Below are positions 1 through 64,000 of a stretch of 64,000 nucleotides of DNA, piece after piece. The notes under the pieces are model-generated. The model searched no databases. It saw only the letters and a list, made by a program, of their open reading frames with translations, and was not told the origin of the DNA. Where the stretch lies: positions 308,017 through 372,016 of the IMG/VR virus record IMGVR_UViG_3300042367_000228. One strand, given 5' to 3'. This DNA comes from a virus. How positions within the stretch are numbered: the first letter of the stretch is position 1; every line of letters starts with the position of its first letter. The position numbers and the translations under genes are program-made.

Positions 1-47
1 TGTTTTGCTTCTTTGGTTGATAACCATGCGATTCCGTTAGCTGACAT
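1..47 (-). CDS. Partial hypothetical phage protein (N-terminus)
   Basis: Only the first 15 codons are inside the window (MSANGIAWLSTKEAK). The ATG overlaps the TAA of the upstream minus-strand gene by one base, so the two are probably translationally coupled. Function unknown. Confidence 0.55.
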   Translation of the reverse strand, partial: MSANGIAWLSTKEAK

Positions 48-421
48 TATTGCCCCCTCATTGCTTTAATCATTACAATATGTTCAGGATGATCGTCTGT
101 TGGTTCAAATTCTGTATCAATTAAATGCGGATACGCACTTGGATCTTTAACTCTTATATCAGCAGGATGTTTTGGACCATTCATTCCGCCACCTGCATGT
201 ATTGTAACTGAATCTACACCTGCATACGCCGGATTAGGTTCATTAATAAATCTGTGTCGTTCTGGACTATCTGCCAAATCAACAATTTGCCTAAATCTGT
301 TAATGTCATCACCTGCTGTTACTTTGTGATCAGGTTTAAGTATAAACTCTGGCTCAATAGGTTGTTGTTCTCCCCCGTCTAAAACGTTTAATATGTTTCT
401 AATAATATCTTGAACTCTCAT
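47..421 (-). CDS. Hypothetical protein, possible capsid-targeted
   Basis: 124 residues. Minus-strand ATG preceded by AGAGGA. The N-terminus MRVQDIIRNILNVLD is amphipathic and loosely like the capsid-targeting leaders of other genes here (MRAREFIVEA). The rest is hydrophilic with a Gly/Pro/His-rich centre (GGGMNGPKHP). I do not recognise a domain. Co-directional and one-base-overlapping with the gene at the window edge. Confidence 0.7.
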   Translation of the reverse strand: MRVQDIIRNILNVLDGGEQQPIEPEFILKPDHKVTAGDDINRFRQIVDLADSPERHRFINEPNPAYAGVDSVTIHAGGGMNGPKHPADIRVKDPSAYPHLIDTEFEPTDDHPEHIVMIKAMRGQ

Positions 422-474
422 TTTTGTGTCCTCTTAGTATATTTAGCGTAAGAATAAACAATACAGAATGAATT

Positions 475-482
475 TATAAATA
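475..482 (+). promoter_or_regulatory. T4-late-type box TATAAATA
   Basis: Exact TATAAATA, the T4 late -10 element, in the intergenic space before the rightward genes at 651 and 804. A hairpin at 578-606 lies between, so its target is uncertain. Confidence 0.45.
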
Positions 483-577
483 TCATGTCGCAGTAAAGTC
501 TACGATTTAGGATGATAAGATATTACATGGATGGTAGACATAGTCAATGCCAATGTAGGTAGGTGTAATGAGACAAT

Positions 578-606
578 AATAGGAGCTTACGCTCCTATTT
601 TATTTT
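578..606 (+). terminator. Hairpin terminator
   Basis: AATAGGAGC-TTAC-GCTCCTATT followed by a T-rich run; a nine-pair stem with a four-base loop in the region between divergent genes. Confidence 0.75.
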
Positions 607-650
607 AAGTCAATTTTTAATTAAATACATATAAAACTAAGGAGCATAAT

Positions 651-794
651 ATGGACTTAATTAAAAGTATTATCCACAATGTATTAGTACACCCTATTCT
701 ACCATTCTTACCACGCAGATTAGCAAGAACAATACATGAAAAGAATGCGCTATGGGCGTATGGAAAAGATGGCCCGTTTAACGGCTTAGACTAG
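651..794 (+). CDS. Small phage protein, 'HN..VHP' family
   Basis: 47 residues, RBS AAGGAG nine bases before ATG. Contains HNVLVHPILPFLPRR and later HEKNALWAYG. A 52-residue paralog at 41904-42062 shares HN-x-x-VHP, F-x-P and H-x-x-NA-x-W. Function unknown; lies directly before the lipase gene. Confidence 0.7.
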   Translation: MDLIKSIIHNVLVHPILPFLPRRLARTIHEKNALWAYGKDGPFNGLD

Positions 795-803
795 GAGAGT
801 ATT

Positions 804-1541
804 ATGATATCAGATTTGACGTTTGAGCAAAAATCATTAACAATGGCAACATTAAGCAGTCTTGCATATAATGACGATCAAGAATTTAAAGAATTAGGAT
901 ATGACAGTAAATTTATAAGCCATGGTGGGTCAGACTTGTATGTATTATGGGACAACGATGATTTAATAGTAGTGTGTCGTGGAACACAACCAACTCACTT
1001 TAATGATGTTGCACATGACATAGAATTTGCACTAGTACCAAGTAGATCAGGATACGGGTTAGTGCATCATGGATTTAGAACAAGTGTAGATCTTATTTGG
1101 GTTGACTTATTAAAGATGTTACAAAAATACGGTGCTAATCGTAAAGTATGGTGTACAGGTCATAGTTTAGGTGCAGCAATGGCAACCCTTATAACTGCAA
1201 GATGTGCGCGTACAGAAAAATTAACTACGCCGTTTTTATATACATACGGTAGTCCGCGTGTTGGTGATATGACATTTATTAAACACATGAATAGCTTAAA
1301 CATTGAACATCATAGATGGGTAAACAATGCAGATGCAGTTACACGGAATCCAATATTTCCATATAAGCATCATGGTCAGCTACACTACTTTGATCATCAT
1401 GGTAATGTAAGAGTTTTTACAAGATGGCAGACAATCAAAGATAGAGTAAAAGGTTTTTATATTGGACTTAAAAAAGGTAAGATTAATTTCTTTGTTAATC
1501 ACGATATTGGAAATTACATTAAAAATTTAGGAAGGTTATAA
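804..1541 (+). CDS. Lipase (class 3) family alpha/beta hydrolase
   Basis: 245 residues. Shows the class-3 lipase signature: VCRGTQ near residue 57 (oxyanion strand), nucleophile elbow GHSLG at 119-123 (Ser121), YTYGSPRVGD at about 147-155, then candidate acid Asp177 (NNADAV) and His189/190. No signal peptide. Predicted to hydrolyse acyl esters such as lipids; a role in envelope attack or lysis is inference. RBS AGGAGAG. Converges with the nuclease gene, with a six-base 3' overlap. Confidence 0.88.
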   Translation: MISDLTFEQKSLTMATLSSLAYNDDQEFKELGYDSKFISHGGSDLYVLWDNDDLIVVCRGTQPTHFNDVAHDIEFALVPSRSGYGLVHHGFRTSVDLIWVDLLKMLQKYGANRKVWCTGHSLGAAMATLITARCARTEKLTTPFLYTYGSPRVGDMTFIKHMNSLNIEHHRWVNNADAVTRNPIFPYKHHGQLHYFDHHGNVRVFTRWQTIKDRVKGFYIGLKKGKINFFVNHDIGNYIKNLGRL

Positions 1542-2291
1542 ACCTTTCCATAAGTTACGATTAATAGTTTGTTCAATTGGACTAGTCCCAAGTGCCGGAA
1601 AGAAGTTAATGTTTACTACGTTTTGTAACTGCTCAACAGTTAAAATAAACTTAGGTAACTCTCTAGCAGAAATTCCGTCATTTGGTATTAAGAATGCAAT
1701 TGTTTGATTATTAGTTGCATCATAAATTGCCTTCCATAAGTAATCAGGAATAGCTACACCTTTACCAATTGTTTTAATTTGTTTACTAGGTTGATAATAA
1801 GTTCCAGAAGTTACATAAATGTCACGCCCTTCCCCTGCCCAGTTACGAACAGTTGATTCTAACTTATTCCAAATACCTCTGTTGTTGGCAGGTACTTGTG
1901 GAACCATATTAGTAAGTGCAAAACTTTCACTCATAATTTCTTTAGTTTGAGTACTGTCACCTGCAGGAACTAGGTGTCCTCTGTCATATGGATGACCTGC
2001 ATAGTCGTGTAGTGTTGCTCTAAATTGTTCCGGTACATCTAAGTCTGGATGAAAGTCGTCTTGACGATGAACTACTCCACTCATATCTTCAGGTGATACA
2101 TGTTCAACTACATACTCTGCAGTTTTAGTATCGTAACGATAATGAATAGCATAATTTTGTTTACACAAGTATTGTGAAGCAGTAAGTTGCGACACTGGAG
2201 CACCGTGTATAGAAAACTGTGGACATTTGTCATCAATGGGATTTGCTGCTACCGTTAAAGGTAACAGGAGTAATAATAAAAGTTTTTTCAT
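1536..2291 (-). CDS. Secreted DNA/RNA non-specific endonuclease (NUC1 type)
   Basis: 251 residues with a clear signal peptide (MKKLLLLLLLPLTVAANP), so exported. Carries the family signature DRGH at 103-106 (His106 is the expected general base), followed by NMVPQ and NNRGIWNKLE, where Asn binds the catalytic metal. Same family as Serratia nuclease and EndoG. Possibly degrades extracellular or periplasmic DNA to block competing phage or recycle nucleotides (inference). Overlaps the DUF454 gene by four bases. Confidence 0.9.
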   Translation of the reverse strand: MKKLLLLLLLPLTVAANPIDDKCPQFSIHGAPVSQLTASQYLCKQNYAIHYRYDTKTAEYVVEHVSPEDMSGVVHRQDDFHPDLDVPEQFRATLHDYAGHPYDRGHLVPAGDSTQTKEIMSESFALTNMVPQVPANNRGIWNKLESTVRNWAGEGRDIYVTSGTYYQPSKQIKTIGKGVAIPDYLWKAIYDATNNQTIAFLIPNDGISARELPKFILTVEQLQNVVNINFFPALGTSPIEQTINRNLWKGL

Positions 2292-2704
2292 TTAAACCAG
2301 CCTATTCGTTTGTTGTTAGTAATACGGAAGTTGTAGTCTTCTACACTTCCGGGGAATCTCCATGCCCATATTGCAACTAGTATCATAAATCCACCAGAAC
2401 CAATTATAGCATGTAAATTATGTGTTGTGAACCAAATTATAAGTAATGAACTAGACATTACAAGTAACATCATGTATTTCATTTTAGTTGGAAAAACTTG
2501 TTTGTTTACCCAATTAGTTAAAAATGGTCCAAAATGTTTGTGATCATAAATCCATTTATGCATAGTAGGACTGCCTTTGCTAAATGCATAAGCAGCTCCT
2601 ACTAAGAACGGACTAAAAGGAATACCTGGAGTAACAACTCCAATGTATGCTAGTCCTAATAATATAAAACCTAGTATTTTCCAAAGGCCTGCTTTTAATT
2701 TCAT
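2288..2704 (-). CDS. DUF454 (YbaN-type) inner-membrane protein
   Basis: 138 residues. Hydrophobic segments at about 9-29, 76-94 and 99-115. Family features visible: LGLAYIGVVTPGIPFSPFL, then the HKHFGPFLTNW segment typical of DUF454 (W-x-x-H-P-x-F-G-P). Inner membrane; molecular function unknown. Sits between AlgH-like and nuclease genes with ATGA overlaps on both sides. Confidence 0.85.
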   Translation of the reverse strand: MKLKAGLWKILGFILLGLAYIGVVTPGIPFSPFLVGAAYAFSKGSPTMHKWIYDHKHFGPFLTNWVNKQVFPTKMKYMMLLVMSSSLLIIWFTTHNLHAIIGSGGFMILVAIWAWRFPGSVEDYNFRITNNKRIGWFK

Positions 2705-3252
2705 AGCATAAAGTTTTGTGCAAATTCTAAACTACATCTTTCTAATGCAATATCCCAGGTGTCGTCGAGATCAGCATCGAAAATTAGTTCAGGGTCGCAC
2801 GTAGATGTACACCAGTTGATATAACTATTACCAGTAATGTCACCAGTTATTTGTTTTGTAAGTTTTTCAACAGGCCAAACACACATGCCTAAAAACATTC
2901 TCCATTGATTCGGTTCGTCACCTTCTTGGAATCTTTTAAGTACATCGTCATTTGACGTAATAGAAAAGTGTTTTGATATTCTATATGTATTTTTACACTT
3001 CCATTCTGGCGAATGTAAAATTGTAAAACTTGTCTGTCTTTCAGGTCCACCGATGTGTAACATTCCTGAAACATGATCTAAGTCATAACCAAGTCTATCA
3101 CCGAACTCAGAAAGTGACATTCGACTAATTTTATTTGTAATTAGTCCTATTGCGTTGTCCCCTTCGATATCTGTAATTAATATGGTCGAACTACCCCATA
3201 AATTATGTTGTACTGACGGTGGAGCTATTAATAATGTTCCTTGTTTTATCAT
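2701..3252 (-). CDS. YqgE/AlgH family protein (UPF0301)
   Basis: 183 residues. Starts with the family pattern GTLLIAPPSV, then AIGLITNK, LHIGGPE and MFLGMCVWPVEKL, which match YqgE/AlgH throughout. Bacterial homologues are linked to alginate and envelope regulation, but biochemical activity is unclear. First gene of a three-gene overlapping minus-strand set with DUF454 and the nuclease. Confidence 0.88.
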   Translation of the reverse strand: MIKQGTLLIAPPSVQHNLWGSSTILITDIEGDNAIGLITNKISRMSLSEFGDRLGYDLDHVSGMLHIGGPERQTSFTILHSPEWKCKNTYRISKHFSITSNDDVLKRFQEGDEPNQWRMFLGMCVWPVEKLTKQITGDITGNSYINWCTSTCDPELIFDADLDDTWDIALERCSLEFAQNFML

Positions 3253-3333
3253 TGTTTATTATGTGTTATAATGTTTAAAATAATTGATTACATCACCGTT
3301 AGTGTAATAATCTTGTCATTTGTACCGATTAAG

Positions 3334-4185
3334 TTAGACCGTAGTTACTGTTCCAACTTTAAAACCTTCCAACTTAGCTTGTTTCTTAAGCATGTTCTTT
3401 AATTGCTCATCAGACAAGTCAGATACTTTAGTGTGTATCGAAGCGCCAGCGGCATTGGCCATGTCAATAGTATACTGACTAGTTCCTGTCTTTTTACCCA
3501 CTCCAGTTGCCCACGTTCTACACGCTTGGTTGATAGTTAAATTGTTGTATTTAGGTCGTCTCCACTGCACCATTTGCAATTTCAATCCGTCCTCTAATGT
3601 AGGCATGATAGCAACCGGTTCACCATCAGCTGCACGAATATAACCTAATGCGCCATAACTTTTAGCAATACCGCTGTACGCAATATTACCTGGATTGTTT
3701 GTTCTCCAAGAGATAGACCCGCCGGTGCGTCTTTCGTTGCCAATAATAACTTCTCTGCCTTTTGCAGATGCGGTCGTTGGTGCAGGTCCTGATCTCGACG
3801 GTTCAAGTTCTGCTCCTACATCTACAGACGCTTTAGATTTTACTTCAGGTTTCGATGGAGCTGGCTCGCTCTTAACTATACTTAATGAACTCGGTAATGC
3901 ACCTTTACTCATGTAATCTGACATGCCTGGTACTTGTTTAATCGCACCATTCATTGCGTCAATTGTAGTAGCATCCGGTTTGCCTGTAACAGGCAAACCC
4001 ATTTCTTGTTGGGCTTTTGAAATAGCAGCAGTTGTGAGATCGTCCATTTCACCAGTTGTATTAACATTATAATTAAATGCCGCTAATGCCTTTTGCAAGT
4101 TTGCAATTTCGGATCCACTAGGACTAGCAGGTACTTTTAGTAAAGAGCTAGCTTCTTGTAATGTTTTAAATTCTGAAAATCTCAT
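3334..4185 (-). CDS. Virion-associated peptidoglycan-binding / lysozyme-like protein
   Basis: 283 residues in three parts. Residues 1-12 (MRFSEFKTLQEA) resemble the T4 capsid-targeting leader with cleavage after EA. Residues about 20-85 form a peptidoglycan-binding type 1 domain (IANLQKALAAFNY, LPVTGKPDATT). A Pro/Ser linker follows. The C-terminus has the WRTNNPGNI and NLTINQACRTWATG motifs seen in phage muralytic proteins. Likely packaged and used at entry (inference). Next to the basic capsid-targeted protein. Confidence 0.78.
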   Translation of the reverse strand: MRFSEFKTLQEASSLLKVPASPSGSEIANLQKALAAFNYNVNTTGEMDDLTTAAISKAQQEMGLPVTGKPDATTIDAMNGAIKQVPGMSDYMSKGALPSSLSIVKSEPAPSKPEVKSKASVDVGAELEPSRSGPAPTTASAKGREVIIGNERRTGGSISWRTNNPGNIAYSGIAKSYGALGYIRAADGEPVAIMPTLEDGLKLQMVQWRRPKYNNLTINQACRTWATGVGKKTGTSQYTIDMANAAGASIHTKVSDLSDEQLKNMLKKQAKLEGFKVGTVTTV

Positions 4186-4196
4186 GTGTTGTCCTA

Positions 4197-4529
4197 TTAT
4201 GAATAGTCAGGTAACGGACCGCCGTATTTAGAACTTTTAATTGATTTACCGTCTAGTTTAACACGTTTTTTACCAATCTTTTGTGTTTTGCCAGTTTTAC
4301 GAGCCATAAATCCTTGTGCTTTACAACTCGATTCGTCACTTGCACCTTTTTTCTTATTACTTAAACATAATTCTTTACTAGCTTTGCCACGTTCGTCTAA
4401 TTGTGCGTCTGCTTTGACTTTGTATCTCGATTCAGTTGCATGCCCGCGTGCAGGACGATCGCTTGTGCGCCCTGGGCGTTTTGAACTAACACCCAATTTT
4501 TCTTCTTTAATAAACTCTTGAGCTCTCAT
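4197..4529 (-). CDS. Basic capsid-targeted internal protein
   Basis: 110 residues, strongly basic (KKKG, KTGKTQKIGKKRVK). The first ten residues, MRAQEFIKEE, closely match the T4 internal-protein leader pattern x-EFI-x-E. Two cysteines (LCLSNKKKG, SSCKAQGF) flank a conserved-looking core. A DNA-binding internal head protein is plausible; no domain recognised. Confidence 0.75.
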   Translation of the reverse strand: MRAQEFIKEEKLGVSSKRPGRTSDRPARGHATESRYKVKADAQLDERGKASKELCLSNKKKGASDESSCKAQGFMARKTGKTQKIGKKRVKLDGKSIKSSKYGGPLPDYS

Positions 4530-4540
4530 GTTATTTCCTA

Positions 4541-5350
4541 TTATCTGTTAATGTATTCAAATACATTAAGCCATTGACGTTTGCCAATTGTAGATTTTAA
4601 CAATGTTAAATCAGCGCACGTCTTGTAGCGCACATCAATTCCATTTGATTCTACTACTGTTATCACTGCATCTTCTTGATCTGCAACAGCCTCTGCTATA
4701 TCTAAATAGCTGTGTGCTAGACCTGAACCTGCATTCCAAATACCCGAACCATGTATGTTTTTAATAAAATCAATGTGTAATTTACACACATCACCTACCC
4801 ATACCCAATCACGTTTAACTTGATCTGCATTGTTCCAAACTGATATACATCCTGTTTTACGAGCTTCTTCTTGCCACTTGTATATTATGTTAGCTTGATT
4901 ACCTCGCAAGTGCATGTACTTGCCGTAAACATTAAAGTATCTAAATCCTTGTACAGATGCTTTGTGAGCAGGTTGTCTAAATACCCAACGATCAAACAAA
5001 TATTTGCTTATTGCATATGGTGTTAATGGTGTACAATCGGCGGTTTCGCTAAAGTCTTTTCCATCACCATATACAGAACTTGTACTAGCATACTGTAAGT
5101 GTACTTCATTTATTTGGCATTCATTAAACAACCATTGACTAAATTCATAATTTTGAATCATAAACTTGTCAATGTTAGTTTCTGATTTATCAGTTAAAGC
5201 ACCTAAATGTATTACCCATTGATATTTTTTAATATCGGGTAAGTTATTAGGATCATAGTCCCATCCTTCTACATGCCATCCTTCAGCAGATAACCATTCA
5301 ACCATATTACGGCCGATAAAGCCGTTATGGCCAGTTACTAATATATTCAT
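4541..5350 (-). CDS. NAD-dependent sugar epimerase, HldD-like
   Basis: 269 residues. Extended SDR fold: Rossmann loop GHNGFIG at 7-13, catalytic Y-x-x-x-K as YAISK at about 132-136, Ser/Thr in STSSVYG. The segment RYFNVYGKYMHLRGNQANI strongly resembles ADP-L-glycero-D-manno-heptose 6-epimerase. Probably alters LPS-core heptose supply or decorates phage products. Lies 11 bases from the basic head protein gene. Confidence 0.85.
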   Translation of the reverse strand: MNILVTGHNGFIGRNMVEWLSAEGWHVEGWDYDPNNLPDIKKYQWVIHLGALTDKSETNIDKFMIQNYEFSQWLFNECQINEVHLQYASTSSVYGDGKDFSETADCTPLTPYAISKYLFDRWVFRQPAHKASVQGFRYFNVYGKYMHLRGNQANIIYKWQEEARKTGCISVWNNADQVKRDWVWVGDVCKLHIDFIKNIHGSGIWNAGSGLAHSYLDIAEAVADQEDAVITVVESNGIDVRYKTCADLTLLKSTIGKRQWLNVFEYINR

Positions 5351-5358
5351 AGTATTTA

Positions 5359-5559
5359 TTAGTCTTCTTCGTGTATAACTAAAGAATATTCAACACTAGG
5401 GAATGGATAGAGAATGTACTCTTCGGCATCTTCTCTATTCTCAAAAGTTTCCATTTCGCATCGAGTGTCGGTATATTTAAAGACATGGATCAATCCGTCG
5501 TCATCTTGGTTAACCGAAACTGCATGTGTATTAAAAGTTATTGTACAAATTTTAATCAT
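5359..5559 (-). CDS. Hypothetical protein
   Basis: 66 acidic residues, RBS GGGAG. No recognised domain; contains a YTDTRCEMETF segment. Between the epimerase and nucleotidase genes. Confidence 0.6.
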   Translation of the reverse strand: MIKICTITFNTHAVSVNQDDDGLIHVFKYTDTRCEMETFENREDAEEYILYPFPSVEYSLVIHEED

Positions 5560-5596
5560 CGAAACACTCCCTTATTGTAATATTTATGTATTACAT

Positions 5597-6091
5597 CTAA
5601 GAGCGCGGTAAAAGGACAGACTCAAGCCATACTTTACAATCTTCCCATGTCTTATACTGGTAACCGACTCCGCCTGCTTCATTCCATTCGGTAATATTGC
5701 TTAATCGATCGTCGATTAATATATCTCCAAAGTTACATCTCTTTACTTTTTCATGGCTGCGAGGACCAATAAACACAGGTATACCCGGAAAGTACTTTTG
5801 ACACCATTCAACTTTATCCATTATTGCATATGGAATATCATTGTTTCTTGGAATAGCTGTTAAAAAGAATAAACCAACATTATGTTTTGCGCAATATACT
5901 CGTAACCAATTGATAAGTTCGTAACTACCATCTCTCACTTTAAGATCGCGATATAATCGTTCGCAACTAGCTAATCGCGTCCACTCTTCAGGAGGTAACC
6001 TTTCTCTATTATCTAAATTTCTTTGAAAGAATTCCTCAGCAAATCCTTTAAAGTCAGCAACGACTTCGTCCATATCTACGTATATATTCAT
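5597..6091 (-). CDS. HAD-like 5'(3')-deoxyribonucleotidase (NT5C type)
   Basis: 164 residues. HAD motif I DMDEVVADF at 6-14 (nucleophile Asp6, acid Asp8), motif II Thr in FFLTAIP, a Lys in SHEKVKRC, and the acidic motif DILIDDRLSNI. This pattern fits small cytosolic 5'-nucleotidases acting on dNMPs, which would tune nucleotide pools in infection. Overlaps the next upstream gene by four bases. Confidence 0.85.
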   Translation of the reverse strand: MNIYVDMDEVVADFKGFAEEFFQRNLDNRERLPPEEWTRLASCERLYRDLKVRDGSYELINWLRVYCAKHNVGLFFLTAIPRNNDIPYAIMDKVEWCQKYFPGIPVFIGPRSHEKVKRCNFGDILIDDRLSNITEWNEAGGVGYQYKTWEDCKVWLESVLLPRS

Positions 6092-6435
6092 ACAGCTTCC
6101 TTTACTTGTTGTACTACTACTTCTTTATTTGGAAAACGAGCTTTAACTGCTTCGACTGCTTCGTCTAAACTTTTGCCTTGTCCTGCAAACATTTTAGTTG
6201 ATACATCATACAAAAACCATTGTGTATTAACTTTCTCAAATGATACAATTATAGAATTTGGATCATCGATATCTTCGTCGTCATCTAAATCATCCTGATG
6301 TGCTGCGTGAAATTCTCTAATACCTTCAATTAATTCATTCGGGGAATGTTTCATTGCTTGTCTATACATTGTTATGTTTAACCATAATCCTGCTAAAACA
6401 CCAGTTAAAAATGCTCCAATAATAACACCGATCAT
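6088..6435 (-). CDS. Membrane-anchored acidic protein
   Basis: 115 residues. One N-terminal membrane segment (IGVIIGAFLTGVLAGLWLNI), an acidic stretch DDLDDDEDIDD, then a compact C-terminal domain. Function unknown. Confidence 0.65.
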   Translation of the reverse strand: MIGVIIGAFLTGVLAGLWLNITMYRQAMKHSPNELIEGIREFHAAHQDDLDDDEDIDDPNSIIVSFEKVNTQWFLYDVSTKMFAGQGKSLDEAVEAVKARFPNKEVVVQQVKEAV

Positions 6436-6447
6436 ATATTTCTCCTA

Positions 6448-6789
6448 TTAAACTAAAATTGATTCATCGATATAGATGAACATGTTTGCATACGACTTAT
6501 CTTCTGCTAGCTTAACTATGCAGTAGTGTCCGTCTTTAATTAATCTTTCTTCAATAAACAACAGTGTTTCTTGAAATTCTCCTATCTTCTCATGTCCTAT
6601 TAGTGCAATAGGTGCAGAGTACTGTGAATCAGGTATTACTACTCCAGTATCAGATATTATTAAAATACAGTGTTCGTTTTGACATCGGCGGCTGTCTATT
6701 TCAGCTAATACCTGTTGTAATATCTGCTCTCTCAATGATACAGTAGGTTTACGAAACAGATGTGTTATATGTTTCAAGAATCCAGTCAT
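6448..6789 (-). CDS. Hypothetical protein
   Basis: 113 residues, soluble, no domain recognised. Member of the leftward operon 7072 to 4541. RBS AGGAG-like before ATG. Confidence 0.6.
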   Translation of the reverse strand: MTGFLKHITHLFRKPTVSLREQILQQVLAEIDSRRCQNEHCILIISDTGVVIPDSQYSAPIALIGHEKIGEFQETLLFIEERLIKDGHYCIVKLAEDKSYANMFIYIDESILV

Positions 6790-6790
6790 G

Positions 6791-7072
6791 TTACTCCTTT
6801 AAGTTATCAAGATGTTGTATGTATTTAAACGTATCTTTCTTATTTCTAGGCTGCCATAGTAACGCTTTTGGACCACATACCGATCTATCAAGGCGTGCTG
6901 TGCTGCATGCTCCTATATAACTCGGCGTAGTTTTACCTAATACAGGATCATATACTTCTTCTATAGTATATTTTGTACATTCGTATCCGTATTTGTTCTT
7001 AGTTAGTTTTGAAAACCAACTGGCTTTTGCATGTATACAATCGCAGCATTTTAGTTTTGATTGTTCTATCAT
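6791..7072 (-). CDS. Cys-rich small protein, possible zinc site
   Basis: 93 residues with CCDC at 9-12 and further Cys in YECTKY, IGACS and SVCGP, so a metal-binding fold is likely. First gene after the minus-strand promoter at 7104-7132. Confidence 0.65.
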   Translation of the reverse strand: MIEQSKLKCCDCIHAKASWFSKLTKNKYGYECTKYTIEEVYDPVLGKTTPSYIGACSTARLDRSVCGPKALLWQPRNKKDTFKYIQHLDNLKE

Positions 7073-7103
7073 AAGTTATCTCATTACGTTAAAGTATGTG
7101 TAT

Positions 7104-7132
7104 ATTATACATGTATTGTATTTAAATGTCAA
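7104..7132 (-). promoter_or_regulatory. Sigma70-type promoter, leftward
   Basis: Minus strand: TTGACA, 17-base spacer, TATAAT. Perfect consensus; drives the leftward operon starting at 7072. Confidence 0.85.
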
Positions 7133-7147
7133 ACTGTGTTTTATCAA

Positions 7148-7155
7148 TATAAATA
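7148..7155 (+). promoter_or_regulatory. T4-late-type promoter box TATAAATA
   Basis: Exact TATAAATA 33 bases before the ATG at 7189, as expected for a late promoter. Confidence 0.75.
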
Positions 7156-7188
7156 TAGCATATACTCTGTAAAGAGAAAGGAATACTA

Positions 7189-8508
7189 ATGTTATTAAGA
7201 GAATTGTTTTTATTAAATGAAGGGTACAAAGAAGCCCAATCAGAGTTTTCAAAATATGGAAATCCAGAACGTATAAAAGATATAATTAGCAAGTTTAGAC
7301 AGCTTGTTGATCGCAATCAAGTACAAGGTGAACAACGTAATATTGATGCATGGCGTAAAAAAGGCTGGTTTGAATTTCAAAGATTTGTATTTGATAAATC
7401 ACAAGAACAAAGTAAAACACAGAAAAAGAAATTAGTAAAAAAAGAACAAGATTCAGTAACTGTGTATGATCATAATAACATTACTGGAGTTATGCCATTA
7501 AACAAAAATGCTAGCGTTAACATTGGTAGACATAGTGATTGGTGTACTACTAAAGCAGAACAGCAGCATTGGGAAGAATACACCGGAAAAGGTGTAGTTC
7601 TAATTTATTGTTTCCTTAATTATCAAGGCGACGGTGACGGTGATGATAGGTGGGCAATTGCATTTTACAGAAATCAACCAAATAGTTTTGAATTGTTTAC
7701 TGGCGCTGATGATAAAATGTCCAACGAGCAGTTTTTAGAAGAAACTGGAGTAGCAGCAACTGATATCATTCGTGCTGCGCTTGCTAATCCTAATATTGAT
7801 AATGTTGAATCAGAACCGCCTAAAGAACAAAAACCAACAACATATCTTGATACAATTGCTGATATGTTGACAATTAATCAACATGACTATCGTGGTAAAC
7901 GTAATCCAGAAATTGAATATGCGTTGCTTAATTTCTTTGATAGAAATCATAATGCATATTCTATAAATGATGAATATTCAGGAAGAAGTTTTAAGAGATT
8001 ACTTAGAACGTATACTGCAGATATTAAACCAGCAGATATGAAAGAGATGGATATTCTATTTCAAACAGATTACTTGCAAGTGCATCCTGATTTTATAAAG
8101 CATATTAGTAATCCAACAGATCAACAGATCAAGGCTGCAGTTAGAGGTAACCCAAGACTTATTAAAAAAATACCAAATCCATCGAGAGAGCAAATTGAAA
8201 TGGCAATATGGACATATCCTAAAATATTTTATGATATTAGTGAAAATCCTATTGCACAAGATGTTTATGCTGATATGGTAATATCATCAAAAAATGGAGT
8301 ACAAACTTTATTTAACGCATTAAATCCCCAAACACTTGATCCGAGTGTTGAGATGAAACTTGCAAAAGCATTCCCGTATAACATGCATATGCTAGGGTAC
8401 CTTAGACCAGAAACAATTGAATATATAAAAGCAACTAATCCTAGAGATTTACAATTTGTTAAAGGTCAAAACATAAATGGTGTCTTGCAACCATTTACCC
8501 AAACTTAA
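7189..8508 (+). CDS. Large phage protein with DUF4116-like repeats
   Basis: 439 residues. The N-terminus MLLRELFLLNEG may be a capsid-targeting leader. The central segment has the conserved pattern GRHSDWCTTKAEQQHWEEY and GKGVVLIYCFLN seen in large-phage proteins of unknown role. The C-terminus has repeated 'NPT-x-x-Q-I-x-x-A-V-x-x-NP-x-L-I-x-x-I' helices (about residues 305-410), similar to DUF4116. Behind a late-type promoter; probably virion-associated. Confidence 0.72.
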   Translation: MLLRELFLLNEGYKEAQSEFSKYGNPERIKDIISKFRQLVDRNQVQGEQRNIDAWRKKGWFEFQRFVFDKSQEQSKTQKKKLVKKEQDSVTVYDHNNITGVMPLNKNASVNIGRHSDWCTTKAEQQHWEEYTGKGVVLIYCFLNYQGDGDGDDRWAIAFYRNQPNSFELFTGADDKMSNEQFLEETGVAATDIIRAALANPNIDNVESEPPKEQKPTTYLDTIADMLTINQHDYRGKRNPEIEYALLNFFDRNHNAYSINDEYSGRSFKRLLRTYTADIKPADMKEMDILFQTDYLQVHPDFIKHISNPTDQQIKAAVRGNPRLIKKIPNPSREQIEMAIWTYPKIFYDISENPIAQDVYADMVISSKNGVQTLFNALNPQTLDPSVEMKLAKAFPYNMHMLGYLRPETIEYIKATNPRDLQFVKGQNINGVLQPFTQT

Positions 8509-8719
8509 GAATTACATACGTAGTCCACTTCCCTTCTTTAAATGAAAATCTAATATAGTCAGTTAGCGGAACATTGAACTCGTCATATTCCGCTACTGCT
8601 ACTAAATCAAAATCAAAATCTACACCAACTTGTAAATTTTTAGATCGCAAATCATCTATAATATCTATAAAGCTAGATAACGGAATTTCTAGATTAGCAA
8701 TGTGTTCAAAATGATTCAT
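8495..8719 (-). CDS. Hypothetical protein
   Basis: 74 residues, acidic. Overlaps the 3' end of the 439-residue gene (convergent, 14 bases) and the thioesterase start by 14 bases. No domain recognised. Confidence 0.5.
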   Translation of the reverse strand: MNHFEHIANLEIPLSSFIDIIDDLRSKNLQVGVDFDFDLVAVAEYDEFNVPLTDYIRFSFKEGKWTTYVILKFG

Positions 8720-9065
8720 TTAACTCGCGTTTATTACCGTTCTTATCAATACTAACAAATGTAATGTTAGTACTGAATGCATGTTCTCTTGGATTTGATC
8801 TGTCATCGCAATAAACATCAATTTTAAATGTAACTGATGATTTACCTTTGTGTGTAAGTACTGCATCGAATTCTAAAATAGAACCAGCTGGTACACGTTT
8901 AGTAAACGATACACTGTCTAATCCGCGTGTAACAAACTCGTGTCCCGGAAAGGCATAGTTAGCAGATACATAGCCAACAGAGTCAATCCAATGGAGCATG
9001 GTTCCTCCGAATAAAAATCCGTAATGATTAAGATGACTTGTTAAAACTAATTTGTGATGTTTCAT
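8706..9065 (-). CDS. Hotdog-fold acyl-CoA thioesterase-like protein
   Basis: 119 residues. N-terminal H-x-N-x-x-G-x-L-x-GG pattern (HLNHYGFLFGGTMLHWID) is the YciA/BFIT thioesterase active-site helix; SVSFTKRVPAGSILEF is the second conserved strand. Predicted to hydrolyse acyl-CoA. With the lipase this suggests lipid metabolism rerouting (inference). Confidence 0.83.
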   Translation of the reverse strand: MKHHKLVLTSHLNHYGFLFGGTMLHWIDSVGYVSANYAFPGHEFVTRGLDSVSFTKRVPAGSILEFDAVLTHKGKSSVTFKIDVYCDDRSNPREHAFSTNITFVSIDKNGNKRELNESF

Positions 9066-9072
9066 AAATTCC

Positions 9073-9080
9073 TATAAATA
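9073..9080 (+). promoter_or_regulatory. T4-late-type promoter box TATAAATA
   Basis: Exact TATAAATA 19 bases before the ATG at 9099. Confidence 0.72.
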
Positions 9081-9098
9081 TATTAAATTGGATACAAC

Positions 9099-9821
9099 AT
9101 GAAGATTGAAGAACTATTAAGTGAAATAAAATTTAAACCACGTATAACAAATAAATCTACTAGTGGTGTAATACAGTCACCTAAACTTAAATATATAGCA
9201 AACGGCTGCCAGGCAATCGCTTACTATCATAAAACACATCCTAATACAGTAGTTAAAGTAGCTGCAGTATCAGGTGAAACTGATCCACTATGGCAATTTT
9301 TAAGGATTTGCATTAATCATCCTAACAATCCTTATTTCCCAAAAGTATTTAATCATAAAATCTTTAATTTAAAAACAATTACTCCTGAAGAGGAAGAGTA
9401 TTTAGAAACACTTCCAGAATTTGAATATTTGCCTATATACGATAATATGAAAATGCAAATAGTAATGGTAACTGAACACCTTAAAGAAATCACTCCAGCT
9501 GAGTTTGATTCAGCATTGCATAATATCGGACTAACTCCGTTATTAAATTCAGCTAAAAAAGTGTTACAACCTAAAAGTAGATTTCCGTTATCACCTGAAC
9601 TACTTTGGGGTAAGCTAATGGATAACGAAAACGGTCGTAAGTACCTACGAAAACATTCAAAAGATAAACATTTTAGTGACGCAATACGACTATTAAGTCC
9701 GTTGCTTGCAACAGGTAAAATGTATGCTGATGTCCACTTAGGTAATATAATGTTACGCAATGATGGACATCTAGTGTTTAACGATCCGTTAGCAGTTATA
9801 TCTACTGGTCATAATTCTTAA
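9099..9821 (+). CDS. Protein-kinase-like, probably packaged
   Basis: 240 residues. The N-terminus MKIEELLSEIKF resembles capsid-targeting leaders. Kinase-like features: NTVVKVAA with candidate ATP-binding Lys53, catalytic-loop-like DVHLGNIMLR (Asp211, His213, Asn216) and metal-binding-like NDP (Asp229). The HRD is replaced by ADVH, and the C-lobe ends right after the DP motif, so it is a minimal or divergent kinase. Behind a late promoter; injection to modify host proteins is inference. Confidence 0.68.
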   Translation: MKIEELLSEIKFKPRITNKSTSGVIQSPKLKYIANGCQAIAYYHKTHPNTVVKVAAVSGETDPLWQFLRICINHPNNPYFPKVFNHKIFNLKTITPEEEEYLETLPEFEYLPIYDNMKMQIVMVTEHLKEITPAEFDSALHNIGLTPLLNSAKKVLQPKSRFPLSPELLWGKLMDNENGRKYLRKHSKDKHFSDAIRLLSPLLATGKMYADVHLGNIMLRNDGHLVFNDPLAVISTGHNS

Positions 9822-10057
9822 GGTACTAGGTAAGTCGAACCGTCTGATGTTTCTTTAGGTAAGCTATCACTCCAGCGTAAGATAAACCAGTCACGTTTCT
9901 TTTCGCTTTTAAAGCTCCAAAGTGTTTCAGTCATGCGTGTTCCACACTTGTTTTCTTTACACCATTCTTCCATTTCGTTACCAAGTTCTTCGCTAACTTG
10001 ATTTTTATCAAAAGTAAGTCCTGGTAATTTGAACATACCTACTTGACAGTGTTTCAT
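9818..10057 (-). CDS. Hypothetical protein
   Basis: 79 residues, RBS AGGAG. Trp-rich C-terminus (FILRWSDSLPKE). Convergent with the kinase-like gene, four-base overlap. Function unknown. Confidence 0.6.
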   Translation of the reverse strand: MKHCQVGMFKLPGLTFDKNQVSEELGNEMEEWCKENKCGTRMTETLWSFKSEKKRDWFILRWSDSLPKETSDGSTYLVP

Positions 10058-10066
10058 TATATTCTC

Positions 10067-10330
10067 CTAGTTTGAGTTTGCTAAAATATATGCAGTTACA
10101 TGTGATCCTTCTATAATAACTACATCATCTGGTGGACGTTGATATGCAGTTTGCTTAAACCATCTGTTTGGATCATGTGCAGTAATACGATTTATCTTAA
10201 CACGTCTTGGTGTTAACTTAGTTATCTTACCAACATACTGCGATCCGCTTTCTGCAAACGCAACAATGTCACCTACTGCTATTTTTTTATTAAGTAAGTC
10301 TCTATGTTCTATTGGCTCTTTCTTACTCAT
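10067..10330 (-). CDS. Hypothetical small beta protein
   Basis: 87 residues. The segment KKIAVGDIVAFAESGSQYVGKITKLTPRRV looks like a KOW/SH3-type barrel, in separate short strands. Overlaps the upstream gene by eight bases. Confidence 0.6.
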   Translation of the reverse strand: MSKKEPIEHRDLLNKKIAVGDIVAFAESGSQYVGKITKLTPRRVKINRITAHDPNRWFKQTAYQRPPDDVVIIEGSHVTAYILANSN

Positions 10331-10613
10331 AATCGTATTCAGTCCATGTGTTATTTTTGTAACTCCAATGTCTACTATCGTACATGTTTATGTTTAATTC
10401 AAAACATAATAATCCAATGCGTAAACATGGACCTGCGTGATCAGAACCCCATAAGTGTGTGCCTAGTTCAAACCCTGCTATAATATCTTTATTAAATATA
10501 CCTTCTATTTCCCAGTGTTTGTGTTTAGTAAACGATCCATGCAAGTTAAACAGATCACGAAATCCATTGTGTGTTACAAATGGATTAGTTACTCCTATAC
10601 TTATTTCAAGCAT
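10323..10613 (-). CDS. Hypothetical protein
   Basis: 96 residues from the ATG with RBS AGGAGC; the frame stays open upstream but lacks an RBS there. Paired with the next gene behind the minus promoter at 10644-10672. No domain recognised. Confidence 0.62.
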   Translation of the reverse strand: MLEISIGVTNPFVTHNGFRDLFNLHGSFTKHKHWEIEGIFNKDIIAGFELGTHLWGSDHAGPCLRIGLLCFELNINMYDSRHWSYKNNTWTEYDYE

Positions 10614-10643
10614 TGTTGCTCCTGTAGTTAAAAATGTTTGCAT

Positions 10644-10672
10644 ATTATAAACTATTATATACAGTGTGTCAA
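10644..10672 (-). promoter_or_regulatory. Sigma70-type promoter, leftward
   Basis: Minus strand TTGACA-17-TATAAT, perfect consensus, for the genes from 10613 leftward. Confidence 0.85.
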
Positions 10673-10709
10673 GCAAATAAATACAGTTGCTATACCACTA
10701 CGAGGACCT

Positions 10710-10874
10710 ATGAAACCAAAACTATATAAAAAACAAAACACCTGGTACTGCAAACTAGGCCAAACTACCGGGCACGGCCCATCTCCTAAACGCGCTTACA
10801 CAAACTTTTATACACTATATAATAAGTGTAAAGTTGTTATTTCAGACGATTTAATACATCATTATAAACAATGA
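10710..10874 (+). CDS. Hypothetical small basic protein
   Basis: 54 residues from ATG with GAGGA upstream. Starts MKPKLYKKQNTWYCK. Looks like a small double-stranded-RNA-binding-sized or ribosome-like basic protein, but no assignment is possible. Confidence 0.5.
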   Translation: MKPKLYKKQNTWYCKLGQTTGHGPSPKRAYTNFYTLYNKCKVVISDDLIHHYKQ

Positions 10875-10943
10875 TTACGATATTGTAATAGTGTTAGCTT
10901 GATTGTTTACTAAATGTAGATAGTTATTTTACTGTTTAGCCAC

Positions 10944-10972
10944 TTGTTTTTCGTGTTAAAATAGCATAAAAT
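10944..10972 (+). promoter_or_regulatory. Sigma70-type promoter
   Basis: TTGTTT-17-TAAAAT upstream of the 51-residue membrane gene. Confidence 0.55.
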
Positions 10973-11002
10973 ACTATGTAGACATTAACAAAGGAGGCTA
11001 CA

Positions 11003-11158
11003 ATGATTAACACTATTACTGATTACACTTCTTCACGAAGTACAAACGACATCTTAATTGATGTATTGCATGTTGCAAGCGTAGTATGCTTTGCAACACT
11101 AGTATGGGTAATGTTCTGCGGATACATTATAACACCCCCAGTTTGGTGGCATGCGTAA
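11003..11158 (+). CDS. Small single-pass membrane protein
   Basis: 51 residues, RBS AAGGAGG. Hydrophobic segment about 21-43 (VLHVASVVCFATLVWVMF). Own promoter and a following hairpin: a monocistronic unit. Function unknown. Confidence 0.6.
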   Translation: MINTITDYTSSRSTNDILIDVLHVASVVCFATLVWVMFCGYIITPPVWWHA

Positions 11159-11170
11159 TCCAATCCAGTA

Positions 11171-11200
11171 GCCTGCGCATACTACAATACTTGCGCAGGC
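11171..11200 (+). terminator. Hairpin, probable terminator
   Basis: GCCTGCGCA ... TGCGCAGGC, nine pairs, followed by a short pyrimidine run. Confidence 0.55.
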
Positions 11201-11216
11201 ACTTCTTTCGAGTCAT

Positions 11217-11245
11217 TTGACTTGTCCTACACAACTTGTTATACT
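11217..11245 (+). promoter_or_regulatory. Sigma70-type promoter
   Basis: TTGACT-17-TATACT before the first three-gene block of the W-R-L-P-T family. Confidence 0.8.
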
Positions 11246-11274
11246 TTATTAAACTACTTTAATACAGGTGTAAT

Positions 11275-11532
11275 ATGAAATTTGAAACAGCTCCAATCCA
11301 AAATCAAATTCAATGCAGATCCTATGATGAAGCCAAAATGTATCTAATGTTCTTAGAAATAGACGGCAAACGAGGATGGCGCATGCCTACGCGATACGAA
11401 CGCACTAAATATTTTAGAGTAGGTCAACATGTTAATGAACCTGTATGGGATCTTCTAGATGAAGACACAGTTTTATTAAATAATAAAACACGACGATTAA
11501 TACCAGTAAGAGACAGAAACGATGACAATTGA
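11275..11532 (+). CDS. W-R-L-P-T mini-protein (DUF1566-derived), copy 1
   Basis: 85 residues. First of 49 paralogs in the window. Shared plan: short N-terminus often M-[IL]-E-[LI]-A-P; core [YI]-DEA-x-x-Y-C about 15 residues in; W-R-[LMF]-P-T about 15 further; a variable middle; and C-terminal PVRD. The same landmarks frame DUF1566 (Lcl C-terminal, C-type-lectin-like) domains. Here: YDEAKMYLMF, GWRMPT, PVRDRNDDN. Overlaps the next copy by 11 bases. Function unknown. Confidence 0.75.
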   Translation: MKFETAPIQNQIQCRSYDEAKMYLMFLEIDGKRGWRMPTRYERTKYFRVGQHVNEPVWDLLDEDTVLLNNKTRRLIPVRDRNDDN

Positions 11533-11755
11533 GATATCACCAAAGGAATACTGGAAAGAAATGTGCCGAGACGAAGCACAGCTGTATTGTTTGTTCTTAG
11601 ATATAGACGGTAAAAGAGGGTGGCGATTTCCTAAGTCTGATGAATTAAGTCACCATATCATGTGGTATAAAGAAGATTTAAACAATCCTGATTTAGGTGA
11701 TCCTGACGATTTGTACCCCATAGTACCAGTACGAGATAGAAAAGATGACGATTGA
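11522..11755 (+). CDS. W-R-L-P-T mini-protein, copy 2
   Basis: 77 residues. RDEAQLYCLF, GWRFPK (T replaced by K), PVRDRKDDD. Overlaps both neighbours by 11 bases, with near-identical junction sequence GATGACAATTGA / GATGACGATTGA. Confidence 0.72.
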   Translation: MTIEISPKEYWKEMCRDEAQLYCLFLDIDGKRGWRFPKSDELSHHIMWYKEDLNNPDLGDPDDLYPIVPVRDRKDDD

Positions 11756-11999
11756 AATATCACCAATAGGTACCTGGAAGAAACCACTTCCTAAAGATCA
11801 AGCACAGCTTTATTGTATGTTCTTTGAACATGACGGCAGAGGATGGAGATTCCCAACTGAAGAAGAATGCTTAACCGATATGCGCGGAATCCCAACAATT
11901 ATAGGATGGTGTTGGAACGCAGAACGTATAGAAAGTGCCGACTATGATACTGCAAAATGCGATGTAATTTTAGTTCGCGATGTAAAAAATGATAAATAA
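11745..11999 (+). CDS. W-R-L-P-T mini-protein, copy 3
   Basis: 84 residues. KDQAQLYCMF, GWRFPT, LVRDVKNDK. Last of the first block; followed by a capsid-targeted protein gene. Confidence 0.72.
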   Translation: MTIEISPIGTWKKPLPKDQAQLYCMFFEHDGRGWRFPTEEECLTDMRGIPTIIGWCWNAERIESADYDTAKCDVILVRDVKNDK

Positions 12000-12004
12000 T
12001 TTAT

Positions 12005-12274
12005 ATGACAATAGACGAACTTTTAACTGAATTAACCTTTCACGGTTCACAATGTACTAAAGACTGTAGTGGACATCGCGCAGGCTGGAAATGGGGTAAA
12101 GCCCATCCGAATGTTGCAACAACAAACAGTGCTTCTCATCCAAGTTTTAATAACGGTGTGCGCATTGCTAACGCTAATTCTAAAGTAGTAATGATGCCAG
12201 GTGTGCGTGGTGCAGGTGGTCGTTTTGTTAAGTTTACTCCAGAACCTAAACCATCTAAACGCAATAAACCTTAA
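12005..12274 (+). CDS. Conserved phage protein with 'CTKDCSGH-AGW' motif
   Basis: 89 residues. Leader-like N-terminus MTIDELLTELTF, then QCTKDCSGHRAGWKWGK and SHPSFNNGVRIA, a pattern I associate with marine T4-like phages, of unknown function. Possibly metal-binding (two Cys, several His). A TAAATAATT box just upstream may be a late-type promoter. Followed three bases later by a GGCCCCGCTGTA element. Confidence 0.7.
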   Translation: MTIDELLTELTFHGSQCTKDCSGHRAGWKWGKAHPNVATTNSASHPSFNNGVRIANANSKVVMMPGVRGAGGRFVKFTPEPKPSKRNKP

Positions 12275-12276
12275 TA

Positions 12277-12288
12277 GGCCCCGCTGTA
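12277..12288 (+). repeat. GGCCCCGCTGTA element, copy 1
   Basis: Between the TAA at 12272-12274 and the ATG at 12294; occupies the place where a Shine-Dalgarno would be expected. Confidence 0.85.
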
Positions 12289-12293
12289 CATAT

Positions 12294-13181
12294 ATGAGAG
12301 CATACGAATTTATATTAAAAGAGCTATTAGAACCAAAGAAACCTGGATCAGCTGTTAAAAGTTCAACTGTATCCGTGTCTGGAGCACAAGGGAGTATTTC
12401 TAAAATCTCCCAACAAAAATTTACCACATCTAAAGGAAATGTAGTTAAGGTTTGGTTTAAGCCAACTCAAGCTGATGACGGTAATCCATCAGTTGAAATT
12501 ACGTTTTATGTTAACGACACTGTTTACGATAATTCATCAAGTGAAGGTAAGGATATTGCAAACGATTTTGAAATTTTATCAGGAGTTGGATATCTAGTTA
12601 ATAACACGCTTGACAGAAAGAAGCTTAATCATTGTACATTTTTAGCATACTCGAGCAACCGAGATACTCGAACTAAATTTAATATTCCACTTGAAAAATA
12701 CCTAGTTAAATTAAATCACTCGTTAACAACGTTTTATGATCAAATTGCAAATTTTAATCCTACTCCTGAACAACTATCTGCAGAGTTAGAAAGAAGGAAT
12801 GCATTACTAGCAAGACTTAAAAGACCTTTAGAAACGTCTGTTAATATGGTAGACCCTAACCTAACAAACGCATTATCTCAAATGCATGCGTTTATTAATC
12901 AACCATTTGACGAAACATCTTTAGAACGCTATTCTAAGTTACTTACTGCAATTGAACATTCTTCATCTCACTACGTATATAATAACACCGGTTTTCCTAA
13001 ATTAATTAACGATCTGCATGAATTTAAATTGATAGTAAGAAGTTATTCGAAAGACGGAGCTGAAATTACATCTAATCGTAGAGCGTCAGTATATTCAAAA
13101 TTAATACAAAAGTTCTTTTCAGATAAATGGGATATCAAAACACAAGGTGCTCACTTTACCTTAACCCGCAAACTATCTTAA
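12294..13181 (+). CDS. Capsid-targeted hypothetical protein
   Basis: 295 residues from the ATG at 12294. Leader MRAYEFILKELLE matches the EFI leader type. The rest is a Ser/Thr/Asn-rich soluble protein with no domain I recognise; a helical stretch with PEQLSAELERRNALLARL lies mid-protein. No Shine-Dalgarno is visible because a GGCCCCGCTGTA element fills that position. Likely an internal head protein. Confidence 0.7.
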   Translation: MRAYEFILKELLEPKKPGSAVKSSTVSVSGAQGSISKISQQKFTTSKGNVVKVWFKPTQADDGNPSVEITFYVNDTVYDNSSSEGKDIANDFEILSGVGYLVNNTLDRKKLNHCTFLAYSSNRDTRTKFNIPLEKYLVKLNHSLTTFYDQIANFNPTPEQLSAELERRNALLARLKRPLETSVNMVDPNLTNALSQMHAFINQPFDETSLERYSKLLTAIEHSSSHYVYNNTGFPKLINDLHEFKLIVRSYSKDGAEITSNRRASVYSKLIQKFFSDKWDIKTQGAHFTLTRKLS

Positions 13182-13183
13182 TA

Positions 13184-13195
13184 GGCCCCGCTGTA
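13184..13195 (+). repeat. GGCCCCGCTGTA element, copy 2
   Basis: Starts three bases after the stop of the 295-residue gene; a partial second copy (TGCTGTACACATAT) follows at 13201. Confidence 0.85.
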
Positions 13196-13209
13196 CACTC
13201 TGCTGTACA

Positions 13210-13260
13210 CATATATTCGCACGAATATACTCACGCATTATATAATATACATATAATGCG
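13210..13260 (+). repeat. Two AT-rich hairpins
   Basis: ATATTCG-CA-CGAATAT at about 13213-13228, then GCATTATA ... TATAATGC at about 13236-13260, in the leader space before the promoter at 13271. Confidence 0.5.
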
Positions 13261-13270
13261 CTCATATACA

Positions 13271-13299
13271 TTGACAACACACACTTACACATATATACT
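13271..13299 (+). promoter_or_regulatory. Sigma70-type promoter
   Basis: TTGACA-17-TATACT; for the gene at 13376. Confidence 0.75.
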
Positions 13300-13325
13300 A
13301 TAAGCATAACACGTTGTATGCAATA

Positions 13326-13337
13326 GGCCCCGCTGTA
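13326..13337 (+). repeat. GGCCCCGCTGTA element, copy 3
   Basis: In the 5' leader between the promoter at 13271 and the ATG at 13376. Confidence 0.85.
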
Positions 13338-13375
13338 CACATACACTAAATAATATTATCAATTAAGGAGTAACC

Positions 13376-13582
13376 ATGGAAACGATTTATACTGATAGAA
13401 GAATAGTAGAAACTGGATGTATGTTGTATATGAGAATAATTTCAATTGGTACTAGCATTACTGTCTATGCTTTTAAACATGACGAGTTCCGTTGTGATAT
13501 GGAAATCTTCACCGGCGACAACTACACAGGTAACTTAGAAGAATGGTTGTTACTTCCTGTTAGTACTGCTGCATCTTACTAA
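13376..13582 (+). CDS. Hypothetical protein
   Basis: 68 residues, RBS AAGGAG. Beta-rich, acidic; no domain recognised. A TAAATAATATT box at 13347 may act as a late-type promoter. Confidence 0.6.
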   Translation: METIYTDRRIVETGCMLYMRIISIGTSITVYAFKHDEFRCDMEIFTGDNYTGNLEEWLLLPVSTAASY

Positions 13583-13583
13583 A

Positions 13584-13595
13584 GGCCCCGCTGTA
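13584..13595 (+). repeat. GGCCCCGCTGTA element, copy 4
   Basis: Begins one base after the TAA of the 68-residue gene. Confidence 0.85.
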
Positions 13596-13633
13596 GCATA
13601 TACACGAATAAATAATACTTGTGGAGATATACA

Positions 13634-14524
13634 ATGAGAGCAAGAGAATTTATTGTTGAAGCGGTTAAGCTATCTATTAAAAGTATAGTACCGCCAACAG
13701 ACATTAGTCAAGAAGACAAACAACAGGCATTTGCTAACCTTAGTCAAACTGAAATTGATCAATTAGATCAGCCTAGATACATTTCAAAAGAAATGTGGCC
13801 TCAGTTCCGCAAATGGCTGGTGCAACGCAGTTTAGCAAGTAACCCTACACTTGATCCAGTTCTTACTGCATATACCCCGGGTGAAACTCTTGCTCTCTTT
13901 AAACATCCTGAGATTGCTAAATGGCATCAAGAGATTGTTCATTACAAAGTTCCTCCTGAATACAAAATGGTAGCATTTGTTCCTTGTGGCAAAACTAAAC
14001 CCTGGGCCAATGCAGCACGCGGCATTTACAAAAGCTACAATCAAATCATAAAAGACAAAAGATATCCGGTATACTTTGTAACGGTATCTGAACCACTAGG
14101 AATTGTTCCAAGTAGTCTTTGGAGTGATTTCCCTCAATACGATAATCCGGGTTTATTTAAAGATGATACTCAGCAATCCGGAGGATTGTTTACAGCTGAT
14201 TGGAAACAGTACTATGGTACAGGTAAACAGAAAATGCCATTTGATCCGGCAGCCTATTCTCAGTGTATCCAATTTTTAGGTAATATCATTAATCAGTTTA
14301 TTGAAAACAATCCGCAAGTTCAATATGTTAGTTTTGTTGAAGATAAGATGTTTAAGGCTAGTTCTAACAATGTTGGAACACATAGTGCAATGCTCTCCCA
14401 TACCAATAAAATAGATCCTGCGCATCGTTACCTGAAACGAGCCGCACCACGTGAAGAACCATATAACTATGTGGATCAATCTCTTTCAACTCATTTCGAT
14501 AAACCGGAATCCGATCAACCATAA
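13634..14524 (+). CDS. Capsid-targeted protein with DUF5591/TGT-like domain
   Basis: 296 residues from ATG with RBS GGAG. Leader MRAREFIVEA is the best match here to the T4 capsid-targeting sequence. Residues about 120-230 carry VPCGKTKPW, YFVTVSEPLGIVPSSLW and FPQYDNPG, which resemble the archaeosine-synthase-related DUF5591 fold (CSATKPY ... SPLGVVP ... YD). A role in deazaguanine chemistry is speculative. Packaged protein likely. Confidence 0.68.
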   Translation: MRAREFIVEAVKLSIKSIVPPTDISQEDKQQAFANLSQTEIDQLDQPRYISKEMWPQFRKWLVQRSLASNPTLDPVLTAYTPGETLALFKHPEIAKWHQEIVHYKVPPEYKMVAFVPCGKTKPWANAARGIYKSYNQIIKDKRYPVYFVTVSEPLGIVPSSLWSDFPQYDNPGLFKDDTQQSGGLFTADWKQYYGTGKQKMPFDPAAYSQCIQFLGNIINQFIENNPQVQYVSFVEDKMFKASSNNVGTHSAMLSHTNKIDPAHRYLKRAAPREEPYNYVDQSLSTHFDKPESDQP

Positions 14525-14540
14525 TTGGTAAAAATACCAC

Positions 14541-14569
14541 TTGACATTCTGCTGTAAACATTGTATAGT
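14541..14569 (+). promoter_or_regulatory. Sigma70-type promoter
   Basis: TTGACA-17-TATAGT with no gene for almost 500 bases downstream. Confidence 0.8.
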
Positions 14570-14734
14570 GTACGCATAACTACAGCAGGTGTCGCGCAAA
14601 CTGTATTATCTATGCGCCCTATAACTGGACAGATGTATCACAGTGATGGAATTGTTGAACTGTAGCAACGACATAACCACCTACCCATTTGGATGAACAT
14701 GAGATGTACCTTTACAAAACTCATTACAGGTTAT

Positions 14735-14746
14735 GGCCCCGCTGTA
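14735..14746 (+). repeat. GGCCCCGCTGTA element, copy 5
   Basis: In the gene-free interval 14525-15065, just before a run of hairpins. Confidence 0.85.
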
Positions 14747-14980
14747 CACGTAAGGTTAAAAGAAGGAGTAGCACTCCTACGACTGATTATATGGTTAGCA
14801 TTGTATAATCAGTCCGCCGTCATATATCACCAGGACGGAGCTCGAGGTACCGGATGACCGCCTCTGTAATGCTCTAATGCTAAGACAAAAAACGAACTCG
14901 ACAAATGTCTTTTTTGCCACATGGCCTAGTTGGGCCATTGTGACTATTTGAATCTGACAAAATGAAATAAAAGAAAAATA

Positions 14981-15046
14981 AAATTATAATAATTGATATG
15001 AGTGCCAACGAATATAAAATTATTATAATTTAGGACTATAGTCCTT
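14981..15046 (+). repeat. Inverted repeat plus palindrome before an RBS
   Basis: AAATTATAATAATT (14981-14994) with its complement (15018-15031), then palindrome AGGACTATAGTCCT (15033-15046) directly upstream of ATAGGAG and ATG 15066. Could terminate transcription or gate translation. Confidence 0.55.
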
Positions 15047-15065
15047 TATACCTATAGGAGAAATT

Positions 15066-15284
15066 ATGATTGAACTAGCACCACTATCTGATTATAAGAT
15101 GTCATACGACAAAGCCTGGTTGTATTGTGCTACCTTGACCTATAAGAACAAATACGATTGGCGTATTCCGACTGATGCCGAGTTTACATATAACGAAGAA
15201 ATTGATGAAGAATCTTTTGATCAATCAGACGAACCACATCATAGCCATTGGCGTGTTCAACCAGTGAGGACTAAAGATGCTTGA
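15066..15284 (+). CDS. W-R-L-P-T mini-protein, copy 4
   Basis: 72 residues, RBS AGGAG. Starts MIELAP; YDKAWLYCAT, YDWRIPT, QPVRTKDA. Overlaps the next by eight bases. Confidence 0.75.
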   Translation: MIELAPLSDYKMSYDKAWLYCATLTYKNKYDWRIPTDAEFTYNEEIDEESFDQSDEPHHSHWRVQPVRTKDA

Positions 15285-15501
15285 GTTTGCCCCAATGCCG
15301 GCCGGCCGGTTCTCATTTGATGATGCCTGGTTATATTGTGCTACACTAACATATAATAACAATTATGACTGGCGCATACCAACTGAAGATGAATTTTGCA
15401 ACTACGAAGAAATTGATTGCGATGCGTTTGATCAGAATGATGAAGGTCTTAAGATAGCTAAAGTAACACATAAAATCTGTCCAGTGCGCACTGCTGATTA
15501 A
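15277..15501 (+). CDS. W-R-L-P-T mini-protein, copy 5
   Basis: 74 residues. MLEFAPMP, FDDAWLYCAT, YDWRIPT, CPVRTAD. Very similar to copy 4 (shared EEID-x-x-x-FDQ), a recent tandem duplication. Confidence 0.75.
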   Translation: MLEFAPMPAGRFSFDDAWLYCATLTYNNNYDWRIPTEDEFCNYEEIDCDAFDQNDEGLKIAKVTHKICPVRTAD

Positions 15502-15509
15502 AATACCAT

Positions 15510-15538
15510 TTGTAAAGTCCTAAGTTTTGCGCTATAAT
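15510..15538 (+). promoter_or_regulatory. Early promoter
   Basis: TTGTAA-17-TATAAT, preceded by the cassette lead AAATACCAT; RBS AAGGAG follows. For 15561. Confidence 0.85.
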
Positions 15539-15560
15539 AATGTTTTATGTAAGGAGCCAT

Positions 15561-15851
15561 ATGCTAGTAGCCACTTGTCAATCAAAATTTATAACGTATG
15601 CCGAAGCTGTTATGTATTGTTTGTTTTTAGATCACCAAGGAAAGAAAGGCTGGCGGTTGCCAACTTTACTTGAATGGGCAGATACTGCAGATGGCAGACT
15701 TACAACTAATACATGGTATCGAGAGAGTACGAATGAAGAACGAGCATTGCTTGCAAAACAATACAAACATACCCAGCAAGCTATAGAAGCTATGATTGAA
15801 CCATATGAAAATCGTAAAACAGGTATAGCAGTTGCAGTGAGGGATGAATGA
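15561..15851 (+). CDS. W-R-L-P-T mini-protein, copy 6
   Basis: 96 residues from ATG after AAGGAG. YAEAVMYCLF, GWRLPT, AVAVRDE. The variable middle is about 20 residues longer than usual and helical. Confidence 0.72.
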   Translation: MLVATCQSKFITYAEAVMYCLFLDHQGKKGWRLPTLLEWADTADGRLTTNTWYRESTNEERALLAKQYKHTQQAIEAMIEPYENRKTGIAVAVRDE

Positions 15852-16075
15852 TAGAAATATTAGCTAACCCACCTGGGATCAGTCGGAAGTTATATAATCG
15901 CGATGCAGCCTTTTTGTATATAATTACTCTAGTCCATAATGGACATGCAGACTGGCGATTTCCTACTCCAGACGAATGGGTTAACAGTCCTTTAGCGTAT
16001 ATGGCATGGCATCAAGGAAGAATTGATGACGATAGATTTTTCAGCTATCACATATACCCAGTGAGAGATATATGA
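15848..16075 (+). CDS. W-R-L-P-T mini-protein, copy 7
   Basis: 75 residues. RDAAFLYIIT, DWRFPT, YPVRDI. ATGA overlap with copy 6 and with copy 8. Confidence 0.72.
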   Translation: MIEILANPPGISRKLYNRDAAFLYIITLVHNGHADWRFPTPDEWVNSPLAYMAWHQGRIDDDRFFSYHIYPVRDI

Positions 16076-16266
16076 TTAGATTTGCTAAACCATCCGGATG
16101 GTTAAACAACACAACTCCGGAAGCTGCTGACATGCACGTATTGTTTTATGAAGAAGACGGTTTAAAATACTGGAGGAGAGCAACTAACGAAGATTTTATT
16201 GACTTTGCAATACACGTTCCTGAATCATTGTTATCTAATACATGTATTCCGGTAAAGGATTTATGA
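16072..16266 (+). CDS. W-R-L-P-T mini-protein, copy 8 (divergent)
   Basis: 64 residues. Core decayed: ADMHVLFYEEDG, WRRAT in place of WRLPT, IPVKDL. Still in frame with ATGA overlaps, so probably expressed. Confidence 0.62.
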   Translation: MIRFAKPSGWLNNTTPEAADMHVLFYEEDGLKYWRRATNEDFIDFAIHVPESLLSNTCIPVKDL

Positions 16267-16484
16267 GTATGCTTGAATTAGCCCCGCCATCAGAAAAAAT
16301 GACATATGACGAAGCAATTATGTATTGCTTTTGGTTAGAACACGATGGAAAGAAAGGCTGGAGAATGCCAACACATGAAGAATGGGCAAAGACTAAAGGC
16401 ATCATGGTGTACACTTGGAGACAGAATGATCACCGTACGATGATGGATACGATGCCTGTAGTACCGGTAAGAGGACAATTATGA
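16263..16484 (+). CDS. W-R-L-P-T mini-protein, copy 9
   Basis: 73 residues (ATG in the ATGA overlap; a second ATG at 16269 is possible). YDEAIMYCFW, GWRMPT, VPVRGQL. Confidence 0.72.
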   Translation: MSMLELAPPSEKMTYDEAIMYCFWLEHDGKKGWRMPTHEEWAKTKGIMVYTWRQNDHRTMMDTMPVVPVRGQL

Positions 16485-16894
16485 AATGGTTTAACCGAAT
16501 ATTCAATCGCAATGTATATTTAAAATTTGACGTACCTACAAACCCTCCAGACAACAACAGAGTGCGTTATGTTGTAGGAGTCCCGGTTAATCACTATGAG
16601 AAAAAAATCATTGAAATCGTTTATACTGGAATACTATGTTCCAGTGATGATGAAGCAACGATGCATTTGTTTATGATGAGTAAGCATGATGGAAAGAGAG
16701 GATGGCGACTACCTACAATACACGAAGCTATATACTGTTCAGAGCTATCAGTAGTTAAGCATTTCTCTGATTGGAATTCACTTAGAGTTCCATTAGAATT
16801 AGTTTTAGTAAGAGATGTTACAGAAGATGAGTATAACTATTACAATGGACCTATAACACGTTTCTTTAAGCAGTTTGCGCAGTGGACTTATTGA
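16481..16894 (+). CDS. W-R-L-P-T family fusion, copy 10
   Basis: 137 residues. About 50 extra N-terminal residues (MKWFNRIFNRNVYLKF ...) precede the family core (DDEATMHLFMMS, GWRLPT, LVRDVTEDE), and a 20-residue aromatic tail follows. An unusual fused member. Confidence 0.65.
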   Translation: MKWFNRIFNRNVYLKFDVPTNPPDNNRVRYVVGVPVNHYEKKIIEIVYTGILCSSDDEATMHLFMMSKHDGKRGWRLPTIHEAIYCSELSVVKHFSDWNSLRVPLELVLVRDVTEDEYNYYNGPITRFFKQFAQWTY

Positions 16895-16925
16895 TAGCTA
16901 AATAGCAGACAATAAGGAGAGTGTT

Positions 16926-17909
16926 ATGTCAAAAGAAGAAGTAGGTACAGGTGTAAGCCAAGAAGAGTCAGTTACGCTTAATGGCGTAACAGTAACAGAA
17001 GAATCACATGCTGATGTATATGCTGAAGCACACGCAGGTGCAAGTGCAGAAGTAACTGATACAAGTGTATCGGCAGAAGCACACGCAGGTGCAAGTGTTG
17101 GTGCAGAAGCCGGTGCAAGTGTTACTTTAGGTGATGTTACATTAGAAGCTGAAGCACACGCTACTGCTGAAGTTGAAGCCACTGCTAACGCAAATGCAGG
17201 ATGGACAGGTACAGATGTAGTAGCTGAAGCAAGCGCAGGTGTTGAAGCGCGTGCAGAAATTGGTGCAAGTGCATCAGTTGGTAATGAAGATGTTGGCACA
17301 GTTAGTGTTTCGAGTGGTGCATACGCAGAAGCTAATGCAGGTGTTGAAGTAAGTGGTTCAGTTGGATTACACGGCGCACAAGGATATGCCGGAGCATCAG
17401 TTGGTGCAAGTGTTGGTGTAGAAGCTAATGCAGTAGCAGAAAGCCATGGTGTGTCTGCTGAAGCAGGTGCAGGTGTTAGCATTGGATTACAAGCAGGTGC
17501 AGAAGTTGGCGGTAAAGCTGAAGTACATGGCAACACTATTAGCATCGGTGTAGAAGGTGAACTAGAGTTATTAGCAGGTGTAGAACTTAATGCTGAATTA
17601 TCAGTTGATACTACTCCAGTTGTAGAATTAGCAGAACAAGTAGCCGATGACACTGCAAAGCTAGCAGAGCAAGCAGCGTTAGAAGCAGCCCGCATTGCTC
17701 AAGCAAAAGCAGAATACGCTGCTCGCGTTGCCCAAGAAGAAGCAGAACACGCAGCTAGAGAAGCACGAGAAGCATCAGAAAGAGCAGCTAGAGAAACACA
17801 AGCCGCAGCTGAAAGTGCAGCTAGAGAAGCAGATCGTTTAGCTAGAGAAGCAGCCAATCGTGCAGCAAATGAGATGAATAAAGCATTTAAAAAAGTAAAG
17901 TTCTGGTAA
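16926..17909 (+). CDS. Ala/Gly/Glu-rich repeat and coiled-coil protein
   Basis: 327 residues, RBS AAGGAG. Residues 1-225 are low-complexity repeats of A-E-A-x-A-G-A-S type, possibly a beta-solenoid. Residues 230-315 are a long Ala-rich coiled coil (AAREAREASERAARE). A fibre, scaffold or DNA-condensing role is possible; not recognised. Codon use is very regular (GCA, GAA, GTT), typical of repeat expansion. Confidence 0.72.
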   Translation: MSKEEVGTGVSQEESVTLNGVTVTEESHADVYAEAHAGASAEVTDTSVSAEAHAGASVGAEAGASVTLGDVTLEAEAHATAEVEATANANAGWTGTDVVAEASAGVEARAEIGASASVGNEDVGTVSVSSGAYAEANAGVEVSGSVGLHGAQGYAGASVGASVGVEANAVAESHGVSAEAGAGVSIGLQAGAEVGGKAEVHGNTISIGVEGELELLAGVELNAELSVDTTPVVELAEQVADDTAKLAEQAALEAARIAQAKAEYAARVAQEEAEHAAREAREASERAARETQAAAESAAREADRLAREAANRAANEMNKAFKKVKFW

Positions 17910-17911
17910 AA

Positions 17912-17923
17912 GGCCCCGCTGTA
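17912..17923 (+). repeat. GGCCCCGCTGTA element, copy 6
   Basis: Two bases after the TAA of the coiled-coil gene. Confidence 0.85.
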
Positions 17924-17933
17924 ACATGTATAG

Positions 17934-17968
17934 AGTAAACTTTCAGTTGACAAATTGTAAAGTTTACT
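17934..17968 (+). promoter_or_regulatory. Candidate operator (inverted repeat) over a promoter
   Basis: AGTAAACTTT (17934-17943) and AAAGTTTACT (17959-17968) flank the -35 box; a dimeric regulator could block the promoter at 17947-17975. Confidence 0.5.
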
Positions 17969-17975
17969 TTATACT
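17947..17975 (+). promoter_or_regulatory. Sigma70-type promoter
   Basis: TTGACA-17-TATACT; for 18017. Confidence 0.85.
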
Positions 17976-18016
17976 TTAATTTGTTTTAAGCAATCACACA
18001 GTAAAAAGGAGAAGTT

Positions 18017-18277
18017 ATGCACAAAATTATCTTATCCGCACTCAAATCTGGTGCAAAAACTCCGATAGAGCTTTATGATCTGTGTAGATGTGATCCATAT
18101 GATTTCGCAAGGATGCTAACTGATTTAGCTGATGCTGAAAAGATCGAACGACGCATTATTATTCCTAATCACGATCAAGTATATCGTTCACTAACACTAA
18201 TCCCTAACAACGTAATTGATGGATTGCCATGGGAAGTTATTCGGATAGAATACCGCTTGACAAACAAAACACACTAA
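18017..18277 (+). CDS. Small winged-helix-like protein
   Basis: 86 residues, RBS AAGGAG. The pattern ILSALKSGAKTPIELYDLCRCDPYDFARML resembles a winged helix-turn-helix. With a palindrome over its own promoter it could be an autoregulator (inference). Confidence 0.58.
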   Translation: MHKIILSALKSGAKTPIELYDLCRCDPYDFARMLTDLADAEKIERRIIIPNHDQVYRSLTLIPNNVIDGLPWEVIRIEYRLTNKTH

Positions 18278-18285
18278 TTTATAAT
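18257..18285 (+). promoter_or_regulatory. Sigma70-type promoter
   Basis: TTGACA-17-TATAAT, the -35 inside the end of the preceding gene; for 18314. Confidence 0.85.
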
Positions 18286-18313
18286 AAACACTTAACAACC
18301 GCAGGAGCTATAA

Positions 18314-18535
18314 TTGAAAATGCTAGAAGGAACAAATCAACAAGGCGATTTCGTAGTTATGTATGACGAAGAAACTTTATTAAATCAAAACTATTGGGAT
18401 TGTGATTGTTCGCATGAGTATATAAGACCCGTAACTGAACATCATTGCCAAGAATGCGGAGCTGATCGTGACGATAGTGAAATATCACACGAAGTCGAAG
18501 TTCAGCAACTTGTTTATAAAATAATTATTCACTAA
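18314..18535 (+). CDS. Zinc-ribbon-like protein
   Basis: 73 residues from a TTG seven bases after AGGAG; an ATG at 18320 is the alternative. Cys pairs in NYWDCDCSHEY and HHCQECGADRDD suggest a zinc ribbon. The protein at 33169 is a paralog (YWECSC ... CPRC). Confidence 0.62.
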   Translation: MKMLEGTNQQGDFVVMYDEETLLNQNYWDCDCSHEYIRPVTEHHCQECGADRDDSEISHEVEVQQLVYKIIIH

Positions 18536-18549
18536 CAATGGAGGTAACT

Positions 18550-19620
18550 ATGCCGAATACACTTGAAACCACTGCTATTGCTATTTTAGAAGGAGAAGTA
18601 ACTACCACTACTATTTCCGATTCTGATTCACTCGAATTAATTGAACATCTGCAGGCATGGTTACCAAACTATCCTAAAGGCTCAAACAAATTTATTTCTT
18701 TCTTGCAACACAATGTATCGCCATTGTATGCAATATACGGTGTTTACTCTGCAGTTGATAATGGCAGCTTAGAGTTAACTTCACGTAACTTTCAATCTAT
18801 GATGCTATTTGAATCGGAGTTTAAAGACTTAATTAAGCATTTTGAGAATCCAGATAAGAAGACTAACTTCTTTGAATCGATGCGTAATGGTACTGAGATA
18901 TCAAGAGTGGAATTAGAATTAACCAGTCCATTCTGTATCCAACCTGAAGATGAGATCGGTACCGGTACATGGGAATACGTTGAACCCGAGTTACCTGAGA
19001 TTGATGATGACGATACAACAAATCCAGCTACTACGACAACCGCAAGTGCTCCTGGTACTATTCAAATTCCGTTAAAAGATATTCTTGATACTGCTGCTAA
19101 GAAGGTATTTGGTGTAGGAGTTAAAAAGACAGTTGCTGAAAAAGATCAAGAACAAGATGATCATGATGCATACTATGTATATACACAGTATTTGTATCAG
19201 TTCACTAGTGCATGGTTCCCTAACGACGCTCCTACTATCAATGTAGTATCGCAAAAGTTTTGGGATGAACATGAATGTATTGATGATCAACACATTTCAG
19301 AGTACTTAGAATCGATTATTCCAGATTGGTCTAATAACTGGTGTGAAACTACGGACAGTGTATTTGAATACACTGGCGGTTCAACTAAAGCAGAAGCTAT
19401 TGCTTATTTAAAAGCAACAGGGTTCTTTAAAGAAGAAGAACTATTTGATGTTGATGATGAAGAATCTGATAAAACAGATATCTTACTAAGTTATCTTGAA
19501 GGTCAACCTGAAGAAGTAATTTCTAAGTTTCTCAAAGAGGCACTTACACATCTTGATGATAGCCAAATTCAAGACTTAATTCAAAAGTATGAAGACGTTT
19601 GGCACGAAGAGGATGAATAA
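18550..19620 (+). CDS. Acidic hypothetical protein
   Basis: 356 residues from ATG after GGAGG. Strongly acidic with an Asp/Thr-rich linker (IDDDDTTNPATTTTASAP) between two halves. No domain recognised. Rarely this long in the early region. Confidence 0.68.
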   Translation: MPNTLETTAIAILEGEVTTTTISDSDSLELIEHLQAWLPNYPKGSNKFISFLQHNVSPLYAIYGVYSAVDNGSLELTSRNFQSMMLFESEFKDLIKHFENPDKKTNFFESMRNGTEISRVELELTSPFCIQPEDEIGTGTWEYVEPELPEIDDDDTTNPATTTTASAPGTIQIPLKDILDTAAKKVFGVGVKKTVAEKDQEQDDHDAYYVYTQYLYQFTSAWFPNDAPTINVVSQKFWDEHECIDDQHISEYLESIIPDWSNNWCETTDSVFEYTGGSTKAEAIAYLKATGFFKEEELFDVDDEESDKTDILLSYLEGQPEEVISKFLKEALTHLDDSQIQDLIQKYEDVWHEEDE

Positions 19621-19628
19621 ATAACTGC

Positions 19629-19657
19629 TTGCACATCCGCGTGTAGTTTGTTATAAT
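19629..19657 (+). promoter_or_regulatory. Early promoter with distal dyad
   Basis: TTGCAC-17-TATAAT. CCGCGTGT in the spacer is complemented by ACACGCGG just before the RBS. Confidence 0.85.
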
Positions 19658-19689
19658 ATGTTTTTACTTACTAACACGCGGAGCTTACA

Positions 19690-20394
19690 GTGTTTCTTTT
19701 ACTATCAACTAGCAACATCAAAACACAAAAAGGTGTTAAATTAGGATATGCTACTTATGTCTTACACTTATCACCATCTGATCTCAGTGGTGTTATCAAC
19801 ACTTGCCCAAAAGCAACACTAGGTTGCAAAATAGGTTGCCTAAACACTTCAGGTCACGGCGGCATGTACACTGACATTGAAGACAGTGTAGTTCAACAAG
19901 CTCGCATACGCAAAACAAAATGGTTTGCTACAGGACGCGACAGTTTCTTAGAAGCTCTAGTAGTTGACATCAAACGCGCAATTAAACAAGCTACAAAGAA
20001 AGGTCTTATTCCTGTATTTCGCCTCAATGGCACAAGTGATCTCTCATGGGAGAAATACAAAATTAACGGTATGAATATCTTTGAACTATTTCCAACTGTT
20101 CAATTCTACGACTACACTAAGGTGTTGCATCGTAAAGTTGGACACATCCATAACTATCATTTAACATTCTCTAGAGGCGAGTCTAATCAAGCAGAAGTTG
20201 ATTATGCTATTGCTAACGGTATGAATGTTGCTTATGTATTTGATAAAACTCCAGCGACATACGATGGTATGACTGTATTTGATGGCGACGACACTGACTT
20301 ACGATTCCTTGATCCGACAGGTGTAATTGTAGGTCTTAAGGCAAAAGGTCGCGCACGTAAAGACACTAGTGGATTTGTAATTAGAACAAAATAG
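19690..20394 (+). CDS. GP88-family phage protein
   Basis: 234 residues from GTG, RBS GGAGC. Contains NTCPKATLGCKIGCLNTSGHGG, the Cys-rich signature of the phage Gp88 family (split as NTCPKATLGC and KIGCLNTSGHGG), and later FRLNGTSDLSWEKY. Family role unknown; Cys pattern suggests a metal or Fe-S site. Confidence 0.72.
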   Translation: MFLLLSTSNIKTQKGVKLGYATYVLHLSPSDLSGVINTCPKATLGCKIGCLNTSGHGGMYTDIEDSVVQQARIRKTKWFATGRDSFLEALVVDIKRAIKQATKKGLIPVFRLNGTSDLSWEKYKINGMNIFELFPTVQFYDYTKVLHRKVGHIHNYHLTFSRGESNQAEVDYAIANGMNVAYVFDKTPATYDGMTVFDGDDTDLRFLDPTGVIVGLKAKGRARKDTSGFVIRTK

Positions 20395-20401
20395 GATTAT
20401 T

Positions 20402-20614
20402 ATGATTGAATCAGGAATGTGTTCTAGTAATTTTCTAACATACGATGAAGCCTGGCTCTTCTGTATCACTTGCACACACTTCAAGAAATATGACTGGCGA
20501 ATGATGACACGACGTGAATTTATAGAGTATAAACCAAGAGAAAAATGGTTCGAAGTCACCGGCGTGTCACATTTAATAGCCCAGGTACTACCTGTGAGAG
20601 ATGTAAATGATTAG
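20402..20614 (+). CDS. W-R-L-P-T mini-protein, copy 11
   Basis: 70 residues. YDEAWLFCIT, DWRMMT, LPVRDVND. Overlaps copy 12 by eight bases. Confidence 0.72.
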   Translation: MIESGMCSSNFLTYDEAWLFCITCTHFKKYDWRMMTRREFIEYKPREKWFEVTGVSHLIAQVLPVRDVND

Positions 20615-20858
20615 AAGAGATTTAGCTTACAATACACACTTAGAATACTTAGATTATTCTAACTATAAAATGGATTGGGACAGCGCATGGTTATACTGTG
20701 CTACCTGTACATATAAAGACATGTATGATTGGCGAATGCTTACTCCATATGAATTTCGTAATGATCTATACATACACAGCTGGCATGCCGCTTCACGAAA
20801 GGACAACTTTCCAGCATTTGTATTACCAGTTCGAGATAGAGGCCCCGCTGTAACATGA
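20607..20858 (+). CDS. W-R-L-P-T mini-protein, copy 12, tail from GGCCCC element
   Basis: 83 residues. WDSAWLYCAT, DWRMLT, LPVRDR, then GPAVT and the stop, all encoded by a GGCCCCGCTGTAAC element at the 3' end. The element therefore changed the C-terminus. Confidence 0.72.
   Translation: MIRRDLAYNTHLEYLDYSNYKMDWDSAWLYCATCTYKDMYDWRMLTPYEFRNDLYIHSWHAASRKDNFPAFVLPVRDRGPAVT
20841..20852 (+). repeat. GGCCCCGCTGTA element, copy 7 (in-frame)
   Basis: Translated as G-P-A-V at the end of copy 12, and two bases before the ATG of copy 13. Confidence 0.9.
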
Positions 20859-21073
20859 GCATAGAAATATTACCAACAATTGATAAACAATTTACATACG
20901 ATGAAGCAATGATGTACTGCTTTTTTCTTATTATAGACGGCAAAAAAGGATGGAGACTACCTACAAGAGAAGAATATAATTCTTCTGTTAAAATATGGGG
21001 TTGGCATCAAGATGATGGTAGAGCATCAACATCTGATCTTTTCAAAGTAACCCCAGTGCGGGACTCTGACTAA
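20855..21073 (+). CDS. W-R-L-P-T mini-protein, copy 13
   Basis: 72 residues. YDEAMMYCFF, GWRLPT, TPVRDSD. Its start lies two bases after a GGCCCC element; the only purine-rich tract is GATAGAGG before it. Confidence 0.7.
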   Translation: MSIEILPTIDKQFTYDEAMMYCFFLIIDGKKGWRLPTREEYNSSVKIWGWHQDDGRASTSDLFKVTPVRDSD

Positions 21074-21081
21074 ATTACCAT

Positions 21082-21110
21082 TTGCTTACTAATAAATATT
21101 TTGCTATAAT
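21082..21110 (+). promoter_or_regulatory. Early promoter
   Basis: TTGCTT-17-TATAAT; for 21145. Confidence 0.85.
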
Positions 21111-21144
21111 ATGTTTTTATTTACAAACCTTACGGAGTACGTTT

Positions 21145-21441
21145 ATGTCTACAGAACTTATTGAAAAATTAGCACACGCACCAGGTCCGCATTCAGCTTA
21201 CATTGAGGATTCTGAATTACGTGATATGGCAATTGTATGGGCAGTTGCAATTCGTAATGAAAATCGAGTATCGGGTACTGAATCAGAGTATTTAAAACTA
21301 ATGCGTGACATGATGGAAAATGAGCCATTTTTGTATAGACGATTTGCTGACTATCTAATCAATACTGTTGATGAAGGCACATATAAAGAAGCGTGGAGTC
21401 AAACAGCAGATAGAATTCGTAAAACATTACTACCTAAGTGA
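21145..21441 (+). CDS. Hypothetical protein
   Basis: 98 residues, RBS CGGAG. Helical, soluble; no domain recognised. Leads a run of six family genes. Confidence 0.62.
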   Translation: MSTELIEKLAHAPGPHSAYIEDSELRDMAIVWAVAIRNENRVSGTESEYLKLMRDMMENEPFLYRRFADYLINTVDEGTYKEAWSQTADRIRKTLLPK

Positions 21442-21448
21442 GGTAAGC

Positions 21449-21655
21449 ATGACACACGTAGAACATGGACCGAGATCCGAAAACAAAATGACTTATGATG
21501 AAGCAATAATGTATTGCTTCTGGTTTACTTACAATGGTAAGAAAGGATGGCGACTTCCGACCTTTCATGAATTTGTAGATGGGAACTCTTGGTATAAAGA
21601 TGCTGAGATTACTAAACGCAAGTGGTATGTAAAACCTGTGAGGGACATAAAATGA
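21449..21655 (+). CDS. W-R-L-P-T mini-protein, copy 14
   Basis: 68 residues. YDEAIMYCFW, GWRLPT, KPVRDIK; RBS GAGGTAAG. Confidence 0.72.
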   Translation: MTHVEHGPRSENKMTYDEAIMYCFWFTYNGKKGWRLPTFHEFVDGNSWYKDAEITKRKWYVKPVRDIK

Positions 21656-21969
21656 ACTTTGAAATAGCACCACGCGACAAATGGTTAGCAGAAACTCCTT
21701 ACGACCAAGGAGCGATGTATTGCCTATTCCTTGAAATTGATGGAAAGAAAGGATGGCGATTGCCAACTAATGAAGAAGCTGACATGTTAGTAAACACAGT
21801 AGATCCGGGTAATGATTTTGAGAATCCCGAAGTCCTTCCAGAGTTAGAGGAGTTTAATTCCTATTGGTTTGATCCTGATCATTGGGGGTTTTGGACACAC
21901 GAAGATACAGTTGACGACTTTGATCTTGACGAACTGTTTACTGCGATTCCAGTAAGGGACATAACATGA
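21652..21969 (+). CDS. W-R-L-P-T mini-protein, copy 15
   Basis: 105 residues. YDQGAMYCLF, GWRLPT, IPVRDIT. The middle is expanded and acidic (PELEEFNSYWFDPDHWGFW). Confidence 0.72.
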   Translation: MNFEIAPRDKWLAETPYDQGAMYCLFLEIDGKKGWRLPTNEEADMLVNTVDPGNDFENPEVLPELEEFNSYWFDPDHWGFWTHEDTVDDFDLDELFTAIPVRDIT

Positions 21970-22259
21970 ATATTGAAATAGCACCAAAAACAACGGAGAT
22001 ACAAGCCACGTGGGATGAAGCAGTTATGTATTGTTTTTTTCTTGAAATAGATGGAAAGAAAGGATGGAGACTGCCTACTAAAGAGGAATTAGATTATATC
22101 TACCATTCAAAAAATGATTTCATTGATGCCTACTACTGGTCCTCTACTGAGTACAATGGCAGCAGCGCCTGGGGTCAGGTTTTCACCAGTGGCACCCAGT
22201 TCAGCTCCAGTAAGAACGGCGGCAGCTACTACGTTAGAGCAATAAGGGACATAATATGA
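21966..22259 (+). CDS. Full-length DUF1566 (Lcl_C-like) domain protein, copy 16
   Basis: 97 residues. Beyond the shared core (WDEAVMYCFF, GWRLPTKEEL) it keeps the DUF1566 C-half: AYYWSSTEY, AWGQVFTSGTQ and YYVRAIRD. This member links the mini-proteins to the C-type-lectin-like DUF1566 domain. The C-half is locally GC-richer (AGCGCCTGGGGTCAGG), hinting at recent acquisition. Confidence 0.85.
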   Translation: MNIEIAPKTTEIQATWDEAVMYCFFLEIDGKKGWRLPTKEELDYIYHSKNDFIDAYYWSSTEYNGSSAWGQVFTSGTQFSSSKNGGSYYVRAIRDII

Positions 22260-22333
22260 ACTTTGAAGTCGCACCTAACGGTGCTCGAACTGATAATTGC
22301 CATATGCAAAACTTAACTGGAGAACTACGATGA
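22256..22333 (+). pseudogene. Truncated W-R-L-P-T family remnant
   Basis: 25-residue frame starting MNFEVAPNGAR, like the N-terminus of copy 15 (MNFEIAPRDKW), then no core. Coupled by ATGA overlaps on both sides. Confidence 0.5.
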
Positions 22334-22806
22334 GAAAATCCCTATCACATAAAGAAATCCTAATACTAAAACTCAATAATCTTTTAGCTACTTCTGAATC
22401 ACTCGAAGACAAACTCGTAACCGAGAATAATCAATGGCAATGCCGTGCAACAGTCCTACGCAGCGATATTCAAAATTTGATTGACTATGTAGGCTGGTCG
22501 GTAGAAGAGAATAATATGAATATTGAAATAGCACCAAAATCTGCCGAGGAGTCATGTAGTTGGGATACTGCACGAACATATTGTTTATTTCTTAACTTTG
22601 ATGGAAAAACTGATTGGCGACTTCCAACAAAAGAAGAACTAAATCAAATCTATGAATCAGATAATGATTTTCGTAGTGGTCGATACTGGGCTTCTAATGA
22701 ACAAAGTGTAGATACTGCTTGGAGTCAAAGTTTTGAAAATGGTAGCAGATACCCTAACTTTAAGTTCCACGGTGGCCTATACGTTAGACCAGTAAGGGAC
22801 TTATGA
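22330..22806 (+). CDS. DUF1566 protein with fused N-terminal helix, copy 17
   Basis: 158 residues, RBS TGGAG. Residues 1-61 are an extra helical region; an internal ATG at 22515 begins the usual MNIEIAPKS. Core WDTARTYCLF, DWRLPTKEEL, then DUF1566 C-half YWASNE, AWSQSFENG, YVRPVRDL. The join has no stop, so it is a gene fusion or dual-start gene. Confidence 0.75.
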   Translation: MRKSLSHKEILILKLNNLLATSESLEDKLVTENNQWQCRATVLRSDIQNLIDYVGWSVEENNMNIEIAPKSAEESCSWDTARTYCLFLNFDGKTDWRLPTKEELNQIYESDNDFRSGRYWASNEQSVDTAWSQSFENGSRYPNFKFHGGLYVRPVRDL

Positions 22807-23069
22807 TTATTGATTATAAGATTGATCGTGCTCCGTCACGTATAGTAAACAACTATGAAGAGGCTTGGCTGTATTGCCTTACCTGTAATCATGATGGACA
22901 TAATGATTGGAGGTTACCTACTGTAGACGAATGGCAATATTCGTCTACAAACACAATGCCTTTAGAAGCTTATTATGAAAACAATTATTTCTTTAAAGTT
23001 GAACCGGCTATGCAGAATAAGGCAGTTCCAGTACGTGAAGTAAAATATTCTTTACAAATCAACAAATAA
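22803..23069 (+). CDS. W-R-L-P-T mini-protein, copy 18
   Basis: 88 residues. YEEAWLYCLT, DWRLPT, VPVREVK plus an eight-residue tail that overlaps the next promoter's -35 box. Confidence 0.72.
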   Translation: MIIDYKIDRAPSRIVNNYEEAWLYCLTCNHDGHNDWRLPTVDEWQYSSTNTMPLEAYYENNYFFKVEPAMQNKAVPVREVKYSLQINK

Positions 23070-23079
23070 TTGTTATACT
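23051..23079 (+). promoter_or_regulatory. Early promoter
   Basis: TTTACA-17-TATACT; -35 inside copy 18; for 23136. Confidence 0.82.
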
Positions 23080-23107
23080 ATATTTTTTTAAACACTACAG
23101 CAAGCAA

Positions 23108-23119
23108 GGCCCCGCTGTA
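23108..23119 (+). repeat. GGCCCCGCTGTA element, copy 8
   Basis: In the 5' leader, 16 bases before the ATG at 23136 and just before the RBS AGGAG. Confidence 0.85.
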
Positions 23120-23135
23120 CAAACAGGAGCATAAC

Positions 23136-23723
23136 ATGGCAACACGTAGCGCAATTGGTTATATGAGAAACGATGGTACTGTTCGAGCAGTGTACGTGCA
23201 TTGGGACGGATACTTATCACATGTTGGTAAAACACTTATTGAGAACTATGACTTAATTGGTGTAGGCGATTTATGTGATTTAGGTGACATAAGCTCATTA
23301 GGCGAAACAATTGAAGATACTGAGTTTTACGGACGCGATCGCAACGAAGATGATATTGAAGCACATGAGTTTGCATCTGAACATGAGTTTGTAGATTGGT
23401 ATAATGATTCTGAGTTTTTCTATTTAATAAAAGATGACACATGGTATGTGTCAGAACATTGCGCAGAGTTCTTGTTACTTGCAGATCGGTTAAAAGCTAC
23501 AAAAGTTGAGTATACCGATTATATTCGCCCAGATGAAACAACAACATCCTACAGTGCAAGAGATGCAGTAGTAGCAATGGTAGCTGATGGTGCAGTTGAA
23601 CCAGTGTACATGATTAAGCTGTTACTTGATCGTATTGATCATGAAACATTAGAAGAGTTGTTGAAAGATGAATTCCATATTGACGATATCAATTCAGAAT
23701 GCTATTTTAAGGAGAACGAATAA
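23136..23723 (+). CDS. Conserved 'MATRSAIGY' phage/bacterial protein
   Basis: 195 residues, RBS AGGAG. Begins MATRSAIGYMRNDGTVRAVY, then VHWDGYLSHVG and LGDISSLGE, a recognisable family of phages and mobile elements with unknown function. Confidence 0.72.
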   Translation: MATRSAIGYMRNDGTVRAVYVHWDGYLSHVGKTLIENYDLIGVGDLCDLGDISSLGETIEDTEFYGRDRNEDDIEAHEFASEHEFVDWYNDSEFFYLIKDDTWYVSEHCAEFLLLADRLKATKVEYTDYIRPDETTTSYSARDAVVAMVADGAVEPVYMIKLLLDRIDHETLEELLKDEFHIDDINSECYFKENE

Positions 23724-23983
23724 TGACTAACCAAAAAGTTAAAAAGCCAGTTGTAAAGAAACGCATTATACAAGTTGGAACACATAAGTTTCGTATTGCT
23801 GAAACTGATCTACCTCATAACGGAAGAGTTACACTAAGTGATCCTCATATACAAGAACGTGGGCCTGTACAGGAACTCGTAGTATATGCAACAGCAAGTT
23901 CTGATACATACGAACCAGGTCGCAAGTATGCGTGTTTTTACAATCTTCGTAGCAAGCTCGAAGGCTACTTTACGGTTAATTAG
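23723..23983 (+). CDS. Hypothetical basic protein
   Basis: 86 residues; start overlaps the previous stop (TAATG). Lys-rich N-terminus (KKPVVKKR). No domain recognised. Confidence 0.6.
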   Translation: MTNQKVKKPVVKKRIIQVGTHKFRIAETDLPHNGRVTLSDPHIQERGPVQELVVYATASSDTYEPGRKYACFYNLRSKLEGYFTVN

Positions 23984-23991
23984 GAGGTACC

Positions 23992-24153
23992 GTGCTTAAC
24001 CGTGATGTATTTGAAAACAATGTAATCAAGGCACTTGAAGATTACATAAATTACAACAATCAGATAACTCCTCTTAGTGAGGATTTCTTTCATAGAATCG
24101 AAGCACTGAAACAAAAGGCACAGGAGTTACAATCTAAACAGGATAAATCATGA
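23992..24153 (+). CDS. Hypothetical small helical protein
   Basis: 53 residues from GTG after AGGAGG. Helical (IEALKQKAQELQSKQ). ATGA overlap with the next gene. Confidence 0.55.
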   Translation: MLNRDVFENNVIKALEDYINYNNQITPLSEDFFHRIEALKQKAQELQSKQDKS

Positions 24154-24539
24154 ACATTACATTTGCAGGATTAAAGACAACTGGTAAAGTAGAAACCGTT
24201 TGGGCTGTAATTGATTTAGAGAGAATAACTTCACCTAACCGTTGGACTCACTATACTGATTACATTGTAGTATGGGGTAGACGAGGAGGCAAGTTAAGAA
24301 CTATACGGATCAATCAAGATTATCAAATAACCTTAAACGATAAAATATTTATTGACGACTATGAGCCATGGGCCGCTACTTTAATATTAGATCGCGGCTA
24401 TGTAGGCGATGCTGCTAATCGAATATATACAAAGTTTAAAAAAGGTTACAAACCAGTTAAGGCTGAGAATTTAGCAGATGTATATCCAACCTTTGAAAAA
24501 GATTTAGATAAGATCAACTTTTGGGAGCAACTGAAATGA
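24150..24539 (+). CDS. Paralog pair A, first copy (WGR-like segment)
   Basis: 129 residues. Starts MNITFAGLKTTGKVETVW, shared with the next gene; contains VVWGRRGGKL, reminiscent of a WGR domain. Function unknown. Confidence 0.65.
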   Translation: MNITFAGLKTTGKVETVWAVIDLERITSPNRWTHYTDYIVVWGRRGGKLRTIRINQDYQITLNDKIFIDDYEPWAATLILDRGYVGDAANRIYTKFKKGYKPVKAENLADVYPTFEKDLDKINFWEQLK

Positions 24540-24880
24540 AAATTACATTTGCAGGTTTGAAGACAACTGGTAAAGTAGAAACCGTTTGGGTTGTACTCGA
24601 GTTAGGTAAACATCAGCCGCAAGACTGGAATTATGATTATGTAATTGCTTGGGGCAGACGAGGCGGAAAGTTGCAATCTATGACTCGATTAGGATGTTGT
24701 CGACCAAACTTGGAATATAACTCTGCTCTTTTCCACAGGTATAGTACCATTGGCAAACTAATCAATAAGAAGATTAACAAAGAGTATGAAAGTATTGATG
24801 AAGCTCGGTTAGATGAAGTATATCCAGAGTTCGAAAAAGATTTAGATAAACTTGCATTTTGGGAAACATTGAAACTATGA
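24536..24880 (+). CDS. Paralog pair A, second copy
   Basis: 114 residues. MKITFAGLKTTGKVETVW, IAWGRRGGKLQ; the C-terminus also matches the first copy (VYP-x-FEKDLDK ... FWE). A tandem duplication. Confidence 0.65.
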   Translation: MKITFAGLKTTGKVETVWVVLELGKHQPQDWNYDYVIAWGRRGGKLQSMTRLGCCRPNLEYNSALFHRYSTIGKLINKKINKEYESIDEARLDEVYPEFEKDLDKLAFWETLKL

Positions 24881-25134
24881 AAATACCAACAACTGACGAG
24901 ATGTTTAATGATGCAATTCGCACTGCCTACAAAGATGCATTTTGTGGTACATATTATGAACGCCATCGTTACTTTCAATACAGTGCAATAGAGCTCGTTA
25001 CTGATTGGGCTAAACAACATGGCATCCGCCCTTATGCTAAATCAAGAGGACGATATGTACAGCTTAGAAAAAGAGACTGGTATATTACCGACCAAAAGAA
25101 GTATATGTGGTTTATTTTGCGATATGGACAGTAA
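24877..25134 (+). CDS. Hypothetical protein
   Basis: 85 residues; ATGA overlap with the preceding gene. Aromatic and basic C-terminus (RKRDWYITDQKKYMWF). Confidence 0.6.
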   Translation: MKIPTTDEMFNDAIRTAYKDAFCGTYYERHRYFQYSAIELVTDWAKQHGIRPYAKSRGRYVQLRKRDWYITDQKKYMWFILRYGQ

Positions 25135-25143
25135 AAATACCAT

Positions 25144-25172
25144 TTGCACACTAGTAAGTAATTTGCTATAAT
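25144..25172 (+). promoter_or_regulatory. Early promoter
   Basis: TTGCAC-17-TATAAT; for 25205. Confidence 0.85.
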
Positions 25173-25204
25173 ATGTTTTTAGTTAAACAACTGCGGAGCA
25201 CATT

Positions 25205-25378
25205 ATGGACCAAATACAACAATTTGAAGTAGACCAAATCACAGCAAGTCTTGCAGCTCAAGGCGTTACTAATTTCACAATGAAACGTGGTAACAACTGT
25301 GTTTGGGTCTCGTACAACTCAATCGATTGTTATTATATTTTCAAAGATGAAAAACTTGTTAACATACAAGTAGATTAA
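25205..25378 (+). CDS. Hypothetical small protein
   Basis: 57 residues, RBS GGAGC. Overlaps the 3' end of the endonuclease gene by four bases, so that cassette inserted directly behind it. Confidence 0.6.
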   Translation: MDQIQQFEVDQITASLAAQGVTNFTMKRGNNCVWVSYNSIDCYYIFKDEKLVNIQVD

Positions 25379-26160
25379 ATATGTTTGCAGTTATCAAAAT
25401 GATATCGTTTCATATTTGTAGATCCTTCTTTTCCGCAATGAGGACATATTATTTTTGGTTTATGTTGTTTAGCATAACTCATTTTTGCTTTTGTGTCAGC
25501 CGACATGTTTTGTTTAGAAAGGCGCATTTTTTCTATAGAAGATGCTGAATGAGTTTTGCCTTTGTGTGCGGCACTAATTTTAGCCTTGTGATCGTCTGAT
25601 TTAGGTCTTCCTTTTCCTGCTATACTTAGTTTAGCTTTAGTTTCAGCTGAAAGAGGTTTACCTTTATTAGGTGACGTCCTGCCTTTAGAAGCGACGCTTA
25701 GTTTAGCTTTAGTTTCATCTGAGACAGGTTTACGCGGTTTAGTTGAAACTCTGCCTTTTCCTGCTATACTTAGTTTAGCTTTGGTTTCAGCTGAAAGAGG
25801 AATACCTTTTTTGCGTGACGGCCGGCCTTTACTAGCCTGACTTATCTTTTTTCGGGTTTCAGCTGATGGAGATCGTTCTCTCATTGCAGCTGCATGATTT
25901 CGTTTAAGCCAACTATATAACTTATTATTACGATATTTTCCAGATGACATTCGATGGGCTGCAAATAGCAATTTATGATTATCTGGATAGATTTTTACAA
26001 GCAGTTGATGTGCTACATAATGAGCTTCAGGAGTTAGACGTACTAAGTTACTTGGTTCATTAGAACCGCCCATACATCGCGGAATAATGTGATGCTTTTC
26101 TGTGTAATCTGCAATCATATCTTTTGCAGTGAGTTGTTCGTATATTTTTTGGTAATTCAT
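25375..26160 (-). CDS. HNH homing endonuclease with NUMOD3 repeats (1)
   Basis: 261 residues. HNH core at 22-55: EKHHIIPRCMGGS (His23/His24), Asn38, TPEAHYVAHQ. Then NUMOD3-type DNA-binding repeats (ETRKKISQASKGR, AETKAKLSIAGKGR, DETKAKLSVASKGR, DHKAKISAAHKGK). The C-terminus has CPHCG and H-x-x-x-C like a zinc finger. Free-standing homing enzyme on the opposite strand to its neighbours; nearly identical cassette at 37956-38675. Confidence 0.92.
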   Translation of the reverse strand: MNYQKIYEQLTAKDMIADYTEKHHIIPRCMGGSNEPSNLVRLTPEAHYVAHQLLVKIYPDNHKLLFAAHRMSSGKYRNNKLYSWLKRNHAAAMRERSPSAETRKKISQASKGRPSRKKGIPLSAETKAKLSIAGKGRVSTKPRKPVSDETKAKLSVASKGRTSPNKGKPLSAETKAKLSIAGKGRPKSDDHKAKISAAHKGKTHSASSIEKMRLSKQNMSADTKAKMSYAKQHKPKIICPHCGKEGSTNMKRYHFDNCKHI

Positions 26161-26236
26161 TGTACTCCCCCAGATAAAAGAGAAGATTTGAATGTGTTAA
26201 ATAAATACATGGCTGGTACTCCTATATAGTATTAGA

Positions 26237-26275
26237 GCCGTTAGATCTGCCAGGATCGTGAACGGCATTTTTATT
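26237..26275 (+). terminator. Terminator flanking endonuclease cassette 1
   Basis: GCCGTT ... AACGGC followed by ATTTTTATTT. The same hairpin flanks cassette 2 at 38752; it is part of the mobile unit. Confidence 0.7.
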
Positions 26276-26308
26276 TATCAAAATTCCACTATGTGATTTA
26301 ATTACCAT

Positions 26309-26337
26309 TTGCAATCCAGCTTACACTTTGTTATAAT
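26309..26337 (+). promoter_or_regulatory. Early promoter
   Basis: TTGCAA-17-TATAAT; for 26372. Confidence 0.87.
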
Positions 26338-26371
26338 ATATTTTTACTTACACAACAACGGAGTAGCAAAA

Positions 26372-26794
26372 ATGGCTTATGTATCAAAAGAAGATAAAGA
26401 CTCAAAAGCACCACGCTTAAGAGCATTAGCTAAACAGTATGGTTTGACTGCTACAGTAGCAGTTCGCCATCACAGCACCTTGCAGTTGAATGTATCAAAA
26501 GGCAAGATTGATTTTATCTCTAATCATGCAGATCGTGTAGCAGAACTTAATCATTGGTCAGCTGACAAAGAAAAAGACTATAATCAAAATAAAGATCGCA
26601 AGTATATGCAAGTGTCGCATCACTGGACTGATCACTTTGATGGCAACGCTAAAGAGTTTTTAGATAAAGCATTTGAGATCATGTTGGAAGGCTACTATAA
26701 TAACAGCGACGCAATGATTGATTATTTTGATACTGCGTTCTATGTTGACATCAATATTGGCAAATGGGATAAACCTTACACCGTTACAGCTTAA
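26372..26794 (+). CDS. Conserved phage protein
   Basis: 140 residues, RBS GGAG. MAYVSKEDKDSKAPRLRAL, then VRHHSTLQLNVSKGKIDFI, a pattern repeated in phage genomes without known function. Confidence 0.65.
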   Translation: MAYVSKEDKDSKAPRLRALAKQYGLTATVAVRHHSTLQLNVSKGKIDFISNHADRVAELNHWSADKEKDYNQNKDRKYMQVSHHWTDHFDGNAKEFLDKAFEIMLEGYYNNSDAMIDYFDTAFYVDINIGKWDKPYTVTA

Positions 26795-26808
26795 GAGGAG
26801 ATTAGACA

Positions 26809-27048
26809 ATGGCAATTACAGTAACAACAAATCAAACAGAGTCCATTGAAAAAATTAAGTATCCAATACTCGGAATTTTTCCAAATGGTACTATTGTTTT
26901 GTTTTCTTCTGAAACGTCTAGCACTATCTTGAAAGGAGAATCAAAAGACTATATAGGTCTTGATTGGAATCTCCAAAAAAACCGTTATATGCCCAATACC
27001 TGGGTGCCTTACCAAGGCACTGTAACATTATCTAATGAGACCTTATGA
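26809..27048 (+). CDS. Hypothetical protein
   Basis: 79 residues, RBS GAGGAG. Beta-rich; no domain recognised. Confidence 0.6.
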   Translation: MAITVTTNQTESIEKIKYPILGIFPNGTIVLFSSETSSTILKGESKDYIGLDWNLQKNRYMPNTWVPYQGTVTLSNETL

Positions 27049-27260
27049 ACGATTTTAATTTTGATTTAGACAAGATGAAAGCGGCTGTTGAGTCCGGACG
27101 CGCTTCAATTCCTAAAGAAGCCTTAGAGAGTTTTGAGGCATTTGATAAATGGTTAAATGAGGACAACGAACATGTTGTAAAAAAAGTTTGCGATCAAAAA
27201 GTAAATGGCGTTTGTCCATTACATAATCTATTTTGTCAATATCCTGAATGCGAGAACTAA
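27045..27260 (+). CDS. Hypothetical protein with C-terminal Cys
   Basis: 71 residues, ATGA overlap. C-terminus has CDQK, CPLHNLFCQYPEC: four Cys and His, a possible zinc site. Confidence 0.6.
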   Translation: MNDFNFDLDKMKAAVESGRASIPKEALESFEAFDKWLNEDNEHVVKKVCDQKVNGVCPLHNLFCQYPECEN

Positions 27261-27264
27261 CACG

Positions 27265-27480
27265 ATGTTAGAATTTAAATTAATCGGCTCTGTTCTTACT
27301 GTCATTGAACGACTTCATTCTTTTACCGAAACTCGTACTAGCTTTTGGTACTATAATATTGATACATGGTGTAAAAATCGTAACGGTAAAGAAAACGAAC
27401 CAATGGATTTTCAATGCGACCAAGGCACTATTGACTGGGTGAGAAAATACTACTTCCCAAAAGTTGGATTAACAAGTTAA
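27265..27480 (+). CDS. Hypothetical protein
   Basis: 71 residues from ATG four bases after the preceding stop; weak RBS. No domain recognised. Confidence 0.5.
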   Translation: MLEFKLIGSVLTVIERLHSFTETRTSFWYYNIDTWCKNRNGKENEPMDFQCDQGTIDWVRKYYFPKVGLTS

Positions 27481-27495
27481 CCTGAGGACCAAATA

Positions 27496-27720
27496 ATGAA
27501 CAAACAAATTAGAGATTTTGCAGAGCAAGCTGGTTACATGCCAAATGAACCAACTGCAGAGGCGTTTAACGAATTTAGCATTGAGAAATTCGCTAACTTG
27601 ATTATTAGTGAAGCATTGCGTATTTGCGATGAAGTATCAGAACCAGTTGATGAAGACGACCCTATGGTAAAAGGCGCGATTGTTTGTGCCGAAATGATTA
27701 GAGAAAACTTTGGTATATGA
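27496..27720 (+). CDS. Hypothetical helical protein
   Basis: 74 residues, RBS TGAGGA. Acidic and helical; fits the common phage 'FAEQAGYMPNEP' type of unknown role. Confidence 0.62.
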   Translation: MNKQIRDFAEQAGYMPNEPTAEAFNEFSIEKFANLIISEALRICDEVSEPVDEDDPMVKGAIVCAEMIRENFGI

Positions 27721-28094
27721 ACATCTCACGATTTAGCAAACAACGATTAAAAACATTATTTAAGACTGAGCATGTATCGGAAGAGTACTCGCTTCCATTG
27801 TTTAACTATCTGGTACATGGATTTAAACCTGGCAGTTTTTGGGAAAGTGTGTTAGCTAATGATTTTTTAGGCGCAATGATGTCTAGCCATCCAAGTAATC
27901 AAATTGTACATCTCAAGTATGCATCTATTTGGATATCTCATCGTATGCCACCTATAGCAGTTGGTAGTTACGAGAAAGTAGACAATTGGTTAAAGCTATC
28001 GGAAGATGAGCGCAGAACTATTTTAGAAGAGTGTGAGTTAATCTATACATCAAAAGAAGACACTTGGTTAGCACTTACTGAAGTTGAGCAATAA
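27717..28094 (+). CDS. Hypothetical protein
   Basis: 125 residues, ATGA overlap with previous gene. No domain recognised. Confidence 0.62.
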   Translation: MNISRFSKQRLKTLFKTEHVSEEYSLPLFNYLVHGFKPGSFWESVLANDFLGAMMSSHPSNQIVHLKYASIWISHRMPPIAVGSYEKVDNWLKLSEDERRTILEECELIYTSKEDTWLALTEVEQ

Positions 28095-28099
28095 ATATC

Positions 28100-28128
28100 G
28101 TTACAATCCACTAGCAATTTGCTATAAT
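28100..28128 (+). promoter_or_regulatory. Early promoter
   Basis: GTTACA-17-TATAAT; for 28161. Confidence 0.8.
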
Positions 28129-28160
28129 ATGTTTTTAGTTAAACAACTGCGGAGCACATT

Positions 28161-28349
28161 ATGTTATCAAAAGTTATTAGTAAAACTAACTGGGAATTGT
28201 TACGCAACCAAAAAGAATGGTTGTGGAATCAGGAATCCGACGAAGCAATAGGACTTGTTCATTTCTTAGATGCTATCCAAGACGCGGCAGTTGAAGATGG
28301 TATTGCTACTGAGTTAGAAGTGTTTGGAGAGTTAACAGATGATGATTGA
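28161..28349 (+). CDS. Hypothetical acidic protein
   Basis: 62 residues, RBS GGAGC. Helical, Trp-rich N-half. Confidence 0.6.
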   Translation: MLSKVISKTNWELLRNQKEWLWNQESDEAIGLVHFLDAIQDAAVEDGIATELEVFGELTDDD

Positions 28350-28464
28350 AATTGGCCCACAACTTTTTCAAATAATGCACGAACTGATTATATCAGTATC
28401 GGCATTACTAATTTTGTATGGTTTGTATCGCCTAACTGACAAAGTGTTAGAGCGAATAATGTGA
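28339..28464 (+). CDS. Small membrane protein
   Basis: 41 residues, overlapping the previous gene by 11 bases like the W-R-L-P-T copies. MIEIGPQ start then one membrane helix (LIISVSALLILYGLY). Confidence 0.5.
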   Translation: MMIEIGPQLFQIMHELIISVSALLILYGLYRLTDKVLERIM

Positions 28465-28604
28465 GAGCAGATCGCTATTTAATGTATCGCCAAACAAGCA
28501 TTAAGTTCACTAATGCAGAAAAAGCACGATTGGCGCAACTTAAAAATAAAGATCGTAAGAATAATGGAATGTGGTATGCACCAGCTGGTACACGACGTAA
28601 TTAG
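28461..28604 (+). CDS. Small basic protein
   Basis: 47 residues from GTG in an ATGTGA overlap. Basic (AQLKNKDRKNNG). Too short for assignment. Confidence 0.42.
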   Translation: MRADRYLMYRQTSIKFTNAEKARLAQLKNKDRKNNGMWYAPAGTRRN

Positions 28605-28607
28605 TTC

Positions 28608-28636
28608 TTTACAAATCAACAGCATTTTGCTATAAT
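28608..28636 (+). promoter_or_regulatory. Early promoter
   Basis: TTTACA-17-TATAAT; for 28669. Confidence 0.87.
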
Positions 28637-28668
28637 ATGTTTTTACTTACACAACAAAGGAGCACACA

Positions 28669-29067
28669 ATGTCTAAACAAGCACAACTTTCTGATCAACT
28701 TAAAGAGTTACAAGCAAGCGCCTGTAGTCTGTTTGAAGGTGTTGAACTTGCAAAAGGTAAGTTACCATTTGAAATTGCTCCTGAATGTACACAAAATTAT
28801 GGCTCTTGGTATAGTGCAAATGAACTTGCTAAGTTTGTAGGGAACGGTTGGAGATTACCAACCCGTAAAGAAGTACCACTAATAGGTGACTTTTTTGAGT
28901 TTGGAGTAAGATTTAATGAACCAATTTGGACATCGGAAACAATTGATGAAGATATATGGGACGACTTTGACATTTGGTCTGTTGATATTAAGACAGGTAA
29001 AGAAGAACAAAGTTTCATGTTTTCAGATTTTGGAATTGTGTTAGTTCGCGATCGATCAAACGACTAA
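28669..29067 (+). CDS. W-R-L-P-T family, long divergent member, copy 19
   Basis: 132 residues, RBS AGGAG. Extra 35-residue helical N-terminus, then FEIAPECTQNYG, GNGWRLPTRKE, PIWTSE and VLVRDRSND. The YC half of the core is lost. Confidence 0.66.
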   Translation: MSKQAQLSDQLKELQASACSLFEGVELAKGKLPFEIAPECTQNYGSWYSANELAKFVGNGWRLPTRKEVPLIGDFFEFGVRFNEPIWTSETIDEDIWDDFDIWSVDIKTGKEEQSFMFSDFGIVLVRDRSND

Positions 29068-29090
29068 TTAGAAGTTGATATACAAACTAC

Positions 29091-29119
29091 TTGCAAACCA
29101 GCAAGTAGTTTGCTATAAT
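29091..29119 (+). promoter_or_regulatory. Early promoter with upstream hairpin
   Basis: TTGCAA-17-TATAAT; CTACTTGC and GCAAGTAG around the -35 form an inverted repeat. For 29152. Confidence 0.87.
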
Positions 29120-29151
29120 ATATTTTTACTTAAACAACAAAGGAGTACACA

Positions 29152-29370
29152 ATGTCTACTGTCACTGTTACTAATGAAAAGTTAATTGAAATGTTCAGCG
29201 AAGCTAAAATCCTAGTACAAGGTGATGATTCCTATGTAATTGATTTTGCAGATGCTGAAGAGATCCATGTACACCACGAAGACACTGGCGAGGAGTTTGT
29301 ATTGTCATATGACGACATTGACCTTGAACATGATCTTGTATATGGTTTGGTACTCCTAAATAAGAACTAA
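29152..29370 (+). CDS. Hypothetical acidic protein
   Basis: 72 residues, RBS AGGAG. Very acidic, beta-rich; no domain recognised. Confidence 0.6.
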   Translation: MSTVTVTNEKLIEMFSEAKILVQGDDSYVIDFADAEEIHVHHEDTGEEFVLSYDDIDLEHDLVYGLVLLNKN

Positions 29371-29371
29371 A

Positions 29372-29632
29372 ATGATTAAGTACGCTAACAACTTGTCTGA
29401 AGATAGGTTTCAATCAGGTCCATTTAAACCTAAACACAAAATGTCAATTGATGAAGCAGTGATGTTTGTTACGTTTTATGAGGAAGACGGCATTAAAGGA
29501 TGGCGTTTTCCAACAGAACAAGAATCCATTGATAACCTAGAACTTACAGGTTGTTGGTATCAAGAAGATTTAAACACTAGCTGGCCACCTGATGAGTGTT
29601 ATTTTGTACGTCCAGTTAAGGACATTGATTAA
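29372..29632 (+). CDS. W-R-L-P-T mini-protein, copy 20
   Basis: 86 residues. IDEAVMFVTF, GWRFPT, RPVKDID; the Cys of YC is replaced by Val. Confidence 0.7.
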   Translation: MIKYANNLSEDRFQSGPFKPKHKMSIDEAVMFVTFYEEDGIKGWRFPTEQESIDNLELTGCWYQEDLNTSWPPDECYFVRPVKDID

Positions 29633-29640
29633 CACAATTC

Positions 29641-29669
29641 TTTACAATTCACTAGCAGTTTGCTATAAT
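29641..29669 (+). promoter_or_regulatory. Early promoter
   Basis: TTTACA-17-TATAAT; for 29705. Confidence 0.87.
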
Positions 29670-29704
29670 ATGTTTTTACTTACACAACAAATGGAGAGTA
29701 TAAT

Positions 29705-30208
29705 ATGAGCAACAACACTTACTGGAACAGCAATGGAAAACATCAAGCTGCCTATCAAGAACTATCTAAACTAGTTCCGTCAAGTGGTCCTGCAGGTACA
29801 GTTGAAGGCGAGATGTTAAGAGCTGCAACACGATTATATTATGACTATTACAATAACGGATTCTGTAACAACACCTCGGGTGCTGTGAACTATCTTACAC
29901 GTTGCGATGAACTATTTAACTTAGATATTGCTGAAGAGTTAGAGATTGTTGAACCTGAATGCAACACACCATACTACACTAATTTGCCGTTAGCAGGCCC
30001 ATTAGAAACGATTGCTGACGTAGTAATTGAGTATGTGATTAGCAAAGACGGCTTGTACACTGAAAGTGGTGACAACTTGTTTGACTATGCTGATCCAGAT
30101 GCAACTGATGACGATGATACATACGATTTTGACGACGATGACTACTCATGGGAAACAGATGACGTGCTTGCTGATCTTGAGTATGACGAATTAAAATTTG
30201 AAGATTAA
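29705..30208 (+). CDS. Conserved 'NSNGKHQ' acidic protein
   Basis: 167 residues, RBS GGAG. WNSNGKHQAAYQELSKLVP and RLYYDYYNNGFCNN define a family widespread in phages and plasmids, function unknown; long acidic C-terminus (DDDDTYDFDDDDYS). Confidence 0.68.
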   Translation: MSNNTYWNSNGKHQAAYQELSKLVPSSGPAGTVEGEMLRAATRLYYDYYNNGFCNNTSGAVNYLTRCDELFNLDIAEELEIVEPECNTPYYTNLPLAGPLETIADVVIEYVISKDGLYTESGDNLFDYADPDATDDDDTYDFDDDDYSWETDDVLADLEYDELKFED

Positions 30209-30219
30209 TACACTCAACA

Positions 30220-30248
30220 GCGCGTAGCAATACGCGCTTTCTCTTTTT
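30220..30248 (+). terminator. Hairpin terminator
   Basis: GCGCGTA-GCAA-TACGCGC followed by a T-rich run. Confidence 0.8.
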
Positions 30249-30259
30249 AGGAGTATCGC

Positions 30260-30478
30260 ATGAAATTAGATAGAATCGCAGTAATTGAAAACCATATTGC
30301 AACCTTAGACAACTTAGCAAGGAACGCTTCTGTAAAATTCAATAATGAAGAAAATTGGGCATTCATATATGGGTACACACAGTCTGACATTCGTCATATG
30401 CTTGAGTCACTTTCACTTACACAAAAACAATTAAAAACCCTTAACACACGATTAGAAGGATACGAAAAATATGTCTAA
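30260..30478 (+). CDS. Hypothetical helical protein
   Basis: 72 residues, RBS AGGAG. Coiled-coil-like; overlaps the next by eight bases. Confidence 0.6.
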   Translation: MKLDRIAVIENHIATLDNLARNASVKFNNEENWAFIYGYTQSDIRHMLESLSLTQKQLKTLNTRLEGYEKYV

Positions 30479-30677
30479 CATCACACACGAACGAGCTATC
30501 GCTAAACACGCCGGCGTACTACCATCACAACTTCGTAAGCTATCAACAGGCAAGTATTTCGTTGATATAAATGTTCCACTTGAACCATTGTGCGATGCAC
30601 GTTATGATTTCACAGTTGAGTTTTCGCAAATACTAATTGGAACTATTGCTGATGTAGGCCCCGCTGTTAATGCGTAG
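30471..30677 (+). CDS. Hypothetical protein ending in a GGCCCC element
   Basis: 68 residues. The last residues (VGPAVNA) are encoded by GGCCCCGCTGTT and flanking bases, so the element was captured in frame. Confidence 0.6.
   Translation: MSNITHERAIAKHAGVLPSQLRKLSTGKYFVDINVPLEPLCDARYDFTVEFSQILIGTIADVGPAVNA
30657..30668 (+). repeat. GGCCCCGCTGTT element, copy 9 (in-frame)
   Basis: Lies within the coding end of 30471-30677, translated G-P-A-V; ends GTT rather than GTA. Confidence 0.85.
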
Positions 30678-30750
30678 CATTGCAAGCAATGTTAAAAAGT
30701 TTAAGTTGAAATCCACTTAAAACTTGCGGACTATAGCGCGTTAAATGTTT

Positions 30751-30765
30751 TTTAATGCTACACTA
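30751..30765 (+). promoter_or_regulatory. Possible second promoter class TTTAATGCTACACTA
   Basis: Same 15-mer at 38903-38917, both with a GCG-rich lead but no -35. Resembles an extended -10 (TGC-TACACT). For 30812. Confidence 0.4.
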
Positions 30766-30811
30766 AGCAAAAACAAAAACGCGCTATTTTAATAATATTT
30801 GGGAGGTTATT

Positions 30812-31207
30812 TTGGGATTAGATATGCATGTATTCGCTGTTTCATCAAATCAAGTACGCGAAGAAGATAAAGATAAAGAAGTAGATTTTGAACCATATTA
30901 CGAGGAAGGCCATACTGAAATTTGGTATTGGAGAAAACACCCAAATTTACACGGTTATTTTGAAAACATGTATCAACGTAAAGGTGGGACCGAGGAGTTT
31001 AATGGTGTTCCAGTAAAGCTCACTGAACGCGATCTAATGCGACTGGAAAAGGAGATTAAGGAACGTACACTTCCAAATACCTCTGGGTTCTTCTTTGGAG
31101 AAAGTAGCGACGATGATGATGCAGTAGAACAGGATTTACGATTTGTTGCTGAAGCAAGAATGCAACTATCACTTGGCAATATGGTATACTACAACTCATC
31201 GTGGTAA
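30812..31207 (+). CDS. Conserved 'MGLDMHV' phage protein
   Basis: 131 residues from TTG after GGGAGG. MGLDMHVF, YWRKHPNLHGYFENMY, LPNTSGFFFGES and a C-terminal AR-x-Q-LSLGN-x-VYY mark a family common in large phages; real function unknown. Confidence 0.7.
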   Translation: MGLDMHVFAVSSNQVREEDKDKEVDFEPYYEEGHTEIWYWRKHPNLHGYFENMYQRKGGTEEFNGVPVKLTERDLMRLEKEIKERTLPNTSGFFFGESSDDDDAVEQDLRFVAEARMQLSLGNMVYYNSSW

Positions 31208-31216
31208 TAAAACCAT

Positions 31217-31245
31217 TTGCAATCCAATTAGCAACTTGCTATAAT
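31217..31245 (+). promoter_or_regulatory. Early promoter
   Basis: TTGCAA-17-TATAAT; for 31281. Confidence 0.87.
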
Positions 31246-31280
31246 ATGTTTTTACTTACAACAACTGCGGAGCAACAACA

Positions 31281-31616
31281 ATGGCAAACTATCTTTTAGT
31301 AGAAGTAGACACTAACGACGGCGACTATGTAACTGCATTTAATCCAATCAGTGACACCGCGTTAGAGAACGTTAAGTTACTAATTGAAAAGATTAAAGAA
31401 AATCCTAATCGTCATAACTTCCCATACGAGCATGATGATACTCAGGTTTACGATTTGTATGCAGATCTAAACGAATATGGATCAGTAGTTGATCAAGATA
31501 TTGCGATTGACACATTTATTGATTATGTACCATCTACTGAATATGGGTTTCATAAAGTAACACGAGTTGAACTGTATGATGTAGGACATGTTGACGGATT
31601 GTTATACAAGAAATGA
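31281..31616 (+). CDS. Hypothetical protein
   Basis: 111 residues, RBS GGAGC. Acidic, soluble; ATGA overlap with copy 21 of the mini-protein family. Confidence 0.62.
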   Translation: MANYLLVEVDTNDGDYVTAFNPISDTALENVKLLIEKIKENPNRHNFPYEHDDTQVYDLYADLNEYGSVVDQDIAIDTFIDYVPSTEYGFHKVTRVELYDVGHVDGLLYKK

Positions 31617-31840
31617 TTGAACTTGGCTATGAATCCAACAGAATGATGTCATATGATGAAGCAGTCATGTACTGCTTCTTCTATTCTCAAGATGGCAAGA
31701 AGGGATGGCGTATGCCAACAGGGGATGAGTACGATGAATATTATGAACTTACCAGCAGCTGGTATCAAGATGACACCTTAAAAGACGATCCTGATGAAAC
31801 ATGGCTAGTAATCCCAGTGAGAGATATAAATGACAATTGA
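31613..31840 (+). CDS. W-R-L-P-T mini-protein, copy 21
   Basis: 75 residues. YDEAVMYCFF, GWRMPT, IPVRDINDN; overlaps copy 22 by 11 bases. Confidence 0.73.
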   Translation: MIELGYESNRMMSYDEAVMYCFFYSQDGKKGWRMPTGDEYDEYYELTSSWYQDDTLKDDPDETWLVIPVRDINDN

Positions 31841-32051
31841 AATCGGACCTCGTGTATCTACTCCTATCCATTATGATGAAGCACTGCTTTATTGTATGAC
31901 TTTATCTTACAACGGATACTACGATTGGCGTTTGCCAGTTGCCAGCGAAGCAATTTTTGAATTTGCAATATGGGTTGATGAGAATGGTATATTATTTGCA
32001 AAATCGCATCCATATGCAAAGTATCCTGCTATTCCGGTACGAGATATATAA
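31830..32051 (+). CDS. W-R-L-P-T mini-protein, copy 22
   Basis: 73 residues. YDEALLYCMT, YDWRLPV, IPVRDI. Confidence 0.73.
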   Translation: MTIEIGPRVSTPIHYDEALLYCMTLSYNGYYDWRLPVASEAIFEFAIWVDENGILFAKSHPYAKYPAIPVRDI

Positions 32052-32056
32052 ACTTC

Positions 32057-32085
32057 TTTACAACCCAACGACACTTTGCTATAAT
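32057..32085 (+). promoter_or_regulatory. Early promoter
   Basis: TTTACA-17-TATAAT; for 32118. Confidence 0.87.
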
Positions 32086-32117
32086 ATGTTTTTACTTAAA
32101 CACACGCGGAGCGCACT

Positions 32118-32555
32118 ATGCCAAACTATGTAAGCAACAGAGCTATTATTAGACACTCTGATCCAGCTAAACTTGCACTACTTGACACTGCATATCAAGA
32201 ACGCAACTTGTTCAATACTATCCTACCATGTCCTGAAGGATTACTTAACACACCATCCGGTCGTTATGCTGATCCAGTAAAGCAAGCTGATATGGAAAAA
32301 CGCCAAGATGAAAATTATAAGCAATTTGGTTACAGCACAGATTATCAATGGCGTGTAGAAAATTGGGGTACAAAATGGGAAGCTATTACACATGAACAAG
32401 GTCCATTGTACAAAGACAGTGACGGCGAGATTGTATTAGAGTTTGAAACTGCATGGGCTCCACCTACTGGCATTTACAAAGCATTACGCGAACAAGGATA
32501 CACAGTAGATTACGATTGGAGTGAGGAATGGGAAACGTTAATTGATGAGGACTAA
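32118..32555 (+). CDS. Api92-like / DUF1281 ferredoxin-fold protein
   Basis: 145 residues, RBS GGAGC. MPNYVSNRAII, FNTILPCPEGL, NWGTKWEA and ETAWAPPTGIYKAL match the DUF1281 (YubB/Api92-like) family of phages and plasmids. No iron-sulfur role is shown; function unknown. Confidence 0.78.
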   Translation: MPNYVSNRAIIRHSDPAKLALLDTAYQERNLFNTILPCPEGLLNTPSGRYADPVKQADMEKRQDENYKQFGYSTDYQWRVENWGTKWEAITHEQGPLYKDSDGEIVLEFETAWAPPTGIYKALREQGYTVDYDWSEEWETLIDED

Positions 32556-32556
32556 T

Positions 32557-32613
32557 ATGAAACATTTAGTATTTGTAATGATCAGTTTACTACAATCCCT
32601 GTGAGATCTATTA
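32557..32613 (+). pseudogene. Remnant of a W-R-L-P-T C-terminus
   Basis: A 15-residue frame MKHLVFVMISLLQSL overlaps a second frame reading T-I-P-V-R-S-I-N, the family's C-terminal IPVRDIN motif, just before copy 23. Probably a decayed member. Confidence 0.4.
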
Positions 32614-32826
32614 ATGGCAATTGAGATTGGTAAACAATTTCCAAATCTAGTAACGATTGATGAAGCCGTTATGATTGCCTTTATGACCCCAGGATGGCGG
32701 CTTCCTACAGAACAAGAGTACATTGACCATTACGAGAGCTTAAAGTTTTGTTGGGATCAATCAGATGTAGAACAGTCAAATCCAAACATAAGAAACGGCT
32801 ATCTTAAATTAGTGAGAGATTGCTAA
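32614..32826 (+). CDS. W-R-L-P-T mini-protein, copy 23
   Basis: 70 residues. IDEAVMIAFM, GWRLPT, KLVRDC; shortened core. Confidence 0.7.
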   Translation: MAIEIGKQFPNLVTIDEAVMIAFMTPGWRLPTEQEYIDHYESLKFCWDQSDVEQSNPNIRNGYLKLVRDC

Positions 32827-32838
32827 GGCCCCGCTGTA
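32827..32838 (+). repeat. GGCCCCGCTGTA element, copy 10
   Basis: Directly abuts the TAA of copy 23; followed by TAGGAGG for copy 24. Confidence 0.85.
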
Positions 32839-32853
32839 CGCGTAGGAGGAATT

Positions 32854-33102
32854 ATGATCGAAGTTAATGCGCCATGTACTATTCAACTTGGTATTCCGAG
32901 TGAAAACCCAATGACATATGACGAAGCCGTTTTGTACTGTTTCTTTTATAATCAAGAGGGAAGTACAGGATGGCGAATGCCGACAGATATTGAGTGGCAA
33001 CGCTATGCTCCAGATATTAGTCCGTGGGCGTTAGGTGATAACGACGACTATTTACATATGATAGATACCTTTTATGTTGCACTTCCAGTACGTGATATAT
33101 AA
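32854..33102 (+). CDS. W-R-L-P-T mini-protein, copy 24
   Basis: 82 residues, RBS AGGAGG. YDEAVLYCFF, GWRMPT, LPVRDI. Confidence 0.73.
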   Translation: MIEVNAPCTIQLGIPSENPMTYDEAVLYCFFYNQEGSTGWRMPTDIEWQRYAPDISPWALGDNDDYLHMIDTFYVALPVRDI

Positions 33103-33107
33103 ACTTC

Positions 33108-33136
33108 TTTACACACCCCGCTGTAAATGCTATAAT
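33108..33136 (+). promoter_or_regulatory. Early promoter containing CCCCGCTGTA in its spacer
   Basis: TTTACA-17-TATAAT; the 17-base spacer carries CCCCGCTGTA at 33116-33125 and spacing is preserved. For 33169. Confidence 0.85.
33116..33125 (+). repeat. CCCCGCTGTA element, copy 11 (promoter spacer)
   Basis: Core of the repeat embedded between the -35 and -10 boxes. Confidence 0.75.
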
Positions 33137-33168
33137 ATGTTTTTACTTAATAAAGTTTGGAGCGCACA

Positions 33169-33393
33169 ATGTCTTTAACTTACAGTTTCAATAACCGTGG
33201 CGAAGTATTAGAACATTTCAGTGACGGTATAACACTAAATTTTAGCTACTGGGAATGTAGTTGCCCTGGCGAATTAACTAACTGGATACATCACGTTGCT
33301 ATACAAGAATGTCCAAGATGTAACGAGTTGAAAGAAGAGCGTCCAAATGCTTACGCAGAAGAAGTTGAGATGATGTTAGAGGAGATAGCATGA
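33169..33393 (+). CDS. Zinc-ribbon-like protein (paralog of 18314)
   Basis: 74 residues, RBS GGAGC. YWECSCPGEL and QECPRCNEL give four Cys for a zinc site. Confidence 0.62.
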   Translation: MSLTYSFNNRGEVLEHFSDGITLNFSYWECSCPGELTNWIHHVAIQECPRCNELKEERPNAYAEEVEMMLEEIA

Positions 33394-33593
33394 AAGTTTT
33401 TCCAGTTTACTACAATGATGGTTCCGGCGAAGGTGATCGTAGCTGTGGAATATTTGATTCATCTGAAGCTGCTAAGTTGTTTATCAAACAGCAACAATAC
33501 AGTTGGATGTATGATTGGTATTCAGAGGGTGTGCTAACATTAGCTGACTTACCTCCAGATGAAGATGAAGACGACAACGAAGAGGACGAATAG
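33390..33593 (+). CDS. Hypothetical acidic protein
   Basis: 67 residues, ATGA overlap; acidic tail DEDEDDNEEDE. Confidence 0.6.
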   Translation: MKVFPVYYNDGSGEGDRSCGIFDSSEAAKLFIKQQQYSWMYDWYSEGVLTLADLPPDEDEDDNEEDE

Positions 33594-33594
33594 T

Positions 33595-33828
33595 ATGCCG
33601 CTTAATATTCACAAAGAACACTTTCAAGGCTTGGTTAACAAGAATAAAGAACTTAGACAACTATTGCAAGCCGCAGCCAAAGCTAAGATAAATGGTGATT
33701 GGTGTATTATTGAAGCAGTACCACTTGATGAAGAAATGGTCTATTGCTTCAATGAAGAAACCTATGCTCAGTACACAATTCCATTTAGAGATATTGACTT
33801 TGATAATCTCAAAACAATTTTGAAATAA
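33595..33828 (+). CDS. Hypothetical protein
   Basis: 77 residues from ATG just after the previous stop. Ends with IPFRDIDFDNLKT; vague likeness to the PVRD ending but no W-R-L-P-T core. Confidence 0.55.
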   Translation: MPLNIHKEHFQGLVNKNKELRQLLQAAAKAKINGDWCIIEAVPLDEEMVYCFNEETYAQYTIPFRDIDFDNLKTILK

Positions 33829-33842
33829 GATTTAAAAATCAC

Positions 33843-33871
33843 TTGCAATCCAGCAAGCACTTTACTATAAT
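33843..33871 (+). promoter_or_regulatory. Early promoter
   Basis: TTGCAA-17-TATAAT; for 33904. Confidence 0.87.
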
Positions 33872-33903
33872 ATGTTTTTAGTTACTACAACGCGGAGCGC
33901 ACT

Positions 33904-34059
33904 ATGCCAAAACTATACAAAGTTTCATTCTTAATTCAAACTGATGAGGATCCTGTAAACTGGATTTGTGAAGCAATTGATGATCAACTTGAAGATGGTG
34001 AAAAACTATTAAAGTACATGAGTTTTGAAACTACACTTGACGAAGAAATTGAGCCATAG
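33904..34059 (+). CDS. Hypothetical acidic protein
   Basis: 51 residues, RBS GGAGC. No domain recognised. Confidence 0.58.
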   Translation: MPKLYKVSFLIQTDEDPVNWICEAIDDQLEDGEKLLKYMSFETTLDEEIEP

Positions 34060-34068
34060 GAGACTGCT

Positions 34069-34263
34069 ATGAACAGATTTAAAAGATACCATCGTTATTT
34101 TTGTAGAGCTATTGTGGCAGTGGTATTTTTGTTTCTTATGGCATTTGTTATATGGGGAATTTTTGAATATCAGGATGTGCGTTTAGCGTTTGGTCTGATA
34201 ACAGGTTTACTTGTGACTATAGTAATTGTTTGCCATATATGGATAACCGCTTTTATGGAATAG
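34069..34263 (+). CDS. Two-pass membrane protein
   Basis: 64 residues, RBS AGGAG. Hydrophobic segments about 13-31 and 38-58, basic N-terminus inside. Function unknown. Confidence 0.65.
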   Translation: MNRFKRYHRYFCRAIVAVVFLFLMAFVIWGIFEYQDVRLAFGLITGLLVTIVIVCHIWITAFME

Positions 34264-34271
34264 GAGATAAC

Positions 34272-34451
34272 ATGAAACTTCAAAATGTAATTGGTTTGTT
34301 AGATAACACAATCACCGGAAAGGAACACTTGCAGGAGATGTTAGAAAATTCCGATGACCCGGGGCATCAGTTTGCAAGAGAATTCCTTAAAATCAACCTT
34401 ACAGAGTTGAATAACATTAAGGACCACTTGCTACAGGTTACAGAGATTTAA
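34272..34451 (+). CDS. Hypothetical helical protein
   Basis: 59 residues, RBS AGGAG. No domain recognised. Confidence 0.6.
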   Translation: MKLQNVIGLLDNTITGKEHLQEMLENSDDPGHQFAREFLKINLTELNNIKDHLLQVTEI

Positions 34452-34458
34452 ATACCAC

Positions 34459-34487
34459 TTGCATACCAGCGCATAGTTTGTTATACT
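34459..34487 (+). promoter_or_regulatory. Early promoter with -10 palindrome
   Basis: TTGCAT-17-TATACT. Dyad AGCGCATAGT / ACTATGCGCT (34468-34494) centred on the -10. For 34521. Confidence 0.88.
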
Positions 34488-34520
34488 ATGCGCTTACTAA
34501 CAAGCAATGCGGAGCGCACT

Positions 34521-34862
34521 ATGCCATATAATACTGTTACTAATCATTTACTTCGTTTAGCTGACTACGTTGAAGCTAAGTTAGTTACTGAATATGAAAG
34601 ACCCAACGGCACAACTACTTACTTCCCAGCTACTGGTTTTGTAATGATAGTTAAAACAGGCAATTACTATGGAATGGATATAGGACGTGTACAAAGCGTT
34701 GACATAGACGTAGACGGTACTGCATCTTGTATCACTATTGATGGCTACTTTCGTAGCTTAGAGGACGATCCGGTTGATGAAGACACATGGGGACTTCATA
34801 TTAAAATGATCACAGCTTCTGAATGGCACAAGGAAGAACGTAGAGAGTTAGTACACGGTTAA
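34521..34862 (+). CDS. Hypothetical protein
   Basis: 113 residues, RBS GGAGC. Beta-rich; no domain recognised. Confidence 0.62.
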   Translation: MPYNTVTNHLLRLADYVEAKLVTEYERPNGTTTYFPATGFVMIVKTGNYYGMDIGRVQSVDIDVDGTASCITIDGYFRSLEDDPVDEDTWGLHIKMITASEWHKEERRELVHG

Positions 34863-34870
34863 CAAACCAT

Positions 34871-34899
34871 TTGCATACCAGCGCATAGTTTGTTATACT
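34871..34899 (+). promoter_or_regulatory. Early promoter with -10 palindrome
   Basis: TTGCAT-17-TATACT with dyad 34880-34906; near-identical copy of the one at 34459 through to the start codon. For 34933. Confidence 0.88.
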
Positions 34900-34932
34900 A
34901 TGCGCTTACTAACAAGCAATGCGGAGCGCACT

Positions 34933-35223
34933 ATGCCAAAGTCAAGAAAAACAGTAAACGTAGAGGAATTAAGACTCTATGCAAATGAAATGCTCAAAGC
35001 AGATCATGGCAACGCACCATGGCGCAATGGCATCATTTTAATGATTGAACGTGTATTACATGACTCAGGTAATTACAGAGGATTCAATTACTTGTTTAGT
35101 GTTGATTGCCCAGACGGTGTACGTCCAGGAATACGCAATATACCAGGCACAACGCATGGTGTTCCGGATGATTACGAAGAACGTTTTAAAGATACAGATT
35201 GCACGAGACGGTTCTATTACTAA
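34933..35223 (+). CDS. Hypothetical protein
   Basis: 96 residues, RBS GGAGC. Basic N-terminus (MPKSRKTVNVEEL). No domain recognised. Confidence 0.62.
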   Translation: MPKSRKTVNVEELRLYANEMLKADHGNAPWRNGIILMIERVLHDSGNYRGFNYLFSVDCPDGVRPGIRNIPGTTHGVPDDYEERFKDTDCTRRFYY

Positions 35224-35234
35224 TTAAAAACCAT

Positions 35235-35263
35235 TTGCAATTCCAAACTTAGTTTGCTATAAT
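35235..35263 (+). promoter_or_regulatory. Early promoter
   Basis: TTGCAA-17-TATAAT; for 35297. Confidence 0.87.
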
Positions 35264-35296
35264 ATGTTTTTACTTACACAACACGCGGAGCGCACA

Positions 35297-35650
35297 ATGT
35301 CTACTACTTATAACTTCCCTGAATTTGATCTTAGCGATGGCGATTACTTTGATCCAGAGGATCGTGCAGTCTGGGATGAAATCAACAAGTCAATTGTATA
35401 TGACTTTGAAACTGTTGAAGAAGACATGGCAGTTTACGGCTATGAAGACGTAACAGAAGAAGAGATAGACGCCTTTACAGCCGGTGCAGAGTATGCTTTT
35501 AGCAAGATGAATGAAGCATTAAAAATTGCAGGTATCAACGCTCAAGTATGTTATCTAGACTTAGTTGATGGTACTGGTTACATCTTAACCCGAGTAGACG
35601 AAAGTCCAGAAGACTTTGTGAACAGAGTACTTGGAAACGTTACGGTTTAA
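35297..35650 (+). CDS. Hypothetical acidic protein
   Basis: 117 residues, RBS GGAGC. Strongly acidic, DNA-mimic-like charge, but no evidence for such a role. Confidence 0.62.
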   Translation: MSTTYNFPEFDLSDGDYFDPEDRAVWDEINKSIVYDFETVEEDMAVYGYEDVTEEEIDAFTAGAEYAFSKMNEALKIAGINAQVCYLDLVDGTGYILTRVDESPEDFVNRVLGNVTV

Positions 35651-35657
35651 ATATCAT

Positions 35658-35686
35658 TTGCATACCAGCGCATAGTTTGTTATACT
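35658..35686 (+). promoter_or_regulatory. Early promoter with -10 palindrome
   Basis: TTGCAT-17-TATACT with AGCGCATAGT / ACTATGCGCT; for 35720. Confidence 0.88.
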
Positions 35687-35719
35687 ATGCGCTTACTAAC
35701 AAGCAATGCGGAGCACAAA

Positions 35720-36019
35720 ATGTCAAAAGTTATTATTAAACTTGCCCCAACTAAACTACTCGCAGAACTCTACTTTGCGGAAAATAAAGTTAAGTATGCC
35801 AAAGCCTGGTTGCCATTATACACTCAACACTACCCAATCACATTGACTGAAGCTGGCATTGAAGCAGCTGAAGAGGCGTTTGACTTAACTAACAATCCAA
35901 GTCGCGAAGAAGATCGTAATAGATTTTATGGAAGACATCGTTCAGTGTCAGTGGGCGATGTAGTAGAAGTTGATGGTACTGATTACTTATGTGACTCATT
36001 TGGTTGGGTTGCGATGTAA
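35720..36019 (+). CDS. Hypothetical protein
   Basis: 99 residues, RBS GGAGC. C-terminus SVSVGDVVEVDGTDYLCDSFGW resembles a small beta-barrel motif. Confidence 0.62.
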   Translation: MSKVIIKLAPTKLLAELYFAENKVKYAKAWLPLYTQHYPITLTEAGIEAAEEAFDLTNNPSREEDRNRFYGRHRSVSVGDVVEVDGTDYLCDSFGWVAM

Positions 36020-36026
36020 TTACTAC

Positions 36027-36055
36027 TTGCAACACCAAAATAAGTTTGCTATAAT
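36027..36055 (+). promoter_or_regulatory. Early promoter
   Basis: TTGCAA-17-TATAAT; for 36089. Confidence 0.87.
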
Positions 36056-36088
36056 ATGTTTTTACTTACACAAACTGCGGAGCACGTT

Positions 36089-36427
36089 ATGATAAATGAA
36101 CTTACAGCAAGAGTAGCAGTACAACTTGGACTCGAAGCTCAAGACAGACTTACAAAGACTCTTACAGAGTCTGTAATCAATCAAATCGACACTATAATTA
36201 GAGCCACAGCTGAAACGGGCGACACATATGGTCAGGTTGATGTTGTTCACAACATTGGCAAATGGAATCGCTCTAGAAGTAAGGATGCAGTTTATATAGA
36301 CGCACCAAGTATGTGTGTATTAGATAATGTTGTAGAAAATATCAATCGTCATTATGACGAACTTGAGTTTCAAACAGAATTTGAATTGGTTAACGACCAC
36401 CCAGTAACATCTATCTGTTGGGAATAG
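36089..36427 (+). CDS. Paralog pair B, first copy
   Basis: 112 residues, RBS GGAGC. Shares with the next gene NELTA, KLTESVI-like helix, VDVVHN-x-G-x-W and a C-terminal CWE/CWG. Function unknown. Confidence 0.65.
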   Translation: MINELTARVAVQLGLEAQDRLTKTLTESVINQIDTIIRATAETGDTYGQVDVVHNIGKWNRSRSKDAVYIDAPSMCVLDNVVENINRHYDELEFQTEFELVNDHPVTSICWE

Positions 36428-36448
36428 TTATGTTGGTTTAAACAGTTC

Positions 36449-36477
36449 TTTACAAGTCAGTTTTAATTTGCTATAAT
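36449..36477 (+). promoter_or_regulatory. Early promoter
   Basis: TTTACA-17-TATAAT; nearly identical to the one at 36866. For 36511. Confidence 0.87.
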
Positions 36478-36510
36478 ATGTTTTTACTTACACAAACTGT
36501 GGAGCGTAAT

Positions 36511-36849
36511 ATGTTAAATGAACTTACTGCAATACAAGCAATTGAACTCGGCCGCGAGGTTCAAGCTATTATGATAGAGAAACTAACAGAGTCTGTGATT
36601 GCTCGTATAAACGGAGTAATTAAACTAAAAGCTGAAAACGGTCACACATCCGGTGAAGTTGATGTTGTTCACCATGTTGGTGTATGGCGGCACACTAAAG
36701 GTAAAGACACAGTGTACTGCGAAGCACAGACACAAGAAATATTAGACTATGTTATAGAAAACATCGATCGTCATTATGAAGAACTTGGGTTTGACACAGA
36801 GTTTGAATTTGTTAGCGATGACCCTGTAACAACTATTTGTTGGGGGTAG
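36511..36849 (+). CDS. Paralog pair B, second copy
   Basis: 112 residues. Same length and plan as 36089-36427 and same promoter type: the whole promoter-gene unit was duplicated. Confidence 0.65.
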   Translation: MLNELTAIQAIELGREVQAIMIEKLTESVIARINGVIKLKAENGHTSGEVDVVHHVGVWRHTKGKDTVYCEAQTQEILDYVIENIDRHYEELGFDTEFEFVSDDPVTTICWG

Positions 36850-36865
36850 CTGATGTAAATAGTTC

Positions 36866-36894
36866 TTTACAAGTCAGTTTTAATTTGTTATAAT
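36866..36894 (+). promoter_or_regulatory. Early promoter
   Basis: TTTACA-17-TATAAT; for 36946. Confidence 0.87.
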
Positions 36895-36945
36895 ATGTTT
36901 TTTTAAATTGCTTTACTTTTTTAATTTTATTTAGGAGTGTACAAA

Positions 36946-37455
36946 ATGACTACAACTATTGAATCTACAGTTCCTGCTACTACAACTGCGGAAAAAACAT
37001 TTACTGTCGCAGGGGTATCTTGCTTAAAAGGTGAGTACAAAGTTAGACACGCTAACAATTTAGATCGTGTGAAAGTGCTACAAGCAAACGAACACACTGA
37101 CATACGTTTAATTGAGTTGCCTAACGCAATGACTAAAATGGAAGCAGTACAATACTTAATTAGCTTACCAACTAATGATGAAATTGAAGACGAATCATTA
37201 AAAACCTTCTTTGAGGACATTGATGCACAACGAGCGTTTGATGACTTCTTATCAGCTAAAGCTCCTAAGCCACCAAAACCAGCTAAAGCTCCTAAAGAGC
37301 CCAAAGTTAAAAAAGCAGTAGCTGAGGTAGTTGAGGATCTTGTAGAGACTCCAGTTGACTTAACTGACTTGTATGAGTCAGTAGGGCTTGTTCCTCCGAC
37401 TGTATATGAAGATGCAGTTGCTGAAGAATTTGATACAGAAGATCAACCTTTCTAA
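36946..37455 (+). CDS. Paralog pair C, long copy
   Basis: 169 residues, RBS AGGAG. N-terminal domain shares TAEKTFTVAGVS, KVLQAN-x-HTDIRLIELP and NAMTK-x-EA with 56352. A Pro/Lys-rich linker (APKPPKPAKAPKEPKVKK) leads to an acidic tail. Function unknown. Confidence 0.65.
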   Translation: MTTTIESTVPATTTAEKTFTVAGVSCLKGEYKVRHANNLDRVKVLQANEHTDIRLIELPNAMTKMEAVQYLISLPTNDEIEDESLKTFFEDIDAQRAFDDFLSAKAPKPPKPAKAPKEPKVKKAVAEVVEDLVETPVDLTDLYESVGLVPPTVYEDAVAEEFDTEDQPF

Positions 37456-37466
37456 AAAGTAGTACA

Positions 37467-37549
37467 AATGCCGTAAGGGTGCAGTGCAGGTGATACCTGA
37501 TTGAATTGAACTGCATCTTTTAAACTACTCTAATCAAGTAGGCGGCATT
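37467..37549 (+). ncRNA. Candidate structured RNA ahead of the tRNA cluster
   Basis: AATGCCG (37467) pairs with CGGCATT (37543), closing a fold with inner arms TGCAGT ... ACTGCA, CAGGT-GAT-ACCTG and CTACT-CTAATCA-AGTAG. tRNA-sized (83 bases) but no normal anticodon or T-loop. Directly upstream of three tRNA loci. Confidence 0.45.
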
Positions 37550-37595
37550 AGTTTTAAAACTAAATAGATTACAAGATTGTAACAGAATATTTAAT

Positions 37596-37667
37596 CCGTT
37601 CTTAGCATAAAGGTAATGCCAGGTCCTCATAAGACCCACTATCTCAGTTCGACCCTGAGGGAACGGA
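37596..37667 (+). tRNA. tRNA-Met (or Ile2), anticodon CAU
   Basis: 72 bases fold as a full cloverleaf: acceptor CCGTTCT/GGAACGG, D-arm GCAT/ATGC, anticodon loop CTCATAA, T-arm CTCAG-TTCGACC-CTGAG. CCA is not encoded. CAU could read AUG, or AUA if lysidinylated. Confidence 0.85.
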
Positions 37668-37707
37668 TTAAATGTTTTGTAATAATACAGTTAACAACCA
37701 TTTTTAT

Positions 37708-37857
37708 ACTTGAGTAACTCAGTTGGCCAGAGTTGGGGCTATTTGCATGCCCCCAGTAACAGTTGTGCCGTTAACACTATAATCGCGATATAGTTAGGAA
37801 CAATCAAACTGCCCTGCATGCCCGGGGAGACGCGCGGTTCGAATCCCGCCTCAAGTA
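37708..37857 (+). tRNA. tRNA-like gene interrupted by about 70 bases
   Basis: Acceptor ACTTGAG (37708) pairs with CTCAAGT (37850-37856); D-arm ACTC-AGTTGGCCA-GAGT is normal and a T-loop TTCGAAT is present. The span is 150 bases: TGCATGCCC occurs at 37744-37752 and again at 37815-37823, and removing one copy plus the insert leaves 79 bases. Anticodon region unclear (TTTGCAT would give UGC). Interrupted, intron-bearing or broken. Confidence 0.5.
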
Positions 37858-37867
37858 CCTTCTTTAT

Positions 37868-37942
37868 GGAACTATAGTATAACAGTAGTATGCAGGTCTG
37901 CAAAACCTTGCGGTGCCGATGCAAATTTGGCTAGTTCCTCCA
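37868..37942 (+). tRNA. tRNA-Cys (GCA)
   Basis: Acceptor GGAACTA/TAGTTCC, anticodon loop CTGCAAA (GCA), T-arm GCCGA-TGCAAAT-TTGGC, CCA encoded. Immediately followed by endonuclease cassette 2. Confidence 0.87.
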
Positions 37943-37955
37943 AAATTTAAGCATA

Positions 37956-38675
37956 TTAGGGTTTGCGTTTACAGTTATCAAAATGGTATCGTTTCATATT
38001 TCCACCTCTTCCTATTTTATTACAGTAAGGGCAGGTTAATTCAATTTTTTGTTTTCCCTTCATTGCGGCACTTATGTTAGCTTTATGATTAGCTGATTTA
38101 AGTATACCAGTTTTAGCAGAACTTATGTTAGATTTATGATTATCTGAAAGTTGTTTACCATTATGCGCAGACCGCATCTTAGATTTAGTTTCCTCTGAAT
38201 GTCTTTTTCCTGTATTAGTAACACTTAATTTAGCTCGTGTTTTGGATGAAACAACTCTTCCTGTATTTGTAGAACTTAGCTTAGTCCGCATACTATCTGG
38301 CATACTTTTACCTTTGTTAGGCGACGGCCTTCCTGTAAGAGATGCACTTATTTTAGCCTTATGTTCATCTGATATAGTTTTTCCTTTATTAGCAATACTG
38401 GCTGCTATAGAAAACTTTCGTCTAAGCCATCCATACAATTTATTTGTAATTCTACAATTACCCATCATATTAGCCGCATACACTAATTTATGATTATGTG
38501 GGTAGATTTTTACAAGTAGCTGATGTGCTACATAATGAGCCTCGGGAGTTAATAATACTAAGTTACTTGGATTGTTAGAACCGCCCATACAACGAGGAAT
38601 TATGTGATGCTTTTCTGTATAGTCTGCAATCATATCTTTTGCAGTTAATTGTTCATATATCTTTTGATAGTTCAT
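37956..38675 (-). CDS. HNH homing endonuclease with NUMOD3 repeats (2)
   Basis: 239 residues; N-terminal 50 residues almost identical to the protein at 25375-26160 (EKHHIIPRCMGGSN, TPEAHYVAHQLL). Then NUMOD3-type repeats (DEHKAKISASLTGR, KTRAKLSVTNTGK, DNHKSNISSAKTG) and C-terminal CPYCN zinc-finger-like end. Inserted next to tRNA-Cys, opposite to all neighbours. Confidence 0.92.
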   Translation of the reverse strand: MNYQKIYEQLTAKDMIADYTEKHHIIPRCMGGSNNPSNLVLLTPEAHYVAHQLLVKIYPHNHKLVYAANMMGNCRITNKLYGWLRRKFSIAASIANKGKTISDEHKAKISASLTGRPSPNKGKSMPDSMRTKLSSTNTGRVVSSKTRAKLSVTNTGKRHSEETKSKMRSAHNGKQLSDNHKSNISSAKTGILKSANHKANISAAMKGKQKIELTCPYCNKIGRGGNMKRYHFDNCKRKP

Positions 38676-38751
38676 TGTACTTCTCCATTTATAAAAGAAG
38701 AGGTGAAAGTGTTGAATAAATACATTGCTGGTACTCCTATATAGTATTAGA

Positions 38752-38790
38752 GCCGTTAGATATTCCAGTATCGTGAACGGCTTTTTTATT
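38752..38790 (+). terminator. Terminator flanking endonuclease cassette 2
   Basis: GCCGTT ... AACGGC then seven T; same flank as cassette 1. Confidence 0.75.
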
Positions 38791-38870
38791 TATCAAAAAT
38801 CAAATCAGGTTCCAACAACTGTTGCTAAATTACGCAACAAACAACAAAAAAACTCCAAAAAAAAGCATAG

Positions 38871-38899
38871 GATACCTGCGTTTTAACGCGGGTATTTTT
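38871..38899 (+). terminator. Hairpin terminator
   Basis: GATACCTGCGTT / AACGCGGGTAT followed by TTTTTG. Confidence 0.75.
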
Positions 38900-38902
38900 G
38901 TG

Positions 38903-38917
38903 TTTAATGCTACACTA
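38903..38917 (+). promoter_or_regulatory. Possible second promoter class TTTAATGCTACACTA
   Basis: Repeat of the 15-mer at 30751; no -35 box. Confidence 0.4.
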
Positions 38918-38967
38918 TACACAACACAACACGCGCTAAATACGCAACGAAAAGAGCGTATTAACTC

Positions 38968-38996
38968 TTTACAATCCAACACAACTTTGTTATAAT
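38968..38996 (+). promoter_or_regulatory. Early promoter
   Basis: TTTACA-17-TATAAT; for 39029. Confidence 0.87.
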
Positions 38997-39028
38997 ATAT
39001 TTTTACTTACAACACAGGAGCAAGTAGC

Positions 39029-39244
39029 ATGGCCTTAAAAGAAACTAACAAAAACAAAACAAAACCTGCAGAGCCGGTATGTTGCGGACAAGGGTGTAAC
39101 AATCATGAGAACATGAAGCCTGGCATTAAACCAGTGTCAGTAGATAAAACGTGTAAACTAGATAACCAAATTGTATTTGGATTTATCTTAATTGTAGGCG
39201 GTGTATTCTTACTGCTCAACGCGTTTATATTCCCATTACTATAA
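39029..39244 (+). CDS. Cys-rich tail-anchored membrane protein
   Basis: 71 residues, RBS AGGAGC. VCCGQGCNNHENM near residue 18, then one C-terminal membrane helix (FILIVGGVFLLLNAFIF). Confidence 0.65.
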   Translation: MALKETNKNKTKPAEPVCCGQGCNNHENMKPGIKPVSVDKTCKLDNQIVFGFILIVGGVFLLLNAFIFPLL

Positions 39245-39254
39245 CGGAGACACT

Positions 39255-39839
39255 ATGAAACAAACTACATTGGCATTAGCTATTATAACAGCGTTGGCAT
39301 TAACGGCTTGTGGCGAGAGTGCTGAAGAAAAGCAAGCCAGGCTGATGAAAGAGCAACAAGCACAGATCCAACAGCTCCAGGCCCAACAAGTACAACAGGC
39401 CCAGATCCAACAGCAACAACAATTCCAACAACCCCAACAGTATGCACCGCAGCCTCAAGTTATTCAACAGCCTGCAGCTCCTGTTGTAGTACAAGCCCCA
39501 CATCAAGATAACACCTTAACTAACTTGGCTACAGGTGCGTTGATTGGGCACGCATTGTCAGGTGGGTTTAATGGCGGCAGTAATAGCGCACCGGCTGAAC
39601 GTATTGTAGAGCATAAGACAGTTATTGTAAATAACCATCCAGCCCCTGCAGCACCTACTACATCGTTTGCCCCACCCCCTTCTCCAGTAGTACAAGCTCC
39701 GGCTCCTGCGGCGCCAAGAGCAAGTGGAATGGATATGAACAAGCTATCGCAGTCCTCTAGTTATGCACCACGTCCAAGTACCCCTGCTCCTAGAACATCT
39801 AGCAGTATGAATATGAGTCGTTTATCAAGTAAACGATAA
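39255..39839 (+). CDS. Gln/Pro-rich lipoprotein
   Basis: 194 residues, RBS CGGAG. Signal peptide with lipobox LTAC (ALALTACGES), so lipid-anchored. Mature part: long Gln-rich coiled coil, Pro-rich linker, a Gly-rich ATGALIGHALSGG stretch that may insert in membrane, Ser/Arg tail. Possibly superinfection or outer-membrane modification (inference). Confidence 0.8.
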   Translation: MKQTTLALAIITALALTACGESAEEKQARLMKEQQAQIQQLQAQQVQQAQIQQQQQFQQPQQYAPQPQVIQQPAAPVVVQAPHQDNTLTNLATGALIGHALSGGFNGGSNSAPAERIVEHKTVIVNNHPAPAAPTTSFAPPPSPVVQAPAPAAPRASGMDMNKLSQSSSYAPRPSTPAPRTSSSMNMSRLSSKR

Positions 39840-39916
39840 CTGCCTATAGCTCAAATGGACAGAGCGTTCCCCTCCTAAGGGAAAGGCTATGGGTTCAAGT
39901 CCCGTTAGGCAGGCCA
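39840..39916 (+). tRNA. tRNA-Arg (CCU)
   Basis: 77 bases with CCA. Acceptor CTGCCTA/TAGGCAG, D-arm GCTC/GAGC, anticodon loop CTCCTAA (CCU), T-arm ATGGG-TTCAAGT-CCCGT. Begins on the base after the lipoprotein stop codon. Confidence 0.93.
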
Positions 39917-39935
39917 ACTTTGATATAAAAACTAC

Positions 39936-39964
39936 TTGTATACCAGTGCATAGTTTGTTATACT
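39936..39964 (+). promoter_or_regulatory. Early promoter with variant -10 palindrome
   Basis: TTGTAT-17-TATACT with AGTGCATAGT / ACTATGCACT (39945-39971): both arms changed together. For 39998. Confidence 0.88.
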
Positions 39965-39997
39965 ATGCACTTACTAACACACAACTAGGAGTACACA

Positions 39998-40441
39998 ATG
40001 GGATATCGTTCAGACGTTGCAATTAAGATCTATGGTAACAAAGAAAAAGTACAAAAGGTAAAAGACTTTGCTGATGCTGAGTTGATTAAGTTAGACGATG
40101 AGCAACAAGGCTTCATTAAAGATTTAATAAACCAGTCCGAAGAGTATTTAGATCGTAGCCTTTGGGAAGATGACGAAGATGAAGATGAAGCATCGTTTTT
40201 CTTCTTTGCACAATGGGTTAAATGGTACGAAGGGTATCCGGATGTAGACTACTTTGACGCTATCTTTAAGAAAGCTAAAGAGATTGGTAAAAAAGAGGAT
40301 ACTGAAACTACAGACGATGACGATTCTATACTGTATGGCGAGTATGTTAGAATAGGTGAAGACATGGATGACAACGAAGAAGACCGCTTCAATACTGGCA
40401 TGGACGATCAAGTAACCATTAGACGTTCAATTGAGTATTGA
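39998..40441 (+). CDS. Conserved 'MGYRSDVAI' phage protein
   Basis: 147 residues, RBS AGGAG. MGYRSDVAIKIYG opens a family common in phages; contains FFFFAQWVKWYEGYPDVDYF; strongly acidic. Function unknown. Confidence 0.7.
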   Translation: MGYRSDVAIKIYGNKEKVQKVKDFADAELIKLDDEQQGFIKDLINQSEEYLDRSLWEDDEDEDEASFFFFAQWVKWYEGYPDVDYFDAIFKKAKEIGKKEDTETTDDDDSILYGEYVRIGEDMDDNEEDRFNTGMDDQVTIRRSIEY

Positions 40442-40453
40442 TTTAAATACCAT

Positions 40454-40482
40454 TTGCAAACCAACAAACAATTTGCTATAAT
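40454..40482 (+). promoter_or_regulatory. Early promoter
   Basis: TTGCAA-17-TATAAT; for 40515. Confidence 0.87.
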
Positions 40483-40514
40483 ATGTTTTTACTTAAACAC
40501 CTGTGGAGCTTACT

Positions 40515-40862
40515 ATGCCATCAATACAAGAAAAAATCACTACTGACATCCACAACACATTTGCGAAGTATGGGTTTGAACCAGTAACTGTTAAATCAGT
40601 TAGCAACATGGGTTATTGGAGCATTCAACGTCCAGATGACTTAACAGAGTACGGACGTGTAGGATTTAACTTCCAAGGTAGCTACAACATCTTTAGCATT
40701 AAGATTGGTGATCGTAAAATTGAAAGCCAACCCGGCCGTGCAGATTACTTTGACTTTCACATTAACACAAGTGAAAATGACAAGTATCAAAACTTTAAGG
40801 AAGTTTTAGCTAAAGAGTTGTTTGAATTGAACTACGAATTAGATAGTGAGGTTGCAGCATGA
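40515..40862 (+). CDS. Hypothetical protein
   Basis: 115 residues, RBS GGAGC. Mixed alpha/beta; no domain recognised. Confidence 0.62.
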   Translation: MPSIQEKITTDIHNTFAKYGFEPVTVKSVSNMGYWSIQRPDDLTEYGRVGFNFQGSYNIFSIKIGDRKIESQPGRADYFDFHINTSENDKYQNFKEVLAKELFELNYELDSEVAA

Positions 40863-41047
40863 TTCCAGTAGACGCAGAAGTTATTAGACACTCAACATCT
40901 GGGTACACAGTTAAACTGTATGTACCTGTGCCCAACCAAGTTAGTATGGATAAGTTCTACTTTACAGGTGATTCTAAGACCCAAGCTATATCTAAAGCCA
41001 GGGCTAAAGCAAGAGCATGTGGTTACAAATTAAATATGGTGATGTAA
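40859..41047 (+). CDS. Hypothetical protein
   Basis: 62 residues, ATGA overlap. Basic C-terminus (KAISKARAKARACGYK). Confidence 0.6.
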   Translation: MIPVDAEVIRHSTSGYTVKLYVPVPNQVSMDKFYFTGDSKTQAISKARAKARACGYKLNMVM

Positions 41048-41160
41048 TGAAAGCATTAACGGTTCTCGTGTATATCGCATGGCTTGGTGTATTAGCTATG
41101 TTAGTATGGAGAGTAATTGATTTAAATACTACTTGCGTTATCAATAGCAGTTTGCTATAA
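41047..41160 (+). CDS. Small membrane protein whose end overlaps a promoter
   Basis: 37 residues, TAATG overlap. Hydrophobic 3-21 (LTVLVYIAWLGVLAMLV). Its last codons run through the -35 and its stop TAA sits in the -10 TATAAT of the next promoter. Confidence 0.45.
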   Translation: MKALTVLVYIAWLGVLAMLVWRVIDLNTTCVINSSLL

Positions 41161-41161
41161 T
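41133..41161 (+). promoter_or_regulatory. Early promoter
   Basis: TTGCGT-17-TATAAT; for 41195. Confidence 0.85.
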
Positions 41162-41194
41162 ATGTTTTTACTTACACAATAACTGGAGCACACT

Positions 41195-41473
41195 ATGTCA
41201 AAATTTAGTAACACACTTGATCAGTACATTGAACAAGAAGACATTTGGCACTTTGAAGGCGAAACAGGTGTTCGCAACTTGAAGGAAATTATTTCAACAA
41301 TTGGGTATAGCGGCTACGGTGGCGTATTAGAAAACTTCCTAGCTGACAACAGTGGTTGCATTGAAGCAATGATTGAATGGATCAAAGCTAATGACTACTC
41401 AGGTGATTGGGATATGTTAGTATCAGCAGAGCTTGCTCCAGTTAAAGAAGACGAAGAAGAGGATGCAGAATGA
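41195..41473 (+). CDS. Hypothetical acidic protein
   Basis: 92 residues, RBS GGAGC; contains a Gly-rich IGYSGYGGVLENFL segment. No assignment. Confidence 0.62.
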   Translation: MSKFSNTLDQYIEQEDIWHFEGETGVRNLKEIISTIGYSGYGGVLENFLADNSGCIEAMIEWIKANDYSGDWDMLVSAELAPVKEDEEEDAE

Positions 41474-41610
41474 ATCAAGAACTAGTTGATAAAGTGTTAG
41501 CACAGATTGTAAGTGATGTTAGGTTCCAAGACTACACAGCTATTGAAGAACTGTTAACAGCTATTCCTGAACACCTATTAGTAGGGTTCCTTGTAGAAGG
41601 TGATGTGTAA
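41470..41610 (+). CDS. Hypothetical small acidic protein
   Basis: 46 residues, ATGA overlap upstream and TAATG overlap downstream; helical. Resembles short DUF-like 'AIEELL' phage proteins. Confidence 0.58.
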   Translation: MNQELVDKVLAQIVSDVRFQDYTAIEELLTAIPEHLLVGFLVEGDV

Positions 41611-41891
41611 TGGCTAATAAGTTTGTAAACGATTTGCGTAAAGGTGATGCAGTTATTGTTGAAACTGGAGTCCTGCAAGTAATTAGAGAGCTTCATCCAG
41701 CCGGCGGCAAGAATGTAGCCATTGAGTTTAACAATGGCAAAACAATGATTGTGGGCCTAACTACATTAGTACCAGTGGTATCAAGTAAAGTTGACACTAG
41801 CCTGTCAGTTGAAGAAGTGTATAACATGGTGTTAGATGATAATATGTCGCTAACTGAATTTACTGTATGGGTTGCGGCCCGTGGCAAATAA
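41610..41891 (+). CDS. Hypothetical protein
   Basis: 93 residues. N-half looks like a small beta-barrel (RKGDAVIVETG, NVAIEFNNGKTMIV). Confidence 0.6.
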   Translation: MANKFVNDLRKGDAVIVETGVLQVIRELHPAGGKNVAIEFNNGKTMIVGLTTLVPVVSSKVDTSLSVEEVYNMVLDDNMSLTEFTVWVAARGK

Positions 41892-41903
41892 GAGGACTAC
41901 AAT

Positions 41904-42062
41904 ATGAAACAATGGTTTAAAGAATTTGTTCACAATGCTATCGTTCACCCATTAATGATGTTCATGCCTGCAAAGTATGCTAACTGGTTACATGATCGTA
42001 ATGCTACATGGACATTTAACTTAGGACGTTACGACGAGCTACAGCTCGAAGGTAAGGAGTAG
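41904..42062 (+). CDS. Small phage protein, 'HN..VHP' family
   Basis: 52 residues, RBS AGAGGA. HNAIVHPLMMFMP and HDRNATWTF match the protein at 651-794. Confidence 0.65.
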   Translation: MKQWFKEFVHNAIVHPLMMFMPAKYANWLHDRNATWTFNLGRYDELQLEGKE

Positions 42063-42064
42063 GT

Positions 42065-42358
42065 ATGTATTTGATTCCAATAGCAAAGCAGTATCCAAAA
42101 AATGTATTGCCATTGCAGTTTAAGTTACGGTTGTTTCACAAATTGCCTCAACGTACTATGCGCACCTCGAGTGGCAGAACAATGCCAGCACCACGTACAA
42201 ACGGTCCTGTGACATATTTGCAAGTAGCATGGGTAGAGGACCAACGAGTTAAGAAGACTATTCGTATGACGCGAATAATGTTCCGCATGGGAATGAGAGA
42301 ATGGAGTGCATCTATTAAGCCTAACATTCACCCTGAGCACGTTATAGCAGACAACTGA
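42065..42358 (+). CDS. Hypothetical basic protein
   Basis: 97 residues, RBS AAGGAG. Arg/Met-rich (IRMTRIMFRMGMREW). No domain recognised. Confidence 0.58.
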   Translation: MYLIPIAKQYPKNVLPLQFKLRLFHKLPQRTMRTSSGRTMPAPRTNGPVTYLQVAWVEDQRVKKTIRMTRIMFRMGMREWSASIKPNIHPEHVIADN

Positions 42359-42370
42359 TGTAAAAACCAT

Positions 42371-42399
42371 TTGCAAACCAGCGCATAGTTTGTTATACT
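42371..42399 (+). promoter_or_regulatory. Early promoter with -10 palindrome
   Basis: TTGCAA-17-TATACT with AGCGCATAGT / ACTATGCGCT (42380-42406); for 42433. Confidence 0.88.
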
Positions 42400-42432
42400 A
42401 TGCGCTTACTAACAAACAATTAGGAGCACAAT

Positions 42433-42540
42433 ATGCAATCGTTACGCAACAAGTTATTTCCATCAGGCGACTACACATTAGGGTTTGCTATTGTGGATGC
42501 AATTTTAGTAGTATTAGTAATCACTTTAATAGTAATTTAG
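42433..42540 (+). CDS. Small membrane protein
   Basis: 35 residues, RBS AGGAGC. C-terminal hydrophobic helix (FAIVDAILVVLVITLIVI). Confidence 0.55.
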   Translation: MQSLRNKLFPSGDYTLGFAIVDAILVVLVITLIVI

Positions 42541-42549
42541 GAGCGCGTT

Positions 42550-42879
42550 ATGTTACATGAAACAAGACTTGGCAAAACTATGCACGGCGTGTGGAAAGCA
42601 GAATCAAATGTAATGCTTGATGACACATTATGCTTCACTTTAACAACAATGAAACGCGCATCAGGTTCAGTAGTTACTTCAGCATCCGTTGCTAAACGTG
42701 AAGGTAACTTCTATACACACAGAATGTATGAAGACTATAGCCGTCAACTTGAGAGTCACAAGTATTCAAGGGTCACTGCTAAAGTAATTGAAACTCAGCA
42801 CATTGGCGTGTTAAGTGGTATCGATGAATACATTAACGAAGCCCGTGCAAAATACGGCATTGAACTAATTTACGCTTAG
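42550..42879 (+). CDS. Hypothetical protein
   Basis: 109 residues, RBS GGAGC. No domain recognised. Confidence 0.62.
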   Translation: MLHETRLGKTMHGVWKAESNVMLDDTLCFTLTTMKRASGSVVTSASVAKREGNFYTHRMYEDYSRQLESHKYSRVTAKVIETQHIGVLSGIDEYINEARAKYGIELIYA

Positions 42880-42888
42880 GAGATTACT

Positions 42889-43299
42889 ATGGGTTACTGT
42901 GTAACGATTAAACATTCAACTGCAACTATTCCAAATAAGAATCGTGACGAGGTATTACAGATCTGGAAAGATCTTAACAAGCCTGAAAATGATCATCTCA
43001 AACGCGGCGGTGCATATCGCGATGGCGAAAAGCATACTGCGTGGTATTCATGGATGCCTGCAAACTATCACGAGACTGTTGAATCAGTAGAGGACGTACT
43101 CACTGAGTTAGGGTTCGAGACTGAGCTTGGACCATTTGGCGAAGTGCTAATTTGCAATTACGATAGTAAACGAGGCCAAGAGGAGTTATTCTTTAAACGG
43201 GTAGCTCACTTAATGACAGGGCAGATCCAATGGGAAGGTGAAGACGGCGGTACATGGGTCTGGGACTTAGGTAACAAAGATACGGTAACACTTGAGTAA
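42889..43299 (+). CDS. Hypothetical protein
   Basis: 136 residues, RBS AGGAG. MGYCVTIKHSTATIP; later GPFGEVLICNYDSKRGQ. Probably a conserved phage family, not assigned. Confidence 0.65.
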   Translation: MGYCVTIKHSTATIPNKNRDEVLQIWKDLNKPENDHLKRGGAYRDGEKHTAWYSWMPANYHETVESVEDVLTELGFETELGPFGEVLICNYDSKRGQEELFFKRVAHLMTGQIQWEGEDGGTWVWDLGNKDTVTLE

Positions 43300-43307
43300 T
43301 AAACCAT

Positions 43308-43336
43308 TTGCAATCCAGCGCATAGTTTGTTATACT
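43308..43336 (+). promoter_or_regulatory. Early promoter with -10 palindrome
   Basis: TTGCAA-17-TATACT with dyad 43317-43343; for 43368. Confidence 0.88.
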
Positions 43337-43367
43337 ATGCGCTTACTTACTTAGTTTAGGAGCAGTT

Positions 43368-43571
43368 ATGCACTATCATTACAACCAATTCAAAAACAAA
43401 CTAGCCGCTATGAGTTGGGAACAACTTGAAGCCATGTTTGAGCAGTACAGTGAAATGCAATCAAGATCAGTTGGCGATGAACTTAAACTGGAAATGATTG
43501 CAATTGAACTTGACACACGCGAAGCTGATGATGACTTTGAGAGAGTGAGATATGATGTCTACGAATACTAG
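43368..43571 (+). CDS. Hypothetical protein
   Basis: 67 residues, RBS AGGAGC. Helical, acidic; overlaps the next gene by 20 bases. Confidence 0.6.
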   Translation: MHYHYNQFKNKLAAMSWEQLEAMFEQYSEMQSRSVGDELKLEMIAIELDTREADDDFERVRYDVYEY

Positions 43572-43887
43572 TCCTATGAGCAATGACGACATTGCAAGCA
43601 AACTACACGATGTATTAGAGATACTTGACACTGTATATGATACACTAGTTAGTGGCACTAATGACGAGCTTATTACTTCAATTGATGAAGCAACTGAGTC
43701 TGTAGCAAGCGCGTTATGGTTAATACACAAAGAAGTCCAATCGCGTGTAATACGCGAGTCGTATGAAGGCAGTGTATGTCCAGATTGCGGAGAAGAGATT
43801 CCAACTGATGTAGTAAACGGAAAAGCGTGTGAGAATTGCGGACACGTATTTGTTGATCCTAGACTTAATGACGATATAGGTGCATAA
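43552..43887 (+). CDS. Zinc-ribbon protein
   Basis: 111 residues (double ATG start). N-half helical; C-half VCPDCGEEIPTD and ACENCGHVFVDP form a classic CxxC...CxxC zinc ribbon. Possibly nucleic-acid or RNA-polymerase binding (inference). Confidence 0.7.
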   Translation: MMSTNTSPMSNDDIASKLHDVLEILDTVYDTLVSGTNDELITSIDEATESVASALWLIHKEVQSRVIRESYEGSVCPDCGEEIPTDVVNGKACENCGHVFVDPRLNDDIGA

Positions 43888-44180
43888 TGATAAACACTGC
43901 AATGACTGTGAAAAAAGACGAGTACAATGTATTCACTTCTAAGTTAGCCGATAAGTGTAGAGAACAAGGTAGTGTATTAGTTCAGTTACGTAACAACACC
44001 ATTGTAAGTGTTAAGCTGTACGAAGACCTTGAAGACGATACTGAAACAGTACACTTTACATCAGTTGATCATGACTATACGTGGCACTTAGATGGCTCTA
44101 GTTTTAAGAGCTTTAACTATGATATTATGATGATGGGCAGTAACAACTTGTTATCCAATCGTTGGGGAGATTATTTATAA
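43887..44180 (+). CDS. Hypothetical protein
   Basis: 97 residues, TAATG overlaps at both ends. No domain recognised. Confidence 0.6.
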   Translation: MINTAMTVKKDEYNVFTSKLADKCREQGSVLVQLRNNTIVSVKLYEDLEDDTETVHFTSVDHDYTWHLDGSSFKSFNYDIMMMGSNNLLSNRWGDYL

Positions 44181-44455
44181 TGGCTAGAGCAAAAAAAATG
44201 TTTAGAGTAGTATCAACTCGTCACCGTAGCGGCACTACGTCTGCGATAACAGCAGAATTAGATGTGCTAATCCACGCACACGCTTACACATTGGAATGCG
44301 GCGCAAGCTGGCAACATGAAAAGGGTAACAAAAAGATCAATCAAAAACCTAAGAGCATCGCGTCTCTTATCACTAACTTAAACAATGCTGTAAACAACAC
44401 TGCGGCTAATGGCTATGCAAGTATAAGTTATCATTGGGAAGAGGCAGAAGCTTAA
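44180..44455 (+). CDS. Hypothetical basic protein
   Basis: 91 residues. Basic N-terminus (MARAKKMFRVVSTRHRS). No domain recognised. Confidence 0.6.
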   Translation: MARAKKMFRVVSTRHRSGTTSAITAELDVLIHAHAYTLECGASWQHEKGNKKINQKPKSIASLITNLNNAVNNTAANGYASISYHWEEAEA

Positions 44456-44727
44456 TGGCTACAATGGTTACACAAAAGTGCCAACGATGTAAGAATCCGT
44501 TTGAAGCAAGGCTTGCAGATGTAAAGCGAGGGTGGGGTAAGTTTTGTTCTAAATCCTGCAAAGCTATTAAGCAAGAAGCTCGCACTGGCCAGTACAAAAA
44601 GATCCTTAAGGATCGTCACTATCATACCGAGTACGGTGGTATACCATCTTATGATAAGAACGGCGAGTATGAAGGGTTTACTGCAATATGGACTGATGAA
44701 GATTTTGATAGTCCAACTTTTAGGTAA
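44455..44727 (+). CDS. Small zinc-finger-like protein
   Basis: 90 residues, TAATG overlap. CQRCKNPFEARLADVKRGWG and FCSKSCKAI give a four-Cys site like those of HNH-associated or ribosomal zinc ribbons. Confidence 0.66.
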   Translation: MATMVTQKCQRCKNPFEARLADVKRGWGKFCSKSCKAIKQEARTGQYKKILKDRHYHTEYGGIPSYDKNGEYEGFTAIWTDEDFDSPTFR

Positions 44728-44735
44728 TTACGGAT

Positions 44736-44876
44736 ATGCCAAGTAAAAGAACAATAATTGAAATACTTTTTTTGGTAGCGTGGTTTCTCTACGCTACCAT
44801 TTCTTATGAGTATGAACTCATACCTGCTCCGGGTGTAGTGGATATGGGCAACGGCGTTTATCTTTACACCATTTAA
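44736..44876 (+). CDS. Small membrane protein
   Basis: 46 residues. One hydrophobic helix (IIEILFLVAWFLYATISY). Its coding region contains an inverted repeat GGTAGCGT ... ACGCTACC. Confidence 0.48.
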   Translation: MPSKRTIIEILFLVAWFLYATISYEYELIPAPGVVDMGNGVYLYTI

Positions 44877-44885
44877 CTGCGTTAA

Positions 44886-44918
44886 TTTTGCTGTAAAGTT
44901 TAATATTTTACAGCAAAA
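44886..44918. repeat. Inverted repeat / hairpin
   Basis: TTTTGCTGTAAA ... TTTACAGCAAAA, 12-base arms with a nine-base loop, between transcription units. Confidence 0.6.
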
Positions 44919-45008
44919 AATCATGTGTTAAAGCTGGTATCCAGCGCGTAAATTATAAAGTAATACAATGTATTAGCAAAAACAAAACAAAACAAAAAAG
45001 GAGATTAT

Positions 45009-45272
45009 ATGTTAAACTCAATATCAAGCGTATCAGCAATACTATCAGATGCCAAATATGTTATGGAAGTATTCGCTAAACAAAAAGAAGCTCAACAACC
45101 TATTGTTACTCCAGAGAAAGCATTGCATTCTACACAAGTGATGAACAAGGTGCATAACGATCAATTAGCAAAAGATCCAACGTGGATTAATGGAGTTCAC
45201 TGCCATGGCTCACTTAGCCGACATAACTACACATACTCTTATACGGGTCAAACACCAGTTGCAATCCAGTAA
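45009..45272 (+). CDS. Hypothetical protein
   Basis: 87 residues, RBS AAAAGGAG. Its end overlaps the next promoter's -35 box. No domain recognised. Confidence 0.6.
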   Translation: MLNSISSVSAILSDAKYVMEVFAKQKEAQQPIVTPEKALHSTQVMNKVHNDQLAKDPTWINGVHCHGSLSRHNYTYSYTGQTPVAIQ

Positions 45273-45287
45273 GTAATTTGCTATAAT
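45259..45287 (+). promoter_or_regulatory. Early promoter
   Basis: TTGCAA-17-TATAAT; for 45318. Confidence 0.87.
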
Positions 45288-45317
45288 ATATTTTTAGTTA
45301 AACAACAAAGGAGCATT

Positions 45318-45746
45318 ATGTCAAAGGCACACACTAAAGAAATTAGTATCTATTTAGAAGATGTCCAATGGATCGATCTACGTTATTTTAGATCGTGGTT
45401 AGAGAAACATGATGCATCTGAAGCAGCAACAATGCATCAAATCGTTGATAAGTTATGGCATGGAGATACTGACATCAATTGGAGATCCATGCCTGCAATC
45501 AAACAATGGCTTATGACTATTGAACATGATGTTGCAACAAAATTGTATGATTTAATTGAACACTTGCAAGATAGGGTGTTAGATACAGATGTACTAACAC
45601 CTAAAGAAATCTATGGTTGGGAAATTAATGATACAGCTATAGAACACACCCCTAAACACCTTAAGTTGGTTGTTAGCAATTACTTTAGGCCTCTCGAAAG
45701 AATTGATCAGCCTGCAAAGCCTGACCCAGTATTAACTTTGGTATAA
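45318..45746 (+). CDS. Hypothetical protein
   Basis: 142 residues, RBS AGGAGC. Helical and Trp-rich; no domain recognised. Confidence 0.62.
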   Translation: MSKAHTKEISIYLEDVQWIDLRYFRSWLEKHDASEAATMHQIVDKLWHGDTDINWRSMPAIKQWLMTIEHDVATKLYDLIEHLQDRVLDTDVLTPKEIYGWEINDTAIEHTPKHLKLVVSNYFRPLERIDQPAKPDPVLTLV

Positions 45747-45753
45747 TTACCAC

Positions 45754-45782
45754 TTGCTTACCAGTGCATAGTATGTTATACT
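45754..45782 (+). promoter_or_regulatory. Early promoter with variant -10 palindrome
   Basis: TTGCTT-17-TATACT with AGTGCATAGT / ACTATGCACT (45763-45789); for 45816. Confidence 0.88.
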
Positions 45783-45815
45783 ATGCACTTACTAACAACA
45801 ACTGCGGAGCGCACT

Positions 45816-45974
45816 ATGCAATACACACGTGAATATCTAATTAGATTAATCGATCGTAGCTACTCTTTGATTCAAGAGCCTGGGTTGTATTCAGATGCTG
45901 AACAAATAGAATTGCTTGATGATTTGCAAGATGCAATTGATGCCGAAGTTGAAATTGCAGATACCTGGGAGTAA
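45816..45974 (+). CDS. Hypothetical acidic helical protein
   Basis: 52 residues, RBS GGAGC. No domain recognised. Confidence 0.58.
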   Translation: MQYTREYLIRLIDRSYSLIQEPGLYSDAEQIELLDDLQDAIDAEVEIADTWE

Positions 45975-45976
45975 TC

Positions 45977-46252
45977 ATGAAACGAGTATTGTTAGCATTA
46001 GCTTTATCATCTAATGTAATGGCTGAGCCATTAGTTACTATTCCAGCATACAAAGACCCTACTGGGTTTTATGCACACGTTCGCTGTTCAGGCCAGAACC
46101 TATACGAAGTATGCCCGACTAAACTTGAAGTGAACTGTTGTGTAGAGGCACAAGCCCCCAAACAGATTCACTTGCCGCGCACAGATACACGAGCGCAACT
46201 GCGTAAGATTGACCCAACCGCGGACTACCGCTATAACTATCGAATTCAATAA
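45977..46252 (+). CDS. Secreted Cys-containing protein
   Basis: 91 residues. Signal peptide MKRVLLALALSSNVMAEP; mature part has Cys in RCSGQ, EVCPT and NCCVE, so periplasmic disulfides are likely. Function unknown. Confidence 0.68.
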   Translation: MKRVLLALALSSNVMAEPLVTIPAYKDPTGFYAHVRCSGQNLYEVCPTKLEVNCCVEAQAPKQIHLPRTDTRAQLRKIDPTADYRYNYRIQ

Positions 46253-46265
46253 CTAAAAGGAACAC

Positions 46266-46511
46266 ATGAAACAACACGTAATTACCGCTATCAACATCTT
46301 CTGTTACTTTACTACGGCTGCCATATTATCAGCGTTTATATGGGTGTTTACAGGCCCGGCTGATACTAGCCCAGAGGGTGAACAATTTCATCAATGTATG
46401 GACACAGCTAAGACATTAGCACCAGACGCTGATACTAAGCTAATGATCCAACGTGGATGCTTTGGTAACTACTTAATTGGTGTAGGCCAACAGATTGGCA
46501 AATCCGAATAG
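46266..46511 (+). CDS. Membrane-anchored periplasmic protein
   Basis: 81 residues, RBS AAGGAA. N-terminal signal anchor (AINIFCYFTTAAILSAFIWVF), then a helical domain with two Cys (FHQCMDTAK, QRGCFGN). Confidence 0.65.
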   Translation: MKQHVITAINIFCYFTTAAILSAFIWVFTGPADTSPEGEQFHQCMDTAKTLAPDADTKLMIQRGCFGNYLIGVGQQIGKSE

Positions 46512-46520
46512 CAAATATAC

Positions 46521-46546
46521 GGCGTAGTAGTGATTTCTACTACGCC
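46521..46546 (+). terminator. Hairpin, probable terminator
   Basis: GGCGTAGTAG-TGATTT-CTACTACGCC, ten perfect pairs, followed by a pyrimidine-rich run. Confidence 0.65.
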
Positions 46547-46567
46547 ATCCCTCTTTAAGGAACTATC

Positions 46568-46765
46568 ATGCACTTTATAACATTAAAAAGAGTAGTCAAT
46601 AAATCAACAGTACAAGTAGACACATTTGAAATAGACATTAGAGTAAAAGACATTGTAGCATTTCATGATGGCCTGATTGTAGTAGGCGCCCATCAGTTCC
46701 ATGTAATTGAATCAAGAAGAGACATCCACGATAAAATTCGTAAAGCAGATACAACATGGGAATAA
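46568..46765 (+). CDS. Hypothetical protein
   Basis: 65 residues, RBS AAGGAA. Beta-rich; opens the operon that contains the 25-gene array, although no promoter is obvious. Confidence 0.58.
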   Translation: MHFITLKRVVNKSTVQVDTFEIDIRVKDIVAFHDGLIVVGAHQFHVIESRRDIHDKIRKADTTWE

Positions 46766-47145
46766 TTCCGACTAACCCGCCACCGAGCATGCCACTGCAG
46801 ACATTGCAAAGTTCATATTTTTCAAGTCCTGTGATTAGCAACAGCCATATGCAAGAGTTAAGGACAGGACTTAGCGAACAAATTATTAAGCCAGTACTTA
46901 AATGGGCAGGTAGAACGATGTTAAACTTAGACCTAGCTCCTAGGTCACAAAACAAAATGTCATTTGACGAAGCTCAAATGTATATTCTCTTTTGTAAACA
47001 CAATGGATACAAGAACTGGAGACTTCCAACGCGTGAAGAATGGGAAACTATTAACGGTTGGGAGACACCTGTATGGTTAGTTGAAAAGGACAACGTAGTA
47101 ACGGATAAAGACTGGTATGCACAACCAGTACGGGACAAGAAATGA
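46756..47145 (+). CDS. W-R-L-P-T family with N-terminal extension, copy 25
   Basis: 129 residues. Residues 1-54 resemble a phage virion or Mu-type tail segment rich in Pro/Ser; an internal ATG at 46918 begins the usual MLNLDLAPRS. Core FDEAQMYILF, NWRLPT, QPVRDKK. Heads the array to 52554. Confidence 0.66.
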   Translation: MGIIPTNPPPSMPLQTLQSSYFSSPVISNSHMQELRTGLSEQIIKPVLKWAGRTMLNLDLAPRSQNKMSFDEAQMYILFCKHNGYKNWRLPTREEWETINGWETPVWLVEKDNVVTDKDWYAQPVRDKK

Positions 47146-47384
47146 TAGAGCTAGCGCCACATGAGCTATGGAAGTATGACGTAAACAAACATGAAGCTAG
47201 GCTGTACATATTCATGCTTAAAGGCTATAGAATGGGTACATTAGGAGAGATGCAATCATTAATCGACGCTATACGAGAAGTTGATCATGAAATGTGGGAC
47301 GCATGGACACTAGATGCAATAGATAGCGACGCTATACCAGACGACGAAACCGGAACAGCTATACCACTGAGAGATATAACATGA
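47142..47384 (+). CDS. W-R-L-P-T mini-protein, copy 26 (divergent)
   Basis: 80 residues. NKHEARLYIFM, GYRMGT replaces WRLPT, IPLRDIT. MIELAP start. Confidence 0.66.
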   Translation: MIELAPHELWKYDVNKHEARLYIFMLKGYRMGTLGEMQSLIDAIREVDHEMWDAWTLDAIDSDAIPDDETGTAIPLRDIT

Positions 47385-47623
47385 TAGAATATGGAAAGAA
47401 ATCAGAAAACGATTTAAACTACGATGCGGCATTTATGTATTGCTTTTGGCATGAGCCAGTGGGCACTTGGAGGCTTCCGACTGAGCAGGAATACTTCCAA
47501 AAGATGCGACTAAAACACCCAAGTAGTATAATTCCCACTTGGTATGAAGATAGAGATCAGCTTGCAGAGAAAGTACATCAACAACCTGCTAAAATGCGAG
47601 TAGTGCCTGTACGATCGCTATGA
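47381..47623 (+). CDS. W-R-L-P-T mini-protein, copy 27
   Basis: 80 residues. YDAAFMYCFW, TWRLPT with a shortened loop before it, VPVRSL. Confidence 0.72.
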   Translation: MIEYGKKSENDLNYDAAFMYCFWHEPVGTWRLPTEQEYFQKMRLKHPSSIIPTWYEDRDQLAEKVHQQPAKMRVVPVRSL

Positions 47624-47877
47624 CCCAGGTTAGTTACTATGCTAATAATATAAGGTTTCACCATTTGATTGAAGTAGCTCCAACGTCTAATGAAATGATG
47701 ACGTACGACCATGCTAAGATGTATATCATGTTCTATGAACACAATGGACATAGAGATTGGAGGTTGCCTACGTTACAAGAATGGCTAAGCCATAATCCGC
47801 CATTGATAGGGTGGGATGATCACGGAGAACATATTAGTGATATAGTTCGTTATGTAACCCCAGTAAGAGACCTATGA
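47620..47877 (+). CDS. W-R-L-P-T mini-protein, copy 28
   Basis: 85 residues. Ten-residue extension before LIEVAPTS; YDHAKMYIMF, DWRLPT, TPVRDL. Confidence 0.72.
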   Translation: MTQVSYYANNIRFHHLIEVAPTSNEMMTYDHAKMYIMFYEHNGHRDWRLPTLQEWLSHNPPLIGWDDHGEHISDIVRYVTPVRDL

Positions 47878-48101
47878 AACTTGAACTAGCTCCTCCATCT
47901 ATTCAACTACACAGAGATGAAGCATTCCTATATGTTTGGACGTGTACACACAACAACAAGTATGACTGGCGTCTGCCTACCCTACATGAATCAAGCAAAA
48001 ATAGTCTTACTGGCTGGAATGAATATGACTTATATGTATTTGCACATGAGATATCATACGACCCAATCTATTGGACAATTACCCCAGTGAGAGACTTATG
48101 A
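47874..48101 (+). CDS. W-R-L-P-T mini-protein, copy 29
   Basis: 75 residues. MKLELAPPS, RDEAFLYVWT, YDWRLPT, TPVRDL. Confidence 0.74.
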   Translation: MKLELAPPSIQLHRDEAFLYVWTCTHNNKYDWRLPTLHESSKNSLTGWNEYDLYVFAHEISYDPIYWTITPVRDL

Positions 48102-48313
48102 TTGAATTAGCTCCAGTATCTACAGAAAGGATGACCTATGACAATGCTAAATTGTACATCCTGTTCTATGAATATAATGGCTATAGAGATTGGCGTCTGC
48201 CTACATTCACTGAATGGATCACCCGCGACGATGTATATGGGTGGGATGATACAGAACCATCAATTGATTATGGTCCAAAACTTCGTGTTGTAACCCCAGT
48301 GAGAGACTTATGA
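48098..48313 (+). CDS. W-R-L-P-T mini-protein, copy 30
   Basis: 71 residues. MIELAPVS, YDNAKLYILF, DWRLPT, TPVRDL; close to copy 28 in the middle (GWDD). Confidence 0.74.
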   Translation: MIELAPVSTERMTYDNAKLYILFYEYNGYRDWRLPTFTEWITRDDVYGWDDTEPSIDYGPKLRVVTPVRDL

Positions 48314-48591
48314 TTGAAATAGCCCCAAGATTCGCACAACGTATGACATACGACGAAGCCATATTAAACTTATTCATGTTTGTACATAATGGAAAGAAAG
48401 ACTGGCGCATGCCTACCGAATACGAATACTACTACGGTACCGCCCGAGCTATAGAGAAGTCGTGGCATCGCGAAAAAGTAGATGAGTTTACTAACTGGTA
48501 CTTAACCCCTGTGAGAGATGTCAAATTTGTTTACATACCCAGCATAACGTGTTATAATAAAGACATACTGTTTAATAAGAGATACAGATGA
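48310..48591 (+). CDS. W-R-L-P-T mini-protein, copy 31, extended through a promoter
   Basis: 93 residues. YDEAILNLFM, DWRMPT, TPVRDVK, then a 22-residue tail translated from an early-promoter sequence (48530-48558). Confidence 0.7.
   Translation: MIEIAPRFAQRMTYDEAILNLFMFVHNGKKDWRMPTEYEYYYGTARAIEKSWHREKVDEFTNWYLTPVRDVKFVYIPSITCYNKDILFNKRYR
48530..48558 (+). promoter_or_regulatory. Early promoter inside the array
   Basis: TTTACA-17-TATAAT within the end of copy 31; gives the downstream 18 copies their own transcript. Confidence 0.82.
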
Positions 48592-48848
48592 TAGAACTAG
48601 CACCTAAAGAACTATGGCTTGAACAATCTACACAAAACGAAGCATTGATGCACATATTCTTCCAAAAGGGTTATCGCTTGCCTACATTTGAAGAACTACC
48701 TCAAATGAGACAAATACTAAACCGAGAAGTAATATTAGTGTGGACTGAAAACACAGTACGTGACCCATTGTTTGAAATGTTTGATCTAGATAACAGGTCA
48801 TTGCTTCCGTTTAAAGCTAAAGTTATTCCAGTGAGGGATGTATGTTAG
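48588..48848 (+). CDS. W-R-L-P-T mini-protein, copy 32
   Basis: 86 residues. QNEALMHIFF, GYRLPT, IPVRDVC. Similar to copy 26 in lacking the tryptophan. Confidence 0.68.
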   Translation: MIELAPKELWLEQSTQNEALMHIFFQKGYRLPTFEELPQMRQILNREVILVWTENTVRDPLFEMFDLDNRSLLPFKAKVIPVRDVC

Positions 48849-49087
48849 AGTTTGGACCGAGATTAGAAAGAGGTATCAACTCGTATGAGTTAATATCTCA
48901 AGGCATTAACTCATATGATGATGCGTTTTTGGCCTGTTTAACATGTGACCATAGGGGATATTATGATTGGCGTTTACCAACCAGAAAAGAGTATTTTGAC
49001 GAGGATTTAATGTCTGGAGCGTGGTATGAAAGCAAGCCATCATGGCGCAGAGCATGGTATGTAGTACCAGTGAGGGATAAATGTTAG
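48842..49087 (+). CDS. W-R-L-P-T mini-protein, copy 33
   Basis: 81 residues. Internal duplication GINSYELISQGINSYDD; FLACLT, YDWRLPT, VPVRDKC. Confidence 0.72.
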   Translation: MLEFGPRLERGINSYELISQGINSYDDAFLACLTCDHRGYYDWRLPTRKEYFDEDLMSGAWYESKPSWRRAWYVVPVRDKC

Positions 49088-49299
49088 AAATAGGCCCATG
49101 CTCATCTCACACACTAATATTAGATGAAGCCTGGCTATACTGTATTACACTAGAACATAACGGACATAGAGATTGGAGATTGCCTACTTGGCAGGAAATG
49201 AATAGCCATCAAATGCGAAACTGTAGAGGCTGGACGAACCCGTACTATCTTAGTTCTAGTCTTAGCCAAATGCTTGTTTACCCAGTGAGAGATTTATGA
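49081..49299 (+). CDS. W-R-L-P-T mini-protein, copy 34
   Basis: 72 residues. LDEAWLYCIT, DWRLPT, YPVRDL. Confidence 0.75.
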   Translation: MLEIGPCSSHTLILDEAWLYCITLEHNGHRDWRLPTWQEMNSHQMRNCRGWTNPYYLSSSLSQMLVYPVRDL

Positions 49300-49514
49300 T
49301 TGAAACAGGATACCAATCAGCACAACAATTAGAGTATGACGAAGCACTGCTGTATTGTTATACCTGTACCGATAGACAAAAATATGACTGGCGTATGCCT
49401 ACATCAAAAGAACACAACCACTTCCCAGCTACTACTTGGCATATTGATAGAATACCCGATATGGTCCTATGGATGGAACTTTATGTAATTCCAGTGAGAG
49501 ATAAAGATGTTTGA
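49296..49514 (+). CDS. W-R-L-P-T mini-protein, copy 35
   Basis: 72 residues. YDEALLYCYT, YDWRMPT, IPVRDKDV. Confidence 0.75.
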   Translation: MIETGYQSAQQLEYDEALLYCYTCTDRQKYDWRMPTSKEHNHFPATTWHIDRIPDMVLWMELYVIPVRDKDV

Positions 49515-49734
49515 ACAAGCACCTATGATCAAGTATGTTACTATAGACGAAGCTGAACTGTACACGATGACGCTAACCTATAACAATCACTACGATTGGA
49601 GGCTCCCTACTATAATAGAACTACGTCACGCTACGCCTGATATATCCAAACGCCCAGTATGTTGGCATCAGCATGATCTTATGGGTCAGTTGGATGATAT
49701 GAAATGCGCATTGATCCCAGTGAGAACTATATGA
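49507..49734 (+). CDS. W-R-L-P-T mini-protein, copy 36
   Basis: 75 residues. IDEAELYTMT, YDWRLPT, IPVRTI. Confidence 0.74.
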   Translation: MFEQAPMIKYVTIDEAELYTMTLTYNNHYDWRLPTIIELRHATPDISKRPVCWHQHDLMGQLDDMKCALIPVRTI

Positions 49735-49967
49735 TTGAATTAGGACCACATGACGACTGCTTTGTAACGATAGACGAAGCAATGTTATACATCTATACCC
49801 TAACCCACAACAACAAATATGACTGGCGTTTTCCGACAGCAGCAGAATATGATGACACTGATGAGATGCCTCCTATGACCTGGCATAGCACCTGGTATGA
49901 CTATACCGTACATTACGCTAATGATTCAGAACGAGCAGTTTACCCAGTGAGAGATATAGATGATTGA
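49731..49967 (+). CDS. W-R-L-P-T mini-protein, copy 37
   Basis: 78 residues. MIELGPHD, IDEAMLYIYT, YDWRFPT, YPVRDIDD. Confidence 0.74.
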   Translation: MIELGPHDDCFVTIDEAMLYIYTLTHNNKYDWRFPTAAEYDDTDEMPPMTWHSTWYDYTVHYANDSERAVYPVRDIDD

Positions 49968-50184
49968 CATACACACAAACAGTAAACTGGTCTCATACAC
50001 AGAAGCCGAACTATATGCTTGGACTTGTACCAATCAAGGCTATTATGATTGGCGATTACCTAACTTTGATGACCCTATACCATTCTTTATGCAAACCGAA
50101 TGCTGGATTTCCTATACGTTGCCATATACTGATTACTTCGCAGAAGGCAGAACAATAGTAGTAGTGAGAGATAAAGATGATTGA
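49960..50184 (+). CDS. W-R-L-P-T mini-protein, copy 38
   Basis: 74 residues. YTEAELYAWT, YDWRLPN, VVVRDKDD. Confidence 0.72.
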   Translation: MIDIHTNSKLVSYTEAELYAWTCTNQGYYDWRLPNFDDPIPFFMQTECWISYTLPYTDYFAEGRTIVVVRDKDD

Positions 50185-50401
50185 AGCTAAACTTGTATCA
50201 CACTCAAAATCGTGTGAAGAAGCTGAACTTTACATTTGGACACTAACACACGAAAACAAGTACGATTGGCGTTTTCCAACACGCGATGAATGCGTAAAAC
50301 TTACAGGTGGTCCAATATGGTGTGATTCACTAATCAAAAGTCCATATATAGAGCCACTCGACCGCTTTTATTTAATAGCAGTGAGAGATACAGATGCTTG
50401 A
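50177..50401 (+). CDS. W-R-L-P-T mini-protein, copy 39
   Basis: 74 residues. CEEAELYIWT, YDWRFPT, IAVRDTDA. Confidence 0.73.
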   Translation: MIEAKLVSHSKSCEEAELYIWTLTHENKYDWRFPTRDECVKLTGGPIWCDSLIKSPYIEPLDRFYLIAVRDTDA

Positions 50402-50597
50402 GTTTGCTAGTCAATCCCATTTACTCCCTTATTACGAAGCTTGGCTTTACTGCGTTACTTGTACTCACAACAACAAGTATGACTGGCGATATCCTACTAT
50501 TGGAGATGTATGGGAGCATCCGCAGATTCTCAAGAATAATTTTACACCACCATACGACTTGTTCTACATAACCCCAGTGAGAACTCAAGATGATTGA
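50394..50597 (+). CDS. W-R-L-P-T mini-protein, copy 40
   Basis: 67 residues. YYEAWLYCVT, YDWRYPT, TPVRTQDD. Confidence 0.74.
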   Translation: MLEFASQSHLLPYYEAWLYCVTCTHNNKYDWRYPTIGDVWEHPQILKNNFTPPYDLFYITPVRTQDD

Positions 50598-50811
50598 ACA
50601 AGCTACTACTAAACGGCGTGACTTCTCATATGACGAAGCTTGGCTATACGTAGCCACTTGCACCCATAAAAAGAAATACGATTGGCGCATGCCTACTATG
50701 CTAGAACACTTTGGAAGAAAGTATCGACCTCTGATACTTGGACAATGGTATGAGCGAGACTATTTTGAACACCGAACATACGTAACCCCTGTGAGAACAA
50801 ACGATGATTGA
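50590..50811 (+). CDS. W-R-L-P-T mini-protein, copy 41
   Basis: 73 residues. YDEAWLYVAT, YDWRMPT, TPVRTNDD. Confidence 0.75.
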   Translation: MIEQATTKRRDFSYDEAWLYVATCTHKKKYDWRMPTMLEHFGRKYRPLILGQWYERDYFEHRTYVTPVRTNDD

Positions 50812-51001
50812 AGCAGCCCCTATGTCACATTTAATGCCATACAACGATGCATTCTTATATGCGATAACTTGCACCCATAACGACAAGTATGACTGGCGAA
50901 TGCCAACTGCTGGCGACTTCTCCAATAATGTTAAACTAAGAACAACTGATCAACGCCGCAACATACAATTTTGTCCTATCAGAGGATCAAGAGATGATTG
51001 A
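50804..51001 (+). CDS. W-R-L-P-T mini-protein, copy 42
   Basis: 65 residues, the shortest in the array. YNDAFLYAIT, YDWRMPT, CPIRGSRDD. Confidence 0.73.
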   Translation: MIEAAPMSHLMPYNDAFLYAITCTHNDKYDWRMPTAGDFSNNVKLRTTDQRRNIQFCPIRGSRDD

Positions 51002-51209
51002 ACTAGCCCCACGAACACCGGAACTTATGGACTATGACCTAGCTTGGCTATACTGTATTACACTTGGCCACAATGACTGTTATGACTGGCGTATACCAAC
51101 AGCCGACGAATATAAGAGTTCTCGGTGTAGTTTGTCTTGGCATGAAACTAGATATATGTTCCTAGATCCATTATATCATGTAACCCCAGTGAGAACTAAC
51201 AATGATTGA
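50994..51209 (+). CDS. W-R-L-P-T mini-protein, copy 43
   Basis: 71 residues. MIELAPRT, YDLAWLYCIT, YDWRIPT, TPVRTNND. Confidence 0.75.
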   Translation: MIELAPRTPELMDYDLAWLYCITLGHNDCYDWRIPTADEYKSSRCSLSWHETRYMFLDPLYHVTPVRTNND

Positions 51210-51426
51210 ACAAGCCCCTAAGACTACTGACAAATTTGATGCCTATAGTGCCGAAATTTACATATACACTTGCACACACGACAACAAGTATGACTGGCGA
51301 ATGCCTACTATAAGAGAATGTGCAGACTTGATTATAACCGGTAGTTGGAATGCTAGTGATTTTAACCATATGACAATGTCCCCACATAGGTGGAAGGTAA
51401 CCCCTGTGAGAACTAACAATGATTGA
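51202..51426 (+). CDS. W-R-L-P-T mini-protein, copy 44
   Basis: 74 residues. MIEQAPKT, YSAEIYIYT, YDWRMPT, TPVRTNND. Confidence 0.74.
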   Translation: MIEQAPKTTDKFDAYSAEIYIYTCTHDNKYDWRMPTIRECADLIITGSWNASDFNHMTMSPHRWKVTPVRTNND

Positions 51427-51652
51427 ATATGGCCTTAAATTAGAAAAAGTCGTAGCCTATGACACAGCTTGGTTATACTGCGCTACACTAACACACGACA
51501 ACAAGTACGACTGGAGATTACCAACCAACACAGAATGGCATAAGTTCTTTAGACAAGACCCAGTTGCACCAAACTATTCACGGGTTTGGTATAAAGATAG
51601 ACTCACACCATATCAGTGGTATTGCTTACCGGTGAGAACTAACAATGATTGA
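51419..51652 (+). CDS. W-R-L-P-T mini-protein, copy 45
   Basis: 77 residues. YDTAWLYCAT, YDWRLPT, LPVRTNND. Confidence 0.75.
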   Translation: MIEYGLKLEKVVAYDTAWLYCATLTHDNKYDWRLPTNTEWHKFFRQDPVAPNYSRVWYKDRLTPYQWYCLPVRTNND

Positions 51653-51857
51653 ACTTGCTATACGACCTCAAGAAGAAATGGATTACGATACTGCATGGCT
51701 GTATTGTCTAACACTTGACTATAACGGACATAAAGATTGGCGATTGCCTACAGGAACTGAATATACTACTACGGATGCGCTATCATTTAGTTGGTTTGAA
51801 GAAAGAAAAACCGGCGAAAGATGGGTATGCCAACCAGTAAGGACTATAAATGATTGA
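51645..51857 (+). CDS. W-R-L-P-T mini-protein, copy 46
   Basis: 70 residues. YDTAWLYCLT, DWRLPT, QPVRTIND. Confidence 0.75.
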   Translation: MIELAIRPQEEMDYDTAWLYCLTLDYNGHKDWRLPTGTEYTTTDALSFSWFEERKTGERWVCQPVRTIND

Positions 51858-52077
51858 ACTAGCCCCAGAAGCAAAAGAATATATGAACTATGACACCGCC
51901 TGGCTATACTGCGCTACGCTAACCCGCAACAACAAGTATAACTGGCGATTACCGACTCATAGAGAATACAACAGATCCCTACTTATAATGAATTGGTTTG
52001 AAGATAGATATCGTATCTTGGGATTGGGCGATGCGCGTGACCTTCATGTAACCCCAGTAAGGACTATAAATGATTGA
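51850..52077 (+). CDS. W-R-L-P-T mini-protein, copy 47
   Basis: 75 residues. MIELAPEA, YDTAWLYCAT, YNWRLPT, TPVRTIND. Confidence 0.75.
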   Translation: MIELAPEAKEYMNYDTAWLYCATLTRNNKYNWRLPTHREYNRSLLIMNWFEDRYRILGLGDARDLHVTPVRTIND

Positions 52078-52285
52078 ACTAGCACTACAAACACAACAAG
52101 AAATAACTTATGATCTAGCTTGGCTATACTGTATTACACTTGACTACAATGGCCATAAGGACTGGCGACTACCAACAGCTAACGAATATAAAAGTTTTCA
52201 GTTTACATCAGCTTGGCATGAAGGTAGATTTCAAGTTCTACAAGAATATTATGTACTCTATGTAATCCCAGTGAGAACCTTATGA
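52070..52285 (+). CDS. W-R-L-P-T mini-protein, copy 48
   Basis: 71 residues. YDLAWLYCIT, DWRLPT, IPVRTL; similar to copy 43 (ANEYKS, WHEGRF). Confidence 0.75.
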   Translation: MIELALQTQQEITYDLAWLYCITLDYNGHKDWRLPTANEYKSFQFTSAWHEGRFQVLQEYYVLYVIPVRTL

Positions 52286-52554
52286 TCGAACTTGCTCCCT
52301 ACTTATACCAAACGAAACAAGACGATGCGTTCTTATTCATTATTACTTGCACACACAAAGACAAATACGACTGGCGTTTCCCTACTATGTTTGAAATCTT
52401 ATATAGTGGTATGTTTGAGAATTTAGATCCATGGAGATCTGATAATGTATATCCTAAACTTATTCACTTGATTGACTTGACATACACAGCTGTTCCGGTA
52501 AGAGATTATCCTTTTCCAACTAGACCTCCCGGACTTTATGTACAAAAGCAATGA
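52282..52554 (+). CDS. W-R-L-P-T mini-protein, copy 49 (array end)
   Basis: 90 residues. QDDAFLFIIT, YDWRFPT, VPVRDYP, then a Pro-rich tail PFPTRPPGLYVQKQ. Closes the array. Confidence 0.74.
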   Translation: MIELAPYLYQTKQDDAFLFIITCTHKDKYDWRFPTMFEILYSGMFENLDPWRSDNVYPKLIHLIDLTYTAVPVRDYPFPTRPPGLYVQKQ

Positions 52555-52617
52555 ATAAGTAGCTTATCCATAAAAAAGCAACATAATTGTAGCAAAACAA
52601 AAAGAAAACAACTTATC

Positions 52618-52642
52618 CATTGCTTACTTATAGTAAGCAATG
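52618..52642. repeat. Perfect inverted repeat
   Basis: CATTGCTTAC-TTATA-GTAAGCAATG. Confidence 0.75.
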
Positions 52643-52664
52643 ACTATAGTGATAATATAAACTC

Positions 52665-52694
52665 TTTACACACCATAACACACTATAGTATAAT
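52665..52694 (+). promoter_or_regulatory. Promoter-like sequence
   Basis: TTTACA-18-TATAAT overlapping an ACTATAGT palindrome; no clear gene follows for 200 bases. Confidence 0.5.
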
Positions 52695-52831
52695 AACAAA
52701 CAGTAACAACAGTCCAAACTATAGTAGCAATACACGCTATACTATAGACTATAGTGATAAACGCTATAGTAAGAGTACAAGAGATCTCTCGTATAGCGTG
52801 ACTATAGTGAACTATAGTAATAAGACAAATA

Positions 52832-52843
52832 GGCCCCGCTGTA
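52832..52843 (+). repeat. GGCCCCGCTGTA element, copy 12
   Basis: In the ACTATAGT-rich interval; a partial GCTGTACG follows 18 bases later. Confidence 0.85.
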
Positions 52844-52907
52844 CATATATAGAGATTGATGCTGTACGATGAGAGGCTTTGAATTTTCTTTTGAGATTTG
52901 GTAAACA

Positions 52908-53045
52908 ATGAGAAGATTGATGGGAGGCCTATGGGATTTGTGGGGACAAATGGTAAACAATGTGAAAAATACGGTTTTGAGTGGGGTATTCATTGTAGCT
53001 ACCCCTGCCTCCACCCAGCCAATCAAAACTTCATTAAGTATATAG
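52908..53045 (+). CDS. Possible small protein
   Basis: 45 residues, MRRLMGGLWDLWGQM then a hydrophobic stretch LSGVFIVATPAS. Weak RBS; low confidence. Confidence 0.3.
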   Translation: MRRLMGGLWDLWGQMVNNVKNTVLSGVFIVATPASTQPIKTSLSI

Positions 53046-53074
53046 ACAATGGTAAAATAGTGCCAAAATAGTGC

Positions 53075-53103
53075 TTTACTTTGCCAAAACAGTGTGTTAT
53101 ACT
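53075..53103 (+). promoter_or_regulatory. Early promoter
   Basis: TTTACT-17-TATACT; for 53137. Confidence 0.82.
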
Positions 53104-53136
53104 GTGCGCATACTTTAATTTAATAGGAGCGCAACA

Positions 53137-53325
53137 ATGTTCATGTTCATATTCTCCACCGCTGTTACTATAGTAGTAATTGGTATAGTAGTTTGGCTCG
53201 GTTGGTTAGTACTCAGTGTGGGATTAATCTGCGGAGGAATATTTGCCTGGGAAGACACGCAGAATATAGCGTGGTTAGGACTATCGGCATTAGGATTGTG
53301 CTTTGCAAGCGCGGGATTGCGGTAA
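53137..53325 (+). CDS. Small multi-pass membrane protein
   Basis: 62 residues, RBS AGGAGC. Hydrophobic nearly throughout with two or three spans. Function unknown. Confidence 0.65.
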   Translation: MFMFIFSTAVTIVVIGIVVWLGWLVLSVGLICGGIFAWEDTQNIAWLGLSALGLCFASAGLR

Positions 53326-53334
53326 ACAAACCAT

Positions 53335-53363
53335 TTGACAGTCATACTATACTATAGTATAAT
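53335..53363 (+). promoter_or_regulatory. Early promoter with ACTATAGT in the spacer
   Basis: TTGACA-17-TATAAT; for the ATPase at 53394. Confidence 0.85.
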
Positions 53364-53393
53364 ATGCACTTACTATAAAACAACGGAGCAACT

Positions 53394-53396
53394 ATG
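53394..53396 (+). other. ATPase start codon choice
   Basis: ATG six bases after CGGAGC fixes the start of the next gene. Confidence 0.7.
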
Positions 53397-54266
53397 TCTA
53401 CAGCAACACTACAACCGCGTATTATATCAACAGACATGCCGCGTGCTACTATAGCGCAAAGAGCAGTAGAACCTGCAGTACACGAAACAGATGACCAGAT
53501 CGTAGATAGGTTACGCACTCGCTTTACTATACTAGAAGACATGACCAAAGCAGTAAAGAAAGGTGATGTACGAGCAATGATAGTAAGTGGACCACCTGGA
53601 GTTGGTAAGTCATTTGGTGTAGAAGCAGTGTTATCAAAGAACGACATGTTCGCTGCTATAGCGCAAGATCCGAGTCTAAAGAAGTATGAAATCGCAAAAG
53701 GCAATATATCAGCATTAGGACTATATCAATTACTATGGCAATACCGCGATAAGAAGTCTATAGTAGTGTTCGATGACTGTGATAGTGTACTGTTCGACGA
53801 TATCGCGTTAAACCTGTTAAAGGCTGCGTTAGATAGCGGTCGAAACAGATGGATCAGTTGGCACACAGAATCGCGAATACTGAAAGAAGCAGGTATTCCA
53901 AACACATTCAACTTTGAGGGCGGATGTATATTCATTACTAATGTTAAGTTCGATCATGTTCGTAGTAAGAAGTTAAAGGACCATTTGGAAGCTCTTGAGT
54001 CACGTTGCCACTACTTGGATCTTACTATAGACACAGATAGGGAAAAGATGTTGCGCATCAAGCAAATCATAAGCGACGGTATGCTTGACAAGTATGAGTT
54101 CGAGAACAACGAGCAGCAAGAGATCTTAGACTATATAGACACACATAAGCACAAGATGCGCGAACTAAGTTTGCGTATGGTACTCAAAGTCGCAGATTTG
54201 CGTAAGAGTATGCCAAACACATGGGAGTCAGTAGCTTCCGTGACGTGTATGCGACCAAAACGATAA
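53394..54266 (+). CDS. AAA+ family ATPase
   Basis: 290 residues. Walker A GPPGVGKS at 66-73, Walker B IVVFDDCD at about 123-130, sensor-1-like CIFITN near 181 and an arginine-rich end. Single AAA domain with a helical C-terminal lid. Similar proteins are common in T4-like marine phages; partner unknown. Several Ile codons are ATA within ACTATAG contexts. Confidence 0.85.
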   Translation: MSTATLQPRIISTDMPRATIAQRAVEPAVHETDDQIVDRLRTRFTILEDMTKAVKKGDVRAMIVSGPPGVGKSFGVEAVLSKNDMFAAIAQDPSLKKYEIAKGNISALGLYQLLWQYRDKKSIVVFDDCDSVLFDDIALNLLKAALDSGRNRWISWHTESRILKEAGIPNTFNFEGGCIFITNVKFDHVRSKKLKDHLEALESRCHYLDLTIDTDREKMLRIKQIISDGMLDKYEFENNEQQEILDYIDTHKHKMRELSLRMVLKVADLRKSMPNTWESVASVTCMRPKR

Positions 54267-54363
54267 TTATCAGTTGCATACTATAGTATAGTATGATTCG
54301 CTCCCATACTATACTAACCTCTTACTATAGTGTAAACTCGCTCCTTATACTATAGTTACTTCA

Positions 54364-54405
54364 AAGACTCAAAATGAATTCGCTCCTCGTTTTGGGTCTT
54401 TTTCT
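54364..54405 (+). terminator. Hairpin terminator
   Basis: AAGACTCAAAA ... TTTTGGGTCTT followed by TTTC. Confidence 0.75.
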
Positions 54406-54550
54406 TTATATTAAAAACCGGACCCTGTACTCTGGTACTAGGTCGGTCTATAAATGCAAAAAACGGCAAAAACATGGGGCTACAGACCGCTAACGACGCG
54501 GGCCAAAAACCAAAGATGAGTCTTAATTATAGGTGCCTGGATACTAAAAA

Positions 54551-54562
54551 GGCCCCGCTGTA
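54551..54562 (+). repeat. GGCCCCGCTGTA element, copy 13
   Basis: Intergenic, preceded by AAAAA, followed by CATAT as in copy 1. Confidence 0.85.
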
Positions 54563-54637
54563 CATATCGGACTATGCGCATTATATATGAATATAGTATA
54601 ACACATATACGCGTGGAAGTAAAGAGTTAATTAGTTC

Positions 54638-54666
54638 TTTACAAACCATTACTATAGTGTTATACT
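54638..54666 (+). promoter_or_regulatory. Early promoter
   Basis: TTTACA-17-TATACT; for 54700. Confidence 0.85.
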
Positions 54667-54699
54667 ATACACATATTAACAACTAACGGGGTAAGCAGT

Positions 54700-54996
54700 A
54701 TGAAGCTATGTAATGTACCGCAGGACTTATTAGCAAAGCAAGTTATAATAGACACCATTCCAGACATTGCCTCTATAGTAGTAATATCTGGAGTATTAGT
54801 TGGATCGTATTATCTGTTTAGGTTATTAAAAGATGAGTTCAATGGATCGGATGTGTTTACCTATGTATGTGTAATGATTGTAGCATGGTTAGGTGGGATT
54901 GCGATGATCTCTCACTTGCTCACACATATAGTAACAGCATTCGCCAATCCAGAGTATGCCGCAATGGTTAAGTTTGCCGCAGAGTGCGCCAAATGA
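54700..54996 (+). CDS. Two-pass membrane protein, holin-sized
   Basis: 98 residues. Membrane segments about 23-42 and 56-79. Overlaps the lytic transglycosylase start by four bases, so a holin or export partner role is possible but unproven. Confidence 0.65.
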   Translation: MKLCNVPQDLLAKQVIIDTIPDIASIVVISGVLVGSYYLFRLLKDEFNGSDVFTYVCVMIVAWLGGIAMISHLLTHIVTAFANPEYAAMVKFAAECAK

Positions 54997-55568
54997 TCCG
55001 CGCTGCCATTCTCGCTACTATAGTAGTAATGCCGGTGAATGCGGATGTATATAGATATACCGGACCGGATGGACGAGTTTGGTTAACTGATCATCCTCCG
55101 GTAGTTGTTAAACCAGAAGTCCAAACAGCTGCCAAACCAGTTCGCCAAGACCCTGCTACTATAGTAAAGACTGTGACTAAACCATTAACTCGATGGGAAG
55201 TCAATCATTATGTCCATAAAGCCGCAGTTAAGTATGGAGTAGATGAGAAGTTAGTACATGCAGTGATAAAGACTGAGAGTACATATAGGAAAGCGGCAGT
55301 GAGTAAGAAGGGCGCAGTTGGATTGATGCAGTTGATGCCAGCTACTGCTAGTAGGTTTGGAGTAAGTGATCGATTAGATGAAAAGCAGAATATAGATGGA
55401 GGGGTTAAGTTCCTTAAGTTCTTATTAGATACATTCAAAGACCCAAAGTTAGCGGTTGCGGGTTACAATGCGGGCGAGCATGCAGTGATGCGACATAAGA
55501 ATAAGATACCTCCATATCCCGAGACAGTGAATTATGTGGGATTGGTGATGGCGGCATACAACGAATAA
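54993..55568 (+). CDS. Exported lytic transglycosylase (SLT) with DUF4124 segment
   Basis: 191 residues. Signal peptide MIRAAILATIVVMPVNADVY; DUF4124-like YRYTGPDGRVWLTDHPP; SLT domain from about 68: catalytic Glu95 in VIKTESTY, GAVGLMQLMPATA, VAGYNAGEHAV. Cleaves peptidoglycan in the periplasm; paired with the preceding membrane protein in a likely lysis or wall-remodelling unit. Confidence 0.88.
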   Translation: MIRAAILATIVVMPVNADVYRYTGPDGRVWLTDHPPVVVKPEVQTAAKPVRQDPATIVKTVTKPLTRWEVNHYVHKAAVKYGVDEKLVHAVIKTESTYRKAAVSKKGAVGLMQLMPATASRFGVSDRLDEKQNIDGGVKFLKFLLDTFKDPKLAVAGYNAGEHAVMRHKNKIPPYPETVNYVGLVMAAYNE

Positions 55569-55575
55569 AAAGTTC

Positions 55576-55604
55576 TTTACAAACCATATAGCATTTGCTA
55601 TACT
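55576..55604 (+). promoter_or_regulatory. Early promoter
   Basis: TTTACA-17-TATACT with TATAGC ... GCTATA dyad; for 55638. Confidence 0.87.
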
Positions 55605-55637
55605 ATATACACTTTAATATATACGGAGTTACACAAA

Positions 55638-55727
55638 ATGTCGTTTTTATATAGTTTCACAGTGTTTACTACTATAGTATTGTTAAGCGCAATCGCATTG
55701 TTGAACTGGTATGAGATTGTGATATAA
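55638..55727 (+). CDS. Small membrane protein
   Basis: 29 residues after CGGAG. Hydrophobic (FTTIVLLSAIALL), ends WYEIVI. Confidence 0.5.
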   Translation: MSFLYSFTVFTTIVLLSAIALLNWYEIVI

Positions 55728-55734
55728 TTAGTTC

Positions 55735-55763
55735 TTTACAAACCAAAACTAGTTTGCTATACT
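55735..55763 (+). promoter_or_regulatory. Early promoter
   Basis: TTTACA-17-TATACT; for 55797. Confidence 0.87.
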
Positions 55764-55796
55764 ATATACAAGTTAAACAACAATGCGGAGCGTGTT

Positions 55797-55955
55797 ATGC
55801 AAGCTAAGATAAAACAATTAGTTGAAAAAGCAAACAAGTATGCCATTTGGGAAAACGTGGAAACGGCGTACTATGCTAGTCCGGAGATAGTTGGCTACAA
55901 TGCAAAGGGCAAACGGGTTCTGAGAAGAGTTGAAAGATTATTGAAAGCGGTTTAA
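55797..55955 (+). CDS. Small basic protein
   Basis: 52 residues, RBS GGAGC. Helical, basic C-terminus (KRVLRRVERLLK). Confidence 0.58.
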   Translation: MQAKIKQLVEKANKYAIWENVETAYYASPEIVGYNAKGKRVLRRVERLLKAV

Positions 55956-55962
55956 AAACTTC

Positions 55963-55991
55963 TTTACAAACCAAAATTGTTTTGCTATACT
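55963..55991 (+). promoter_or_regulatory. Early promoter
   Basis: TTTACA-17-TATACT; for 56026. Confidence 0.87.
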
Positions 55992-56025
55992 ATATGCAAG
56001 TTAAACAACAATGCGGAGCGTAAAA

Positions 56026-56241
56026 ATGTACAAGTTACAAATTACTACCACTAGCAACAACATCGTTACTATCTACTTTAACACTAACATCACAGTGTCG
56101 GAGTATAAAAATAGAAACACAGGAATTATGGAAACTTCAGTACAAGATGGACGTCACAACAACGGCGGCTGGACAACACTTGAGAGCGCAGAGAGCATTG
56201 TGGCGCGTATTGATGCGTTGATTGCTGAAGGCAAGCGGTAA
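56026..56241 (+). CDS. Hypothetical protein
   Basis: 71 residues, RBS GGAGC. Beta-rich; no domain recognised. Confidence 0.6.
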   Translation: MYKLQITTTSNNIVTIYFNTNITVSEYKNRNTGIMETSVQDGRHNNGGWTTLESAESIVARIDALIAEGKR

Positions 56242-56250
56242 ACAAAGTGC

Positions 56251-56278
56251 TTGCTAATTTGTTTTGTTGCTGTATAAT
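56251..56278 (+). promoter_or_regulatory. Early promoter inside nested inverted repeats
   Basis: TTGCTA-16-TATAAT. GCTTGCTAA (56249) pairs with TTAGCAAGC (56289) and TTGTTGC (56264) with GCAACAA (56281). For 56352. Confidence 0.8.
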
Positions 56279-56351
56279 ATGCAACAAGTTAGCAAGCAAG
56301 CTAATTTAACTAAGCAGTACAATTTAACTTTACTATTTCGGAGCGTACAAC

Positions 56352-56759
56352 ATGGCTAAAATTATTACTAACACTATCGCAGAAAAAACATTCACAGTTG
56401 CCGGCGTAAGCAACTTAAAAGGTGTGTACAAATTGCGTGTAGCGAACAGCACGGGGCGCGGCAAAGTGTTACAAGCAAACGGGCACACAGACATTAGATT
56501 AATTGAGTTGCCAAACGCAATGACAAAATTGGAAGCTGCGGATTACTTGTACAGCTTGGAGTTTGATACAAAGTTAATTGAGGACAACGATCCATTGGCA
56601 ATATACTTTACGGATATTGATGCGCAACAGGCGTTTGCGGACTTTTACGCTAAAGCTAAAGTGGTAGCACCAACTGTTGCTACAGTAACAGAGGCAGCTG
56701 AGGATGTAGACTTTGCTGAAGCAGCTGAGTTACTGGAAGCTGACTTAGCAGTAGCATAA
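56352..56759 (+). CDS. Paralog pair C, short copy
   Basis: 135 residues, RBS GGAGC. Same N-terminal domain as 36946-37455 (AEKTFTVAGVS, HTDIRLIELPNAMTK) but no Lys/Pro linker; Ala/Glu-rich tail. Function unknown. Confidence 0.66.
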   Translation: MAKIITNTIAEKTFTVAGVSNLKGVYKLRVANSTGRGKVLQANGHTDIRLIELPNAMTKLEAADYLYSLEFDTKLIEDNDPLAIYFTDIDAQQAFADFYAKAKVVAPTVATVTEAAEDVDFAEAAELLEADLAVA

Positions 56760-56766
56760 GGCAAAA

Positions 56767-56778
56767 GGCCCCGCTGTA
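56767..56778 (+). repeat. GGCCCCGCTGTA element, copy 14 (forms a hairpin)
   Basis: Seven bases after the TAA of 56352. GCCCCGC here is complemented by GCGGGGC at 56791, so this copy can fold. Confidence 0.85.
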
Positions 56779-56826
56779 CTATATGTGTATGGCGGGGCGG
56801 TTACTTACTTTATTAGGAGCAATAAG

Positions 56827-56985
56827 ATGAGAGACTTCAAAGATCCATTTGACACTGATGACTTGTTGGAAGACAACAAGGTAAAGCTAACTGATCTGCC
56901 TGTATTGGAATCAGAAGACTGGGATGCCGATGTAGATGACTTCCTAGGTGAGATTGACGATCACAATTGGGACGATTGGGACTAG
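56827..56985 (+). CDS. Small very acidic protein
   Basis: 52 residues, RBS AGGAGC. About 20 acidic residues; Trp-Asp-rich end (HNWDDWD). DNA-mimic-like charge. Confidence 0.58.
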   Translation: MRDFKDPFDTDDLLEDNKVKLTDLPVLESEDWDADVDDFLGEIDDHNWDDWD

Positions 56986-57023
56986 ACACTCCAAAAAAGT
57001 ATGGCAAACGGTAAACAAAGTTC

Positions 57024-57052
57024 TTTACAAGCCGTTTGCTATACTATATAAT
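57024..57052 (+). promoter_or_regulatory. Early promoter
   Basis: TTTACA-17-TATAAT; for 57088. Confidence 0.85.
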
Positions 57053-57087
57053 ATACACTTACTTAACAACAACAAGCGTGTACTACT

Positions 57088-57360
57088 ATGCCAAAAACTA
57101 TTAATCCTGTTGTAATCGCTACCCTCAAACAATGTGTTACTAACTTTAATGCCCAAGCAAAAGAGTATGCTGAAGCAGATGAATGGGACTTTATGGACTT
57201 AGCAATTGAAGATGGCAAGTACAACCAAAAGTGTTTACTTAGTTATATGAAGAGTGGCGACTACGATCAGTTAATCAACTCGCTGGTATATCAAGATACG
57301 CTACCAAGAGAACGAGTTATATATGCAATGATGGAAGCTGGCTGCTATCCAGAGGGGTGA
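57088..57360 (+). CDS. Hypothetical protein
   Basis: 90 residues. No Shine-Dalgarno; leader AAGCGTGTACTACT before ATG, the first of several such starts. Helical; no domain recognised. Confidence 0.6.
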   Translation: MPKTINPVVIATLKQCVTNFNAQAKEYAEADEWDFMDLAIEDGKYNQKCLLSYMKSGDYDQLINSLVYQDTLPRERVIYAMMEAGCYPEG

Positions 57361-57379
57361 TAAACGAGTAACAAAGTTC

Positions 57380-57408
57380 TTTACAACCAGCGCATACTAT
57401 AGTATAAT
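57380..57408 (+). promoter_or_regulatory. Early promoter with ACTATAGT and dyad
   Basis: TTTACA-17-TATAAT; AGCGCATA ... TATGCGCT flank the -10. For 57444. Confidence 0.86.
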
Positions 57409-57443
57409 ATGCGCTTACTTAACTTAATAGCGTGTATAAAACT

Positions 57444-57722
57444 ATGTCAAATTCTCGTATAGCAACATTAAACTCATTCGTAGCAGCCACTAAAGCAACT
57501 GCTATTACCGTCCCATACACTATGTCAACATTCTATCGTCCATGTCCGGGATATGAACTAATCCTAACTGATGGATGGTATAGCTACTTTGCAGACGATA
57601 TTGAAGTAACGAGTGCAGGTGTTATATTTTACCACGACCTCGAAGGCAACTTACACGAAGCAGAGTGGGGCGATGGCGAGGAGTATAGCATACACTGTGA
57701 ACTTGAAGTAGCAACCGCATAA
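57444..57722 (+). CDS. Hypothetical protein
   Basis: 92 residues from ATG; leader AGCGTGTATAAAACT without Shine-Dalgarno (a GTG at 57432 is the alternative). No domain recognised. Confidence 0.6.
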   Translation: MSNSRIATLNSFVAATKATAITVPYTMSTFYRPCPGYELILTDGWYSYFADDIEVTSAGVIFYHDLEGNLHEAEWGDGEEYSIHCELEVATA

Positions 57723-57734
57723 CTCATAACACGG

Positions 57735-57760
57735 CGAGCACCTAGCGTGCTCGTTTTTTT
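57735..57760 (+). terminator. Strong hairpin terminator
   Basis: CGAGCAC ... GTGCTCG followed by seven T. Confidence 0.88.
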
Positions 57761-57761
57761 G

Positions 57762-57870
57762 GTCGTCCCTGAACCGGAATGCCGGTCCTATGAGCTACCA
57801 CCATTTTGGTTTTATTTATCATCGATATATCGGTCCTAGGATATAATCGGCATTCCGGTTCAGGGACGAC
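57762..57870. repeat. 23-base inverted repeat with CCGGAATGCCGG motif
   Basis: 57762-57784 is the exact reverse complement of 57848-57870. Each arm holds ACCGGAATGCCG / CGGCATTCCGGT, and the 63-base interior has TCGATATATCGGTCC (57822-57836). Confidence 0.85.
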
Positions 57871-57901
57871 ACGGGGCGCGGAACTGCGATAAAATTACCA
57901 C

Positions 57902-57930
57902 TTTACAACCAATACGCAGTTTGCTATAAT
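57902..57930 (+). promoter_or_regulatory. Early promoter
   Basis: TTTACA-17-TATAAT; for 57979. Confidence 0.87.
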
Positions 57931-57937
57931 ATGTGCA

Positions 57938-57959
57938 AGTTAGCAATAGTGCTAACTTA
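57938..57959 (+). promoter_or_regulatory. 5'-UTR stem-loop
   Basis: AAGTTAGC-AATAGT-GCTAACTT just before the Shine-Dalgarno-less leader of 57979. Confidence 0.65.
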
Positions 57960-57978
57960 TAACTATAGCGTGTATATT

Positions 57979-58173
57979 ATGCAAAAACAACTATATATCC
58001 CAAGTGCCGCACGTATTGCTTACATTAACACGCTTACACGCCGTTTGCGTACACAAGCCAAAAACTCTAAATCGTTTCTCGAAACAAACAATGCAATCAA
58101 CAAGTTCTATGTAGAGGAACTTGAAGCTGCGGACGCAGTAGCGCGTGGCGAATATGTAGAACACGCAGGATAA
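57979..58173 (+). CDS. Hypothetical basic helical protein
   Basis: 64 residues; leader TAGCGTGTATATT then ATG, no Shine-Dalgarno. Basic helix (LTRRLRTQAKNSK). Confidence 0.58.
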   Translation: MQKQLYIPSAARIAYINTLTRRLRTQAKNSKSFLETNNAINKFYVEELEAADAVARGEYVEHAG

Positions 58174-58180
58174 AAACTGC

Positions 58181-58209
58181 TTGCTAACTTGTACATAGTT
58201 TGCTATAAT
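58181..58209 (+). promoter_or_regulatory. Early promoter inside a long dyad
   Basis: TTGCTA-17-TATAAT. TTGCTAACTTG (58181) is complemented by CAAGTTAGCAA (58215), plus ACATA/TATGT inside. For 58273. Confidence 0.88.
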
Positions 58210-58272
58210 ATGTGCAAGTTAGCAATGTTGCTAACTGTTACAAAACTTTATATAACTTTCGGAGCGTATCGT

Positions 58273-58677
58273 ATGTCAAAATTACTAAAAAACACTGTTA
58301 ACGCAATTAACGCAATAGTAAACAGCAAAACCGAGGAGTTCAAGCTTCCAGCTTATGTGGTGCTTGCTGATGTTAAACGACGCAACGCGGAAAACGAATG
58401 CTTGTACAACGAACAGCAGTTACTTGCTGGGGAAGCGTTGTTAGCAGGTATTGAGGATGTGTACTTATGCAGTAGAGTTTTTTTGAACTACAGACAACGC
58501 TTTATTGCAGTTAAAGTCAACGCACCGAGCTTTAAGGACAAAGTAAGTTTACGCGCTGCGAAACTAGATGCGTGGTGCGATGCAAACGGCATTGTTAAGG
58601 AGTATACGAGACACGGACACATTGTATACAGAGCTAACACGGACGCACTGGATAACATAAGCACAGTGGCTGCATAG
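58273..58677 (+). CDS. Hypothetical protein
   Basis: 134 residues, RBS CGGAGC. Mixed alpha/beta, basic; stop TAG merges into a GGCCCC element. No domain recognised. Confidence 0.62.
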   Translation: MSKLLKNTVNAINAIVNSKTEEFKLPAYVVLADVKRRNAENECLYNEQQLLAGEALLAGIEDVYLCSRVFLNYRQRFIAVKVNAPSFKDKVSLRAAKLDAWCDANGIVKEYTRHGHIVYRANTDALDNISTVAA

Positions 58678-58688
58678 GCCCCGCTGTA
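58677..58688 (+). repeat. GGCCCCGCTGTA element, copy 15
   Basis: Its first G is the G of the TAG stop of 58273-58677. Confidence 0.88.
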
Positions 58689-58726
58689 CATATACACACG
58701 CGCAGGCTACACGGTAAACAAAGTGC

Positions 58727-58755
58727 TTGCAATGCGCGTGTGTATAGCGTATAAT
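58727..58755 (+). promoter_or_regulatory. Early promoter
   Basis: TTGCAA-17-TATAAT; for 58788. Confidence 0.86.
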
Positions 58756-58787
58756 ATGTTTTTACATTAAAGCAAAACGGAGCGCAA

Positions 58788-58943
58788 ATGCAATACAATA
58801 ACACTTACCCACAACGCCCATATTGCACTACGTGCGGGGACTTAGAGGTACTATACAACATGGAAACAGATGAGCTTGAACCATGTTGGGATTGTGAGCA
58901 AACTGAATCAAATGACTTTAACGATAAAGCGGAGCGTGTATAA
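58788..58943 (+). CDS. Small zinc-ribbon-like protein
   Basis: 51 residues, RBS GGAGC. YCTTCGDLE and PCWDCEQ give four Cys. TAATG overlap with the next gene. Confidence 0.62.
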   Translation: MQYNNTYPQRPYCTTCGDLEVLYNMETDELEPCWDCEQTESNDFNDKAERV

Positions 58944-59209
58944 TGGCAACAGGTATCATGAACAACGAAGTTAAACAAAAACAAGCAGCCGAACTAGCTC
59001 AACGCGTAGCAATGTTCTTAGCAACCGGCGGCGCAATTAAAACGACTAAAACGGGACGCAGAGGACGCACAACTGTTTCACAAGTCCACACTCCCCGAGT
59101 TGTGGTAGTAGAGAAACAACGATACACATGGGACGAGGCTACACAGGATTTGGCATCAATGGGCTTGTTGGACAAACAGGTAAAAGCTGCTATCAAAGCA
59201 CGCCGATAG
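58943..59209 (+). CDS. Hypothetical basic protein
   Basis: 88 residues; its RBS GGAGC lies in the preceding gene. Basic centre (KTTKTGRRGRTT). No domain recognised. Confidence 0.6.
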   Translation: MATGIMNNEVKQKQAAELAQRVAMFLATGGAIKTTKTGRRGRTTVSQVHTPRVVVVEKQRYTWDEATQDLASMGLLDKQVKAAIKARR

Positions 59210-59218
59210 GAGAGCAAC

Positions 59219-59584
59219 ATGACTATACAGACGCAGTTGAGAAACCATATTAAGTTTCTAAGTACCTTAAATGAGAACTTAGATGCAATCCACAACTCCA
59301 TACAAGAGAACAATGAAGTGTTCCGGTTAGTATCGAGTGGCTTCCAAAGACTCCCTGCTAAGGATCGCAAGACAGCTTCGAAAGTAATGTTAGATCAAAT
59401 ATCAATACACACTAACTGCCAGCAAATGGATGTAGTCACAATAGTCGAGCAACTCCATTATACAAGTTTAATCGGTACAGTGAGTACAACGGAAAGTGAT
59501 GTGTATGACTTAGTGTACTGCATTGATATTCCAACAATGATCAATCGTATGAAACATCAACACGCCAGTTTAATGACAATGTAG
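59219..59584 (+). CDS. Hypothetical protein
   Basis: 121 residues, RBS AGGAGAG. Helical; no domain recognised. Confidence 0.6.
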   Translation: MTIQTQLRNHIKFLSTLNENLDAIHNSIQENNEVFRLVSSGFQRLPAKDRKTASKVMLDQISIHTNCQQMDVVTIVEQLHYTSLIGTVSTTESDVYDLVYCIDIPTMINRMKHQHASLMTM

Positions 59585-59596
59585 AAACTCCGTTGA

Positions 59597-59624
59597 ACGG
59601 GCGCAGTGATGCGCTCGTTTTTTT
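59597..59624 (+). terminator. Strong hairpin terminator
   Basis: ACGGGCGCA-GTGA-TGCGCTCGT followed by six T. Confidence 0.87.
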
Positions 59625-59638
59625 GAACAGTATTATAA

Positions 59639-59650
59639 CCGGCATTCCGG
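59639..59650. repeat. CCGGCATTCCGG site
   Basis: Palindrome-like 12-mer of the right-end family, next to copy 16 of the GGCCCC element. Confidence 0.75.
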
Positions 59651-59654
59651 ATAG

Positions 59655-59665
59655 ACCCCGCTGTA
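59655..59665 (+). repeat. ACCCCGCTGTA element, copy 16
   Basis: Truncated copy between two CGGCATTCCGG sites. Confidence 0.75.
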
Positions 59666-59676
59666 TATGTGTGTAC

Positions 59677-59754
59677 CGGCATTCCGGTCCGTGGTTGAAT
59701 CAGTTAATCGGCATTCCGGTCCGTGGTTGAATCAGTTAATCGGCATTCCGGTCC
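59677..59754 (+). repeat. 32-base tandem repeat carrying CGGCATTCCGGTCC
   Basis: Two perfect 32-base units (59677-59708, 59709-59740) and a partial third; each begins CGGCATTCCGGTCC. Confidence 0.88.
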
Positions 59755-59802
59755 AGGGACAATTCCATATGCATCACCGGCATATCGCATACGTGATCAC
59801 AC

Positions 59803-59832
59803 GGATATAAACTTGTAAAATAAATTTGCATT
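59803..59832 (+). repeat. 30-base direct repeat upstream of promoter (copy a)
   Basis: Same sequence at 60860-60889, ending in the TTTGCAT -35 region of each promoter; includes TATAAACTTG and AAAATAAATTTGCA. Confidence 0.8.
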
Positions 59833-59853
59833 GTTTGTTGTTTACTGTATAAT
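59826..59853 (+). promoter_or_regulatory. Early promoter
   Basis: TTGCAT-16-TATAAT (17 if TTTGCA); GTAGCAATATTGCTAC stem-loop follows. For 59898. Confidence 0.78.
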
Positions 59854-59897
59854 AAGCATTGTAGCAATATTGCTACGTTAACTTAAAAGTGTATATT

Positions 59898-60248
59898 ATG
59901 CAAACATTAAACACAGCAACAAAAAACGCAATTAACACAACAACAGCTAACACAAGCAAAGTGCCCGGAATGTATCCGAGCAACACGAGTATACTGGCAC
60001 TATTGGCGGACGCTGGGTTTGCCGAAGAGTGGAGCACAACGACACATCCGACGCACGTGGTATTAAAGATAGCAGCGATATACAACGAGCATAAGGCAGC
60101 AGTTGAGGACATTTGGAATAACGATGCTGCAATGGATGCGTGTATAGCGGAAGTTGAGGAGCATGCGGACTTAGTGGACTACATAAACTACACGGCACTG
60201 CAGGACGCAGTGTTTGTGTACGATTGCTTATGCTGCAGCGGACTATAG
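59898..60248 (+). CDS. Hypothetical acidic protein
   Basis: 116 residues from ATG after GTGTATATT, no Shine-Dalgarno. Thr/Asn-rich start, Cys at the end (VYDCLCCSGL). Confidence 0.58.
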   Translation: MQTLNTATKNAINTTTANTSKVPGMYPSNTSILALLADAGFAEEWSTTTHPTHVVLKIAAIYNEHKAAVEDIWNNDAAMDACIAEVEEHADLVDYINYTALQDAVFVYDCLCCSGL

Positions 60249-60309
60249 AGTAACACGAAGCACACGGACGTGCAAACAAACTAACTTAATGATAATTTGG
60301 AGCGTAAAG

Positions 60310-60483
60310 ATGAAAACGGTACAAGAATATACAGCAGTATTGAGCGCAAGACTAATTGATACACGAAGCCGTAGACAAGCCGAACGCACACGGGATGCCA
60401 TACTACGCGAACGCCGCGAGAATAAAGAAACAATGAAGTATGCGGACTTTGTGGCGCTTAGAGCTAGCGCGTTAGTAGACTAA
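60310..60483 (+). CDS. Hypothetical basic helical protein
   Basis: 57 residues, RBS TGGAGC. Arg-rich (RSRRQAERTRDAILRERRE). Confidence 0.6.
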   Translation: MKTVQEYTAVLSARLIDTRSRRQAERTRDAILRERRENKETMKYADFVALRASALVD

Positions 60484-60497
60484 TTGGAGAGCGAACA

Positions 60498-60704
60498 ATG
60501 ACTACGCTATTTGTTTTGAAAGTTATGATGTTTATTGGCGCACAGGAAATTGAGAACACATTCATATATCCAACTGAAGCGGAGTGCCAACAACACCGGG
60601 CGATGGAAGTACAGCTACTAGACAGACTGAACGAAACGGTACTAACAGGGTACGCGACACGATGCGATGTGGCAAAGGACAGTGATATGGTTAACACGAA
60701 GTAG
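60498..60704 (+). CDS. Hypothetical protein with N-terminal hydrophobic segment
   Basis: 68 residues, RBS TGGAG. MTTLFVLKVMMFIGAQE could be a signal or strand; two Cys (EAECQQH, ATRCDV). Resembles small phage proteins with 'Y-x-T-x-x-x-C' of unknown role. Confidence 0.58.
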   Translation: MTTLFVLKVMMFIGAQEIENTFIYPTEAECQQHRAMEVQLLDRLNETVLTGYATRCDVAKDSDMVNTK

Positions 60705-60718
60705 TGATTTGTGAACTA

Positions 60719-60743
60719 ACGGGCACTTCGGTGCTCGTTTTTT
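60719..60743 (+). terminator. Terminator with TTCG loop
   Basis: ACGGGCAC-TTCG-GTGCTCGT plus six T. Confidence 0.9.
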
Positions 60744-60760
60744 ATGGCATGTCATTATTC

Positions 60761-60839
60761 GACATATCGGTCTCGGGACACAATCGATATATCGGTACAG
60801 ACATAGCATCGGCATTCCGGTTTCTCGATATATCGGTCC
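60761..60839 (+). repeat. Cluster of four CG-x-AT-x-CGGT sites
   Basis: GACATATCGGTC (60761), TCGATATATCGGTA (60784), TCGGCATTCCGGTT (60809), TCGATATATCGGTCC (60825): two versions of one semi-palindromic site. Confidence 0.8.
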
Positions 60840-60859
60840 TTCGGCGGCTGCGGATCCAT

Positions 60860-60889
60860 GGATATAAACTTGTAAAATAAATTTGCATT
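60860..60889 (+). repeat. 30-base direct repeat upstream of promoter (copy b)
   Basis: Identical to 59803-59832. Confidence 0.8.
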
Positions 60890-60910
60890 TTGTTTTTACT
60901 ATGCTATACT
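60883..60910 (+). promoter_or_regulatory. Early promoter
   Basis: TTGCAT-16-TATACT; GTTAGC-AATAAC-GCTAAC stem-loop follows at about 60919. For 60963. Confidence 0.78.
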
Positions 60911-60962
60911 ATGTGCAAGTTAGCAATAACGCTAACTGTTAACTTAACTATAGTACACTACA

Positions 60963-61148
60963 ATGCAAAATACTAAACAACAACAAGTTACACGTTTTTT
61001 AAACAAACAAGCGCAAGCACACAAACAACAATACAGCACTGCGGCACAAACGGGCTTTATGGATCACGTAGTAACAGCTTTGGAGTTTATGATTGTTGCG
61101 GTTCCGTTTGCTATTGCAATAGTTGGATTTTGCGGTGCATTTAATTAA
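60963..61148 (+). CDS. Tail-anchored membrane protein
   Basis: 61 residues, Gln-rich N-half, C-terminal membrane helix (FMIVAVPFAIAIVGFCGAF). No Shine-Dalgarno (leader CTATAGTACACTACA). Confidence 0.6.
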   Translation: MQNTKQQQVTRFLNKQAQAHKQQYSTAAQTGFMDHVVTALEFMIVAVPFAIAIVGFCGAFN

Positions 61149-61158
61149 TAAAAAACGC

Positions 61159-61186
61159 TTGCAATTTAAAATAACAAGCGTATAAT
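61159..61186 (+). promoter_or_regulatory. Early promoter
   Basis: TTGCAA-16-TATAAT; CGCTTG ... CAAGCG dyad around the spacer and GCGTGTTAA ... TTTAACACGC stem-loop in the leader. For 61253. Confidence 0.76.
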
Positions 61187-61252
61187 ATAAAGCGTGTTAA
61201 GCAATAACGTTTAACACGCGCTTTTTAACAATTTAACTATAGTGTGTATATT

Positions 61253-61612
61253 ATGCAAACAATAACAGCTACGTGCAAACAAGCACAAAAAAACAGTAAT
61301 AACGCAATGCAACAAGCAATGCTGCAAGTGCTTAATGCTTATGTTGCAACAAACAAAGTAACAGCAACAAAGCAAAAACACGCTAAAAAAGTAACTTACA
61401 CAGCAAATAAAAACTATGTTTTATGCTATGTAACACGCGCTTTTGTTGCAAATATTTGTTTTGCAAGTGCTAACAGTGTAAGTTATACGCTAACACTTGC
61501 GCAAAATGCTAACTTAACGCAAGCAAATATTAACAATGCTTACATTAAGTGTGTAACTAAAAAAACGTTTAACAAGTATGTTAACAAAGTTAAAAACACT
61601 GTAATTAACTAA
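61253..61612 (+). CDS. Asn/Lys-rich basic protein
   Basis: 119 residues from ATG after GTGTGTATATT, no Shine-Dalgarno. Biased to Asn, Lys, Ala, Thr with GCAAAC/AACAAA codons; a very skewed composition against its neighbours. Confidence 0.6.
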   Translation: MQTITATCKQAQKNSNNAMQQAMLQVLNAYVATNKVTATKQKHAKKVTYTANKNYVLCYVTRAFVANICFASANSVSYTLTLAQNANLTQANINNAYIKCVTKKTFNKYVNKVKNTVIN

Positions 61613-61621
61613 GCAATAAAT

Positions 61622-61655
61622 AATGCAAGCACTTTTTACAGTGCTTGCATTTTAA
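61622..61655 (+). terminator. Hairpin terminator
   Basis: AATGCAAGCACT ... AGTGCTTGCATTTT. Confidence 0.85.
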
Positions 61656-61678
61656 CACTACAAATAGGAGTAACGACA

Positions 61679-61756
61679 ATGGCAAGACGATCAGACCGAG
61701 CAACTACAGCAAACAAAAAAGCAGTTCGTCGAGTACTAAGACGTAACAAGAAGTAG
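61679..61756 (+). CDS. Very small basic peptide
   Basis: 25 residues, RBS AGGAG. MARRSDRATTANKKAVRRVL, nearly half Arg/Lys. A short nucleic-acid-binding peptide is possible. Confidence 0.5.
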   Translation: MARRSDRATTANKKAVRRVLRRNKK

Positions 61757-61762
61757 TAAATA

Positions 61763-61774
61763 GGCCCCGCTGTA
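61763..61774 (+). repeat. GGCCCCGCTGTA element, copy 17
   Basis: Six bases after the stop of the 25-residue gene; followed by GCAT as in copy 4. Confidence 0.85.
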
Positions 61775-61810
61775 GCATTACATGATATTGAAACGTATGG
61801 CACACATTGA

Positions 61811-61820
61811 CCCCGCTGTA
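61811..61820 (+). repeat. CCCCGCTGTA element, copy 18
   Basis: Preceded by TTGA rather than AGG. Confidence 0.75.
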
Positions 61821-61935
61821 CGGATACCTTAACTAACATTTCTATCTACCATACCTAATACACACGCTCCACTTAACCCTGTATGTGCCGCATAACACAT
61901 ATGGGGTTTCCTTTTGATCGATCCATCAAACATAA

Positions 61936-61948
61936 CGGCATTCCGGTC
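61936..61948 (+). repeat. CGGCATTCCGGTC site
   Basis: Single copy of the right-end motif. Confidence 0.75.
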
Positions 61949-61992
61949 ATTGGAGACTCTTGGAGGTTTGGTATTCGATAAACTAACTATAC

Positions 61993-62022
61993 TTGACTAT
62001 TCGAAATGCCATATGCTATAAT
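61993..62022 (+). promoter_or_regulatory. Promoter followed at once by an element
   Basis: TTGACT-18-TATAAT; the element CCCCGCTGTA begins two bases after the -10, at the expected transcription start. Confidence 0.6.
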
Positions 62023-62023
62023 A

Positions 62024-62033
62024 CCCCGCTGTA
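62024..62033 (+). repeat. CCCCGCTGTA element, copy 19
   Basis: Directly downstream of a TATAAT box. Confidence 0.75.
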
Positions 62034-62248
62034 ACATAGCACGTTTTAGTATATGCGTGTAACACTTACACAATATTAAAACAATATATGTAAAATTTAC
62101 GTTTTAACGCATGTACACAGCACGTTTATACACTAAGCAATACAGCTATAGCACTATACACAATAAAACAGCTTACACGCAAATTTTGCGCTAGTTAGTA
62201 TGGATTGTATGATATTCCATATAGAGGAATCACCATGCTATATCAATA

Positions 62249-62258
62249 CCCCGCTGTA
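62249..62258 (+). repeat. CCCCGCTGTA element, copy 20
   Basis: Preceded by ATA as in copy 19. Confidence 0.75.
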
Positions 62259-62281
62259 AGGTTACACGGTTAAACACATAC

Positions 62282-62310
62282 TTGCATTTTATACGTTTAC
62301 TTGCTATAAT
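62282..62310 (+). promoter_or_regulatory. Early promoter
   Basis: TTGCAT-17-TATAAT; for 62342. Confidence 0.84.
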
Positions 62311-62341
62311 ATATTTTTTTAACTTACTTACTATAACAACA

Positions 62342-62476
62342 ATGCTAACACAAAAATTATATATGTATAACATGTCCAGCGCAACCAAATTGCGTGTAAT
62401 GATGACACACGGTGATGCAGCCGCTAGACTAATCACAAAGGTTAAACGAGTTAAAGGATATCAGGCCCCGCTGTAG
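62342..62476 (+). CDS. Small basic protein ending in a GGCCCC element
   Basis: 44 residues, no clear Shine-Dalgarno. The last four residues Q-A-P-L and stop TAG come from CAGGCCCCGCTGTAG. Confidence 0.52.
   Translation: MLTQKLYMYNMSSATKLRVMMTHGDAAARLITKVKRVKGYQAPL
62464..62475 (+). repeat. GGCCCCGCTGTA element, copy 21 (in-frame, gives stop)
   Basis: Read in the third frame relative to copies 7 and 9; its TA plus the next G forms the stop of 62342-62476. Confidence 0.88.
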
Positions 62477-62751
62477 GATCGTGTGGGCAGGCTAGGATTG
62501 AACAGGCATCTGGTTAGGTGCCTGATACACACAAACTATGCAACCGGAATGCCGATAGCTTTTATTATATCTAAACCGATATGTCGATGAAGGTACAGTG
62601 GAACGGATTGGTAGGTGCATGGATGGTATTAGAATGGAACGATTTGACATCGAATGGTTGACATCGGTACCGGCCGTTATGGTGTATACGATTACGGTAC
62701 GAATTAAGTGTGTGTTTTATTATGCACTGTTTTGGTGCTATAAAACAAAAT
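62477..62751. other. Gene-free interval between convergent regions
   Basis: Holds ACCGGAATGCCGA (62543) and ACCGATATGTCGA (62575), inverted copies of the right-end motif, then A/T-rich sequence; no gene seen. Confidence 0.5.
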
Positions 62752-62779
62752 AAAAAAGTGCAACCCTTTCGAGTTGCAC
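62752..62779 (-). terminator. Leftward terminator
   Basis: Minus strand GTGCAAC ... GTTGCAC followed by TTTTTT, after the 61-residue gene. Confidence 0.82.
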
Positions 62780-62789
62780 TCATTTGGTG

Positions 62790-62975
62790 CTATCTGTAAA
62801 TTAAAGGCATTGATAACACGCTAATACGTTCGCCATTACGCATTAAAAGAATGCGCCCACCTGTTTTGTCATTGTCTAACACTCGCACAATATTACGCGC
62901 GTCAATGTCTACAATCTCTTGGCACTCATTTGGTGCAATGGTGTCAAATAACCCGTTATTTAATAATACTTTCAT
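62790..62975 (-). CDS. Hypothetical protein
   Basis: 61 residues, minus strand. Beta-rich (GGRILLMRNGERISVL). Flanked by its own terminators; style differs from the leftward genes at the other end. Confidence 0.6.
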   Translation of the reverse strand: MKVLLNNGLFDTIAPNECQEIVDIDARNIVRVLDNDKTGGRILLMRNGERISVLSMPLIYR

Positions 62976-62997
62976 GTTTTAAATTCCTTAAATGAGT

Positions 62998-63029
62998 TAA
63001 AAAAGTGCATCATCTTATTGATGATGCAC
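62998..63029 (-). terminator. Leftward terminator
   Basis: Minus strand GTGCATCATC ... GATGATGCAC then TTTTT; between the two minus genes. Confidence 0.82.
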
Positions 63030-63041
63030 TATTGTGAAGCG

Positions 63042-63473
63042 TTAGCCGAAAATACCGTCTTTTTCTACAATATCCAAGTCTACCAATTCGCCTTCACTTT
63101 GTGCAATCGCTGATTGACTATGTGAGTTAATGAATGTATTTAGTGCATTCAAGTGATTTTCAGTAAACCCGTTGATTCTTTTTTGTGCATCGCAAATATC
63201 TTTGTATTCGTCATAGTTATTGCGTAAAAATAGTGCCGCTGTCAATTCAGATACAGCACGGTTTAATTGCACCATGAACACTTCAGAATGTGCATGAACA
63301 CCACTTTCTTTCACCTTATTTAAGTGCAACCAACGTGCTTTACAAGTTAAACCGTCGCCCGAAAAACGTGCTTTGTAGCCTAGACGATGATGCAAGCTAA
63401 CACCCACACCTTGCACTACTTTTGCGCCATTGCCGAAAGTGTTTGTTGTTGTTTGTTGTGCAAAATTTGACAT
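63042..63473 (-). CDS. Hypothetical protein
   Basis: 143 residues. N-terminus MSNFAQQTTTNTFGNGAKVV, middle LGYKARFSGDGLTCKARWL, long helical C-half. Not recognised; monocistronic. Confidence 0.62.
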   Translation of the reverse strand: MSNFAQQTTTNTFGNGAKVVQGVGVSLHHRLGYKARFSGDGLTCKARWLHLNKVKESGVHAHSEVFMVQLNRAVSELTAALFLRNNYDEYKDICDAQKRINGFTENHLNALNTFINSHSQSAIAQSEGELVDLDIVEKDGIFG

Positions 63474-63819
63474 AATATCACCTATTTAAAGTATGTTATG
63501 CGCTTTTTTTGTGCATACTTAATGCACAATAAATGCGCGTTAAAAGTAAAGTAAAAATAAATTGTTAAAAAGCTAACTTAAAAATGCGTTTTTTTATGCG
63601 CTTGTTTTTTTAAGTTGTGCATAGTTTACAGCATATAAAAAAAAAGTAAAATTTAATTGCAATTTATTTTTACAATTTAGCACTAAAAATGCGCATTTTT
63701 AAAAAAAGTGTATAAAAAACAATAACTTATAATTTAAAAATAATTTTATTTAATGCGCATTTTTTGCGCATAATGCGCATTTATAGCGTTTTTAATGCGC
63801 ATTTTTAGTGCTATATATT
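63474..63819. other. Very AT-rich region with ATGCGCAT palindromes
   Basis: No gene. Exact ATGCGCAT at 63689, 63753, 63773 and 63795, with partial copies (TGCGCA, ATGCGCG, ATGCGTT) from 63500 on, in A/T-rich surroundings. Confidence 0.65.
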
Positions 63820-64000
63820 GCAAGCGCATAGCAAGCGCATAGCAAGCGCATAGCACAGGCCCCGCTGTTAGCGCATAGCAAGCGCATAGCATAGCAAGCG
63901 CATAGCATAGCAAGCGCATAGCATAGCAAGCGCATAGCATAGCAAGCGCATAGCATAGCAAGCGCATAGCATAGCAAGCGCATAGCATAGCAAGCGCATA
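63820..64000. repeat. Tandem repeat array AGCAAGCGCATAGCAT
   Basis: Three 11-base units AGCAAGCGCAT, then a GGCCCCGCTGTT insert, then about seven 16-base units AGCATAGCAAGCGCAT running off the window. The open minus-strand frames across it are repeat artefacts. Confidence 0.9.
63858..63869 (+). repeat. GGCCCCGCTGTT element, copy 22 (inside tandem repeat)
   Basis: CAGGCCCCGCTGTT (14 bases) interrupts one repeat unit; both sides continue the unit. Confidence 0.88.

Follow-up and report, generated by a model that had tools for sequence, protein, structure and literature searches.

The stretch of DNA analysed here (the window, 64,000 nucleotides) comprises positions 308,017–372,016 of the virus record IMGVR_UViG_3300042367_000228, which totals 372,016 bp. 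Portal homology (approximately 48–51% to Phosso, CBB and PA5oct), together with prohead protease and T4 baseplate families detected with Pfam, places the phage among the jumbo phages of the T4 superfamily. Near the end of the window, short near-palindromic sites occur in five groups (A, three sites; B, five; C, four; D, one; E, two), which are listed below with the predicted terminators and promoters around them.

57444..57722, plus strand: 92-aa gene preceding cassette A; no counterpart in relative G003 (locus L152), and placed differently in relative G004 (locus L153; 31% identity)
57733..57760, plus strand: intrinsic terminator of cassette A; stem 57733–57755 (scan), 3' arm GCTCG followed by T7, T-run ending at 57760
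57762..57870, no strand assigned: array A, a 109-bp inverted-repeat element; sites at 57773 (−), 57821 (+) and 57846 (+)
57902..57930, plus strand: sigma70-like promoter after array A (TTTACA-17-TATAAT; promoter scan)
59592..59624, plus strand: terminator hairpin and T-run of cassette B, recognised by eye and not in the scan; GCTCGTTTTTTT at 59613
59638..59789, plus strand: array B with an exact 32-bp tandem repeat; sites at 59638, 59675, 59707, 59739 and 59776
59825..59853, plus strand: sigma70-like promoter after array B (scan)
60718..60743, plus strand: intrinsic terminator of cassette C (scan, plus a copy of GCTCGTTTTTT)
60758..60837, plus strand: array C; sites at 60758, 60783, 60808 and 60824
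60882..60910, plus strand: sigma70-like promoter after array C (scan)
61934..61947, plus strand: single site D, between a terminator-like stem (61875–61908) and a promoter (61993–62022)
62543..62588, minus strand: site pair E, both sites on the minus strand, between converging gene sets and without a clear promoter

Both repeats named in the preliminary description of this DNA are present. The arms of the 23-base inverted repeat (57762–57791 and 57841–57870) match over 30 nt at 90%, the outer 23 nt being perfectly complementary by reading, and the two units of the 32-base tandem repeat (59677–59708 and 59709–59740) are 100% identical. The same description had every site following a terminator; this applies to A and C by scan, to B by eye and to D with its terminator-like stem, and does not extend to E, which has no T-run.

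The terminator 3' arm and tail, GCTCGTTTTTT, occurs three times in the whole genome (both strands), once before each of A, B and C, and is absent from the related loci L152, L153 and L249. The distance from the T-run to the first site is 12 nt in A, 13 nt in B and 14 nt in C, and the last site precedes the first promoter hexamer by 42 nt in A, 35 nt in B, 44 nt in C and 45 nt in D; the value for B depends on the degenerate site at 59776 and becomes 72 nt if that site is left out. The promoter blocks of B and C (59800–59854 and 60857–60911) are 80% identical over 55 nt. Because the scan for sigma70-like hexamer pairs returned 31 against 18.6 ± 3.7 expected, a modest enrichment, individual promoters are not proven. 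Group E deviates from this layout in its orientation as well as at its promoter. By sequence, A, B and C are three similar copies of a predicted composite cassette, which consists of a terminator, a site array and a sigma70-like promoter.

Clustering and probable constraint of the 14-bp sites

Fifteen distinct sites were found between window positions 57773 and 62588 (14-mer consensus A[TC]CG[GA][CT]AT[TA][CT]CGGT), 12 on the plus strand and three on the minus strand, in agreement with the roughly 14 semi-palindromic sites in both orientations first described. With the pattern CGRYATWYCGGT and at most one mismatch, the window yields 17 matches, all within 57773–62586, against a shuffle expectation of 1.50 ± 1.16 (largest value 5 in 100 shuffles); two of the 17 are opposite-strand readings of palindromic sites, hence the count of 15. 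In the genome-wide motif count that had been proposed as a check, the exact 12-mer core appears 14 times in the record, 13 of them clustered in this region rather than scattered, and the lone match elsewhere lies inside a 2158-aa ORF at 75514. A third-order Markov model predicts 0.42 exact matches per genome and 0.0055 per 4.9 kb. Chance origin of the cluster is excluded.

No near match to the sites was found among 50,697 phage records. The 14-mer alone matched at least 119 stretches in the viral_contigs set, one of them on contig G001, which derives from the same phage. A paired-site pattern was found on two viral contigs, G001 and L253, the latter without any match to this genome, as well as on 20 bacterial contigs.

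The core columns CG, AT and CG are invariant in all 15 sites, and the flanks are near random. Nine sites belong to type I (CGGCATTCCGG), five to type II (CGAYATATCGG), and the site at 59776 is a hybrid. The positions at which the two types differ match each other, a pattern that common descent rather than function could explain. Successive sites are spaced by 48 and 25 bp in A, by 37, 32, 32 and 37 bp in B, by 25, 25 and 16 bp in C and by 32 bp in E, and thus follow no single helical phase. The claim that sites fall only in non-coding gaps holds outright for the five sites outside a naive ORF mask (at least 40 aa); the other ten lie within four ORFs of 41–70 aa, which are treated as spurious because they have no match in the relatives L151–L153.

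A 40-bp block common to arrays A and C is composed of a type II site, 11 nt, a type I site and 1 nt. Across this block the site bases are identical (28/28), and the seven differences are all located in the 11-nt spacer (P = 1.8e-5 for random placement, a post hoc value for one array pair). Confinement of the differences to the spacer favours constrained sites over neutral leftovers, as judged from this pair. Arrays also grow by duplication, as indicated by the 32-bp unit exactly repeated in tandem in B and by the inverted copy within A.

Such duplications, the 30-nt inverted one included, are what would be expected if the sites were extragenic palindromes of the REP or MITE kind, dispersed neutrally through segmental duplication and slippage and tolerated only in non-coding space. 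Their lineage specificity, their two orientations and the placement of several of them in long gaps also fit this explanation, but the A and C sites have stayed unchanged while the spacer between them was randomised, the shared unit is just about 14 bp long, and the first site keeps a set distance of 12–14 nt from the terminator. We consider neutral palindromes rather unlikely. REP and BIME elements are short extragenic palindromes that lie in both orientations downstream of genes. The sites here are likewise short palindromes located 3' of genes in both orientations, but they number just 15, have a unit of about 14 bp, are restricted to one region and stand beside promoters as well as 3' ends.

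When folded as single-strand DNA and compared with shuffles, array A gave z = -10.1 and array C z = -2.6, and arrays B and E folded no better than shuffles. Within-site covariation was considered as evidence for hairpins and rejected, since the two site types may share descent and only array A clearly beats shuffles. A search of Rfam matched no known RNA at the arrays.

The record end and related phages

The arrays had been described as lying near the right end of a genome. The same short tandem repeat is found at both record ends, and the 47,588-bp contig G001 is 100% identical first to positions 342,960–372,016 and then to positions 1–18,659, thereby spanning the junction. At L152 and L249, both junction sides are matched within a single contig; at L153, the left side alone is matched. 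Because G001 and related phages run through the junction, the record end is an assembly break rather than a physical end: the genome is circular or circularly permuted, the break falls within the tandem repeat, and the junction is internal on the molecule. In G004, a 372,173-bp relative, the homologous stretch is likewise internal, at 36–57 kb.

The junction region itself (window 63480–64000 and the left end of the record) is AT-rich and carries the tandem repeat AAGCGCATAGCATAGC and TTGTTG hairpins where gene sets converge; each of the three relatives examined has a recognisable version of it. Cumulative GC skew turns at the junction, and the turn coincides with converging transcription. As a candidate place for an origin or terminus, this region is better than the arrays.

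An exact-site search of the 11 records reached via loci (G001–G011) found 13 sites in G001 and none in the other records. Allowing up to one mismatch to an 11-mer, matches and control matches numbered 8 and 8 in G002, 8 and 12 in G003, 17 and 25 in G004, 17 and 8 in G012, and 3 and 2 in G013; none was exact, the counts for G002, G003, G004 and G013 are near those of the control, and the 17 in G012 are scattered. Four related phages lack the site family, which on this comparison appears to be lineage-specific.

These results bear directly on the suggestion that the sites are replication-origin iterons, or centromere or packaging sites near a genome end. A single region of 4.8 kb does contain iterated dyad sites, and it lies 1.4 kb from an AT-rich, tandem-repeat junction at which the skew turns. 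However, the junction is internal, the relatives retain its region without any sites, genes, terminators and promoters stand among the sites, and the skew turn is where transcription converges; moreover, iterons should persist at the corresponding position in close relatives, and G002, G003 and G004 have no exact site. We regard this suggestion as highly improbable, and origin, packaging and partition roles were rejected on the artificial contig end and the absence of sites from relatives. What survives of the initial proposal of protein binding is a real set of clustered, iterated sites between genes, the binding of which is plausible.

Among the 12 neighbouring genes, ten have their best matches in the same order in G003, which lacks the gene preceding cassette A. 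The corresponding figures are nine, in the same order, for L249, whose contig begins inside the region, and eight, in changed order, for G004. G003 and G012 have one additional gene at the gap of array C; at gap B, genes are neither gained nor lost, and the two phages have a common, different spacer with a poly-C tract, of which there is none in G000. In the part of G004 that was read, a promoter/stem-loop unit recurs seven times. At L152 (approximately 11685, 15200 and 16190) and L249 (approximately 1740), equivalent gaps hold ACCGACC-type motifs followed by about 10–13 C; this combination appears to be another lineage-specific intergenic element of related phages.

A putative binding-site array in an early-region cassette

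Promoter early stem-loops (PeSLs) of T4-type phages were reportedly treated by Arbiol and colleagues in 2010 and by Comeau and colleagues in 2014. The cassettes described here resemble them in combining a terminator stem-loop with a sigma70-like early promoter, in repeated copies, within an early region of a T4-superfamily phage where genes are shuffled. Terminator and promoter share one intergenic unit at A, C and D by scan and at B with the terminator recognised by eye, E having no promoter, and several similar copies stand in this hyperplastic early region, to which the threefold terminator arm is restricted. Variation of the neighbouring genes between relatives is uneven: changes are seen at A and C and not at B, and gene order is shuffled in G004 and kept in G003. 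Unlike PeSLs, the cassettes have a near-palindromic site array added between terminator and promoter. A PeSL is a terminator-promoter cassette that shuffles early genes in T4-type phages, a description that PMC4503421 supports.

With moderate confidence, we interpret the locus as a PeSL-like unit of terminator and promoter, specific to this lineage and located in the early hyperplastic region, to which an array of putative protein-binding sites has been added. The array would form the variable middle of a composite early-region cassette present in three similar copies; two other gaps hold smaller groups of sites. Terminator and promoter may insulate adjacent early transcription units in PeSL fashion, and cassettes would be copied (probably by recombination), shuffled and replaced as genes are gained or lost. 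The most likely ligand of the 14-bp sites is a protein, sequence-specific and probably dimeric, that might influence either the promoter some 80 bp downstream or terminator read-through. A dimeric DNA-binding protein is the simplest account because the sites are short, near-symmetric and iterated, with invariant CG, AT and CG columns. Among 320 small and mid-sized ORFs, Pfam revealed no DNA-binding regulator family (best 25 families for two of the three ORF sets).

PeSL-type shuffling might also operate without any binding protein, the sites then being short homology patches whose sole role is recombination between cassettes. Array A does flank a gene that is missing from G003, and an extra gene occupies the array C gap in both G003 and G012; but identities of 14 bp are, as a general matter, short for homologous recombination, and the neighbours of gap B are conserved in both phages. 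We think it distinctly unlikely that this accounts for the sites.

In cluster A mycobacteriophages, stoperators are short conserved sites, many per genome, with a consensus that varies between related phages (PMC6550527). The sites here are similar in being short, conserved and multi-copy and in differing in sequence between related phages. They differ in being near-palindromic CGG sites confined to about 5 kb, with 12 of 15 on one strand rather than asymmetric sites in one orientation, and in the absence of a repressor or any sign of a temperate lifestyle among the Pfam families listed. More tentatively, and as a rather unlikely reading, this would be a virulent T4-superfamily jumbo phage with an operator network of its own, in which a putative early regulator binds 14-bp arrays between terminators and promoters. 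The site sequence would belong to this lineage alone and be exchanged as a whole in sister phages, implying rapidly rewired specificity and stoperator-like logic outside temperate phages.

If the preferred reading is correct, the array is a third part added to the known T4-type terminator-promoter cassettes, and the arrays could serve as DNA bait for an early regulator of this huge phage, in which almost no early gene has a known function. Should the sites turn out to be neutral, the region still shows clearly how closely related phages can differ by wholesale replacement of their intergenic spacers. A narrow literature search returned no account of repeated palindromic intergenic motifs with early promoters in jumbo phages.

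Other elements in the window

A second repeat, AGGCCCCGCTGTA, occurs at 22 places between 12279 and 63868 of the window and also in G002, G003, G004, G012 and G013. The form CCCCGCTGT is present 22 times in the genome, always on the plus strand and always in the 320–372 kb arm, and the plus/minus counts of RCCCCGCTG in the relatives are 14/0, 10/0, 19/0, 0/8 and 0/8, with 0/0 in the distant G014. A stop triplet lies at most 15 nt upstream in 38 of the 52 copies of the AGGCCCCGCTGTA family read (five sequences), and some copies sit within a promoter spacer or the tandem repeat. This conserved repeat, whose orientation resembles that of stoperators, phage promoters or RNA signals, is possibly more interesting than the 14-bp sites.

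An array of small proteins is encoded at 11275–52554 (plus strand), and Lcl_C, a domain whose role here is unknown, was matched by 21 of the 120 scanned; by sequence, the array would represent a large paralogous expansion. The motif PVRD occurs 23 times in all and within the last eight residues of 18 of 506 ORFs. Its use as a C-terminal signal tag was considered and set aside; it is more likely the end of the repeated Lcl_C domain, given those 21 matches and presuming that both protein sets are the same.

The stretch at 62024–62200 (plus strand) is non-coding, is conserved in G003 and G012 from TAAAATTTRCGTTTTAACGC onward and has copies of CCCCGCTGTA on its flanks, making it a possible small RNA. 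At 14589–14733 (plus strand), Rfam matched the Polynucleobacter-1 RNA (RF01718; 59.6 bits against a cut-off of 37), the match stopping 3 nt before a copy of CCCCGCTGTA; this RNA may hint at a Polynucleobacter-like host.

Follow-up and report, generated by a model that had tools for sequence, protein, structure and literature searches.

A tandem array at the end of a T4-type jumbo phage record is split by a block of 14 bases, and the question is whether this block is a moving unit, an artefact or a copy of a signal that also stands elsewhere. The window analysed here is a stretch of 64,000 bases that corresponds to bases 308017-372016 of a 372016-base virus record (G000) and forms the record's end; the record's contig stops inside the array. 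The record carries a T4-type Gp23 capsid gene, the DNA of which is about 70% like that of jumbo phages such as Xanthomonas phage XbC2, Erwinia phage Kaldavass and Escherichia phage PBECO4. The block, CAGGCCCCGCTGTT, sits in phase within an array of AGCAAGCGCAT units (Table 1), and when the flanks are joined without it (AGCA + AGCGCAT) five consecutive perfect 11-base units result, which bears out the claim of an earlier note that a repeat unit is interrupted here and resumes on the other side. That note had also allowed for an assembly error. The last 2057 window bases recur without a difference in a second record, IMGVR 3300043775_001719 (G002), which carries the same insertion and continues beyond the array, so the block is not an error of one assembly. 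The flanks hold no target duplication. In-phase resumption by itself would occur by chance about once in 11 cases, a tandem array having no intrinsic unit boundary; more weight lies in the match of 13 of the 14 inserted bases to a consensus, WGRCCCCGCTGYD, that was derived independently at other sites and in other phages. The block is therefore discrete, as the note had proposed; the independent consensus spans 13 bases and agrees with the insert except at its first base.

The core of this consensus, CCCCGCTGT, occurs 22 times in the 372-kb record, every time on the plus strand and every time between 320.3 and 371.9 kb, that is, in the last 52 kb, and neither the core on the opposite strand nor a reversed-pattern control is found anywhere in the record (0 each). 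Among 14-mers matched with up to two mismatches, 0.12 were expected in shuffled sequence and 17 were found, 16 of them the element. The longer form WGRCCCCGCTGYD fits 19 of the 22 cores; the exceptions, at 33116, 62024 and 62249, keep the core alone and lack AGR. In the window, AGRCCCCGCTGT has 17 exact and five one-mismatch copies, these five being CCCCGCTGT cores that differ in AGR; the opposite strand has none of either kind. Around the clusters there are ten one-mismatch copies, nine of which differ at the first base only, and decayed copies are nearly absent. Letter preferences were taken from 118 dereplicated instances at 44 loci of other AT-rich phage records, selected by CCCCGCTG; loci with a GC content of 0.5 or more were excluded by rule (among the newer loci L165, L172, L173, L175, L178, L180, L181, L182 and L184-L190, mostly coding repeats), and the coding repeat L183 was excluded by hand. 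Across these instances, position -2 is G in 118/118, position -1 is G or A (90/10%), the core's ninth letter is always a pyrimidine (T 71%, C 29%), and C never follows it; position 11, which the selection did not force, is Y in 118/118, and position 12 is C in 0/118 and G in 36%. We conclude that the block is a copy of a constrained, orientation-locked 13-base cis signal, WGRCCCCGCTGYD, that is not peculiar to the array. The literature searches gave no published description of the element, and those by sequence string matched unrelated papers only.

Table 1. Array parts and element copies in the 64,000-base window, with their setting and their state in the related record G001
Positions	Strand	Feature	Remarks
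12276..12288	+	Element copy, 5 nt 3' of stop codon	G001 counterpart
13183..13195	+	Element copy, 5 nt 3' of stop codon	
13325..13337	+	Element copy in leader behind sigma70-like promoter	G001 counterpart
13583..13595	+	Element copy, 4 nt 3' of stop codon	G001 counterpart
14734..14746	+	Element copy, TGG start, possibly coding	Conserved in G001
17911..17923	+	Element copy, 5 nt 3' of stop codon	G001 counterpart follows different upstream gene
20840..20852	+	Element copy forming ORF end (..APL stop)	ATG 12 nt past core start
23107..23119	+	Element copy in leader behind sigma70-like promoter, directly 5' of AGGAG	G001 counterpart
30656..30668	+	Element copy within ORF 3' end	Missing at aligned G001 place
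32826..32838	+	Element copy, 3' of stop codon and 5' of ribosome site	G001 homology starts at element
33113..33125	+	Core without AGR in -35/-10 spacer of predicted promoter	Conserved in G001 paralogues
52831..52843	+	Element copy, intergenic	
54550..54562	+	Element copy, intergenic	G001 counterpart
56766..56778	+	Element copy, 10 nt 3' of stop codon	GCTGC in G001 counterpart
58676..58688	+	Element copy, 2 nt 3' of stop codon	
59653..59665	+	Element copy, AGA form	Directly before 32-base tandem repeat
61762..61774	+	Element copy, first in terminal cluster of five	
61808..61820	+	Element copy, TGA start, terminal cluster	
62021..62033	+	Core without AGR	Immediately 3' of predicted promoter -10 hexamer
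62246..62258	+	Core without AGR, terminal cluster	
62463..62475	+	Element copy forming small-ORF end (..APL stop), terminal cluster	
63819..63855	+	Left part of array, AGCAAGCGCAT units	First unit TGCAAGCGCAT; ends AGCA
63856..63869	+	14-base block CAGGCCCCGCTGTT splitting array	0 mismatches; consensus part 63857-63869; same in G002
63870..64000	+	Right part of array	AGCGCAT, one 11-base unit, then 16-base units up to contig end

The last 52 kb of the record hold many small genes, mostly rightward, and from 11 to 62 kb of the window most ORFs lie on the element's strand; on account of these many small genes and of strong sigma70-like promoters, this is probably the early region. About 40 sigma70-like promoters of the form TTTACA-17/18-TATAAT are predicted there and stand mostly apart from the element, and several copies precede genes that have no predicted promoter of their own. 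These positions bear on the idea that the element is a true stoperator or operator, at which a hypothetical phage protein bound to the double-stranded 13-mer would block initiation and elongation and silence early genes at a later stage of infection, with no pause involved. The build is that described for the L5-type stoperators, asymmetric 13-mers present in more than twenty copies in promoters and short intergenic spaces and oriented with transcription (PMC9283540), and copies are accordingly seen in a promoter spacer (33116), right behind a -10 hexamer (62024), in leaders and between genes. The L5-type sites, found in cluster A mycobacteriophages, bind a repressor of the phage that has an HTH and a stoperator domain. 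The sequences of element and stoperator are unrelated, however, the L5 sites belong to a temperate mycobacteriophage and not to a T4-type jumbo phage, and the core is wholly invariant here; only two of the 22 copies, 33116 and 62024, overlap or touch a predicted promoter core, both without the AGR end, and a block would silence the promoterless genes 3' of several copies. We consider a pure stoperator unlikely. A promoter box of MotA type, that is, a promoter element at fixed spacing to the -10 hexamer, was tried and rejected, no downstream hexamer offset being clearly enriched in 76, 22 and 16 instances. As a separate observation, early promoter cassettes of nearly the same sequence (TTTACA-17/18-TGCTATAATATGTTTTTACTTA...GGAG), about 40 in number, stand between small genes at 23051-57930 of the window, for example at 28608, 32057, 36449 and 55735, and also in a related record; they resemble the mobile promoter cassettes that have reportedly been found in T4-type phages.

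The relation to stop codons raises a different reading. With ORFs of at least 60 codons, six of the 22 copies lie 0-6 nt after a stop codon, against a simulation mean of 0.96 and with 0/2000 simulations giving as many; with ORFs of at least 80 codons the figure is 4/22, against a mean of 0.47 (2/2000). This preference may be due in part to the TAG or TAA spelled by the element's own flank. Copies that adjoin stop codons, often in a short intergenic space between a stop and the next start, are what would be expected of a site that acts in the RNA, in mRNA processing, decay or translation, and so are the orientation lock and the confinement to one part of the genome; the start-associated sequences (SAS) of cluster K mycobacteriophages provide a precedent, being described as 13 bp long, asymmetric, nearly all in one orientation, found in a single genome part and able to overlap the upstream stop codon (PMC3203893). 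SAS stand 3-7 bp before start codons and contain AGGAG, whereas the element has no Shine-Dalgarno, lies at 12 to hundreds of bases from the start codon and, in other phages, forms clusters in ORF-free stretches. Folding gives neither consistent pairing nor consistent openness (more open than shuffles in 14/22 and 44/79), and a hairpin, an intrinsic terminator and a structured RNA were rejected; Rfam has no match at the element; its hits in 14 loci, three tRNAs and one group I intron, lie at other places. An RNA-level site appears improbable. Downstream of the 14737 copy, at 14737-14800, there is a short perfect hairpin, AGGAGTAGCACTCCT, that is kept in G001.

The relative G001 (372173 bases; about 75% identity, with 67-90% in most aligned pieces) allows the copies to be compared place by place. 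Ten of the 22 have a counterpart, one is absent from an aligned place and 11 have no assessable counterpart. The core is exact in the counterparts of 12279, 13328, 13586 (for these three, gene ends and leaders were compared by eye), 14737, 17914, 23110, 32829, 33116 and 54553, and reads GCTGC in that of 56769. G001 contains three such GCTGC forms and a few weaker look-alikes, and two of its cores (L086:3107 and L089:12919) look like coding chance (AGPAV and NGPAV read from the sequence); its contig ends (L085 start, L089 end) share sequence, which suggests a complete, circularly assembled genome. The absent copy, 30659, lies in the 3' end of a gene, and the difference there is no clean 14-base gap. 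In a marine lineage the element stands 29 bp before a small gene in 7/9 homologous loci (sequence was inspected for six of the nine, and another scan had shown the element in the remaining three); it is absent from two, in which the protein is 40% identical, and these two contigs carry a GCTGC-form pair elsewhere. With all copies in one direction and 10/22 kept at matching places, the element behaves as a constrained control site would, and not as one would expect of a free mobile element.

This bears directly on the main claim of the earlier note, that the block moves or is copied. A mobile element of minimal size, some 14 bases copied en bloc in the manner of the short GC clusters of yeast mitochondria, would fit the clean in-phase interruption of the array at boundaries that are those of the consensus, the present/absent difference at 30659 and the 11 places without an assessable counterpart, and a small GIY-YIG-like nuclease gene lies near clusters at 18 loci. 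Set against these are the single orientation and the retention at matching places, the missing target duplication and the lack of any empty array site among 200 fetched loci; the array is present in two of these, both from G002, and both records with the array have the block filled. No clean gain is seen elsewhere either. The nuclease, a protein of about 105 aa that scores below the Pfam cut-off, lies about 1 kb past the cluster in one lineage (L011:8864-9241, L049:11227-11553 and 16 other loci); with nine strong hits and one weak hit in 35 records, its family is missing from the element carriers G000, G001, G004 and G028, and it was rejected as the mover. The mobile yeast clusters are likewise short GC-rich blocks in AT-rich DNA, but the element is one-stranded, invariant and kept at its places. 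The block may move as a 14-base unit, and the earlier interpretation as a whole is partly supported, yet a mobile element proper seems quite unlikely to us. Less likely again is that the element links phage gene cassettes for recombination, as a short sequence shared at module borders: G000 and G001 have different upstream genes at 32829 and 17914, with homology from the element onwards, but homology continues across both sides at 23110 and 54553, a linker would need neither strict core nor strand lock, and 13 bases are short for homologous exchange, all of which makes this reading very improbable. Overall, we regard the element as a kept control site, and the array copy is best read as the gain of a whole block, and this gain may well be new.

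As to what is controlled, we tentatively favour, on the strength of sequence features, an ops- or stoperator-like site that would act on elongating RNA polymerase, since the ends fit the consensus pause in part and the centre is invariant; action on the transcribing polymerase best explains the one-way reading, the early-gene location, the invariant letters and the scant decay. The L5 stoperators and the ops of RfaH represent two ways in which such a site may work (PMC9283540, PMC5995543), and the element is similar to both, although it has been proven to belong to neither class. In the mechanism that we propose, the ends of the element (GG...TGY, next base not C) would make the polymerase pause, a hypothetical factor would recognise the invariant CCCCGC on the exposed non-template strand, and this factor would then stop, hold or modify the polymerase between early genes, like ops/RfaH or the mycobacteriophage stoperators; the array copy would have arisen through gain of the whole block. 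The consensus pause includes G-11, T-3 and G-2. It has also been described as containing -10G, -1Y and +1G (PMC10268239). GG, TG and Y are present in the element, while +1 is G in only 36% and never C, and the A variant falls at -10, the pause's own key G. The register was noted before Y at position 11 was found, and GGN6TGY arises on either strand in 2166 of 200000 shuffles of the 12-mer, so that, with about 1% of shuffles holding the same frame, the agreement is suggestive only.

For ops itself, a C at position 12 is described as abolishing the pause, and RfaH as reading the central bases (PMC5995543). Both ops, at 12 nt, and the element have pause-like ends and an invariant centre, are strand-specific and occur in leaders; the element differs in its CCCCGC centre, its many intergenic copies, a +1 of A, G or T, and phages without a NusG-family protein. 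A NusG/RfaH-family factor encoded by the phages was rejected, PF02357 being found in 0/30 records, and a host factor is possible. The polymerase reading has to contend with the three of 22 window copies that lack AGR and with at least one copy in a gene end. A more specific version, which we hold to be doubtful, is that in this uncultivated T4-type phage group the pause and CCCCGC together would form the address at which a non-NusG factor boards the polymerase between early genes; the ops principle would thus have been realised a second time, by unrelated means, and multiplied across the early region of a phage by gain of whole 13-mers. Little is known of how early genes are regulated in T4-type jumbo phages whose hosts are not in culture, and a strictly conserved, orientation-locked 13-mer offers a handle on it that marks the group and predicts where the polymerase or a factor acts. 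If a pause and a factor unlike NusG are involved, this would bear out an idea put forward in work on RfaH, namely that consensus pauses serve unrelated proteins likewise (PMC5995543); if the block was gained whole, the array would be a rare clean 14-base insertion.

The element recurs in tens of other uncultivated phage records, often paired 34-57 bp apart. A scan with the 15-mer AGGCCCCGCTGTACA gave 30 stretches against 22 for the reversed control, and ten of the 30 are GC-rich single matches like those of the control, whereas a pair pattern gave 37 viral stretches, among them the GC-rich coincidences L042, L051 and L058, and its reversal gave 1; it is the clusters that are informative, not single AGGCCCCGCTGTACA matches. 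A looser pair pattern gave 60 stretches, some of them GC-rich or coding repeats. All 29 carrier records checked are one-stranded (reversed control, 0), which speaks to strand and not to frequency, as the records were picked because they match. Spacings from one copy to the next concentrate at 34-36, 42-44 and 53 bases (52 AT-rich pair loci; counts not dereplicated). Small protein families are common to the window and many carriers, a 66-residue protein (window 5359-5559) recurring in 24 loci, a GP88 gene is present in 13/29 carrier records, and the carriers appear from their sequences to be one broad group of uncultivated T4-type aquatic phages. Twelve named phages, relatives by capsid or GP88, contain 0-2 cores each, about the chance level, and two cluster loci gave no useful DNA matches to cultured phages. 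Residence in host genomes was considered and rejected: the pair pattern matched 11 stretches in genome_contigs, of which ten are GC-rich (0.58-0.72) and were judged chance or repeats, and the eleventh, on a 3.7-kb contig binned as Flavobacteriaceae (L079), resembles the phage form.

In a large part of the carriers the cluster lies in an ORF-free stretch, with most pairs spaced by 34-57 bp (counts not dereplicated), and is followed by conserved GAGTAACCATTTTAACTATGCC and CACACTTT-type repeats. At L052:11220-11600 and the loci alignable with it (L011, L015, L032, L038, L043, L045, L049, L053, L056, L060, L069 and L071), the ORF-free sequence after the pair contains GAGTAACCATTTTAACTATGCC, TGATCTAGATCACAC and repeated CACACTTT at steps of about 11 bases, and this stretch looks like an origin or iteron region. 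At L013:10300-11010 (minus strand) and in its relatives, a match to the MjaI restriction endonuclease (PF09568) lies between two direct element copies 721 bp apart, at the place of a pair that is spaced by 34-51 bp in other phages. Aminotransferase class I/II genes are carried by element-bearing phage contigs at L013:5691-6890 and L046:10007-11209, and L013 also carries a fatty acid desaturase gene.
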